Virus record (IMG/VR): IMGVR_UViG_3300023179_000185
Span: 1 to 44,436 of that record
Origin: a virus
Length of the DNA: 44,436 nucleotides
Direction: 5' to 3' (one strand)
The notes below the pieces were generated by a model. It did no database searches and was not told the origin of the DNA. It was given only the letters and a program-made list of their open reading frames with translations. The position numbers were made by a program, and so were the translations under genes. How positions within the stretch are numbered: position 1 is the first letter of the stretch; the number at the start of each line of letters is the position of its first letter. This document shows positions 1 through 44,436 of this stretch, piece by piece.

Positions 1-3000
1 GATCCTGAATTGGGTTTTGCATTAAGTTATGATGCTGTACAAGGGTTTATTGGTGACATAAAATTTGTAAATAATTTTGATACTGATACATTTGAATATG
101 TGGGTGACACTGAAGGAAAAGGAACACTAATTCCTACCAATGGTAAAATTAACATTGGCTTCATAAGAAAAAATACCGGATTAGGCGATAATGATCTTGT
201 AAAATTAACTGTATGGTCAACAGTTGGACATTATGAGCTCAAACCAATTACCGGCATGGCTTTTACTCCCACAGTAAACACAAGTACAACAAGAGCACTA
301 GCAGAAGAAATAAATCAAATTTATATAAATTATCTAGGCAGATATCCGACACAAAATGAATTAGATACGGCAGTAGCTAGTCAAATTTTTGGATACAGCG
401 TTCAAGGATCGTTTGCATTATCTACTTTTGAAACTACGATAAAAAATAGTCTTGAAGCTACTAATTATCAACCTTTCATTTATAGAATTGATCCTACCAA
501 ACAGTTACAACATATTTCGCACATTTATGATGGATATACAAGTTATTTTGATATAGACGTTCAACCTAGAAATGTTGGACCTAATCCTGAAGTTGAGCCA
601 AGTTTAAAACTTTTTATTAATAACAAGTTTGTAACACGTTCGCCTAATAGGAATCCTGTTTATGTGTTTCAAAAACTAGGAGTCAGAAATACTATTAAGA
701 TCGATCCTGCCTATCTACAGAAAGGAGACAGGGTAGATATACTGATCGATGGTCCGCAAACAACTATAGGTTACTATCAAATTCCTCAAAATTTGGAATT
801 TAACAGTCATAATGAAGATATTGTTGTATTAACGCATGGACAGGTTCGCAATCATTTAGAAAGAGTAGCTCAAAACATACAAGGACTACTAGGAGAGCCG
901 TTAGGTAGAAGCAACTTGTATCAATTTGACACCAATAATCGCGGCGGGACACTATTACAACATAGTGCTCCTGTTATGTACAGTGCTTTATTTTTAGTCG
1001 ACAATTCTGCTAATCTATTAAGTAGTTTAGATTATGCTCGAAGAGAATACACAAGATTCAAGAATAAATTTTTAGAAGCTGTTATTAATCGCGTTGACAT
1101 AAGCACAGAAAATATACCACAAATATTTGACAGTATTATATACAATTTAAACAAAGACAAAAATCCTAAGGACTTTGCTTTCTTCAATAGTAACATGATA
1201 GCCTATGGATTATCAGGAGATGAGGCTCGTTTTACTGTTTTTAATCCAGCAAATAAAGTATTTGATTTAAAATCAATTGAATTGACAAATTTTACTGCTC
1301 ATCTTGTTTATCTAAACAATTTGTTACTAATCAAAGATTTAGATTATACTTGGAATGGAACAAATGTAACTTTATCGAACAATATCACAATATCAATTGA
1401 TGATCAAATCGTTATTAAAGTTTACAGAGAATTTACAAATAGCTATATACCAGAAACACCTACAAAATTAGGACTTTATCCTAAATTTTTACCATCTAAG
1501 TTTATTGATAATACATTAGGAGACAGTGGTGTTAATGTTATTCAAGGGCATGATGGAAGCATAACTGTTGCTTTTAATGATTACAGAGATGATTTGTTAC
1601 TTGAATTAGAAAAAAGAATTTATAACAATCTGTCTGTTAATTATGATCCTACTAGATTTGATCTAACTGAGATTACTCCAGGAAGATATCGTCGTACTGA
1701 TTATACCCCAGAAGAATTTAATCGTGTAATTAACAGTGAGTTTCTCAAATGGGCAGGCTTTAATCATTTAGAGTATGCTACTAACAGTGATTATATGCCC
1801 AATAACGGGTTCACGTTTAATTATAACAGATGCCAAAACGAATTAGGACGCAATGTTCCTGGTCATTGGAGAGGTATTTACAAATTTTACTATGATACCG
1901 ATAGACCACACACACATCCTTGGGAAATACTCGGACACACTATCAAACCCACCTGGTGGGATACCTATTATTCCTGGACAGAACCAACAAAGCGCAGTGC
2001 ATTGATTATAGCTATTACTGAAGGCTATACTCAAAATCCAGCATTACCGGGGTCCCCGCTATCAAGTCCCTTACACTCGCGGTCTGGATTTAGTAGTATG
2101 ATTCCGGTAGATCCCAGTGGCAATCTTGTAGCTCCTATTAATTTGATGATACGTGCTAATGATTCTTCTACTTTTGGCAGAAATTTTACACTAGGGGATC
2201 ACGGACCAGCTGAAACAGCATGGCGTCGTAGCAGTGAATATCCTTTTGCTTTACAAAGAGCAATGGCTTTGTTAAAACCAGCTAGATATTTTGGACTCAA
2301 TATAGATATCACTCGATACAATAAAAAGTACATAGGCGATAATATTCAATTCGCATTGACCAAAAATTCTAAAAGGCCTAATCCTAGAGATATTGTACTA
2401 AATGGCGAAGAAATCAACGGACAAATACAAATAAGTGCAAGTTACATTAATTGGATTATTGGATATCTAATCAGTGAAGGCATAGAACCTATAACCTATC
2501 TACGCAATAGGTTAGATAAATTAACAGTTAATTTGACTCATAAATTAGGTGGTTTCAGTGATAAGAAATATCTTAATGTTTTTGCTGAACAGTTTGCTCC
2601 TGATAGCAAAGCCCAAAGCATTGTGGTTCCAAACGAAAATTACGAAGTTTATTTAAACAAAAGTGTTCCTGTAGAACGTGCAGTCTACAGTGCGGTAATA
2701 ATTGAAAAAACAAACAATGGGTATAGTGTCACCGGTTATGATAAAAGATATCCCTACTTCACTATTATCCCAAGCGAGCCAGCCGGATCTAGTTATACGA
2801 TAGAAATTTTAACTAAACGTGCAGTTGTTTTTACAGAATTTAGATCAGAGAAAATTGTTATACCATATGGTTACGAGTTTACCGACGATCAACAAATAGT
2901 CGACTTTTTAGTAAGCTACCAAAGATTCTTAATAGCGCAAGGATTTTTGTTTAACAACTATGATCCTATTTTAGAAGTTCCCAAGGATTGGGTTCTTAGT

Positions 3001-6000
3001 GCCAAAGAATTTTTAACTTGGAGTATGCAAGGATGGAAGTCTGGAAATATACTAGTATTGAGTCCTATAATTGATAAGATTGAGTTAGCCAGTAACGAAG
3101 GTTTCGTAGACGAAATTACCAATCAGTTGTATCAGAGTAGAGTGCTTGGTGCAAATTTTAATGCTATCAAAAAAACAGATTTAATGCTATTAAGAGATGA
3201 TAATATTACTACTATCAAAACAGTTAGCGGTCAAACTATAGCACTAGTCGATGTTAATATTATAGAATTTGAACATATTTTAATATTTGATAACATCACT
3301 GTATTCAATGACATGATTTATAATCCTGTTAACGGTAATAGACAGTTTAGAATGAAATTAAATGGTAGTAAAACTAATCAATGGACTGGTTCGCTTGTGC
3401 CTCCGGGATTTGTTTATACTACACCAGAATCTAAAGAATGGGTAGATAATAAACTGTACAATAAAGGCGATATAGTTTCTTATAAAAATAAGTTATATAC
3501 TGCCTCCCAACGTATTGATCCTAGTGAAATTTTTAATTTTAATTACTGGAAAGAATTAGATTCGGTCATTGAGTCCGGAATTACGCCTAATTTTAGTAAC
3601 ATTGTAGATAGATTAAAAGATATCTATAACGTTGATAACTTGCCATTAGATGAAGAATTTGTAAAATTTAGTGGTAGCCTAATAGGATATAGATCTAGGC
3701 CATATTTGACTGATTTAGGATTAAATGAAGTTTCCCAAATTAAATTTTATCAAGGCTTTATTAAAGAAAAAGGTACTTATAGTGCTATCGATAAGTTAGC
3801 TCGAGGTGATTTTGATAATATTAATAATGACATTGAAATCTACGAGGACTGGGGAGCTAGAATTGGTGTATTCGGGGGTATAGATTTAAATCCTGAAATT
3901 TCTCTTTCTATAAGTGAGTCGCTGCCTAATAGAAATCCGCTGGTTTTAGAATTCCTAGAATACGGCAGTCAACCGGCCAATACTGATATAAATCCAATTT
4001 ATCCAAACCAATTGGTAATGCGTCCTTATGACTATGTCAATAAATTATTTTTAAATCGCAATGAAAGTTCGTTATCTAGAGATTCTAGACAGGGATCAAG
4101 TGAAGATCAAGAAAATAAATTAAGATTAACTAAAATTGAATTATTTGGTGATGGAATCATGTGCGGTCAACAGCCCACTGATCTTACAGCATATTCTATT
4201 ACTGCTGTACAAAACTTAGCCTACGATGTTGAGGTTTACGGGCAAAGTAGTTACACTATTAGAACATTGAATCAGCTAAATCAAATGATTTTTGAGCCAG
4301 AGACTATCAACGGCAAATTAATTTTTGATATTGGATCGTTGACAGATATAGAAGATTTAGAATATGAAATAGCCGAATCTACCGGACAGGAAAATCAACT
4401 CAGCGTCAGTACATTGGTCAATACTCCTATTCAAACTCTTATTCCAGGACAACCGTTTTCAATAACAGTGTTTTCGGTGCTGCCAGCCGAGCAACTTACC
4501 ATTGAAATTGAAGCTCCTAATACTCTTGATGCATTACAACAAAATCCTACAGTCACAGAACTGGTATCAAAAGTCACTGCTGTAATTAATAATAAAGGTA
4601 AGGCAGGCATACAATTTAGTGTAACTGGTATAGAGACCACTGAAAAATTGTACTATTCAATTGAAGAATATAACGAAGACGATGATCAAGTATTGGTATC
4701 TACCTATTCGGAATATGGTTTAGCTTGCTTTCCAATGCCTGGGTCGGGAATAAACAATATTAATCGTAATATCAATAGGGTATCATCGCCCCCTGACATT
4801 TTATTGTATGAGTCATTGGAAAATTATGCTGCCACAAGTGTTTTAACACGAAGTGTTGGTGCCAGTATGTCCGAGGATCTTCTAAATGGCGATGGTGCCA
4901 ATGATGAATGGCCTGATCAAATTGAAGCAGATCTTGTATTAATAAATCATGGTTATAATGATGCAAGAAATGATGTTCCGATCGAAACATATAAAAATAA
5001 CTTACGTGAGATTAGAAACAGACTACCTCGCTCTAAAACCATTCTTTGGGTATTACCAACTAGACCTAATATGGATTTGAAAAATGAGAATGCTCTACCA
5101 GATCCTAGAGTTGATTGGAATAGAGACAATCGTTTGGATTTATATATTAATGCTATGCGAGAAGTCGCCATAGCTAACGGTGATTACATAGCAGACACTA
5201 CTAAGATACCAAATTGGAACCAATACTTTTTGATTGATCCTGTTTATCCAACTCAAGAAGGATATAGAGCTCTGATAGACTACGCCATAGCCCCGGCTGT
5301 AAAGAAAGTACTAAAAGATAAAATAAAGAGTACAGAAAAGAGTTACGAAAACGATGTTAAAAGTGCTGGGTATGTAATAGCTGAAGAAGTCGACGAATTG
5401 GTATTTGATATTGCCAATTGGACTGTAACTGCCGATGACCTTGTAAAATATACAAATGGATACAAAATTTGGTTTGCTAAAGATTTCAATGAAGATTGGC
5501 AAGTCTATAGATTATATAAGAATGACGTAGCTATTGTTGGTGCAACTGCCAATCTCGAAAACAAATTTAATTTAATATTTGAAAAAGATCATAGCTACTC
5601 TATAGGCGATCTCATTGTAGTAAGAAATTTTAATGTTTTGATCGATGGATTATACACAATACTTGGCGCAGATAGTAGAACAATTACAGTGCAGGGTACA
5701 GAACAGATAACAAATCTATTACAACAATATGATTTAGAAAGTATAGCTGACAATTTTGATTTTCAAAAACTAAGATTTGAAAATATTGAACAAAGAAATG
5801 CATTGATGCCTAAACATGGTTGGTTATCAACCGACTTTATCTATGTTGATGACAATGGGCTAGGACGTTGGGAAGTTTTTAAAGGTAAGTTAGATAGTTA
5901 TAGTAACATAGAAATATTTGGTGCCGATGTAATATATTCAGGAAAATATGATATCACTGCCACCGACTGTGGTGCAGTAGAAGTAGAAAGAGTAACTATT

Positions 6001-9000
6001 CTTAATACAGTTGGTATAGCAGATCAATTACATTTTAACATTAGTAGTATCGAAGACGCAGAGGATTTGTACTATACAATAGAAGAAGTTACCGACGAAG
6101 ATGTTGAAATTACTACTCAAATTGAAAAATTATTTTATCTATATTTAGATAGAGCCCCGGATAAAGGTACCTACGATTACTATGTAGACCTTGTGCAAAG
6201 AGGCAAAGCTAGTTTAACAGATATTGAACAAGCCATTAAAACCACTCCAGAAGCTATTTTCTTAAGTGCAAGAACAAGAGATTTTGGAAATGTTAGCACT
6301 GTAGTAGAAACCACAGAGCTTATCAGCACACCGATTTACAAATTTGAAACTATTAGAAAAGAAAGAAACTTGGTAGACATTGATAGTGTCAATAATGCCT
6401 ATGTATACAGTAACAAAGAAAAAAGAATACTTGCCAGATTAGATTTATTTGATCCAGCTAAGGGAAGATTATTAGGAACAGCCCAACAGGATTTAGACTA
6501 CACACTCAGTGTTGATCCTGCTGTATATAATAAATCATCGGATGTAAGTCAGAGTATAGGATTCAGTGAAACTTATTTCTGGGGACCGGAATATGTTGGT
6601 CATTACTGGTGGAACATAGACAATTGTAGATATACTTTTTATGAGCACAGCACTGTTGATAAAAGAGGACAAAATTGGGGCAAGCTATTCCCGGGATCTA
6701 CCATTGAAGTTTATGAATGGATAGAAAGTGATGTTATTCCTAGTGTTCATGTTACCCTAGGTAGGGATGGTACTCCATTATATCCCAATGATGTTGGCTA
6801 CAGTGAAAAAGTAGTTGTTGATCCTAGTAGCCTTACATTTAGTAGTCGTTACTATTTTTGGGTAAAGAATCGCAGTGCCAAATCCAATAAGGCTAAAGTA
6901 CACAGTGTAACAGCTTTATCGGATGTTATAGAAAATCCTATCAGTCAAAATATACCATTTATGGCAGCAGTAAAGGATAATGCTGTTGCTTTATTTAACG
7001 TGGGACAATTTCTTAATGGCACAGATACAATGTTGTATCTATCTAGCAAGCGACAGTTAACAGATAATATTGTTCATAGCGATTTCGCACTAATTCAAGA
7101 AGGAAACATAGAAAGTCCGTTACCGGAATATCTTGTTGAAAAGTTAATTGATAGTTTGTCTGGTATTGATCAATTTAATAATATGATACCAGACATGACT
7201 TTGCCTTTCCCTAGACGGTATGGAATAGAAAACTTTCCTAGACAAAGTGCTATTATTGATCAATATAAAGCCAAAGAAAATATAGTTAAGTATGTAAATT
7301 CTGTTTTAATTAGATATCCTTTAACCAGACTTGTAAACAATGGCCAAGGAAATTTATGGGCTCAACAACCAGTTAATACAAGTTGGTATGACGAAGAAGT
7401 TGGAATTTTTTCAGACTTAGAAGATCCAGTCCCAAGGAATAATTTAAGAATTTTGGTAAGAAGCGACGCACGTAATAATTTTTATTGGACTATCTATCAA
7501 GTTGTTAGGATTAAGACCAATCAACTTACATACAGATTTGAATATACTGATTTCGCTAAAGATTATCCACTTATTAGAGCTACTGTATCGGGTATAGACC
7601 CAGTCACTGGTGATAAGACCTATGATTATTATGGTTATACGTTAATACGTAGGCAAGGATTTAAAACAACTAATTATTGGAATTACACAAACTGGTATGC
7701 CAATGGTTTTACCAAAGACACCGTACCTAATTATGTAGTAGGAACTAACCAAGATATCTATAAGTTGAATATTCAAGAAAATGATATAGTCAGAGTTCTT
7801 AACGTATCAACAGAATTTGGTACCCTTGTTGACTACGATATAGATTTTGATCAATACACAAATGCGGAATTATATAAGTATGCCAGCAGCGAAGGACAGA
7901 TGTTAGGAACTCTTGTTGGTATAAATGGGGGAACTATTCAACTCAGTCCCGATCTTTATAAAAAATGGGGTTTCGACAGCGAAAGATTTGATACGTTTGG
8001 GTTTGATTTTGATGTTAACAAAGAATTCAGATACATTCTTAAAGGACTTCAAAATGAGATTTTTGTCAACGAATTAGAAATAGAATGGAATCGTACCTTA
8101 TACTATTTGATTGATCTCATATTAGCAGAACAGAAATATATTGATTGGTTCTTTAAATCTAGTTTTATTAGTATAAATCATAATGTAAATGGCTTAAAGC
8201 AAATTCCCGGTTACGTCAAAGATCGTCAACAAAGTTTCGCAGAATTTATTAACGAAGTAAAACCGTATAGAACAAAAATAAGAGAGTATAAACTTACTTA
8301 CAACGATATAGATGTTAACAGGTTAACTGTGACAGATTTTGATCTGCCAGCAATATGGGACAGTCGTGTTGAGCAATTTAGAAGCCCTAATAATGAATAT
8401 TCACACGACGGTAATTTACTTGCTAGATCGCAGTATCAAGATTGGGTACAAAATCATAAGTATCATATTGGAAATATTGATATAGTAAGTGGTGGGTATA
8501 ATTACAGTGGTATATTTTCAGGTGTAACTGCTCCGCCGTCAATAGTTATAACAAGAAATGACAGCAACATTGGAGCTAATGCTAGTGCACTTGCTCAGGT
8601 AACTGCAATTAGTCCTTTTTCAGTAACAGGTATATCTATTAGAGATATAGGAGGCAATTATACCGCTACACCTAGTCTACACATTATCAACAATGGTGCA
8701 GATCAATTTACAGATTACAGAATAAACAAATATGTAGTTGTGAGCCAAGGTTTATCGGACACCGTGGCCGGTACCACAGGCAATGTAGCCTGGGGTCTTT
8801 ATTCTGTGGATTCGTTAGGCAATCAAAAAGTATTATACAATACCACTGGTAGAAGTTATACACTGCATCGTATTCGCCGTAGCGATGGGCGTGTAGTGTT
8901 ATCTAAAGGATATGATGTTTATGGTACAACTGGTCAAGATAATGAGTTAGCCGACGACCTTAATCGTACTACATCTGACTATATCGTAGTTGTACATACA

Positions 9001-12000
9001 TTTGACGAACCAAAAACCAATCGAACTTCAACTAATTTATTACAAGCCATGTATCGTTGTGGCGCAAGCGGTGAAGTTTATGCTAGCATTGATTTTAAAT
9101 TTAGGTCAGCTTATATATTGGTAGGAATACCTGGGTCCGGGCAAGGTAACGGCATAGAAAATTATTCTGGGTTCGGTGATAACAGCACAAATGCCTATTG
9201 TAGATTAGAGTTTAATTTATACCAAAGCCAATTGATTCCTGTAGAAGCCTATCCTAGGATATATTCAATTGGGTCAAATGTTAGTTTCCCTATAAATCCA
9301 ACTATTAACTCTTTATATCAATTCAAAAATAAATCATGGGTATACAACGGAAATTCCTGGATAGTAGTTAAGAAACCAGTTTCTAGTCTACCTCAAGATC
9401 AAGGTCGCAAAAGTATTGTACTAACTCCCAGGTTAGAAAATACTTTGACGAGAAAAATAAAGTTAACTATTAAATTTGACAGAATAAGGTTTACCAGCAA
9501 TGTAACTAATTGGGCTCCAACTGTAAATTATCCTGTAGATTCGGTTGTTAGTTATTTTAACGCAGAAACACAAAAGTTACATGCATATAGATTCACTGGC
9601 AATATACCTGCTGGTTCAACTGACGATAAATTTCCATTTGGTCAGGTAGTAGAAATTACAGATCACAGTGAATTTGACAATGCCAATGATCGTATTCGTG
9701 CCTTCTATCAAAGTTCTCCGTACAACGAAAATATTCCAAACAACCTTTCAAGACTTGTATCTGGACTAGCTGCACTGCCTTCTGTAACCAGTGAGGATAC
9801 AGACCCAGATACTATCTTAATTGCAGACACATTTGGTTCAAATGCAGGAATCAGTGCAGGTAATATACGGGTAACCGGCGGTACATTTGTTTCTGACGTA
9901 TTAATACGTAGCCCAGAAGAACTGGTACCTGGTAGAGTATTTGAATCCCTAACAGTTGAGATACGGGAAGCTAGCACTATAGACGGATTCAGATTCTTTA
10001 TTGATATTTCAGGAAATGTGTCTGGTACAAGTTACACAACAGCTAGTACGACCACCTTAGCCCAACCAATTTATCTTGCTACCGGTAACATTACAGTTGT
10101 AGATGGAACCAAGCTATCGGCGCCAGCGCCGGTAGTAGTAGGAGGTGTAACAGTAGATGTTATTCCTGGTGTTATATTAGTCAACGGAGAGCGTATTGCT
10201 TATTATTCAAAAGCTGGAAATATACTAACACAGATTCGTAGAGGTTATAAGGGTACTAGTACTCCAGAAACACATCTTGCAGGGTCTAAAGTAGAAGATG
10301 TAAGTTCTGCTCGTACCAGTTCAACATACATGACTGATTATACTCGTCCGGTGCCACCTGCGCCTATAGGATTCTGGAGTATAACTCCAAGAGTAACTAC
10401 AGTAGTAGGTAGAAATCCATACATATTCGATTGGACTGCACCATCTACGGCTCCTGGTAATGTAACAGTAAGTTGGTATGCCGTTGATCCCGGAACCGTT
10501 AATCTATTTGCCAATACAGGAATAACTACAAGTGGAAATCTTGGGTATATTTACAATTTGCCAATTACAGCAACAAGTGGAAATATTAGGATCAATACTC
10601 AGCAAATTTTTGGTTATCCTCAAGAATTCCAGGTGATATTGACAGAAGGAGTTATTACTGCCAATGTTCTCGCTAGATCACTCACAGCCAATATCATAGC
10701 TAATACTACAGTTTCCACGATACCAGCTGTGCAATCATTTACCGCGGGATATTACTATGAAGGAATAAACGCTGATCGTTTTGCAGGTCTATGGTCTATA
10801 CCAAAAACACATACTATGGACAATATAACTGGTTTAGGTAGCGTAAATGTACATGGGCCAACGCCGGGTTTTTATGAGTTAAATTTAAATAATCTTCCTG
10901 TACACAACGAAAAGCAATTTAGTATGATCATGCATTTTGTTGACAGTCTTGATGGAGAAACTTCAAGGATCACATTAGGAAATGTGCTTTATGCAGAATT
11001 TACCAAAGTTTATAATGTTGCTGAATTAAATTATTCGGTTAATCTTTTTGCCAGTAACGTGTTTACTATAGCTGATTACAGTTATGCTCCTTGGGGTAAT
11101 AATAGTACAAAAAATGGTTTTGTAAGATTTGAAACCAGTTGGATAGCGAGTAATTCAAGCTCATTTAGTGCAAACATCTACTTAGGGCATAATCAACCAC
11201 AATCCGATGAGGCCATATATTTCTCGCACGTAAGTCTTAAACTACGTGGTGGCAATGTAGCTATAACACCCACTTTACCAATGCCTACTATTAATTTTGT
11301 AGTTAGCAATATTACATCAATAACTGGTTACACTCTAGTATCAAATACCTATACAAGTTCTAATACAATTACCATACCGACTGGTGTTACAATGGTGCAG
11401 ATAACTGGACGAGGACAGGGCGGAACAGCGGCCAATTTGAGTTGGGAAAATTCCTGGGTAACTGGAGATCCAGAATTTGGTCCTACATTTGCTACTGTTT
11501 CTCCAACGAGTATACATAGCATACCCAGTACTATCATTGAAAATCAAGCACAAAGCCAATATAATAGTTTACCAACTACTCGTGTCACTCAAGGCGCTAA
11601 CGTTCAGTTTACAAATAGAAGTTATATAGGTGGCAGATTAACTCAAACTACTTACGCAGCCAGAGTAAGGTTAAAGCCTGGAGTTGAAAAACTCAAGAGC
11701 GGTACAGGATGGGGATCATCCTATATAACACCACCTAATGAATATCGTACATACTCAGTGTTGTCAACTTTGTATGAAGAATACAGAGGTGGTTCATCGG
11801 GTGATCCAGCAGCTTTTGGTACAATAACGTTGCCGGGCGGTAAAAATGGCACTGTTGCACCACTTACAGTTACTACCGTGCCTGTGCTCCCTGGTTTGAC
11901 ATATCCTATTACTGTACCAACTGGTGGGATAGTTAATGTTCAATACTTACAACCAAATGTAATTACTATAATTGATCCAAATCCGTTGCGTGCTCGAGTA

Positions 12001-12825
12001 TTTGCTACTCCCGGAAGCTACAGCTGGACAGCACCAGCAGGTATAACTCGTATACATGTATTGTGTGTAGGTGGAGGTGGAGGTGGTAGTTATGCTGGTT
12101 ACGGAGATGCTGGTGGAGGTGGAGGTGGTACTGGATTCATAAACTTCTATACTGTAACACCTGGTTCTACCTATACAGTAGTTGTCGGTGCAGGAGGCAC
12201 ATCCAATGGCAATCAAATCGGTGGAAACGGCGGGGACAGTTACTTTGTAAGCAATATTACAGTAGCTGGTTTTGGTGGACGTGGCGGAGGCCAACCTTTT
12301 AGTTCAACGGGCGGAGCTTTTATAGGAACCGGAGGAGGACGAGGAGGACGAGGAGGTATCACAGGCAGTGGCGGTGGCGCAGGCGGCGGTGGCGCAGGTG
12401 GATATTCGGGCAGTGGTGGTAACGGAGGAAATTATCAAGAAGATGGAACATCGGGGTCCGGGGGCGGTGGCGGTGGAGGAGCTGGTCAAGATACACTCAC
12501 TGGATTTGGTGGCGGAGCTGGGGGAGGAATTAATTTTTATGGTGAAGGTACCAGTGGAGCCGGTGGTGAAACCGGAACATTAATTAGTCGTCATGGAGTA
12601 AGTGGCAGTGGAGCTACAACCAGTTTGAATACCTATGCAGGCGGTGCTAGTGGATCAAACTTCGGTGGTGGTGGGGGCAGTGGTAGCAGCAGTAGTATAG
12701 TTGGTGCCCAATTTGGTGGACGAGGCGGTGGTGGCCTAGTAGTAATATATTATGGAACTGCTGTAGCTGATTTTACGTCAAGTTTACCCTCTACTAACAT
12801 GAATATAATATACTTAGATAGTTAA
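1..12825 (+). CDS. Giant phage structural protein (5' end outside window), glycine-rich C-terminus
   Basis: The frame is open to base 1, so the N-terminus lies upstream; residue numbers here count from the TTG at base 10 (4271 aa visible). I see a DUF4214-like segment (~98-150), then a long region (~600-900) with PWEILGH..KP.WW and LGGFSDKKYLN patterns. I associate those with very large structural proteins of T4-like cyanophages. A CBM5/12-like Trp/Tyr segment sits near 1144-1185. A split SGNH-hydrolase-like domain covers ~1372-1770, with an Ig-like insert. A second DUF4214-like segment lies at ~2037-2090. The EVKPYRTKIREY segment falls near 2750, a GVILVNGERIAYY-type module near 3390, and an Ig-like domain shared with downstream genes at ~3455-3570. 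The C-terminal ~230 residues are a glycine-rich domain ending in a beta-like GGGLVVIYYG. Likely role: baseplate or fibre component contacting the host. Structural assignment is fairly sure, exact role is not. The stop is followed 17 bases later by the next gene. Confidence 0.85.
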   Translation, partial: DPELGFALSYDAVQGFIGDIKFVNNFDTDTFEYVGDTEGKGTLIPTNGKINIGFIRKNTGLGDNDLVKLTVWSTVGHYELKPITGMAFTPTVNTSTTRALAEEINQIYINYLGRYPTQNELDTAVASQIFGYSVQGSFALSTFETTIKNSLEATNYQPFIYRIDPTKQLQHISHIYDGYTSYFDIDVQPRNVGPNPEVEPSLKLFINNKFVTRSPNRNPVYVFQKLGVRNTIKIDPAYLQKGDRVDILIDGPQTTIGYYQIPQNLEFNSHNEDIVVLTHGQVRNHLERVAQNIQGLLGEPLGRSNLYQFDTNNRGGTLLQHSAPVMYSALFLVDNSANLLSSLDYARREYTRFKNKFLEAVINRVDISTENIPQIFDSIIYNLNKDKNPKDFAFFNSNMIAYGLSGDEARFTVFNPANKVFDLKSIELTNFTAHLVYLNNLLLIKDLDYTWNGTNVTLSNNITISIDDQIVIKVYREFTNSYIPETPTKLGLYPKFLPSKFIDNTLGDSGVNVIQGHDGSITVAFNDYRDDLLLELEKRIYNNLSVNYDPTRFDLTEITPGRYRRTDYTPEEFNRVINSEFLKWAGFNHLEYATNSDYMPNNGFTFNYNRCQNELGRNVPGHWRGIYKFYYDTDRPHTHPWEILGHTIKPTWWDTYYSWTEPTKRSALIIAITEGYTQNPALPGSPLSSPLHSRSGFSSMIPVDPSGNLVAPINLMIRANDSSTFGRNFTLGDHGPAETAWRRSSEYPFALQRAMALLKPARYFGLNIDITRYNKKYIGDNIQFALTKNSKRPNPRDIVLNGEEINGQIQISASYINWIIGYLISEGIEPITYLRNRLDKLTVNLTHKLGGFSDKKYLNVFAEQFAPDSKAQSIVVPNENYEVYLNKSVPVERAVYSAVIIEKTNNGYSVTGYDKRYPYFTIIPSEPAGSSYTIEILTKRAVVFTEFRSEKIVIPYGYEFTDDQQIVDFLVSYQRFLIAQGFLFNNYDPILEVPKDWVLSAKEFLTWSMQGWKSGNILVLSPIIDKIELASNEGFVDEITNQLYQSRVLGANFNAIKKTDLMLLRDDNITTIKTVSGQTIALVDVNIIEFEHILIFDNITVFNDMIYNPVNGNRQFRMKLNGSKTNQWTGSLVPPGFVYTTPESKEWVDNKLYNKGDIVSYKNKLYTASQRIDPSEIFNFNYWKELDSVIESGITPNFSNIVDRLKDIYNVDNLPLDEEFVKFSGSLIGYRSRPYLTDLGLNEVSQIKFYQGFIKEKGTYSAIDKLARGDFDNINNDIEIYEDWGARIGVFGGIDLNPEISLSISESLPNRNPLVLEFLEYGSQPANTDINPIYPNQLVMRPYDYVNKLFLNRNESSLSRDSRQGSSEDQENKLRLTKIELFGDGIMCGQQPTDLTAYSITAVQNLAYDVEVYGQSSYTIRTLNQLNQMIFEPETINGKLIFDIGSLTDIEDLEYEIAESTGQENQLSVSTLVNTPIQTLIPGQPFSITVFSVLPAEQLTIEIEAPNTLDALQQNPTVTELVSKVTAVINNKGKAGIQFSVTGIETTEKLYYSIEEYNEDDDQVLVSTYSEYGLACFPMPGSGINNINRNINRVSSPPDILLYESLENYAATSVLTRSVGASMSEDLLNGDGANDEWPDQIEADLVLINHGYNDARNDVPIETYKNNLREIRNRLPRSKTILWVLPTRPNMDLKNENALPDPRVDWNRDNRLDLYINAMREVAIANGDYIADTTKIPNWNQYFLIDPVYPTQEGYRALIDYAIAPAVKKVLKDKIKSTEKSYENDVKSAGYVIAEEVDELVFDIANWTVTADDLVKYTNGYKIWFAKDFNEDWQVYRLYKNDVAIVGATANLENKFNLIFEKDHSYSIGDLIVVRNFNVLIDGLYTILGADSRTITVQGTEQITNLLQQYDLESIADNFDFQKLRFENIEQRNALMPKHGWLSTDFIYVDDNGLGRWEVFKGKLDSYSNIEIFGADVIYSGKYDITATDCGAVEVERVTILNTVGIADQLHFNISSIEDAEDLYYTIEEVTDEDVEITTQIEKLFYLYLDRAPDKGTYDYYVDLVQRGKASLTDIEQAIKTTPEAIFLSARTRDFGNVSTVVETTELISTPIYKFETIRKERNLVDIDSVNNAYVYSNKEKRILARLDLFDPAKGRLLGTAQQDLDYTLSVDPAVYNKSSDVSQSIGFSETYFWGPEYVGHYWWNIDNCRYTFYEHSTVDKRGQNWGKLFPGSTIEVYEWIESDVIPSVHVTLGRDGTPLYPNDVGYSEKVVVDPSSLTFSSRYYFWVKNRSAKSNKAKVHSVTALSDVIENPISQNIPFMAAVKDNAVALFNVGQFLNGTDTMLYLSSKRQLTDNIVHSDFALIQEGNIESPLPEYLVEKLIDSLSGIDQFNNMIPDMTLPFPRRYGIENFPRQSAIIDQYKAKENIVKYVNSVLIRYPLTRLVNNGQGNLWAQQPVNTSWYDEEVGIFSDLEDPVPRNNLRILVRSDARNNFYWTIYQVVRIKTNQLTYRFEYTDFAKDYPLIRATVSGIDPVTGDKTYDYYGYTLIRRQGFKTTNYWNYTNWYANGFTKDTVPNYVVGTNQDIYKLNIQENDIVRVLNVSTEFGTLVDYDIDFDQYTNAELYKYASSEGQMLGTLVGINGGTIQLSPDLYKKWGFDSERFDTFGFDFDVNKEFRYILKGLQNEIFVNELEIEWNRTLYYLIDLILAEQKYIDWFFKSSFISINHNVNGLKQIPGYVKDRQQSFAEFINEVKPYRTKIREYKLTYNDIDVNRLTVTDFDLPAIWDSRVEQFRSPNNEYSHDGNLLARSQYQDWVQNHKYHIGNIDIVSGGYNYSGIFSGVTAPPSIVITRNDSNIGANASALAQVTAISPFSVTGISIRDIGGNYTATPSLHIINNGADQFTDYRINKYVVVSQGLSDTVAGTTGNVAWGLYSVDSLGNQKVLYNTTGRSYTLHRIRRSDGRVVLSKGYDVYGTTGQDNELADDLNRTTSDYIVVVHTFDEPKTNRTSTNLLQAMYRCGASGEVYASIDFKFRSAYILVGIPGSGQGNGIENYSGFGDNSTNAYCRLEFNLYQSQLIPVEAYPRIYSIGSNVSFPINPTINSLYQFKNKSWVYNGNSWIVVKKPVSSLPQDQGRKSIVLTPRLENTLTRKIKLTIKFDRIRFTSNVTNWAPTVNYPVDSVVSYFNAETQKLHAYRFTGNIPAGSTDDKFPFGQVVEITDHSEFDNANDRIRAFYQSSPYNENIPNNLSRLVSGLAALPSVTSEDTDPDTILIADTFGSNAGISAGNIRVTGGTFVSDVLIRSPEELVPGRVFESLTVEIREASTIDGFRFFIDISGNVSGTSYTTASTTTLAQPIYLATGNITVVDGTKLSAPAPVVVGGVTVDVIPGVILVNGERIAYYSKAGNILTQIRRGYKGTSTPETHLAGSKVEDVSSARTSSTYMTDYTRPVPPAPIGFWSITPRVTTVVGRNPYIFDWTAPSTAPGNVTVSWYAVDPGTVNLFANTGITTSGNLGYIYNLPITATSGNIRINTQQIFGYPQEFQVILTEGVITANVLARSLTANIIANTTVSTIPAVQSFTAGYYYEGINADRFAGLWSIPKTHTMDNITGLGSVNVHGPTPGFYELNLNNLPVHNEKQFSMIMHFVDSLDGETSRITLGNVLYAEFTKVYNVAELNYSVNLFASNVFTIADYSYAPWGNNSTKNGFVRFETSWIASNSSSFSANIYLGHNQPQSDEAIYFSHVSLKLRGGNVAITPTLPMPTINFVVSNITSITGYTLVSNTYTSSNTITIPTGVTMVQITGRGQGGTAANLSWENSWVTGDPEFGPTFATVSPTSIHSIPSTIIENQAQSQYNSLPTTRVTQGANVQFTNRSYIGGRLTQTTYAARVRLKPGVEKLKSGTGWGSSYITPPNEYRTYSVLSTLYEEYRGGSSGDPAAFGTITLPGGKNGTVAPLTVTTVPVLPGLTYPITVPTGGIVNVQYLQPNVITIIDPNPLRARVFATPGSYSWTAPAGITRIHVLCVGGGGGGSYAGYGDAGGGGGGTGFINFYTVTPGSTYTVVVGAGGTSNGNQIGGNGGDSYFVSNITVAGFGGRGGGQPFSSTGGAFIGTGGGRGGRGGITGSGGGAGGGGAGGYSGSGGNGGNYQEDGTSGSGGGGGGGAGQDTLTGFGGGAGGGINFYGEGTSGAGGETGTLISRHGVSGSGATTSLNTYAGGASGSNFGGGGGSGSSSSIVGAQFGGRGGGGLVVIYYGTAVADFTSSLPSTNMNIIYLDS

Positions 12826-12842
12826 AAACCAGGAATAAAATA

Positions 12843-12998
12843 ATGATAAATACTGACAATACCCAAAATTCTGAAATTCAGGATCACGATGATAATGTTC
12901 AACAGCACCCCGACGAGGATGGAGGATTTTATCTACATGATTTCTTAAAAATTTCGGATCCGGAAACAGGTGAAATAATTACGCAAGGTCGTGCTTAA
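12843..12998 (+). CDS. Small phage protein, 51 aa, acidic N-terminus
   Basis: ATG at 12843 is preceded by AGGA seven bases upstream, and the frame runs 51 codons to TAA at 12996-12998, one base before the ATG of the next gene. The first half is rich in Asp, Asn and Gln (disordered-looking). The second half reads FYLHDFLKISDPETGEI, which resembles the start of the next protein (HVKIYDPENNEV), as if both carry the same short beta-hairpin motif. Tight packing between two structural genes, the ribosome-binding site and this shared motif argue for a real gene. Function is unknown; it may be a minor virion protein or a remnant N-terminal copy of its neighbour. Confidence 0.65.
   Translation: MINTDNTQNSEIQDHDDNVQQHPDEDGGFYLHDFLKISDPETGEIITQGRA
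12845..12853 (+). promoter_or_regulatory. Candidate T4-type late promoter element
   Basis: GATAAATAC differs by one base from the T4 late -10 element TATAAATAC and is followed by T. It lies at the start of the small gene, so it would serve the downstream structural gene (ATG at 13000). AT-rich sequence makes chance matches common; this is only a candidate. Confidence 0.2.
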
Positions 12999-12999
12999 T

Positions 13000-13611
13000 A
13001 TGAAACATTATCTTCCTCTCAGTGTAACTGGACATGTTAAAATTTATGATCCGGAAAACAATGAAGTTTTTGTAGATCAACACAATGCTATACATTTTGA
13101 AAATATTAGTGAAGCATTAGCCAGTAGTCTAGCAGGAGTGCCGCGCAGTGGTATTCGTGAGATGCATTTTGGTAAAGGTGGGACTAGCATTAACACCACT
13201 GGTGTTGTCAACTACTTACCTCCTAATACGAATACACAAAATTCCGGTCTCTATAATTATACATTTCATAAATCTGTGGATGAACATGACACCGAGCAGA
13301 ATAGAGATAGAGGACGAAATCGTATGCAGGTAAGGCATATACCGGGCACTGTTTATAGTGATATACTTGTTACTTGTCTATTAGACTATGGGGATCCACA
13401 AGGACAATATGCATTTGATAATGCCGGTACATTAGATAGTCAGTTTATTTTTGATGAATTAGGTTTAAAGGCCTATGCACCGGACCGTGCCAATGGTAAA
13501 TTACTAACCCACGTTGTGTTTCATCCTGTACAAAAAAGTTTAAATAGGCTTATTCAAATTGATTATACTATTAGAATACAGAGCTTGACTAACCTCACAG
13601 GTTTGTATTAA
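13000..13611 (+). CDS. Conserved phage structural protein, 203 aa
   Basis: I chose ATG at 13000, one base after the previous stop, over the in-frame GTG at 12991, which would overlap that gene. The protein opens with HYLPLSVTGHVKIYDPENNE and continues VFVDQHNAIHFENIS, then a Gly-rich turn (FGKGGTSINTTG) and an Arg/Asp-rich stretch. The VFVD..NAIHFEN pattern recalls a conserved structural protein found beside giant fibre or baseplate genes in T4-like cyanophages (from memory). No signal peptide or membrane segment is seen. It lies between the giant structural protein and the S74 fibre, so a baseplate or fibre-attachment role is likely but unproven. Confidence 0.75.
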   Translation: MKHYLPLSVTGHVKIYDPENNEVFVDQHNAIHFENISEALASSLAGVPRSGIREMHFGKGGTSINTTGVVNYLPPNTNTQNSGLYNYTFHKSVDEHDTEQNRDRGRNRMQVRHIPGTVYSDILVTCLLDYGDPQGQYAFDNAGTLDSQFIFDELGLKAYAPDRANGKLLTHVVFHPVQKSLNRLIQIDYTIRIQSLTNLTGLY

Positions 13612-13623
13612 TAGGAGATCAAG

Positions 13624-14808
13624 ATGGCATATAATATCAATAAATCAAACGGACAACAATTAGTAGTGGTCGAGGAAGGTACAGCTGATTTAACAACAAC
13701 TAGTCTTACTTTAATTGGAAAAAACTTTTCAGGTTATGGGGAAAGTTTAAATGAAAATCTTGTACACTTATTGGAAAATTTTAGTCATACAGTGAGTCCG
13801 TCTAGTCCAATTAAAGGACAACTATGGTATGATAATAACACGAAAATATTGAAAATCTATGATGGTAAAAATTTTGTAGCAAGTGGAGCAGGTGTTGAAT
13901 TAGACAACTCATCAACTGCCATACATTATAATGTGTTTGTCAGTGATATCGAAGGTGCTCCACCGTTTAAGGTCGGTGGAGTTCGTGGTATGACAATGAC
14001 TCCGGCAACAGGCAACCATGCCATTGGGCGTAGTACGCCTGCAAGTGCTAAATTCGAAATTAACAACTCCAATACTGCTACTAAAATCTTTAACGCATAC
14101 CCACAATTTGACCAATTTGGTCAAGAAGTTGGTATTCATGTTCACGGCGACGATTACATTAATGGACGTAGTACAAGAATAGTAGTAGACAGTTACGGAT
14201 ATCGTGCCAACTATGATGGTATAGGAATCGCAAGCACTATAAATTTAAGACGAGCTAGAGGTAATAGCACTAACAGTGCTGCATTAAGAGAAAATGATGC
14301 CATTGGGTCATTGGCTGCACATGGCCATGATGGAATCGGATTCAGTCCGTATCAAGGATATCTTGTCTTTAGAGCAGATCAGGATTGGTCTAATAGTACA
14401 AGACCTACTAGATTAGAACTATGGTTAACTCCTAGAGATAGCTTAGTAAATAAAAAAGTTTTATCAGTGTACGGCAATGGTGATGTTAAAGCCGAAGGCG
14501 ATGTGATAGCGTTTACAAGCTCAGATGAAAATTTAAAACAAAACATACGACCAATCGACGGGGCGTTAGAAAAAATTAAACATTTGCAAGGAGTCGTTTT
14601 TAATTGGAACGATCTTGCTGTTGGTAAAGATACCGATAAAGAACAAGTTGGATTATTAGCTCAACAAGTATTAAAGGCTTGTCCACAAGCGGTTATTCGG
14701 CGTGAAAATGGTTTTTTAGCTGTAGATTATGAAAAATTAGTACCATTGTTAATTCAGTCGATTAAAGAATTAGGAGACCAAGTTGACCGATTAAGGATGG
14801 CTCAATGA
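13624..14808 (+). CDS. Tail fibre-type protein with C-terminal S74 intramolecular chaperone
   Basis: AGGAGA lies six bases before the ATG. The N-terminal ~90 residues (GKNFSGYGESLNENLVHLLENF, then PIKGQLWYD and ILKIYDGKNF) match a module I recall from T4-like cyanophage fibre and structural proteins. The middle is beta-rich with short repeats (AIGRSTPASAKFEI). The last ~100 residues are a Peptidase_S74 chaperone of the endosialidase/T5 L-shaped-fibre type. S300-D301 and K305 form the SDxxxK cleavage dyad, followed by KIKHLQGVVFNWN, EQVGLLAQQV and YEKLVPLLIQSIKEL, and a terminal helix. In this family the chaperone trimerises the fibre and then cuts itself off at the Ser. The product is therefore probably a trimeric fibre of ~299 residues. 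It overlaps the next gene by ATGA. Confidence 0.85.
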   Translation: MAYNINKSNGQQLVVVEEGTADLTTTSLTLIGKNFSGYGESLNENLVHLLENFSHTVSPSSPIKGQLWYDNNTKILKIYDGKNFVASGAGVELDNSSTAIHYNVFVSDIEGAPPFKVGGVRGMTMTPATGNHAIGRSTPASAKFEINNSNTATKIFNAYPQFDQFGQEVGIHVHGDDYINGRSTRIVVDSYGYRANYDGIGIASTINLRRARGNSTNSAALRENDAIGSLAAHGHDGIGFSPYQGYLVFRADQDWSNSTRPTRLELWLTPRDSLVNKKVLSVYGNGDVKAEGDVIAFTSSDENLKQNIRPIDGALEKIKHLQGVVFNWNDLAVGKDTDKEQVGLLAQQVLKACPQAVIRRENGFLAVDYEKLVPLLIQSIKELGDQVDRLRMAQ

Positions 14809-17800
14809 CATTACCACAGTGGACCCCGGCTCCTGGGTACACAAAATTAGGTTTGCGTCAAATCAGAGATGAATTTGGCTGCGTACCGATTATATTAACA
14901 CCTATTCTAACAGTTCCTAGACCACCGTTGTCGCCGGATTATGTTCCTCCTGTGCCTATAACTATGGCAGTCTTTAGTGTAAGTCCTTCTGCCCTTGACG
15001 AAACCTCTAATAGAATCGGAACCATTACCTACAGCATAATAGGAAGAGATAATCTTACAGTATATGCTCGAATATATCACATAAGTACAAGTGACGCGGA
15101 TTTTGTCGGAGCCATAAGTTGGACAATTAACACAGATTCTGGGACTTTAAATTTTACAGTAGCTACAGATAAAATAACAGAACTATCATCGGAAACTTTT
15201 CAGGTAGCTTTTACCTTAGAAAATAACAATTTCAACAGTTCTTTTTTTGTAAGTACAGTATTAACCATCTCGGATACTAGTAAATATACTGAGTGGAATC
15301 CTAGCTTTGTTCCTGTGGGTACTCAAGCGGGTACTTATGTAGTAACTACCGGAACACCAGTGACAGTAGGGATTATCAATGCTAAACCCGGTAGTACTTA
15401 TACTGGTACAATAACTTATGCAGGATCTGGTAATCCTTTTGCAAACAACCCGCAACCGATTACCACTCAAACTATTCTCGCCGATGGAACTTTGTATAAT
15501 GCTCCTGTGGTTTACGCAGCGGCGGGCACTTACACATATGATATCACATTTTCAAATTTTGCTCCAGATACTATGCTGAATGGTCCTACAAGAAGATATA
15601 TTTTAACTGTAAATCAAAGTGTTGGCAACTGGCGTGTATCACCTGTATCAACCACTGTAGTTGGTGGTAACACATTAAAATTTAATTGGTCAGTTGATCG
15701 ATCTGATCTTACTGAACTAAGTTGGTACATCGTAAATCCCGGGACCATGGTATCTTATACCGGAAATGGTATTCCTGATCGAGGAACACAGTTCAATATC
15801 AAAAGAGCTGTTAATACTTTGTCCGGCGACTTTACCATATCAACCGGTGTAGTCACCGCCAATAATATTTTTGAATTAAAATTATTTTCTGGTGCATTAT
15901 CTGACAGTACGCCGTTGGCAGCAAGTGGCAGTATAACCATAGTACCACTTCCTCCTATACCGTGTATAACTGTACTTGGAGATAAAACAGTTAGCTCGAA
16001 TAATGTTAGTATACTTGAATGGACCGTAGAAGGTAGTGTGGGTGAACAGGTTGAAATTACTCACATCGATCAACATGCGTCTAATCCTAATTATGTAATT
16101 TATTTTGATTATTATCCTGATGCTGGGGAACAGTTCAAACTTGACAATTGGGGGAAAGCAACAGCATCAGAATTTGTATTAGAATTTCATAAAAGAATAG
16201 GAAATAGGAGTGGTTATTTAACCTCCGGTCAATTAGAAGGTTTACGCAAACTTGGCACAAGAACAGTTACCTTAGGAGAAAAATTGTATTCAGATGATGG
16301 ACAAATAAAATGGAAGCCATCTACTGGAATAACTGATAAATTAATTCCAAGAAAAAGTCCATATATATTTTCGTTTGTTGGTAACAAAGCTCCTTGTACC
16401 AAGGTAGAAGGGATAAAAGTAGAATTAACTATTCTACACGGTTTTTCTTTAAAAGTAATCGGGGACACAGTTTATCCTTATGGTTTTCCTATTAAACCAA
16501 TTATTTCGGGTCCTCCTGACGCAAGGGTAGATTTTGTAGGCCCAACCACTGGTTTTACAATTCTTAATCCAGCTGGTAAATCTGATCCAGATTTAAGAAA
16601 TGGTCAGATCGTGGGAACAGGCACCCAAACTTGGAAATTTACATCAGACAAACCGTGCGCTAACAATCCTTTAGAGTGGTCTGCACAAATAATTGATTAT
16701 AAATTAGAAATAGCTGTTAAAGATGCAGGGTACAGTGGTGCAATCGCCGCCGGTACAGTTAAAATTTATACTGACTATCAAAATAAAATAATTGGTGGCA
16801 GATATGCAGAATCAAATTCGTCAACTGTTTTACCCAATGGTAGAACAAATCCCGTATTAGTACTACTAGGTAGTCCGGGTAGTACTGCTACTTGGGTGGC
16901 CGACGATAAAACCGAGAGTCCTGACTATACCAATACATTCAGCACAGCTACAAATGTGGAACGTGGGGAGATGCCTGTTCCAACATATTTACGTGAGTAT
17001 CAAACAAGATCGCCGGGAACAGTTGTATTTACAATTACAAGTCCTCAAAGTACCAATACTTTAACATTGACAGTACAAACTATAAAAATAGATGAACAAT
17101 TTTATTTTTCTACGCCAACAGGACCATCGACAGTAAGTCCACCTGAATTTAGCTCTTTTATAGCAGATATAATCACTCATCGAATTAGTGGAGGTTTGCC
17201 CAATACTTTTGCAAAATGGAATAGAAAACATATTCCATTGCCAGGCAAGACTGAAGAAACTACTCAACCTCAGGTCATACCAATTGATGCATCGGGTAAT
17301 TATACTATTCAATCTATATATCCGGCCCCCGGAACTTATAATCATACAATTACATTAGACGCCACCAGAAAAGTTTTAAGCCCTAGTATAATAGTAAGAG
17401 ATTGGGAATTTACTGTAACTTATATTAACCCAACTAATACTATTACTATTTCAAATCAAAGCTATCCGATGTACACGCAGAATCTACCAATGATGGTAAG
17501 AATAACTAGTAGGCCCGGAGATATAGTTACTCTTTTCACACCAACTTGGTTATCTGCTAGAGAAGTTTCTGGTTCACAGTATCAATATGTAATTAATGGA
17601 CCCGGAATGTGGCTCTGGGGTAACGGCGGTCAAGGATATCATAGAGGCTGGACAGAACAGTACAGTATCGAGGGTTACGATCCCAATGACCTTATAAAGC
17701 CTTATGCGTTGGGTCTACAACTTGATCCGATTACAGAATATCGTCGTCTTTACCCAGATATTGCAGCAGCTTTTCAGTCTACCGATCTGGAGAGGCATCG

Positions 17801-18782
17801 CCAGCATTATAGAGAATATGGGCATGTTGAGCACAGGTCATGGCCAGCCTATCAGCCCTTTCCAACAAGGACAATAACTATTCCCGATAACGGTGTTATT
17901 GAATATAACTTTAATGGAACCAGTACAAGTACAGAGATCTTTGTACAGTCTATACACTGGGATTACAGTCGTTCAGAGCCTAGTTATGTTACAGTGGGTG
18001 GACGCCGCTATCCGGATTCCGGTAGCTTCAGTCGCGGAATTACTGTTTTAAGTTTTGATCCAGCAACACTAACTTTAAAAAGCTCAATGACCTTTGATAG
18101 TTGGGGTAACCCCAATGGAGGACGAGACGCAAATATTGCTCACCTTTACTCAATACCGGTAGGTGATCTGGTAATCATGCTAACTTATGATGCTAGTTCC
18201 ATACAGATAGAAATGAGACCTCATATACAAGCTGTATTGGGGGGAACTTATAACGATTCGTGGTGGAGATCACGAACAGCTTCAATTGATATCGGTTACG
18301 CACATCAGCCAAGTAGACATATATACAGTGCCTCTTCAAGAGCATATGCACCATTAACTTATAAATTTGACGTATTTGCATCAACGGCGTCTCTTCCATA
18401 TCTAGGATTGTATAATACACGACCATTGGTATTGTCAGATATTAATTATCTAAAGTACGACGATGCACAATGGAATACTTATCTTGGAGTGTTTAATACA
18501 CCAACGGGTACAACCAGAGCGGCTCTAAATTATAAAACTGCTGTTATGAGTAATTTTTGGAACTATAGATTACAATGGTTATCTAATAAATTTTCTGTAA
18601 CTAAATTTACAAGCCATGGTATTTGGTGTCCTACACGAATGCCAGAGTCTGTTGTTAGACCGAGTTATATAGATAGTAGAAAATGTATCAAACTATTATG
18701 GGAAGATACTTGCCCAGCACCCGACAATAATAATGTGCCCGACGTGCCCGGATATGACACGGGCGGGGGCGGCCTCGACTAA
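14805..18782 (+). CDS. Modular adhesin-like virion protein with Calx-beta-like, Ig-like and ILEI/FAM3-like domains
   Basis: 1325 aa; translation probably couples to the fibre gene through the ATGA overlap, with AAGGATGG upstream. After a Pro-rich start, residues ~50-160 resemble a Calx-beta repeat. Residues ~274-382 are the W-x-[IV]-x-P Ig-like domain shared with four other proteins here. Ig-like repeats follow. One carries a helical insert at ~430-475 (VIYFDYYPDAGEQF); a second such motif (YRRLYPDIAAAF, then HYREYGHVEHR) lies at ~975-1018. Residues ~1062-1165 look like an ILEI/FAM3 domain: SRGITVLSFD, TFDSWG, IPVGDLVIMLTYD. The tail is Trp/Tyr-rich and ends in Asp, Pro and Gly. The protein is probably displayed on the virion and may bind host glycans or proteins. 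The domain calls are by eye; overall function is inferred. Confidence 0.8.
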   Translation: MTLPQWTPAPGYTKLGLRQIRDEFGCVPIILTPILTVPRPPLSPDYVPPVPITMAVFSVSPSALDETSNRIGTITYSIIGRDNLTVYARIYHISTSDADFVGAISWTINTDSGTLNFTVATDKITELSSETFQVAFTLENNNFNSSFFVSTVLTISDTSKYTEWNPSFVPVGTQAGTYVVTTGTPVTVGIINAKPGSTYTGTITYAGSGNPFANNPQPITTQTILADGTLYNAPVVYAAAGTYTYDITFSNFAPDTMLNGPTRRYILTVNQSVGNWRVSPVSTTVVGGNTLKFNWSVDRSDLTELSWYIVNPGTMVSYTGNGIPDRGTQFNIKRAVNTLSGDFTISTGVVTANNIFELKLFSGALSDSTPLAASGSITIVPLPPIPCITVLGDKTVSSNNVSILEWTVEGSVGEQVEITHIDQHASNPNYVIYFDYYPDAGEQFKLDNWGKATASEFVLEFHKRIGNRSGYLTSGQLEGLRKLGTRTVTLGEKLYSDDGQIKWKPSTGITDKLIPRKSPYIFSFVGNKAPCTKVEGIKVELTILHGFSLKVIGDTVYPYGFPIKPIISGPPDARVDFVGPTTGFTILNPAGKSDPDLRNGQIVGTGTQTWKFTSDKPCANNPLEWSAQIIDYKLEIAVKDAGYSGAIAAGTVKIYTDYQNKIIGGRYAESNSSTVLPNGRTNPVLVLLGSPGSTATWVADDKTESPDYTNTFSTATNVERGEMPVPTYLREYQTRSPGTVVFTITSPQSTNTLTLTVQTIKIDEQFYFSTPTGPSTVSPPEFSSFIADIITHRISGGLPNTFAKWNRKHIPLPGKTEETTQPQVIPIDASGNYTIQSIYPAPGTYNHTITLDATRKVLSPSIIVRDWEFTVTYINPTNTITISNQSYPMYTQNLPMMVRITSRPGDIVTLFTPTWLSAREVSGSQYQYVINGPGMWLWGNGGQGYHRGWTEQYSIEGYDPNDLIKPYALGLQLDPITEYRRLYPDIAAAFQSTDLERHRQHYREYGHVEHRSWPAYQPFPTRTITIPDNGVIEYNFNGTSTSTEIFVQSIHWDYSRSEPSYVTVGGRRYPDSGSFSRGITVLSFDPATLTLKSSMTFDSWGNPNGGRDANIAHLYSIPVGDLVIMLTYDASSIQIEMRPHIQAVLGGTYNDSWWRSRTASIDIGYAHQPSRHIYSASSRAYAPLTYKFDVFASTASLPYLGLYNTRPLVLSDINYLKYDDAQWNTYLGVFNTPTGTTRAALNYKTAVMSNFWNYRLQWLSNKFSVTKFTSHGIWCPTRMPESVVRPSYIDSRKCIKLLWEDTCPAPDNNNVPDVPGYDTGGGGLD

Positions 18783-18833
18783 GACCGTGAACACGGGCAA
18801 CGGAGAATTTTAACTACGCATATTTGAACAAGG

Positions 18834-18842
18834 GTTAAATAC
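18834..18842 (+). promoter_or_regulatory. Candidate late promoter element before the 885-aa gene
   Basis: GTTAAATAC lies 20 bases before the ATG at 18862, in the only sizeable gap (79 bases) inside the structural block. It resembles the T4-type late element TATAAATAC with two mismatches. The rest of the gap shows no clear hairpin or Shine-Dalgarno sequence. Weak candidate. Confidence 0.25.
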
Positions 18843-18861
18843 TTTAACTAGATAAGAATAT

Positions 18862-21519
18862 ATGGCCAAACAATTTATAGTAAGATTAAAATCTGGAGGA
18901 AAGATTTTAGCAAATAGTCAAATCATAACCATTAAAGGGTTAGGTGATGGACCTATTTCCCCAAAAGATTTTACAGACGGTAGTCTTAAAGGTACGGTTG
19001 TAACTGAAAATGGTGTAGCATCGTTATCTAAAACTGTGGCCGCGTCCGATTGGGTAATTAATACACCTGCTTGTATTGTAGATGGTGGATCCTCTCTTAC
19101 AATAAATTGGACTGCTAAAAATAATACTGCCACTGCTATAAGTTATTACATTGTTTTTCCTGGTACATTAAACATTTACTCAGGTGCCAGTGTTGAAAAT
19201 TCGGGTGGTTTAAATGCCTTACAAATTACAGGGACTTCAGGAAGTTTTGTAATACAAACAAAAGTTGTTAGTAAAGAGGAGCAATTTGAAGTTGTCATAG
19301 TCAATGGAAGTTTAGATAATGGAATTCCATTATCAAGATCATGTACAATCAGAGTGGTAAGTATAGATTTCAGTGCTAAACTACAAAAAACTACTATCTA
19401 TGAAGGCGAGGAAGCATTTATAGAAATTAAAGGTGCTCCGTTCGAGTATGTAGCATTCAGAGGAGAAACAAATGGTAATGTGCAGTTAGACAAAAGCGGC
19501 ACGTACATCGGTTCTTTGAACCCCGGTATTATCATCAGTCCGGGCAATTATGTATATATAGTAGATGGTAACTTAACTGATACTGTTGTAACTTTGAATT
19601 TAACAGTTAAAACATTGAATAGACTATTGGCACGTGCCGAAAGTACTTTGGTAGCCAACAATATGCCAATTACTGTTAGAGTTACAGGTACACCCAGCGA
19701 TGCAGTAACAGCAATACGTACAGGCTCATCGAAGCCTTACAGATTTACTTTATCGCCGACTGGATCAGCATTGATCAACGATATTCGCGATGGGCAATTT
19801 ACACCCGGCGGTAGCACTTATACGTGGAATTTTGATGGCGATCAAAGTGAGGGTAATCCTAGTATTAGTGTCGAAGTCAGAGATTTTAGATTAGCGGTAA
19901 ATCCTACGTCAGGAACAGCAGCGAGAGGTCGATCTCTTAATACAATAGTCACCGGTGTTCCTGGTGAAATCGTTACAGTTACAAGGTATCCGGGCAGTGT
20001 AGATACTGTTATTTTAGATGACAGCGGAGCAGCCTCGGTGGATTTAACTTTTGGAAAGTTAATAAATCCTGGCACATATACTTGGACACTAGACGGTAAT
20101 AAAACACCTAATAATGTAGAATTTACAGGAAACATTACCCAACAAAATTTCCTCAGAGTAAGCTATGCTGGTCCTTCGACTATACGCCAAGGCATACCTA
20201 TTATAGCTACAATTTTTGGATCAGAATTTGAACGAGTATCATTCGCAGGAAACACAACCGGTACTACAGACCTAAATAGTGCAGGATTAGGAACACAAGA
20301 TCTAACATTGTCTACATCATTATCAGTTGGTACTAAGTCTTGGGTATTTACTGGAAATAAAAGTGCAGGCAGTGCCAATCTAACAGTTGCAGTAGCTCCT
20401 GCCAGTAATTTGTATGTTACCGGTAATGTAATATTTCGTGAACAAGATCCTATTCCTTTAACTGTGTATGGTGCTAATCTCGAAATTATAACTGTAACAA
20501 CAAATAATAAATTACCGATAAATTTTGCCCTTGACGCTACCGGAACTAAGGTTACCGATTTGAGTCCAATGGGATTTGTTGCAGCAATTAATCCTTATAC
20601 AGTGTATTTTACAGGAACCTACGATTCTACAGTTATTGTTCCTTATAGTTTTAGTATTACTCCAAGATTTGTATTAACTGTGACTGGTCCGCAACCAAGT
20701 GTTATTGAAGGTGACCCAATTAATGTAACTATAACTGGAGCACCAGGAGAAACAGTTACCTCAACATTCAACGGTGGTATTCCGGGACCAGTTGTTACAC
20801 TTAATACATATGGTGTAGGTACATTAGCATATGGCCAAAATACTCTAAACTTAACTAGCGGTGTAACACTTACTGCTCAGACAACACCTTATACTTGGAT
20901 TTTCGGTGGAACAATTTCTTTAGGGAATCCAACATACAGTGTAAGGATTGATAATCCTTATCCATTATTGGTTACCGCGGCCACATACAGCCCACCGTCG
21001 GGATCCGCACTTAATGTTACTATAACAGGTGCTCCTGGTGAGGTTGTTACTTACACAGGTTCAGTTAATAATGGTTCTAGAACATTAAGTTCGCCAGTGT
21101 CCGGTCCAGGGTCTGATACATTTAACATATTAAGTGGTGTGTCACCACTTACACCAGGACCATATAGTTGGACCTTTACAGGCGGTGTTGCTAGAACAAA
21201 TAATACCAAAACTTTGAGTATCACAGTAGGTATAGCTATACCAAGTATCACAAGTTTCAGCAGATCAGGTGCAGCTACCTACTATTGGACCACAACTGGT
21301 ACTAACATTGTGCGCCATTATGTACGGGTATCGATTGGTAGTTCTTTCAATGCAGCAGCCGCAAGTACTGTAACTGATCTTTATAGTAATGTAAATAATG
21401 TTGGACCAATTAATTTAGAGGCGGGATTATCCTCAGGAAATACCTATACGTTTAGATTGCTTGTTTACAACAACGCCGGCGGTGTATCGGTACACAATGA
21501 TTTAACTGTTACCTTATAA
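18862..21519 (+). CDS. Ig-repeat virion protein with shared N-terminal module (paralogue 1), 885 aa
   Basis: Residues 1-50 (MAKQFIVRLKSGG, then ANSQIITIKGLGDGP, then DFTDG) match the starts of the proteins at 27895 and 32017, a likely docking module. Residues ~58-170 are the shared Ig-like domain (W...W...SYYIVFPGT...SG.F.I). About seven Ig-like repeats of ~85 residues follow to ~790. They carry the repeating signature GaPgE.Vt, then an LdssG-like turn, then pG.YtWtf.Gn; clear copies are TGVPGEIVTVTRYPG, TGAPGETVTSTF and TGAPGEVVTYTG. The final ~90 residues look fibronectin-III-like. Cys is scarce and there are no membrane segments. No good Shine-Dalgarno precedes the ATG (AAGAA only). It is probably a long flexible stalk or a decoration of the tail or capsid. 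Confidence 0.8.
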   Translation: MAKQFIVRLKSGGKILANSQIITIKGLGDGPISPKDFTDGSLKGTVVTENGVASLSKTVAASDWVINTPACIVDGGSSLTINWTAKNNTATAISYYIVFPGTLNIYSGASVENSGGLNALQITGTSGSFVIQTKVVSKEEQFEVVIVNGSLDNGIPLSRSCTIRVVSIDFSAKLQKTTIYEGEEAFIEIKGAPFEYVAFRGETNGNVQLDKSGTYIGSLNPGIIISPGNYVYIVDGNLTDTVVTLNLTVKTLNRLLARAESTLVANNMPITVRVTGTPSDAVTAIRTGSSKPYRFTLSPTGSALINDIRDGQFTPGGSTYTWNFDGDQSEGNPSISVEVRDFRLAVNPTSGTAARGRSLNTIVTGVPGEIVTVTRYPGSVDTVILDDSGAASVDLTFGKLINPGTYTWTLDGNKTPNNVEFTGNITQQNFLRVSYAGPSTIRQGIPIIATIFGSEFERVSFAGNTTGTTDLNSAGLGTQDLTLSTSLSVGTKSWVFTGNKSAGSANLTVAVAPASNLYVTGNVIFREQDPIPLTVYGANLEIITVTTNNKLPINFALDATGTKVTDLSPMGFVAAINPYTVYFTGTYDSTVIVPYSFSITPRFVLTVTGPQPSVIEGDPINVTITGAPGETVTSTFNGGIPGPVVTLNTYGVGTLAYGQNTLNLTSGVTLTAQTTPYTWIFGGTISLGNPTYSVRIDNPYPLLVTAATYSPPSGSALNVTITGAPGEVVTYTGSVNNGSRTLSSPVSGPGSDTFNILSGVSPLTPGPYSWTFTGGVARTNNTKTLSITVGIAIPSITSFSRSGAATYYWTTTGTNIVRHYVRVSIGSSFNAAAASTVTDLYSNVNNVGPINLEAGLSSGNTYTFRLLVYNNAGGVSVHNDLTVTL

Positions 21520-21527
21520 TTTAGAAC

Positions 21528-24500
21528 ATGGATGATCTTAATAAAGTACAGGTACTTGTTGTAGGTGGCGGAGGTGCCGGTGGCCAAGATGCAGCAGGTG
21601 GTGGCGGTGGCGGTGGCGTAGTATACGAATCTGATTATAGTGTCGAACCAGGATCAACAGTACCGGTATTAGTAGGTGCAGGAGGCTCAAGACCCACAAA
21701 CGCTGGTACTCAAGGAACAGGCGGAGCTGAAACAGAAACTATTGATTTACCTTCTTATTTTTCTATACCTGGCATCTACAAGTATACAGCTAAACCGGGA
21801 ACTTATTCCATTAAAATTTGGGGCGCCGGAGGCGGGGGTAGTTCATATTCAGGAGGGGCCGGCGGCGCTTGTATAGTTAAAACTAATTTAGTAGTAAATG
21901 AAACCACTGAGTGGACTGTATTTGTAGGCGAAGGTGGCACTGCTAGAAATTATTCTGACAATGATTTAGAATTAGGTGGCGTAATTGGTTATCAATCAGG
22001 AGGAACCGGTGCCAATGAATTGTCTGCCTATAACGCAGATTTTATAGCAGCACTATTGGTAAACACTCACACATCTGCTAGTAATGACGGTTATTTGGGA
22101 GTAAAAAAATTCGACGTTGTAAATCAGTATTGGCTTGATAATCGGGTCTACAGTGTTTTTGATACTCGGGCTATTTACAGACCTTATTCAAATGGTAGAT
22201 TTTCACTGAGGTTAATTGAAAAATATAGATTAGTTGGTCCTGATAGTCAAGGACGAAAAGAAATTATTCCTAGTGATTTATCTCCTAGATGTATGATAGA
22301 ACCCGGTATTGATATGTTATACCTTGAGAAATTATCCAGCGAATACAAATTTTTTAGAACCGGGAATCTGTTTTACATCAGTGATGCTGCTAGTACGAAA
22401 CACTTGTGTAGAATAAATCTGCAGGGTGGTGGTTTTACCCCACGATTAGTCTTTAAGAATGGTTATGTTACAATTAGTCTTGATAATCAAGGGACAATGA
22501 GCCTTCAGATTCCTAATGGAGCAAAACTTGATGTTCCTGATGTTAGCACCGGGTTGTTAGATATCATTGGTAGAGAGTTACCGATAGATTTTCGTACTGT
22601 AAATGATAGTGTATCAGATGTTATTAATAATAAAAAAGGTTCTGGAGGGGGCGGTGGCGCAAGTAGTGCTCTAACTGATAATAGAGGACTCAGGTTAGTA
22701 GCTGGAGGGGGCGGTGGCGCAGGCGGATTTTATAGTGCACTAGGTACAGCAACTGGTGGAGGCACGGGCTTAGGTGAAGGTGGGACAGTACAGGATGCCA
22801 AGTTTGGAAGCAGAGGTGGATTTTCCGGCGAGAGTGAAACTCAACCGGTAGTTAAAGTACAAGATCCTATTAATTTAAGTGCATGGCTTAACAACTATGG
22901 TGTATGGCCATCACAGGGTAATTATTTCGAAAAAACTATAGTATTTAATCAGTCCGAATCTATTGCTATAACAATGAACTTATCTTCTAGCGGTGAGGCC
23001 TATGTTTATCTAGATAATAATCCAGTGGCTGTTATAGTATCAAAAATATTTAATTTTGATGCACTACCCTCGGGTTGGGGTACAAGAAGTTTACAGTCAC
23101 GAATAGAATGGTTGAATTCCAATCGAGTTCCACAATCAGTATTAAAAACCATACTAGGTTACACTGAGCAGTATATTTTAGAGTTACAATGGGGTAAACC
23201 TTTAAAATATGACGGTCCTGCCACTGGTCCAATCGATAGGAAAGCCACTGCAACTATTAATTTATCTAAGGGTTATCATTCTATACGTATTGTAGCATCA
23301 TCAAATAGCTATGGATTAGGACCAGCATCGGTGGGATTTACAATGACCGGAGCTAATAATGTTATAGCCATAGACCTGGCTGATCCTGCTACTTATCCTT
23401 TAATATCCAATGGTACAGGGGGCGGAGGTGGAGGCGGAAGTTGTCAACATCCTCTTAGCATTGAACATATATTTCCCGGAGATTGGTATACTTACAGCGG
23501 CGAGCAAAAAATAAAATGGTACAATGATAATAAAATTACACAGGACGTATTAAATTTTTATGGAATCACTGGGATCAGTGACCTACAGTCGTTAGGCTAT
23601 AGTCAACCTGCAACCGGTTACCTTACAACCTCCCCACACAAAGCCGGTGGTGGTAAAGGAGGACAGAGCGTAATTGGTGATGCCAATCATTATGTTGGGG
23701 AAAATGGAAAGACTACAGATACATTGGCACTTCCGGGAAATCAAGGTGACTTAGATTACACAACATCAACTGGAACCGGAGGCAGTTTTAATAGCAAAGG
23801 TGGATCCGGCAGAGTAGTTATTATACACACAGCTTTAGCCGGAGGAAGCGGCACAACAAGCAGCCAAGGAAATAAATCTGCTAACGGAGGTAATAGTGCG
23901 TTTGGTAAGTTAGTAGCTTTGGGTGGCGGGGGCGGGGCAGGAAATGCCAGTGGCGCCAATGCTTCAAACGGCGGATCGGGTGGTGGCGCCACCAGTACCA
24001 GATTAGCAGGCAATGGCACAGCAGGGCAAGGGAATAACGGTGGATCAGGTAGTACACAATGCTATGATATAGATATGTTTGTGTCGGCCAAAAGAGGAAA
24101 CTTCTCTGTAGATGTTTATAAACAAAAAGCATTAAATATCATGCCTTTATATACATCAAATTCTGCTTATACTGTACCCAATTTAGGTACAAGATATGGA
24201 TTATATAGATTTCCTGACATTGAAGGTTTAGCTTATTGGACCAACGAAAGTTTAGCTAAAAATTGGACAATCACATCTGTAGACTTTTTAAAATCTTTTT
24301 TTGAAACAGCCGCCACGTCTACATATGGATCGGATGCAACACGCATACTCACCGGCGCCAAAACACAAGATACAACATCATTGTCGGGTTGCGGATTCCG
24401 GGACGGAAGTAATTTACTAATGGGCGGAGGTGGAGGCGGCGCAGGCGGCGCAGGCAACAACGACGGTCGAGGCGGTAACGGAATAAAAAATGAAATAACA

Positions 24501-27500
24501 GGTACTGCTGTTTTTTATGGTGGTGGTGGTGGCGGTACCAATCAAGTAAATTATGCAGCAACAGGTGGAGCAGGCGGTGGTGGTACTAATGGAGGATACC
24601 AATCTGAGTCTAACAATGGATTACCTAATACCGGCGGTGGTGGCAGTGCATATAGCGGATCTTGGGGCGGTGCAGGTAATGGTGGTAGCGGTGTAGTAAT
24701 TGTAAAATATCCGTCACCTCGACGAGCAACCGGTGGGTTAATAACCGAAACCAGTGGATATGTTTTACATAGATTTATCAACCCAGGACCGGCAAATTTT
24801 AATGTATCAAAAGGATCAATTCCTGAACCACCGCCTCCTGTTGAGGTTGTTTGCGATGGATCTATCGCCTTGGGAGAATTTTACGCAGGTGGTGGTATAT
24901 ATGGTAATCTTCTAGTAAGAGAAGGAACAGTAGGGTATCCTGAGAATATCAGGACACCCATACCAAGAATTCCCGACGAAATCATTTCAATTAAAAATTT
25001 TTATGGTGCTAAGACCGGCGAGTATAGTATTGTAGGTGTAGATCCTAATAGAACAGATGCAAATATAAGTTTATGGCAACAAAGAACACAAGTATTCTTT
25101 AAAGTAACAAGTATTAAAGAAACCGAACGTCTTTATTGGACCATTGAGCCGGTTGATACAAATTATACATTTGATCCTCAGATTTATCCTGCTCAATCCG
25201 TCGGTAATTATAGAGCTTATGTTAACACATCGGCACAGTTGATTATAATCGACGGACCATATAGAGGGCGTGTAGGTGTTTCTAGGTCTGGCCCTACATT
25301 GGCTTTTACGCCTGATCCATTGGTAACAGAAATTGTTTTAGATGAATTTGGAAATTATTTTGGAAAGCCCGACGAAGTATTTTTGTTCGCTGGCAATTAT
25401 ACATACACATTTACTTTTCCGATACGTAGTAATTATACATACACTGGAAGCAATACAAGGATCTGGCGAGCTGATATTTTACCTGCGCCTGCACCGGGTT
25501 CTATTACTACAACTTTGCCACCAATACTTGTACCATTCCCGACAACCACAACTACAACAACAACTATACGTCAATATCCGACACTAATTAATACCGTGCC
25601 TTATGTTGGATCAAATATAGCATTGTGCTCGTACGCAAATGTTAATATCATTGACGCTATACCTGGTGGTGGTGTTTCGGGAACTATATCTGGGCCTCCG
25701 GGTAGTTTAACAAATGGTACAGGACAAGAAGAAATCTCTCCGTTTAATTTAGGAATAACCGGGGGTAAACAACTTGGAAATCGTAGGTATGTTGTTCCTG
25801 GTGTTTATAGATATGAATTCGCTTTTAGTGCACCCGAAGGGTCAAGTATAGTAGGAAATAACCGTAGAACATTTACATTAAATGTAAAACCTGGAATTTC
25901 TTTACAGGTTGTCAATGAATCGACGTCTACTATTTTTGTAGCCGGGGAACAAGTCAGAGTTAAGATAACTGGTGGAAATGATGACACTGTAACTTGGTCT
26001 GGACCTACTACAGGTTCTATTAATTTAGGTCCAGATGGGCAAGAAATAGTGACTTTACTAGAAAAAAATCATCAATTGCCTGCCGATAATTATACTTGGA
26101 AGTTTACAGTAGCAGATGGCAAGACTTGCAATGACACAGAGTTTAAACTTAACATAACACCACCACCGCCTACTACAACAACAACTACCACAACTGACCC
26201 TCCGGGACCGGCCTGTAACACAGATCAATTTAATCAAACCGGTGGATATGATTTCGAAGGACTAGGACCAAAAGGGATGTTAATGTATGATGTTACTGGG
26301 TCTGGAGATTTTGCTGCGTTCCAAAACGATATTGGTACAGTGAGAGGCACTAATAGTGCTAGGTTCACCGAAAAGGCCTATGGTAATAACACATTTGGAT
26401 ATGCTGAAAATACCCATTGGGGATTAGCGGCGGTACATGCAGGGATATTAAAATCCGGAGAAACAAAACTAATTCGAATAAAATCATTGGGTATTAAAAG
26501 TAATTTTCCGGGAAGTAGTGCCAATGGGATAACGACTCAACAACGATCTGAAGCATCATGTGCGTATCAAATTCTAGCATATAACGGTGACCCTCGTACT
26601 AATGTTTGTCCTATAAACTTAAATGGAATATCACTTCAAGGATTTAACACACCTTTTAACAGTAATAATACCGCATCTGTGACAGGAAATGCTTCCAGTT
26701 CAGAAAACATTTATGGAAATAATACCTGGGGGTATGTATGGCAGTCAGATTTTTCCAAAGTTGTGGTACATGCAGGACTGTTGGCCGACGGTGAAACAGG
26801 CAACATCAAAGTCACAGCAATTTCAAACAAATCATCGTTTCCTGCTAGTTTAAGTAACAATATTCAAAGTTTAGGTTATGATGGAGATTCTTGTGCACTA
26901 ATTTTAGAAAAATTCATTGTAGTACCCGGGACACCCGGGACCGGTCCATGTTCTCCAGTTGATTTTATAAATTGTTGTCCTCCAGTTTATACAGCAGCCG
27001 TGATGAATAGCAGTACTAGATACGACACCGAAGCAGAAAGATTGGCCTTAGGAATCTTGCCAGGAACAAATTTTAGTAGCGATGGAGTATTACCTGTTTC
27101 TTTTGCGTATAGTCTTGGAAGTGCCACAGGAACTGCAGATGAAAAATCTGCCAAGGCATTCATTTTGGGGCCTGTAGGTAATAACACTGATGGTTATGCT
27201 TGGGGTACCAAATTTGGTACAGCATTGATGCATAGTGGGTTAATTACACAAGGACAAACTAATCAAATTTTTAATGTTAAAGTAATAAGTTTAGGTCCTA
27301 AAGAAAGTTTTATCAAAGGACCTGATAATAATTTAATCGCAAGTTATCCGGGCGATTGGAAAGCCTGTGCTTATAGATTAGAATTAGTCATATCTGGAAC
27401 TACTCAGCCGCCGGGTACCACCACTCCGGTTACCACTAGACCTCCGACTACTCAAGTAACTACATCCAATATTCCGGTAGCTCCGAGAATAACTGCATTT

Positions 27501-27875
27501 GCCGTGGGTTCTCCATCGGGTATTCCAACTTGGACACTTACTTACTTTACTAATCCTAGTCAAATTTTAAGGGTACAATTATGGGTGATAAGTGGACCCA
27601 GTGGGTTATTGAATAATGGTTCGGGACCAGCAATGGTGTACCCAAAGAAAATTTGGGAAAAACTATTAGATTCAAGGCAATGGACGGGTCAATACGCTAC
27701 AGCAGAATCCCTTAAAGGTTATGTAAGAAACACCCTAATAGGTGGAACAAATACATTCCAATTGTGTGCCGAACTTGCCGAAGATGCCAGAGCCAAAGAA
27801 TGTACAGGCTACGCTGGTCAAACAAGATATGACGGATCAAAATTAACTCAACATGTCACCTTATGGCTGGCATAA
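21528..27875 (+). CDS. Giant glycine-rich virion protein with DUF4214-like insert and three LCCL-like domains, 2115 aa
   Basis: It opens directly with a glycine-rich domain (VQVLVVGGGGAGGQDAAGG) and carries several more Gly tracts (~365-420, 625-660, 790-850, 965-1060). These are separated by folded segments: a beta-sandwich at ~440-620 and a DUF4214-like piece near 885-930 (LYRFPDIEGLAYW). A GEFYAGG...IKNFYGA segment (~1110-1165) is typical of phage fibres. Ig-like repeats follow, joined by Thr-rich linkers (~1338-1347, 1548-1556, ~1965-1985). Residues ~1561-1955 hold three tandem LCCL-like domains (HAG motifs LAAVHAGIL, VVVHAGLL, ALMHSGLI). The C-terminus resembles the FN3-like end of the preceding protein. 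It lacks the ~50-residue N-terminal module of its neighbours. No Shine-Dalgarno is visible; eight bases separate it from the upstream stop. Likely a host-recognition protein. Confidence 0.8.
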   Translation: MDDLNKVQVLVVGGGGAGGQDAAGGGGGGGVVYESDYSVEPGSTVPVLVGAGGSRPTNAGTQGTGGAETETIDLPSYFSIPGIYKYTAKPGTYSIKIWGAGGGGSSYSGGAGGACIVKTNLVVNETTEWTVFVGEGGTARNYSDNDLELGGVIGYQSGGTGANELSAYNADFIAALLVNTHTSASNDGYLGVKKFDVVNQYWLDNRVYSVFDTRAIYRPYSNGRFSLRLIEKYRLVGPDSQGRKEIIPSDLSPRCMIEPGIDMLYLEKLSSEYKFFRTGNLFYISDAASTKHLCRINLQGGGFTPRLVFKNGYVTISLDNQGTMSLQIPNGAKLDVPDVSTGLLDIIGRELPIDFRTVNDSVSDVINNKKGSGGGGGASSALTDNRGLRLVAGGGGGAGGFYSALGTATGGGTGLGEGGTVQDAKFGSRGGFSGESETQPVVKVQDPINLSAWLNNYGVWPSQGNYFEKTIVFNQSESIAITMNLSSSGEAYVYLDNNPVAVIVSKIFNFDALPSGWGTRSLQSRIEWLNSNRVPQSVLKTILGYTEQYILELQWGKPLKYDGPATGPIDRKATATINLSKGYHSIRIVASSNSYGLGPASVGFTMTGANNVIAIDLADPATYPLISNGTGGGGGGGSCQHPLSIEHIFPGDWYTYSGEQKIKWYNDNKITQDVLNFYGITGISDLQSLGYSQPATGYLTTSPHKAGGGKGGQSVIGDANHYVGENGKTTDTLALPGNQGDLDYTTSTGTGGSFNSKGGSGRVVIIHTALAGGSGTTSSQGNKSANGGNSAFGKLVALGGGGGAGNASGANASNGGSGGGATSTRLAGNGTAGQGNNGGSGSTQCYDIDMFVSAKRGNFSVDVYKQKALNIMPLYTSNSAYTVPNLGTRYGLYRFPDIEGLAYWTNESLAKNWTITSVDFLKSFFETAATSTYGSDATRILTGAKTQDTTSLSGCGFRDGSNLLMGGGGGGAGGAGNNDGRGGNGIKNEITGTAVFYGGGGGGTNQVNYAATGGAGGGGTNGGYQSESNNGLPNTGGGGSAYSGSWGGAGNGGSGVVIVKYPSPRRATGGLITETSGYVLHRFINPGPANFNVSKGSIPEPPPPVEVVCDGSIALGEFYAGGGIYGNLLVREGTVGYPENIRTPIPRIPDEIISIKNFYGAKTGEYSIVGVDPNRTDANISLWQQRTQVFFKVTSIKETERLYWTIEPVDTNYTFDPQIYPAQSVGNYRAYVNTSAQLIIIDGPYRGRVGVSRSGPTLAFTPDPLVTEIVLDEFGNYFGKPDEVFLFAGNYTYTFTFPIRSNYTYTGSNTRIWRADILPAPAPGSITTTLPPILVPFPTTTTTTTTIRQYPTLINTVPYVGSNIALCSYANVNIIDAIPGGGVSGTISGPPGSLTNGTGQEEISPFNLGITGGKQLGNRRYVVPGVYRYEFAFSAPEGSSIVGNNRRTFTLNVKPGISLQVVNESTSTIFVAGEQVRVKITGGNDDTVTWSGPTTGSINLGPDGQEIVTLLEKNHQLPADNYTWKFTVADGKTCNDTEFKLNITPPPPTTTTTTTTDPPGPACNTDQFNQTGGYDFEGLGPKGMLMYDVTGSGDFAAFQNDIGTVRGTNSARFTEKAYGNNTFGYAENTHWGLAAVHAGILKSGETKLIRIKSLGIKSNFPGSSANGITTQQRSEASCAYQILAYNGDPRTNVCPINLNGISLQGFNTPFNSNNTASVTGNASSSENIYGNNTWGYVWQSDFSKVVVHAGLLADGETGNIKVTAISNKSSFPASLSNNIQSLGYDGDSCALILEKFIVVPGTPGTGPCSPVDFINCCPPVYTAAVMNSSTRYDTEAERLALGILPGTNFSSDGVLPVSFAYSLGSATGTADEKSAKAFILGPVGNNTDGYAWGTKFGTALMHSGLITQGQTNQIFNVKVISLGPKESFIKGPDNNLIASYPGDWKACAYRLELVISGTTQPPGTTTPVTTRPPTTQVTTSNIPVAPRITAFAVGSPSGIPTWTLTYFTNPSQILRVQLWVISGPSGLLNNGSGPAMVYPKKIWEKLLDSRQWTGQYATAESLKGYVRNTLIGGTNTFQLCAELAEDARAKECTGYAGQTRYDGSKLTQHVTLWLA
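26210..27395 (+). repeat. Three tandem LCCL-like domain repeats within the 2115-aa protein
   Basis: The three units start near 26210, 26604 and 26940. Each has an N-terminal Cys, a YGNN or VGNN turn with [FWD]GY, a VHAG-type motif, a hydrophobic strand (IRIKSLG, IKVTAIS, FNVKVIS), and an [SA]CA[YL] near the end. The third unit is the most diverged (ALMHSG). Identity is at protein level; the DNA copies have drifted. Confidence 0.6.
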
Positions 27876-27894
27876 ACAATCAATAAATAATACT

Positions 27895-30800
27895 ATGGCT
27901 AAGAAAATTATTGTAAAATTATGGAAAGATGGTGTAGGTCGTGGTCTAGTGGCTACATCGCAGGTTATTACCATAGACGGACTAGGGTCAGGACCAGTTG
28001 TAGCCGCCGACTTTGCTGATGTCACTCTGCAGGGTACAGTAAATACCAGTGCTCAGCGCGGAGGATTTTACAAAGAATTAAAGTCTCCTAGTTGGTCACT
28101 GTCCTCGTTACGCAGCTCATACCTGGCAGGAAATAATATTGTATTAAATTGGACTACCAACTTAGCCGATGTCACTCCTTCTATAAATTGGTATGTGGTT
28201 AATGTAGATCAAACAGTAATTTATACTGGTGCGGGAGTTGCTAGTAATCGCAGTGTATCTCCATTATTAATTTCTGGTTTAACGGGAACATTTAATGTTG
28301 CAACATCACCCGTTGATGTTAATCGAGATATTCAAATTACAATCTGGGATGGAGAATTTGGTATCAGCAGTCTATTGGCTAGATCTGGTACTATAAAGAT
28401 TATAGCCAGAGAATTAGAAGTAACCTTACCGGCTACAGTACCGTTTAGAACAGTTATCCCTTTAACTATAACCGGATACCCAAATGAGTTTGTTACTTAT
28501 GAAGGCACATCAACATCTTATGCCAAGGGCATAAGAGGTAACGTAACTTTAAATTCAAGTGGTAGTTATTTTTTAGCTGATATACGAGGTGGATTAGAAA
28601 TTGCACCTGGTAATTTTGAGTATATATTTGATGGTAATATAACAGCAGCTCCAAAAACTACTAGAGTTACAATTACACAGGAAGGCTTCTATGCTTTACA
28701 ATTTGTAGGCAACCCACCTACACAGATAACAGAAGCAGGACCTCTTAACATAGTTTTAAAAGGTGCACCAAATGAAACAGTCACCTACAGTCCATTGACC
28801 TCAACTGCAGGGGGTTCTAGTGGTACTATAAGTTTAAATTCCAGTGGAATTAGCACTACAGTTAATCTTGTGAGCGGACTGCAACTTGCTCCTAATAAAA
28901 TTTACGGTTGGCAGTTTAAGGGAACTATATCTATAAATCCGTTGTCACTTAATGTTGTTATTGTTGCTGGAAAACAATTAAATGTATCTGGGACTACTCC
29001 AATAGCTCAGAATACAGCCTACAGTGTTACTGTATCTGGTAAAGCAAATGATAATATTACCTATACTAGTGAGAAGCAACAAATACCGATTGTATATTTT
29101 GATTACTATCCAGAAGTTGAATCTACATATAACCAGGCACACCCCAATGGTGATTATAATAAACAGACTTTCATTGATAGTTGGTACAGTTCTACAGGAT
29201 CTGGGTTAAACTACCTTTCGCCTACAGTCATTAATAACGATTATAATAGAACTTTCACTGGTTCTTTTACTTTAACTGATGTTGGCAACGACGACGGACA
29301 AATTACATATCAGATTGTAGACAGTGCAGGACTTTTAGGAAGACGTACTCCATACTTGTTTAAATTTTATTCTAGCCAATTGCAACAGCAGAAATCTCTT
29401 CAGGTAACAGTAAACAAACAGTACACCTTAAAAGTAACCGGACCTAGTAGCGTAGTAAGCGGTAAGCCAATTGAAATTACAGTGTATTCAGTAGGTAGTG
29501 ATAACACTGTTGAAGTGGCTGGGCAGAATATAACTGGTGTTAAAAGGTTAGACACTTTTCCCGCAACAGGTAAGTTTACTTTTGATTTATACACTGTAGT
29601 AGGTACTCTTGCAGCAGGATCCTACACTTACTATTTCGATAGCAAAAGATCTGATGTTATTAATCTAGCTAATGCATTAAATACACCATTTACGTTTAGT
29701 GTAACACAAGATATTCCAGTTACAGTCGTACATACACCATTGACTGGCTACGGGGCAGATACTATTCCTGCAGGAAGTTTTTATGAGATATCTATTAGAT
29801 CTAGTGTCGGGGATGTAGTAGAAATAACTAGAGAAACAATGCCACTTGCCAATGCATATTTCGATGTTTATCCTGAAGTACGTAAAGCATATTTAAATCA
29901 AAATCAAATTCGGGAAGAAGCATCTTACGCTACAGAACATTATAACACCATTGGCAGCAGTGAGGGCCGAATATCACCTTCGGAAGCTAATAGTTATAGA
30001 ACTAACGAATTAGAACCAAAAACCAAGGTTACTACCATTTCTTTACCACAGGTGGCAGGACAAAATTACGGCCAAACTACGGTCAAATTCGGACCTTACC
30101 CATATCCGTTAGTCACTCCTATTACACTGACGTTGAAAGGAAAAAATAATAACTCTATTCAAAAAAGTTTTAGGGTAGTATCTTTAGGCGAACTTAAAGT
30201 ACAATTACCAGTTAGTGCTCAAATTGATGATGTGTTTTGTACTATTACAGGAGTCCCCAATGATACTGTAGTAGGAGTCAAAATAGAAGCTTCTAGTTCT
30301 AATAATATTCCTAGACCGGTTGAACCTAGACAAGAAAGAACATTTAAATTAGATTCCAATGGAGTTTATAGTGGACCATTTTTGTCAGGCGGCGTAGGAA
30401 CCACTGGCACATTTAATAATCTTACAGCCAATGCCGATAATGTTTACTATTTCTCTAGTCGCACTAACAAACAAACTACACAGGCTGCTGTTAAGGGAGT
30501 AGCACTGACAGTTTACACTGGAAAGCAATACTTAGTTTCAGGGAATCTAGGTGCTGTAGGACAATACAGTGACCCTGAATTGATTGCAACCCTTCCGACC
30601 CAAGCTACTTGGGTAATGTTTGCTATCATTGGTGGCGGAGGTGGATCAGGTGGTCAAGATATGTTTACTGGTGGAATGACTTCAATGGGTGGTGCAGGAT
30701 TGGGCGGAGGAGGCCTCAGAGGCGTATTTAAATTACCAGCTGGTACCAAGAAATTATATGGTGTAGCAGGAGGTGCTGGTATAGGCGGTGCAGGGTTGAA

Positions 30801-32013
30801 GAACAATGCATCAGGTGGCACAGGAGGTGCAGGAGCTACAATGGAACAAAGCCTTGCACTGAAGGACGGTAAAGGAGGCACAGGTGGTAGGTCCGGCGGC
30901 GTTGGGATTTCAGGATCTGGTGGTGGCGGTGGTGGTTCAACATTATTAGCAGTTCAATTAAGTGGTGGTATACTTGGAGTTGTAGCTGTAGGTGGCGGCG
31001 GCGGTGGTGGCGGCGGCGGTCATTACAGTGCTGGGTATAACGCAGCGATAGGCAATGGTCTTCAATTACAAAATTTATCCCAAGGACAAATTACACAACT
31101 TCCTGCATACATGTTCAATGGAGGTGATCGCGGCGCCACTAACGACGGCGCCGGTGGTGGTGGCGGCGGTGGAGGTGAAGGTGTAGGGGGATCCGCTCCT
31201 GCCGATGATGGAGGTGGCAATGGCGGCTTTGCTGGAAAAACGTACTATAGCACAGCACTATATGAAGGGGCTAATTTATGGAGCACTGGAACAACACCTG
31301 AAACTTTAAATCCTTCTGGTTCAGTGACCAATCCGGTGATAGGAAATAGAAATTATTATGGAAATGGTGGCATCAATGGTGGAACTGGTAGTCCGGGGGG
31401 CATAAGAATATTTTACACCACTGCTGTTGAAAAACCAACAGATTGGGGCTTATTGCCCGAGTTACCAACGCCCACCATCGGTGGTTCTCCTACTGCCTTT
31501 GTGCCATATATACAGTTTGCAAGTCCTGGGACCTATAGTGGTGTAGATGCTCTTACAGGATCATTACGAATATATGGATCGGGATTAATTTGGGCTGCCG
31601 GTAGTGGAGGAGGATATCCAACTCTAAATACGTTTCATAATGGATATGCATTAACTTTGAATGGTCTTCCTTTACCAACAAATGTCATTGAAAATTACAG
31701 TTTTAAACTTACTTTACTAATAAACAGTAATTTTACAAGTTCTGGTGCTGCTGGCGGCGGCGGCTACAACAATGGAGGCTTACTGGGTTCAATTGGCACT
31801 GGTCTAAATGTAGGTGGATCTTTTACATATACATTTGGCAGTTTGAAAAGTAATACATTTGTCTTTACTGCCACTCCGGGAAAAAATAATACAAGCAATC
31901 TTACATATCAAGGATCCGGCGGAACATTTTATGGTTACCAACGTGCCCAATTGGACATAATTGATCCTTCGGGCGCCATTATACACACCTCTTATTTGAA
32001 TTGGAACCAATGA
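27895..32013 (+). CDS. Ig-repeat and glycine-rich virion protein with shared N-terminal module (paralogue 2), 1372 aa
   Basis: I start at ATG 27895 because the 50-residue module (MAKKIIVKLWKDG, then ATSQVITIDGLGSGP, DFAD) aligns from its first residue with the two paralogues. An in-frame ATG at 27853 would overlap the previous gene. After the shared Ig-like domain (~60-175) come Ig-like repeats. Two of them carry the helical insert: IVYFDYYPEVESTY at ~397-442, and NAYFDVYPEVRKAY with HYNTIGSSEGR at ~652-698. Residues ~905-1180 form a glycine-rich domain beginning ATWVMFAIIGGGGGS, with poly-Gly runs up to nine residues. A beta-rich C-terminus (IQFASPGTYS, then GSLRIYGSG) completes it. No Shine-Dalgarno is evident; AATAAATAAT precedes the start. 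Probably an adhesin or fibre on the same virion site as paralogues 1 and 3. Confidence 0.8.
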   Translation: MAKKIIVKLWKDGVGRGLVATSQVITIDGLGSGPVVAADFADVTLQGTVNTSAQRGGFYKELKSPSWSLSSLRSSYLAGNNIVLNWTTNLADVTPSINWYVVNVDQTVIYTGAGVASNRSVSPLLISGLTGTFNVATSPVDVNRDIQITIWDGEFGISSLLARSGTIKIIARELEVTLPATVPFRTVIPLTITGYPNEFVTYEGTSTSYAKGIRGNVTLNSSGSYFLADIRGGLEIAPGNFEYIFDGNITAAPKTTRVTITQEGFYALQFVGNPPTQITEAGPLNIVLKGAPNETVTYSPLTSTAGGSSGTISLNSSGISTTVNLVSGLQLAPNKIYGWQFKGTISINPLSLNVVIVAGKQLNVSGTTPIAQNTAYSVTVSGKANDNITYTSEKQQIPIVYFDYYPEVESTYNQAHPNGDYNKQTFIDSWYSSTGSGLNYLSPTVINNDYNRTFTGSFTLTDVGNDDGQITYQIVDSAGLLGRRTPYLFKFYSSQLQQQKSLQVTVNKQYTLKVTGPSSVVSGKPIEITVYSVGSDNTVEVAGQNITGVKRLDTFPATGKFTFDLYTVVGTLAAGSYTYYFDSKRSDVINLANALNTPFTFSVTQDIPVTVVHTPLTGYGADTIPAGSFYEISIRSSVGDVVEITRETMPLANAYFDVYPEVRKAYLNQNQIREEASYATEHYNTIGSSEGRISPSEANSYRTNELEPKTKVTTISLPQVAGQNYGQTTVKFGPYPYPLVTPITLTLKGKNNNSIQKSFRVVSLGELKVQLPVSAQIDDVFCTITGVPNDTVVGVKIEASSSNNIPRPVEPRQERTFKLDSNGVYSGPFLSGGVGTTGTFNNLTANADNVYYFSSRTNKQTTQAAVKGVALTVYTGKQYLVSGNLGAVGQYSDPELIATLPTQATWVMFAIIGGGGGSGGQDMFTGGMTSMGGAGLGGGGLRGVFKLPAGTKKLYGVAGGAGIGGAGLKNNASGGTGGAGATMEQSLALKDGKGGTGGRSGGVGISGSGGGGGGSTLLAVQLSGGILGVVAVGGGGGGGGGGHYSAGYNAAIGNGLQLQNLSQGQITQLPAYMFNGGDRGATNDGAGGGGGGGGEGVGGSAPADDGGGNGGFAGKTYYSTALYEGANLWSTGTTPETLNPSGSVTNPVIGNRNYYGNGGINGGTGSPGGIRIFYTTAVEKPTDWGLLPELPTPTIGGSPTAFVPYIQFASPGTYSGVDALTGSLRIYGSGLIWAAGSGGGYPTLNTFHNGYALTLNGLPLPTNVIENYSFKLTLLINSNFTSSGAAGGGGYNNGGLLGSIGTGLNVGGSFTYTFGSLKSNTFVFTATPGKNNTSNLTYQGSGGTFYGYQRAQLDIIDPSGAIIHTSYLNWNQ

Positions 32014-32016
32014 TAG

Positions 32017-35000
32017 ATGAAGCGGTTCGTTGTTAAATTACGCAAAGGTGGTAGTCAAGGCAATGTATTAGCCACATCTCAAGTAATTACTATAGACGGG
32101 CTGGGAGATTCTGGTGTTACATCCGGGGATTTTGTTGATGGTGTTATAGCCGGTCCGGTGCAGACACTAAATGGTTCAGCTTGCATAGTTAAAACTATTA
32201 CAACACCAAAATATTCTATAGTTCCTGTATCAGTTAGTATATCAAATAATACTTACATAGTAACAGCCTCTAAAACTGCTAACTTTGGAATTTCAACTAG
32301 TTTAACCGGTCTAGGCAATAATGTTGCGTGGAGTGCTGTATTTCCAGACACAACAGTGACTTACACAGGTGGCGGCTTAGAAGTAACGAGTGGAAGAACA
32401 ACTATTACAGGGTTTAGTGGTTCTTTAAAAATCACAACTTTACCTGTTAATCAAGACAAACAATTTCAAGTAGTATTATGGTCTGGTGATGTAGGTAAGA
32501 GTGTGGTACTCGCTAGATCTGTAACGACGATAATTACTCCAATTCGATTAACTTTAACTGGACCGTCAACTGCTGTTACTAATCAACCTATAACTGTGGT
32601 TGTAACTGGGTACAACACTGATCGTGTAACTATTCAAGGTGCCAGTGATAGTTCTGTGGTTTTGGATGTGTCCACTGGGCAAAAAGTAGTAGATCTCTCG
32701 ATGGACAAGACATTTCAGCCTGGTGTATATAGATGGACTGCGCGAGGAGAAATTACACCGGGAACAGTTGAGTATAATGTTACTGTTATTGACATGTTTG
32801 GAAAAATTGAATATCCAAAAGATGGTGTGCCTGGTACACCTGGTACACCCGGTACTCCTGCTACACCGGGTGTTCCCGGAGACTCTGGTACTCCTGCTAC
32901 ACCGGGTGTTCCCGGAGACGCCGGTATTCCTGGCACACCAGGCTCAGACGGTCCTATTATAGTTGTCAATAATGCTAATGTGACTGTTATTTCAACAACA
33001 ACAACCACAACAACAAGATCGTTAACACCACCTACCATATCATTGACATACAAAGTATCGGGCACATTAACTAAAACAATCAACGAAACAAATAAACCTA
33101 CTATTAGTATAGAGTACATAATAACAAACAGGAATGGTCGAACTGTTACAGCTAAAATAGCAGGGGAAGCCTCCGGGACCGGGCAGACCACTTTAAGTGG
33201 TGACCCCATTATCGGTGCGCCCACCGATAATAATGATTTTCTTCTTGTAACAAAGGAAATTACAAATGATGCAGGCACCATTGAATTTACCGCAAATACA
33301 GATCAAAAGACCGAAGGCACAGAATCTTTTAGGGTTTATTTCTATACAGATGTAAATGGTAATCCATTTTTTCAATCGGACGTTTTATCTATTCTAGATA
33401 CTTCAACTACACCCATAACACCCTTACCGGGTAATTTAGTAGAATATGATCCAAAAATAACTTCATATCCTAGCGCAGAAAAATTTGTAGGCGATACTGT
33501 AAAAGAAGAAATCACGGCCGGACCACCCGGTGCTGAATATACAGTTACTATGAGTGGATATCAGTTAGACTATGAAAAAGAAATTGGCCAAGGTAGAGAT
33601 TTAGTTTGGACGTCTGTTGATGCAGTTAGAATAGCTAGTACCATACGCGGTTTTGATGCAGCCCAGATAGCAAAACAATATTTTCAAACCTTAAAAAGAG
33701 AACCCGAAGAAGAAGGAATGAAATTTTGGTTAAATGAAAGATTTGTTAATAATAAATCGCTTGAAACTGTACTACAAGGCATAAAAAATTCAACTGAAGC
33801 TGCAAAGCCAATGCTTTTTAGAACCGGAACCTTAGATGCCAATGGATATGGTTTGATTACACCCGCTGGTAGTACCAAAGTATTAGCTCCTGGAAGATAT
33901 AGGTTTGATGTTACTTTTACTAAATTTACAGGTAAAATTAAAACATCTACGACTAGAACCTACACCTGGATAGTCAAACCTAAATCATATGATATGAAGA
34001 TTACACCGGTTGGTAGTACTAAAGATAGATACCAAATTGGATTGAATCAAACATTTAAAATAGGCATTACCGATGGTCCACCGTCTGCTACCATATCGAT
34101 CGTTAAAACTTCTTCGGTACCGGGTTGGGCAGGCACAGAAACTATAAAACTTGATGCCAATGGTAATTATACTTCCGGAGATGGATTATTTGGAACCGCC
34201 GGTGATTATTCTTATGCGATGACCTTAGATCCAACTACCTATATAGGTTACTTAACAGATAGATCGGCTAGTGGACAAGATTCTAGAACGTATATTATTA
34301 ATGCTACTTCTAATACTCCCCCTGCTGTTGAGTATAGACCTAAAGTTGTTCGAACCAAACTTAATGCACAATCAGTGTTAGAGGTTTCTACTAATACAGT
34401 TACAGTAGCAGAAAGATTCGGAACAAGGATAACTGGTGGCCCACCACGATGTAAATTTGACGTTGTCAAAACCAGTGATAACCAAGTTTGGAAAGGTGAA
34501 AAACTTACAGGATCATTGGACAACAATGGAAATTTTGATGATGATTCAAAGGGACAAGCATTTTTTAGTGTGCCAGGAAAATATACTTTCACTATTACAT
34601 TCTTAGATTACGGCAACACCGTGAAATTTCCCGAAGGTCCAAGTATAACTTTACTTCTAACCTGTGTAGATAAACCAAAATTAACTGTTAGCTCAGATCA
34701 GATACCTAAGGACAAAGGAGACGGATATAGATTAAACAATATTATACTTTGCAAAGAATCAGATGATGTATATTTTACATTCAATGGTCCTAGTAATGCA
34801 CCATTTGAAATTGAGGAATTAAGTCCGTCGGTGACCGAGGATAAGAACAATTTTTTCACTACATATAATAACGTTCAAAAACAATTTGAGGCTGCTAACC
34901 CGGGTAAAAGTCTAACCGGTCCCGAGGCCGTGGCTTTTGTAGAAAAATTTTATACAGCCAATAAAGCTCAATACATTGATCCTTATTGGTTATCGTTAAC

Positions 35001-37662
35001 AAAACAATGTAGGTATTTTGATTTTTACTGGGAAGCCTATAATAGTTGGGTAAATGGTGGTAAAGTTCCTGCAGATCCTCAGGTTTATAGTAAAACATGG
35101 AATAGTACGTTTGGAAATACACTTAGTCAAAAAATAGGAGTGGCCGTAAAAGATCCAGATTCGGCCAATAATTTATTCACCGCCGCGGGCAAACAAACAG
35201 GCCTATTAACTTCCAAAAAAGACTTCTCATTGAACAGCGACGGTGTGGGAAAATTTCAATGGCCTACCAGAAAAGAATTCGCAAAATGGACACCGTACAA
35301 TTATAGAGCCAGACTAAATCCCAGTGTTCCAAATTCTGATCCTAACGATTGGGTCTATTTTGGTATAAATATTTCCAGGGATGGAATTCCTGCTGCAGAT
35401 TTACAAAACGCCATATCTGTGCCACTCAAAGTCGGCGGACAAATTTATTTATTTCTTTATACTAGTAAAGAATTGCAAGCACAGTCTATCTTAATCGAAG
35501 GAAATCGTGGGGAAAAAGTTACCTGGACACATAATCATCCCAATGGGGTAAGACCTGATAGTTTTGCTGGTCAAATGATTTTTTCTGGAGATTTCGTAAG
35601 TCCTGCATCTACCCACACTACTAAACCCGACTTTAACACTGTTCAAGGAGCCAATGGCGGCGGCGGCAGTGGACCCGGTGTAGTCATTGATGATAGTCTC
35701 TACCCAATTGGGTCTACTAGATTACAAAGTTTAGGATTTCCCACTGGTGGACTTGGATTAGACAGAACTATTAATCCAAGAATTGGAACAACAGCCTATC
35801 AATTTGTTGGTTTACATTATGGTAATTTTACAAATCAAATCTGGATAAGTTGTATCAATAATCCATCGTTGCAGCCAGTTATAACAAGTACCGTAACTAT
35901 AAGTATTGTAGAGACCGGAAAGCATTATACAACTAAAATACCTCCACCTACGCTTAATAGTGATAAAAAATACGTATGGATTAATCCAGCTGGACAATCT
36001 TCACCTATTATAGATATCTACACAGGATATAAAGGTAATGATCCATTGGGATTAGATATTCTGAGAATCAATAAAAGAAGTTTTACATTAGTAATTACTA
36101 ATATAGGTACAGGATTTTTTCCGTTCGTTTTAAACAACGATATGTTATCTAAAGATGCTAATATTGTAAATCAAATTCATCCATATATGATAATATATCA
36201 TGACGTTTATGACTACTACAAAACTTCAAAAAGTACATTAACACCTGCAGAATATGCTGTTAATCATTGGAACAACTTAGGTGCTAATAAACCAAGTTAT
36301 ATTAATCCTTATAGAATGCAGGCATTAATTAGTGTTCCCTATTTTAATTACAATCCAGATGTTGAACAAGCATGGAATCAAAGTAATCCGTATACGGCAA
36401 CTGACAGTACAGGTTTTAATGCAGTGGTCGCTGGGTTTTATGCAGAAGGACATTGGATACAATATGGTAAAACAGAAGGTAGATTGAGTCCGGTTGATAC
36501 AGCAGAAAAATTTAGAGCTCAACCACTTGATCCATTGCCTGATATAGATCTAGACACAACAACTGGAAAATATACTATAAGTTGGACTCAGGGTGATAAT
36601 GTCGCAAGAACTATACCTTACGTTTATACATTTGATGGAGATAAAAGTCCCAATCCAGTGACGGTGAGAGTAACAGTATTAGATGCTCAAACACGTACTA
36701 CAAACATGGATGTACAGACGCAAATTACTGCACCTAAGGTACAACCTGTTCCTGCTAAACCATTGGTCGTGTCTGTATCGCCTAGTAGATATCTATATCA
36801 AACTGTTCCCGTTACTGTTACATTCACTGGAGAACCTAACGATCAAATATATATAGAATATATAGATCCAAAGTTTAACGAAGATAGTTTATACGTAGAA
36901 GCCTATCAAGATTTAACTGATTGGTTAAAAGCTAATCCTTCAGCTTTGAACGGCACTAATTTACGCGACCTATCCAACTCACATTATAATACCCATGGAA
37001 AGAAGGAAGGTAGGTCAAGTTTAGACGAATTAATTAATTTCAACAGAAATTTAGTTAAAGGTCAAGCATTCAAAAGACCTTGGCTTAAATTAGATTCTAC
37101 AGGTCGTGCAAGTGTTGATATTACAGAAAATGGTCTATACCATTATCTACCAAGAGTTACTCCTTATACCTATTTGACTACCGCAGATAAAAGTACAGGT
37201 ACACAGACAATTACGTTAACGGTAACTTCAAAATATGCTAGCGTCAGTAATAGTGCTAGTACACAAACAGCTGGTAAACTACTAACAATTACTAAAATTT
37301 TTAGCAATTACGATGGATCTAGAGTAATATTTTACATAGGACAACAAGGCGATACCATTAAACCCACCAGCGTCAAGGTAACAGTTATATCATCTAGTGT
37401 CAATAGTATCATTCCTGTTAACACAGTATTATTTGATTATCCTAGCCGGGCAAACTTAGGTAATGACATACGAAACGTGTATACTGATGAAGGTGGGTCA
37501 TGGTTAGGTGGAGAAATACCTATGCCCCAGTATAGTTATACCGGATTAGTACTAGTATTAAGATTTACTATTACCAGCGAAGGTGGAACTTGGACAACTA
37601 GTTCTACATCTATACCATCTGATTATACCTTTATTAGTACAGTTGTTGATGTGCAAGGTTAA
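32017..37662 (+). CDS. Very long Ig-repeat virion protein with shared N-terminal module and collagen-like stretch (paralogue 3), 1881 aa
   Basis: It starts three bases after the previous stop with the same module (MKRFVVKLRKGG, ATSQVITIDGLGD, DFVDG). The shared Ig-like domain (~65-175) and one Ig repeat follow. Then comes a collagen-like G-x-P stretch (~270-310), a Thr run (~326-334) and a Calx-beta-like domain (~340-468; TEGTESFRVYFYT). A DUF4214-like segment (YFQTLKREPEEEGMKFWLN) falls at ~550-600. The rest is Ig-like domains, at least three interrupted by helical inserts: FYWEAYNSW near 1000; YFNYNPDVEQAW with GKTEGR at ~1440-1500; YVEAYQDLTDWL with HYNTHGKKEGR at ~1622-1675. The C-terminal domain is unrecognised. 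The 3' end overlaps the convergent minus-strand gene by 29 bases. Probably a long fibre-like adhesin. Confidence 0.8.
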   Translation: MKRFVVKLRKGGSQGNVLATSQVITIDGLGDSGVTSGDFVDGVIAGPVQTLNGSACIVKTITTPKYSIVPVSVSISNNTYIVTASKTANFGISTSLTGLGNNVAWSAVFPDTTVTYTGGGLEVTSGRTTITGFSGSLKITTLPVNQDKQFQVVLWSGDVGKSVVLARSVTTIITPIRLTLTGPSTAVTNQPITVVVTGYNTDRVTIQGASDSSVVLDVSTGQKVVDLSMDKTFQPGVYRWTARGEITPGTVEYNVTVIDMFGKIEYPKDGVPGTPGTPGTPATPGVPGDSGTPATPGVPGDAGIPGTPGSDGPIIVVNNANVTVISTTTTTTTRSLTPPTISLTYKVSGTLTKTINETNKPTISIEYIITNRNGRTVTAKIAGEASGTGQTTLSGDPIIGAPTDNNDFLLVTKEITNDAGTIEFTANTDQKTEGTESFRVYFYTDVNGNPFFQSDVLSILDTSTTPITPLPGNLVEYDPKITSYPSAEKFVGDTVKEEITAGPPGAEYTVTMSGYQLDYEKEIGQGRDLVWTSVDAVRIASTIRGFDAAQIAKQYFQTLKREPEEEGMKFWLNERFVNNKSLETVLQGIKNSTEAAKPMLFRTGTLDANGYGLITPAGSTKVLAPGRYRFDVTFTKFTGKIKTSTTRTYTWIVKPKSYDMKITPVGSTKDRYQIGLNQTFKIGITDGPPSATISIVKTSSVPGWAGTETIKLDANGNYTSGDGLFGTAGDYSYAMTLDPTTYIGYLTDRSASGQDSRTYIINATSNTPPAVEYRPKVVRTKLNAQSVLEVSTNTVTVAERFGTRITGGPPRCKFDVVKTSDNQVWKGEKLTGSLDNNGNFDDDSKGQAFFSVPGKYTFTITFLDYGNTVKFPEGPSITLLLTCVDKPKLTVSSDQIPKDKGDGYRLNNIILCKESDDVYFTFNGPSNAPFEIEELSPSVTEDKNNFFTTYNNVQKQFEAANPGKSLTGPEAVAFVEKFYTANKAQYIDPYWLSLTKQCRYFDFYWEAYNSWVNGGKVPADPQVYSKTWNSTFGNTLSQKIGVAVKDPDSANNLFTAAGKQTGLLTSKKDFSLNSDGVGKFQWPTRKEFAKWTPYNYRARLNPSVPNSDPNDWVYFGINISRDGIPAADLQNAISVPLKVGGQIYLFLYTSKELQAQSILIEGNRGEKVTWTHNHPNGVRPDSFAGQMIFSGDFVSPASTHTTKPDFNTVQGANGGGGSGPGVVIDDSLYPIGSTRLQSLGFPTGGLGLDRTINPRIGTTAYQFVGLHYGNFTNQIWISCINNPSLQPVITSTVTISIVETGKHYTTKIPPPTLNSDKKYVWINPAGQSSPIIDIYTGYKGNDPLGLDILRINKRSFTLVITNIGTGFFPFVLNNDMLSKDANIVNQIHPYMIIYHDVYDYYKTSKSTLTPAEYAVNHWNNLGANKPSYINPYRMQALISVPYFNYNPDVEQAWNQSNPYTATDSTGFNAVVAGFYAEGHWIQYGKTEGRLSPVDTAEKFRAQPLDPLPDIDLDTTTGKYTISWTQGDNVARTIPYVYTFDGDKSPNPVTVRVTVLDAQTRTTNMDVQTQITAPKVQPVPAKPLVVSVSPSRYLYQTVPVTVTFTGEPNDQIYIEYIDPKFNEDSLYVEAYQDLTDWLKANPSALNGTNLRDLSNSHYNTHGKKEGRSSLDELINFNRNLVKGQAFKRPWLKLDSTGRASVDITENGLYHYLPRVTPYTYLTTADKSTGTQTITLTVTSKYASVSNSASTQTAGKLLTITKIFSNYDGSRVIFYIGQQGDTIKPTSVKVTVISSSVNSIIPVNTVLFDYPSRANLGNDIRNVYTDEGGSWLGGEIPMPQYSYTGLVLVLRFTITSEGGTWTTSSTSIPSDYTFISTVVDVQG
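32851..32919 (+). repeat. 36-nt tandem duplication encoding collagen-like G-x-P triplets
   Basis: Two identical 33-base copies (32851-32883 and 32887-32919; each begins GGTACTCCTGCTACACC and ends CCCGGAGAC) are separated by TCT, giving a 36-nt period. Each copy encodes GTPATPGVPGD. The Ala in place of Gly at the fourth residue would interrupt an ideal collagen helix in both copies. Confidence 0.9.
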
Positions 37663-38002
37663 GGTTATTAGACCATTTTAGTAAAAAATAAGTAAGATCC
37701 GATTCATACAATCGTGCCGCAATCTTTACCGTATATCCATAATAAGCGTGATCTATAGCTATAGTCCAAACAGGTGTTTCTACAGCAGTAGCCATGATCC
37801 ACTGACCTTTTTCACTTTGTTCAAATTCCCATAAACCCTGCCCGGCATAGATTTCAGGGTCTTCAACATCGCCTAATCTAAACGAATGTACTACTTGATG
37901 CCTAATGGCTTCCTGACGAGAGTTCTTGGGCAAGGGGGAAGATTCCGGCAATAACTGTCGCACAGGCTCTTGCCACTTCTGTATGTTCTTGTTGAGTGCC
38001 AT
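37634..38002 (-). CDS. Conserved T4-like phage protein of unknown function, 122 aa
   Basis: Core motifs VVHSFRLGDVEDPEIYAGQ, WEFEQSEKGQWIM and YYGYTVKIAARL match a small conserved protein I recall from T4-like cyanophages, usually carrying HTFRMGDVEDPE and a GKWVM motif. The ATG at 38002 lies inside the 3' part of thyX, giving a 101-base out-of-frame overlap. No later in-frame ATG or GTG precedes the conserved core, and AAGG lies just upstream, so I keep it. The C-terminal residues after LLKWSNN run into the convergent structural gene. Function unknown. Confidence 0.75.
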   Translation of the reverse strand: MALNKNIQKWQEPVRQLLPESSPLPKNSRQEAIRHQVVHSFRLGDVEDPEIYAGQGLWEFEQSEKGQWIMATAVETPVWTIAIDHAYYGYTVKIAARLYESDLTYFLLKWSNNLNLAHQQLY

Positions 38003-38591
38003 TTGCCGACCTTAATTCAATATAGTGAATCCATGAGCGAAGTGTACCATTCATGTACAAACGGCTCTCCATTAAACCTTCGGGGAGTACTGCACGAGCC
38101 TGCTCTTTGGCAATACCTTTACTTATTGCCCATTCATAGGTTTCTCTTGTACGACTAATTAGTTCTTTCTGAAGATTTTCCCATTGGTAAGCAATTTGTC
38201 TATGTTTATCATTGTTGTAGTCGATTTCTATACTATTTTGTCGATTATGTTGATCCTGAAATCTTAGATCTCTTAAAACAAAGTTGAGATCTTTAGTAGG
38301 ATCGGCATAACGTTGACTGAATTCTTGAAAGCTAAAACTACGATGTCTAAGTATTTGTCTTGCAATGTCTCTTGTGGTTGTAATTTCTAAACATGCTGAA
38401 ACCATTTCCAATGGCGACCAATGTTGATGACGTATAAGATACTTAATCAAGCGTTCGCTAGTCTCAGTATTAAATTGATTACTAGGATTACTTACACGAG
38501 CACAAAATGCCACAAGGTCCTGGGCATTTTCAATGCCTTCTTGTTCAAATTCAACAGTTGGTTGAGAAAAAGAAACTAAACGTACTTTCAT
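37902..38591 (-). CDS. thyX: Flavin-dependent thymidylate synthase ThyX
   Basis: 229 aa, near the usual family length. ThyX methylates dUMP to dTMP using methylene-tetrahydrofolate as carbon donor and NADPH with FAD for reduction; it acts in the cytoplasm and supplies dTMP for phage DNA synthesis. The family signature RHRx7S is intact (R82-H83-R84 ... S92, RHRSFSFQEFSQRY). The second conserved block ARAVLPEGLMESRLYMNGTL is followed by SWIHYIELR. The HQHWSPLEM segment near residue 55 matches the family's H..psP.E substrate region. AAGGA lies four bases before the ATG. The start overlaps the upstream gene by ATGA, and the 3' end overlaps the downstream gene by 101 bases, so it belongs to a compact phage operon. 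T4-like cyanophages commonly carry thyX. Confidence 0.95.
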   Translation of the reverse strand: MKVRLVSFSQPTVEFEQEGIENAQDLVAFCARVSNPSNQFNTETSERLIKYLIRHQHWSPLEMVSACLEITTTRDIARQILRHRSFSFQEFSQRYADPTKDLNFVLRDLRFQDQHNRQNSIEIDYNNDKHRQIAYQWENLQKELISRTRETYEWAISKGIAKEQARAVLPEGLMESRLYMNGTLRSWIHYIELRSANGTQQEHTEVARACATVIAGIFPLAQELSSGSH

Positions 38592-38926
38592 AAGTCCTTG
38601 AGTATTCGATCTGTAATGGGTTGAACGGTTTTAGCTACATCATCTATGTTAACATAAAAGTCAATGTTGCTAATATATTCGTCTATGTTTTTAAGTTTCT
38701 CATCTAATATAGATTCTACTGTGCCAGGAGAGTCATATTCGGCAAGAAGTTCTTTAATGTTAATTGATATCTCTGTACCATCTATCAAGTGTACATGGAT
38801 AGCAAGTAAAAGGTCAACTGGAATTTCGTCCTTATCTATATCTTTAAGAATTTCTCGCCATCTGGCCTTTTCGGAAACATTAATTTTTTTTGCTTTTGGT
38901 TGCGACTTTTTTCTTTGGCGTGACAT
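38588..38926 (-). CDS. Conserved phage protein, 112 aa, basic N-terminus
   Basis: The first 20 residues are strongly basic (MSRQRKKSQPKAKK), followed by RWREILKDIDKDEIPVDLL, a hydrophobic strand (LAIHVHLIDGTEISINI) and a helical end (PITDRILKDL). I recall a similar small protein (RW..LL....KDE.P...L, LKDL at the end) in T4-like cyanophages, function unknown. It overlaps thyX by four bases (ATGA), so translation is probably coupled. It also overlaps the upstream gene by 47 bases. The basic tail suggests nucleic-acid or acidic-surface contact; that is inference only. Confidence 0.75.
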   Translation of the reverse strand: MSRQRKKSQPKAKKINVSEKARWREILKDIDKDEIPVDLLLAIHVHLIDGTEISINIKELLAEYDSPGTVESILDEKLKNIDEYISNIDFYVNIDDVAKTVQPITDRILKDL

Positions 38927-39545
38927 TTTGGAGACCGGGATCTAAAGATGCTGCTTCTGCAGTCAATGTTTCTGCTTCTTGTAAAAGGCGTGCTGCATCT
39001 GCTCGCATTTTATCTGCCTGCGACAATCGTTGTTGTGCCAGATCTGCATCTGTTAATACCCCAGACGATTCCAAAATAGGCATTACAGGAGCAGGTGGAC
39101 GTTTAGGATCACCTAGATCACGCTCAGCAATTCTTTTATTTTTTGTTTGTAATCCTTTTTGATTTTCTAATTCTTGATATTTTTTGATAGCATCTTCACC
39201 TTTGGACATCTCATTTAATATTGTATTAAGTTCATCCAGGCGCACAGTACTTTTACTGTTTGGAGTAATCATTACTTGATTGGTTGGAATTTTTTTGATT
39301 AATCCATCTGCGTGTAATGCAGTGAGACAGTTACGTCCATCTGGCATATAATTTCTAAATAATACGTCACTTAAATTAATTGATTGTTGTCCGGCAGCAC
39401 TTTCTAAAATTTTCATGACCTCATCATGATAAATTCTAGGTAAAAGATCACTATATACTACTAGACACATATGATCTTCGTTGGGCACTTCCCTAAACAA
39501 TAAAACAATTTTCTTATTGTTATGTTTGCCGATATGCTTTAACAT
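38880..39545 (-). CDS. Conserved phage protein with Ala/Lys-rich coiled-coil C-terminus, 221 aa
   Basis: AAGGA precedes the ATG by eight bases. The N-terminal half contains KKIVLLFREVPNEDHMCLVV and a folded alpha/beta-looking region (IYHDEVMKILES, YMPDGRNCLTALHADGLI). I associate it with a conserved T4-like cyanophage protein of unknown function. Residues ~105-140 and ~165-200 are heptad-like (LSQADKMRADAARLLQEAETL), and the end is Lys-rich (KKKVATKSKKN). It begins five bases after the upstream gene's stop and overlaps the next gene by 47 bases. No catalytic motif is visible. Confidence 0.75.
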   Translation of the reverse strand: MLKHIGKHNNKKIVLLFREVPNEDHMCLVVYSDLLPRIYHDEVMKILESAAGQQSINLSDVLFRNYMPDGRNCLTALHADGLIKKIPTNQVMITPNSKSTVRLDELNTILNEMSKGEDAIKKYQELENQKGLQTKNKRIAERDLGDPKRPPAPVMPILESSGVLTDADLAQQRLSQADKMRADAARLLQEAETLTAEAASLDPGLQNVTPKKKVATKSKKN

Positions 39546-39549
39546 TATA

Positions 39550-39783
39550 TTATCCTTGTGTGGTATCTTCTTGCGAAGTTTTATCGTCAGTCTTGACAGA
39601 TACGCCGGCTGCTTCTAAAAAAGCAACTAGACGATCATAGACTTGTCCTACACTAGATAATTCTGCTACTCGCCAAACACCGCGTTCGGTTACTACACGC
39701 AAAATTTCTACTACACTAGCTATATCTTGTAAAGTAATCGACGGTTTCGGGCTATCGGTTGGTTGAATGTTTTCGTCAGACAT
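39550..39783 (-). CDS. Small conserved phage protein, 77 aa
   Basis: I start at ATG 39783 because TTGGAGT lies five bases upstream; an in-frame TTG at 39795 would place that ribosome-binding site inside the gene. The protein has a polar N-terminus (MSDENIQPTDSPKP), a helical core (ITLQDIASVVEILRVVTERG, then RVAELSSVGQVYDRLVAFLEAAG) and an acidic tail. The core pattern RG.WR..EL..VG..YDRL..FLEA.G matches a small protein I recall from T4-like cyanophages. Function unknown. Its ribosome-binding site lies in a hairpin (see 39789-39827). Confidence 0.75.
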   Translation of the reverse strand: MSDENIQPTDSPKPSITLQDIASVVEILRVVTERGVWRVAELSSVGQVYDRLVAFLEAAGVSVKTDDKTSQEDTTQG

Positions 39784-39788
39784 TTGAA

Positions 39789-39827
39789 ACTCCAATAAAT
39801 GTTTTTATATTTAACACTTATTGGAGT
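39789..39827 (-). promoter_or_regulatory. 15-bp hairpin containing the ribosome-binding site of the 77-aa gene
   Basis: Arms 39789-39803 and 39813-39827 pair over 15 positions with one G-U pair in the minus-strand RNA; the loop is nine AU-rich bases. The 3' arm ends in UUGGAGU, the Shine-Dalgarno sequence of the gene starting at 39783. The 5' arm begins five bases after the upstream stop codon. It could limit translation of the 77-aa protein or act as an mRNA processing site. It lacks a U-run, so it is not a typical terminator. Confidence 0.6.
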
Positions 39828-39832
39828 ATAGG

Positions 39833-40111
39833 TTAAAATTTATTAATATCTTGTAATATTAAAGCAAAGTAACTGGCCTCTCCGTGTATTTCGAATCCGG
39901 CTCTCTTTTTTATGGCCTTAAAACCGTTGACTCCTACATAGTGATCATCTAAATAAAACCTTCCTTGTAGGTTTTCATAAATCCAGTCTGTAATCTTTTT
40001 TTCATTAGTAGATATGTCAAAGTCCACCGCAGAAAAATGCGGTGGACAATGATTGACTCTCCTTAGATTAAATAAGTTAAGCGGGTTGATTACTAACTGT
40101 CTTACGGTCAT
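39833..40111 (-). CDS. Conserved phage protein of unknown function, up to 92 aa (start uncertain)
   Basis: The core DFDISTNEKKITDWIYENLQG followed by RFYLDDHYVGVN and AGFEIHGEASYFALIL has the shape of a small protein I recall from T4-like cyanophages (FD...I..W...N..G.., then R..FE....A..F.L). The only in-frame ATG upstream of the core is at 40111, 35 bases inside the upstream gene and without a clear ribosome-binding site. A strong AAGGAGA lies at 40058-40064, but no in-frame start follows it. The first ~20 residues are therefore doubtful. A 10-bp hairpin (40022-40047) lies within the coding sequence. Confidence 0.6.
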   Translation of the reverse strand: MTVRQLVINPLNLFNLRRVNHCPPHFSAVDFDISTNEKKITDWIYENLQGRFYLDDHYVGVNGFKAIKKRAGFEIHGEASYFALILQDINKF

Positions 40112-40367
40112 CTTGAATAATTGTTACAGGACGGTTAAGAAGTTCTTCGCTGATCTCAGGAAGGGTTAATCTGTCCTCGAGGCACACTTGCGCGGCCTCC
40201 ACGAAACTGGACATTAAATGAGTCTGTTTTGTGATATCGGCAATCTCAGCACTGCGGGCAAGATCATCTAAGGCCTGTTCACACCGAAACAGCCTGAGTT
40301 GAAGATCCTCAACCAACTTACGAGCTTCGGCTATCTTCTTGATTGCCTTGGGATCACGAATTTCCAT
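40077..40367 (-). CDS. Unknown helical protein, 96 aa
   Basis: ATG at 40367 overlaps the stop of the VWA gene by one base (TAATG), with AAGGA-type sequence just upstream, so translation is probably coupled. The protein is almost entirely helical and heptad-like (AIKKIAEARKLVEDLQLRLFRCEQALDDLARSAEIADITK), with a short polar C-terminus. I do not recognise it. Its position behind the VWA gene suggests it is expressed with the VWA/AAA+ pair, perhaps as a partner, but nothing in the sequence proves this. Confidence 0.65.
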   Translation of the reverse strand: MEIRDPKAIKKIAEARKLVEDLQLRLFRCEQALDDLARSAEIADITKQTHLMSSFVEAAQVCLEDRLTLPEISEELLNRPVTIIQDDRKTVSNQPA

Positions 40368-41641
40368 TACTTCTTTCCTTTTTGAGCATGTTCATAATGA
40401 GCCCAAATACCAAAGGGCGGTTGGGCATTAGTGTTGCCTTTGATAATCCAAACAGTATCACAGTAGTCGGGATCACCCCATGATCCATAAGGATATCCAT
40501 CTGTGAATACAATAAACTTCTTGGGCTCGATGCCTGCTTCCTTCATATAACGCCAGTTAGCATCAAAGTCAGTGCCACCACCGCCTTTGGGTTCGTAGGT
40601 ACCGATCTCTGCCATGTTGTCTGAGTTAAAATCTTGGTCATTGTAGACTTCAGTATCAAAGCTCCATACTCTAATTTTATATTCATCGTAACTTTCCATG
40701 ATACCTTGGATCTCGCCTAAAAAAATCTTAAGTTCAGTTTCGCCAATACTGCCCGAAGTATCAATTGCCACACAGATGTCAATGGTCTCACCAGGCTTCA
40801 TGCCCGGCAATATGGCATCCATATGCCAGCTACGACGGCTAGGACGCAGCCAACTAAAGTCCGACTTAATAGTACTCTGAATTTGTTGTAACAACAGTTC
40901 CCGCCAGTCAATTACACTCTCAGTCATGTCCTTGATCAGTCGCTGAACACCAGCAGGCACATTACCTGCGCCAACAGCTTGAGCAGCCTGCAATACAGCA
41001 TCCTTGATCTCGTCACGGATCTCTTTGGCTAACTTCTTGCTGATACGCGGACGCCCACCGTTGCCTTCGTGATCACCGTCATCGCCATCACCATCGCCTT
41101 CTTCGGGCTCAAGGTGATCATCGAGCACTTGCTTCATAAGCTCACTGAGCGGGATCTTCTTAGCATCTTTAAACAAATCATCGTAGACTTCTTCAAAGCT
41201 CATGCCGCGATACTTGGGATTGTACAGAATGGGCACTTTGGTGATCTTGGTGCCGACATTGTTGTCAATTAAGTCTTGGTTAACGCAATAGTCAGCGGCA
41301 ATGTTTGATAGGATGGGATCACGCTCACCACGACGACTCATATGATCGTAAACTACGTGAAGTACCTCGTGTCCAAACAAGAACTCACACTCGCGTAGAC
41401 TAAGCGAATTAATAAACGAGCTATTGTAGTAGAAGCTTCTGCCGTCGGTGGCAGCAGTACCGCACCAGTCGTCAGCATTCTTAAGTTGCAAGCGAGTAGC
41501 AAGGTTACCAAAGAAACCGGCCTTAAGCAACAGTCCAACACGAGCAGTTACCAGCTTCTCACGAGCACTTGCATCCAATTTGGGATCAGTGGCAGTTTTC
41601 TTAGCGGACTTCTCTGCTACAGTGGTATCTTGTCTTGGCAT
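40367..41641 (-). CDS. VWA-domain protein with N-terminal HExxH putative metallopeptidase (DUF2201 type), partner of the AAA+ ATPase
   Basis: 424 aa. Residues 91-95 are HEVLH (HEVLHVVYDH), a zinc-peptidase-type HExxH in a helix, within the layout of the DUF2201 N-terminal putative metallopeptidase. An acidic Gly/Asp linker (~178-196, EPEEGDGDGDDGDHEG) joins it to a C-terminal VWA domain. The MIDAS motif DTSGS lies at 294-298, GGGGTDF supplies the Thr, and VFTDG the second Asp, so metal binding looks intact. Bacterial proteins of this type pair with MoxR-family AAA+ ATPases, and the next gene upstream is one. The pair probably acts as a chaperone or remodelling machine. Whether the HExxH cleaves anything is unknown. 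AAGGAG precedes the ATG. It has its own promoter and dyad (41665-41719). Confidence 0.88.
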   Translation of the reverse strand: MPRQDTTVAEKSAKKTATDPKLDASAREKLVTARVGLLLKAGFFGNLATRLQLKNADDWCGTAATDGRSFYYNSSFINSLSLRECEFLFGHEVLHVVYDHMSRRGERDPILSNIAADYCVNQDLIDNNVGTKITKVPILYNPKYRGMSFEEVYDDLFKDAKKIPLSELMKQVLDDHLEPEEGDGDGDDGDHEGNGGRPRISKKLAKEIRDEIKDAVLQAAQAVGAGNVPAGVQRLIKDMTESVIDWRELLLQQIQSTIKSDFSWLRPSRRSWHMDAILPGMKPGETIDICVAIDTSGSIGETELKIFLGEIQGIMESYDEYKIRVWSFDTEVYNDQDFNSDNMAEIGTYEPKGGGGTDFDANWRYMKEAGIEPKKFIVFTDGYPYGSWGDPDYCDTVWIIKGNTNAQPPFGIWAHYEHAQKGKK

Positions 41642-41664
41642 ATCTACTCCTTATTCAATATTTA

Positions 41665-41693
41665 ATTGTAGCACCTAACCGAACTCCAGTCAA
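41665..41693 (-). promoter_or_regulatory. Sigma70-type promoter for the VWA gene
   Basis: Minus strand: TTGACT (41693-41688), 17-base spacer, TACAAT (41670-41665). AAGGAG and the ATG follow downstream. The -35 box is shared with the other cassettes, but the leader sequence is different. Confidence 0.7.
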
Positions 41694-41719
41694 ATTGGGG
41701 GTCAATGACCCCCAATTTG
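41691..41719 (-). promoter_or_regulatory. Perfect dyad overlapping the -35 box of the VWA gene
   Basis: Arms CAAATTGGGGG (41691-41701) and CCCCCAATTTG (41709-41719) pair perfectly over 11 bp around a 7-base loop. The dyad begins two bases after the MoxR stop codon. No T-run follows on the minus strand, so it may be an operator or a processing hairpin rather than a plain terminator. Confidence 0.65.
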
Positions 41720-41720
41720 G

Positions 41721-42818
41721 TTAGTTGTTAGCTACTGCGGCAACTACGTACTTGCCAAATCTTTTATGAAAGGCGTCAAAGTTCTTGAGCTTGCCTGGCA
41801 CAAACGGAATATTGTAAGTGGTAATCGCTACACGAGCTGCCATAACCACAAGTTCTGTACTAAAATTGTCCATAATAAAGCTAAAGAAGTTATCAGCCAT
41901 CCCATTCCATTTGTCCAACTTTCCGCCGGCTTTGTCATAGGCGTCCTTGAGCTCGTAGCACAAGCTGATAGTCAACGAATACATCGCTGACACTTCTTTG
42001 ATCTTAAGTTCAGTAACCTTACCTTGCAGAACTTCTACTGGGTTAGGCATCTGCCCCGACACTTTACGGTGTGCGGCAAACTTGACTGCCATACCTTCAC
42101 CAACTGCACCTGCTACCAAGTCGGTCAGTCCAGTATCATTGTCCTCGTCCAGCAACTCGCTAACAAAGGTCCACGAACGCGGGGTAGCAAAACTACGGCT
42201 CGAGCTACGGGGATCAAAGTCAAACAAGTCGCCCTTAGCAAAGCTCAAGTAGCCAACCACATCTTTGTGTATGCGATTGTTTACTGCCCAAGTCTGCCAA
42301 CTATCAAAGTCCACACGCATTTCTAGGTGAACAAAGCGATTAGCCAGCGGGCTAGGCATACGATAAGTAACGCCTTTATCCGACTCACGATTGCCTGCTG
42401 CCACCATAACAACATTCTTAGGCAGTACGAACTTGCCCACTCGGCGATTAAGTACTAGTTGATAAGCCGCTGCCTGAGTAGCCGGAGCTGCTGAGTTCAT
42501 CTCGTCCATAAACAAGATGACAATGGGATACTGGCTAGCAGTTTCCTCGTCGGGTAACTCTACTGGAGGAGCCCAGTCCATCTTGCCAGTGTCTTTGTTA
42601 TAGAACGGGATACCACGCAGGTCAGTGGGCTCCATCTGGCTCAAACGAATATCAATCATAAGACCGCCGAGGTCTTCGGCGATGCCGGCTACCAGCTCAC
42701 TCTTACCGATACCTGGAGGACCCCACAAGAAAGCGGGACGCTGACGCTTGAAGCAACGCAGTAGAGCACGACGGGCTTCGACACTGGTAACGGTACGATT
42801 TTCGCTTACTACAGCCAT
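41721..42818 (-). CDS. MoxR-type AAA+ ATPase
   Basis: 365 aa, full length for a MoxR/AAA_5-type ATPase. Walker A is GPPGIGKS (33-40), Walker B VILFMDE (100-106) with MN instead of the usual IN after it, sensor 1 is N143 (VAAGNRE), and MPSPLANRF with R161 supplies the arginine-finger region. The C-terminal half is helical, typical of the lid and effector region. Such ATPases work as oligomers that remodel proteins together with a VWA partner (as RavA with ViaA, or CobS with CobT), and the VWA gene lies directly downstream. Target in phage infection is unknown. AAGGAG lies upstream of ATG 42818, with its own promoter. G+C is clearly higher than in the structural block, so the pair may have been acquired separately. 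Confidence 0.9.
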   Translation of the reverse strand: MAVVSENRTVTSVEARRALLRCFKRQRPAFLWGPPGIGKSELVAGIAEDLGGLMIDIRLSQMEPTDLRGIPFYNKDTGKMDWAPPVELPDEETASQYPIVILFMDEMNSAAPATQAAAYQLVLNRRVGKFVLPKNVVMVAAGNRESDKGVTYRMPSPLANRFVHLEMRVDFDSWQTWAVNNRIHKDVVGYLSFAKGDLFDFDPRSSSRSFATPRSWTFVSELLDEDNDTGLTDLVAGAVGEGMAVKFAAHRKVSGQMPNPVEVLQGKVTELKIKEVSAMYSLTISLCYELKDAYDKAGGKLDKWNGMADNFFSFIMDNFSTELVVMAARVAITTYNIPFVPGKLKNFDAFHKRFGKYVVAAVANN

Positions 42819-42847
42819 TTAAGACTCCTTTTGTTTAGTGTAAAGCA

Positions 42848-42877
42848 ATTATACGACAGAAATAAAAACCCAGTCAA
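42848..42877 (-). promoter_or_regulatory. Sigma70-type promoter for the MoxR-type ATPase gene
   Basis: Minus strand: TTGACT (42877-42872), 18-base spacer, TATAAT (42853-42848), followed by TAAACAA and AAGGAG before the ATG. It keeps the TTGACTGGGTT core of the other cassettes, but the dyad is degenerate here (AATAACTC opposite GGGTTTTT). It starts nine bases after the stop codon of the 62-aa gene. Confidence 0.75.
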
Positions 42878-42885
42878 ATGATGAG

Positions 42886-43074
42886 TTATTTACGGTAGAA
42901 TGCACTGGCAAAGAAAATATGTAGGAAAATACTAGCTGACCAAGTTTCTAGAGAATAAGGAATTTCCAGACCTACATTACCGAACAAAGCATTTAATGAC
43001 CATACTAATAAAAATGGTCCTAATGCCACCAATGCAATGGCTATTAAAATCACAGTGACAGCGGTAAACTTCAT
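42886..43074 (-). CDS. Small membrane protein, 62 aa
   Basis: Residues ~4-32 form one hydrophobic segment (VTVILIAIALVALGPFLLVW) and ~45-58 a second, shorter one (SASIFLHIFFASAF), ending in the charged YRK. The pattern WSLNALFG..IPYSLETW is one I recall from small phage membrane proteins. It overlaps the upstream 76-aa gene by four bases (ATGA), so the two are translated together. Localisation in the host inner membrane is likely. Function unknown; it lacks the features of a known holin neighbour such as a lysin. Confidence 0.75.
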   Translation of the reverse strand: MKFTAVTVILIAIALVALGPFLLVWSLNALFGNVGLEIPYSLETWSASIFLHIFFASAFYRK

Positions 43075-43301
43075 ACCGTTGATTCCTTATTAAGGTCCCT
43101 TACCTGCTGAACAAATCGATGCTCAACAAGCAGACGCAGTGCGGGTTCAGCACGCCAACGGAACTGGATTGGGGTATCTAAAATTACAGTATGCTGAACT
43201 TCACCACCGTAACGAACACGGCTGGATTCAACACGCCCAGACACAGGGTACTCGCCCATGTACAAAGCACTGACCCACATTCCCTCTAAGTTCCAGCCCA
43301 T
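43071..43301 (-). CDS. Small conserved phage protein, 76 aa
   Basis: I start at ATG 43301, placed right behind AAGGAG and the cassette promoter at 43332-43360; the open frame extends upstream only through the promoter. The protein reads MGWNLEGMWVSALYMGEYPV followed by SGRVESSRVRYGGEVQHTVI and an LDTPIQFRWR segment, a beta-rich small fold I have seen in other phage and bacterial proteins of unknown function. A basic helix (PALRLLVEHRFVQQVRDL) ends it. It overlaps the 62-aa membrane protein gene by four bases. Confidence 0.8.
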   Translation of the reverse strand: MGWNLEGMWVSALYMGEYPVSGRVESSRVRYGGEVQHTVILDTPIQFRWRAEPALRLLVEHRFVQQVRDLNKESTV

Positions 43302-43331
43302 TGTTGGCTCCTTGTTGTTTACTGTACCACT

Positions 43332-43360
43332 ATTATACAGAAAATGAATAACCCAGTCAA
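43332..43360 (-). promoter_or_regulatory. Sigma70-type promoter, cassette copy before the 76-aa gene
   Basis: Minus strand: TTGACT (43360-43355), 17-base spacer, TATAAT (43337-43332). The leader AGTGGTACAGTAAACAACAA and the following GGAG are identical to those of the two cassettes upstream at 43654 and 44151. Confidence 0.85.
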
Positions 43361-43373
43361 TTGACGGGTTATT
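43347..43373 (-). promoter_or_regulatory. Dyad with the -35 box in its loop, before the 76-aa gene
   Basis: Arms AATAACCC (43347-43354) and GGGTTATT (43366-43373). The loop contains the palindrome GTCAATTGAC, whose right half is part of TTGACT. One arm reaches into the stop codon of the upstream 83-aa gene, and the minus strand continues CATTTTCTG. It may both end upstream transcripts and control the promoter. Confidence 0.75.
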
Positions 43374-43623
43374 ACCGGGCTTGTTGCCGCTGTTCGATGA
43401 CGATGGCTTCTTGCTTTTGCGTAGCCTCAACCATCTCGCTGATCAAGACCTTTTGTACTCGCTTAGGCATGAACTTCATGTAATGGAGGAGAGTGTTTTT
43501 AAGATACCCAATCTCAAAGTATTCGCCGCCACCATCCTCAGCAAAACGCTGTTCTACTGCTTGACTGAAGCACTCAAGCACTTCTTCTAGGGTATTTTGA
43601 TTCTCTGTAGTCCACATGCCCAT
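43372..43623 (-). CDS. Unknown helical phage protein, 83 aa
   Basis: ATG at 43623 follows AAGGAG and the cassette promoter at 43654-43682. The protein is mostly helical (TLEEVLECFSQAVEQRF, then KFMPKRVQKVLISEMVEATQ), acidic in the first third (EDGGGEYFE) and Gln/Arg-rich at the end. I do not recognise it. Its own promoter and the hairpin overlapping its stop codon suggest a single-gene transcription unit. Confidence 0.75.
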   Translation of the reverse strand: MGMWTTENQNTLEEVLECFSQAVEQRFAEDGGGEYFEIGYLKNTLLHYMKFMPKRVQKVLISEMVEATQKQEAIVIEQRQQAR

Positions 43624-43653
43624 TTCGTGCTCCTTGTTGTTTACTGTACCACT

Positions 43654-43682
43654 ATTATAGCAAAAATGGATAACCCAGTCAA
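43654..43682 (-). promoter_or_regulatory. Sigma70-type promoter, cassette copy before the 83-aa gene
   Basis: Minus strand: TTGACT (43682-43677), 17-base spacer, TATAAT (43659-43654), then the shared leader AGTGGTACAGTAAACAACAA and GGAG. Confidence 0.85.
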
Positions 43683-43694
43683 TTGAAGGGTTAT
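43670..43694 (-). promoter_or_regulatory. Dyad with the -35 box in its loop, before the 83-aa gene
   Basis: Arms ATAACCC (43670-43676) and GGGTTAT (43688-43694), loop of 11 bases with AGTCAATTGAA. The minus strand continues CCATTTTTGC after the hairpin, a short T-run compatible with weak termination of the upstream 136-aa transcript. Confidence 0.75.
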
Positions 43695-43709
43695 TTCGAG
43701 TTGTTGTAT

Positions 43710-44120
43710 TTAAACAACAGTGTAGGGTTTATTCCAGCGCCCAATATTGATGTCAATATAGTGTGAGCAGTGAAAATAATCAGTTTGAGCATCACTGTGA
43801 TCAAAGAAGTCCGGGCCTTTAAGGGCTTGAATAGCCTGATCTAGAAATTCTGCAGCCGGACCTGAGAAGTGCTCGTGGGCCCAGTAGGTGTTTACATTGA
43901 TATGATCCCGAGCAGGCCTAAAAGGCTGCTCGTTGTAACGAGGATGCTGGCTGCAGGTAGCGTTAAAATTGCCGATAAAATCAATCCGACCCTGGCTAAT
44001 GTTCAAGCACAAGGTTCTGTGATTATCCACACTAAGAGTACCTTTCAAGCCATACCGCTTAAGTAGGGACTTAACAGTGGGTGCCAATTTTGCCTTCATC
44101 TCTTGGGATACATAAGCCAT
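43710..44120 (-). CDS. Conserved phage protein of unknown function, 136 aa
   Basis: ATG at 44120 follows AAGGAG and the cassette promoter at 44151-44179. The protein begins MAYVSQEMKAKLAPTVKSLL with a short basic alpha/beta start (KRYGLKGTLSVDNHRTLCLN). It continues with aromatic-rich segments (NVNTYWAHEHFSGPAAEFLD, DAQTDYFHCSHYIDINIGRW) and ends in KPYTVV. I recall proteins of this pattern (SDAQTDYF..  .YIDINIG.W.KPYT) in several unrelated phages, function unknown. The many His, Cys and Asp residues could bind metal, but no standard zinc motif is present. Confidence 0.8.
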   Translation of the reverse strand: MAYVSQEMKAKLAPTVKSLLKRYGLKGTLSVDNHRTLCLNISQGRIDFIGNFNATCSQHPRYNEQPFRPARDHINVNTYWAHEHFSGPAAEFLDQAIQALKGPDFFDHSDAQTDYFHCSHYIDINIGRWNKPYTVV

Positions 44121-44150
44121 TGTGTGCTCCTTGTTGTTTACTGTACCACT

Positions 44151-44179
44151 ATTATAGCAAAACGGGATAACCCAGTCAA
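44151..44179 (-). promoter_or_regulatory. Sigma70-type promoter, cassette copy before the 136-aa gene
   Basis: Minus strand: TTGACT (44179-44174), 17-base spacer, TATAAT (44156-44151), then the shared leader AGTGGTACAGTAAACAACAA and GGAG. Confidence 0.85.
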
Positions 44180-44191
44180 CTGGCGGGTTAT
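44167..44191 (-). promoter_or_regulatory. Dyad with the -35 box in its loop, before the 136-aa gene
   Basis: Arms ATAACCC (44167-44173) and GGGTTAT (44185-44191), loop AGTCAACTGGC. A separate strong terminator lies just upstream (44224-44244), so here termination is not needed and an operator role is more plausible. Confidence 0.7.
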
Positions 44192-44223
44192 TGGGGAGTG
44201 TTGCAGGAAAACAACAAATGAAA

Positions 44224-44244
44224 AACCCTGCCGATGGCAGGGTT
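44224..44244 (-). terminator. Rho-independent terminator of the gene at the right window edge
   Basis: Perfect 9-bp stem (AACCCTGCC and GGCAGGGTT) with a 3-base loop. On the minus strand it is followed by TTT directly after GGGTT, giving a run of five T. It lies 22 bases after the stop codon of the partial gene at 44267. Confidence 0.85.
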
Positions 44245-44266
44245 GTGTCTAGATTTTAAGCAGCAG

Positions 44267-44436
44267 TTACTTAGATTTTGGTGTAGCAGCATTGACAAAT
44301 GCGTACATCTTTTCTGCGTTCTGAAGGATTTGATCTAGACCTGGCACTTGTGGCATACCAACTGTGGTAACAAATTGACCAGTTTTTTCGTCTCGGGCAG
44401 TGCTTAATTCCCAACCCTGGAACCGGGCACTGTACT
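44267..44436 (-). CDS. C-terminal end of a phage protein, start outside window
   Basis: The minus-strand frame is open from the right window edge to TAA at 44269-44267, giving 55 residues. It reads YSARFQGWELSTARDEKTGQ at the start of the visible part, then VTTVGMPQVPGLDQILQNAE, and ends NAATPKSK. I do not recognise it. A strong terminator directly downstream and neighbouring genes of the same orientation support it as real coding sequence. Confidence 0.65.
   Translation of the reverse strand, partial: YSARFQGWELSTARDEKTGQFVTTVGMPQVPGLDQILQNAEKMYAFVNAATPKSK

Follow-up and report, generated by a model that had tools for sequence, protein, structure and literature searches.

The hemagglutinin of influenza A carries an inactive, vestigial esterase domain, which provides a precedent for the loss of esterase function. 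In the viral hemagglutinin-esterases (HE/HEF), which are virion adhesion proteins, a receptor-binding domain is inserted within the SGNH sequence, and the SGNH domain of Neisseria Ape1 has a carbohydrate-binding domain inserted inside it (PMC9487903). On the side of bacteriophages, SGNH tail proteins have been described as active deacetylases, for example in Klebsiella prophage tail fibres (PMC13123978). There are known examples of each feature taken alone: SGNH domains carried on phage tails, others that house an inserted domain, and viral esterases that have become vestigial. In the open-licence literature, we found no description of a grafted baseplate SGNH domain that has been repeatedly disarmed within one phage group, which is the situation reported here for a virus sequence of 44,436 nucleotides (IMG/VR record IMGVR_UViG_3300023179_000185, positions 1 to 44,436, hereafter the window) and its relatives.

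The first 12.8 kb of the window consist of one single open frame (1-12825, + strand, as are all features of this protein given below), which encodes at least 4274 aa and is truncated by the 5' end of the window. As the frame is open at this end, the true giant protein is longer than 4274 aa, and the frames of its nearest relatives measure 5040-5280 aa. The protein matches phrog_10938 (virion structural protein, E 7.5e-157) and aligns with the ~3300-4500 aa virion structural protein of PA5oct, 121Q, XaC1, CBB, GAP32, Atu_ph07, Phosso, SCTP-2 and other T4-like jumbo phages, the annotation of the PA5oct homologue citing mass-spectrometry evidence. In relatives of the window, a gene for a gp6-like baseplate wedge subunit is located directly upstream of the giant-protein gene, while downstream the gene order is the same in the window and in the relative L018, with a phrog_11259 gene (12991-13611, +) followed by a tail-fibre or baseplate-pin-like gene (13624-14808, +). 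Judging from these conserved neighbours and from the mass-spectrometry-annotated PA5oct homologue, the giant protein is a baseplate component. Its conserved backbone region (residues 480-1318; 1438-3954) was the basis for finding relatives and building trees; a profile of this region matched no solved structure significantly. The tail region of the window holds three further very large open reading frames, at 14805-18782 (ILEI-like domain), 21528-27875 (LCCL and glycine-rich domains) and 32017-37662 (collagen-like stretch), with no family match over much of their length. Beyond them, a 229-aa thymidylate synthase-like frame (37902-38591, - strand) spans just positions 371-578 of an 866-position profile and may be a shortened version or part of a split gene.

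Within the giant protein, residues 1375-1775 (4123-5325) are assigned to an SGNH-fold pseudo-esterase domain by Pfam, AlphaFold and Foldseek. The Pfam model PF13472 (Lipase_GDSL_2) is matched with 43.4 bits for a cut-off of 32.9, the best stretch being the portion that follows a large insert. In AlphaFold2 models built with 7 and then with 19 family members, pLDDT values are mostly 85-98 in the SGNH core and below 50 in most of the insert. Searched against the PDB with Foldseek, the domain has SGNH esterases as best matches (E down to 3e-7), including 1yzf (TM 0.70 by target), Neisseria Ape1 and phage tail fibres. The SGNH family profile also matches 1yzf by sequence (1.5e-8), the GAND of 1yzf pairing with the family GxND block and its DGLH with the DxxH block. 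A direct protein search of IMG/VR and phage records with the unmodified 437-residue domain gave no matches, probably because the insert interrupts local alignment, and a query with the insert excised gave weak matches to Vibrio and Shewanella phage SGNH proteins. A PDB sequence search with the single window protein found nothing significant, no NCBIfam or PHROGs model matched the SGNH domain, and no relative was encoded on the bacterial genome contigs searched. A sequence-only reading of the window had proposed that the SGNH fold is kept, to be checked by structure prediction, and such a fold is what Pfam, the confident AlphaFold core and the esterases found by Foldseek all indicate. That the motifs resemble those of SGNH proteins by mere chance has a negligible probability, since beyond their non-canonical state it has nothing in its favour and it is refuted by these same three lines of evidence and by relatives in which GDS and DxxH are intact. 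The domain thus has a genuine SGNH fold and is classed as an SGNH-fold pseudoenzyme, predicted to be inactive, rather than as a hydrolase.

The catalytic motifs account for this classification. Block I reads FGDGIMCG (residues 1382-1389; 4144-4167), with Gly1385 (GGA, 4153-4155) replacing the nucleophile Ser, which is encoded by AGY in grafted Ser-bearing relatives. In the block II region TRSVGASMSEDLLN (4846-4887), the oxyanion-Gly position 1621 is Ala in the window and G/N/S/D/V elsewhere, with a register uncertain by one residue. Block III reads NHGYND (residues 1649-1654; 4945-4962) and has its oxyanion Asn, Asn1653 (4957-4959), intact, G1651-Y-N1653-D1654 being aligned to the GAND of 1yzf. 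In block V, DPVYPTQEGY (residues 1746-1755; 5236-5265), Asp1746 is retained, Gly1747 is replaced by Pro and the catalytic His by Tyr1749 (TAT, 5245-5247), nearly all His-bearing relatives having CAT at this position. Minimal codon changes would suffice for these replacements, namely AGY to GGY or AAT for Ser and CAT to TAT for His. The three motifs FGDGIMCG, NHGYND and DPVYPTQEGY had been singled out in the sequence-only reading, together with the exchanges of the nucleophile Ser for Gly and of the catalytic His for Tyr; all are indeed found in the frame 1-12825, and the residues were correctly named under a numbering 3 too low, consistent with counting from a TTG at base 10.

Block I is separated from the remaining domain by a beta-rich insert (residues 1390-1575; 4168-4725), bracketed by Cys1388 (4162-4164) and Cys1576 (4726-4728). 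An intervening stretch had been announced by the earlier reading as about 150 Ig-like residues; the stretch does exist, its length is ~187 (Cys1388 to Cys1576), and an Ig-like nature is not established, the insert having no significant Pfam match and an all-beta prediction at low confidence. The two cysteines co-occur in grafted copies, including those with just 12-17 residues between them, with the second Cys one column off in a few rows of the alignment. The sole copy devoid of the first Cys, L123, also misses the second, and both are absent from the distant Vibrio phage domains. From this co-occurrence, it is a reasonable inference that a Cys1388-Cys1576 disulphide clips the base of the insertion site. 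The insertion of the beta domain was considered as the cause of the catalytic loss and rejected, as Ser/His-intact relatives carry an equivalent insert of 174-188 residues and the Ser/His-less relative L111/L112 has none. The insert is partly made of repeats of a unit that recurs in other places of the protein, and its last unit has a homologue outside the graft, in residues 1985-2039 of the same protein (5953-6117, E 1e-8). A weaker homologue of this last repeat lies at 25080-25163 in the 2115-aa tail-region frame (E 9.5e-5). In L127, where Ser is Gly, there is no block I insert, and an 88-residue beta-rich unit is located just before the block V DGIHP. Similar units have thus been inserted into this one domain at two separate sites, and they seem to be mobile modules.

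Regarding its origin, the SGNH domain entered the giant baseplate protein once, at an interdomain linker, in an ancestor of this phage group. On the left, the junction linker (residues 1319-1374; 3955-4122) consists of a conserved FLNRNE followed by a variable tail and, on the right, ENDVKSAGYV (5347-5376) marks the point at which graft-free relatives return to backbone sequence. The distance between the backbone end and the SAGYV motif is mostly 44-50 residues in relatives without the SGNH domain, and with the domain reaches 265-270 residues (no insert) or 316-470 residues (with the insert). A tree built from 110 backbone sequences unites all grafted rows in one clade (support 100), with a single change in presence of the domain. 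Among the named jumbo phages examined, none has an SGNH domain in the linker, which holds other or no content; an apparent long slot in L055 proved to be a false regex match. In L005 and L006 (Phosso and Atu_ph07), about 440 aa with no SGNH match occupy the corresponding linker, which may hence be a general graft site. In three relatives (L116-L118), the giant protein gives no SGNH match, but another protein of 1369-1636 aa, encoded tens of kilobases from the giant-protein gene, has an SGNH domain close to its N-terminus that retains Ser, Asn and His; in L117, this protein also contains ILEI and laminin-G-like domains. These separate proteins suggest, and do not prove, where the graft came from.

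Since its insertion, the domain has been disarmed more than once. Ser and His are both kept in 12 of the 25 grafted copies, so that the Ser/His-intact versions sought by aligning homologues do exist, an intact dyad not being proof of activity; several Ser/His-intact relatives are devoid of the block III Asn (1653), and not all of them are thus certainly active. The remaining 13 copies have no Ser (12 Gly, 1 Asn) and 8 of these also have no His (Tyr, Phe or Ile), while no copy has lost His alone (0/25). Mapped on the backbone tree, the presence of Ser requires at least 5 changes and that of His at least 2, counts that assume no domain recombination between phages and the presence of Ser and His in the ancestor; because all outgroups have both residues, these changes are read as losses. 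The His losses are confined to Ser-less lineages, the AU test (p 4.7e-7) rejects a topology that unites all Ser-less copies in one clade, and the tree of the domain itself, built with the catalytic columns removed, gives 6 Ser changes and 3 His changes. At least 5 changes are likewise counted at the canonical Asn1653. Altogether, Ser, Asn and His occur jointly in 3/25 grafted copies versus 8/8 non-grafted relatives (Fisher p 1.2e-5, relatedness ignored).

The loss appears selective. Among the 40 residues that are invariant in the 15 Ser/His-intact copies, the window keeps 37 and departs from them by Ser1385Gly, Gly1747Pro and His1749Tyr; random hits on 3 of 40 residues would include both Ser and His with a probability of 38/9880, or ~0.004. 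In L127, Ser is the only one of the 40 to have changed. The reading frame is open across the domain in every copy and, in the disarmed trio L095/L097/L098, dN/dS (NG86) amounts to 0.07-0.15 in the core and 0.08-0.19 in the insert, which implies that the disarmed domain is still under purifying selection; the window-L096 comparison was not relied on, synonymous sites being saturated (dS about 2). The repeated loss of catalytic residues might evoke a decaying relic devoid of function, which is however improbable given the open frames, dN/dS values far under 1 in inactivated copies, the 37/40 invariant residues kept and the long persistence of lineages past the loss. About equally improbable is continued catalysis by a non-canonical mechanism, in which Ser and His would be replaced by another residue or by an activated water. 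Asp1746 and Asn1653 are kept and Tyr1749 could in principle be conceived as an acid/base, but no nucleophile- or base-like residue has been newly fixed in the clade of the window, whose members have Tyr, Phe or Ile at position 1749 and Gly or Asn at position 1385, a variation that no common mechanism would tolerate. A replacement nucleophile was also looked for and discarded, including the invariant Cys1388, which is equally present in Ser/His-intact copies. With a confident core, 37/40 invariants and no substitute Ser/His pair found, the proposal that catalysis is lost and the fold kept is supported for the window.

As to function, the ancestral SGNH domain may have removed acetyl or other ester groups from a host surface polysaccharide, a deacetylase role inferred from published phage SGNH proteins (PMC13123978). 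In the lineage of the window, the nucleophile (Ser to Gly1385) and the catalytic base (His to Tyr1749) were then lost, with the fold and nearly all of the other conserved residues retained. Loss of the nucleophile would convert a receptor-altering enzyme into a pocket that holds an identical or related ligand and leaves it uncut, and during adsorption the disarmed domain would anchor the baseplate in the manner of a lectin, with the beta-rich insert and its probable disulphide probably adding or shaping a binding surface. A putative part in host recognition through binding of glycans or acetyl esters, as suggested by the sequence-only reading, agrees with the position in the baseplate and with the published phage SGNH deacetylases. 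The competing explanation of a structural spacer or assembly module, in which activity is unneeded and the fold is retained for packing or length, is rather unlikely and yet deserves consideration: the domain sits in an interdomain linker, many of its conserved residues are probably fold residues, and the block III Asn has been repeatedly lost in grafted copies, as expected if the chemistry were overall unselected. However, the linker works without an SGNH domain in all relatives outside the clade, and Asp1746 and motif residues by the active site (Asn1649, His1650, Asp1654 and Tyr1755) are nearly invariant after the loss of Ser and His. The putative binding role, that is, an esterase turned lectin, is the best explanation, to which we give a probability of roughly 0.55. 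More tentatively, and with the odds rather against it, one may propose that the switch from enzyme to lectin is recurrent, requires as little as one transition in the nucleophile codon (AGY to GGY or AAT) and has been selected at least 5 times in one phage group. Were this true, bacterial viruses would offer a parallel to the path from esterase to adhesin that has been inferred for influenza hemagglutinin.

How does this locus compare with known systems? The giant virion protein of PA5oct, 121Q and Atu_ph07 (phrog_10938) is homologous to the backbone that flanks the graft left and right, but has no SGNH domain in the linker. The Neisseria peptidoglycan O-acetylesterase Ape1 (PDB 4k3u) is the top Foldseek match of the second model and, as in the window, its SGNH domain is interrupted; Ape1 is, in contrast, an active bacterial enzyme, and the overlay of its insert with that of the window is unreliable (TM about 0.3-0.4). 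The architecture also recalls HE/HEF, the SGNH domain of the window being interrupted by ~187 residues that are beta-rich by low-confidence prediction; HE/HEF are nevertheless proteins of animal viruses, compared here on architecture rather than on sequence, and in the window the esterase is itself disarmed. The phage SGNH receptor-binding proteins (G7C gp63.1, the Klebsiella prophage fibres, 9lna, 9d81 and 9d84) likewise have an SGNH core in a phage tail protein, and Foldseek pairs the domain of the window with the solved phage fibres 9lna, 9d81 and 9d84. Those studied are active esterases in fibres or spikes, whereas the domain of the window lies inside a giant baseplate protein and has neither Ser nor His. 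Active deacetylase is the usual annotation of phage SGNH domains, and this family warns against inferring an esterase activity from a Pfam GDSL match alone. Moreover, with disarmed and intact copies occupying one slot, it offers natural pairs for testing the conversion of an enzyme into a binding domain by phages.
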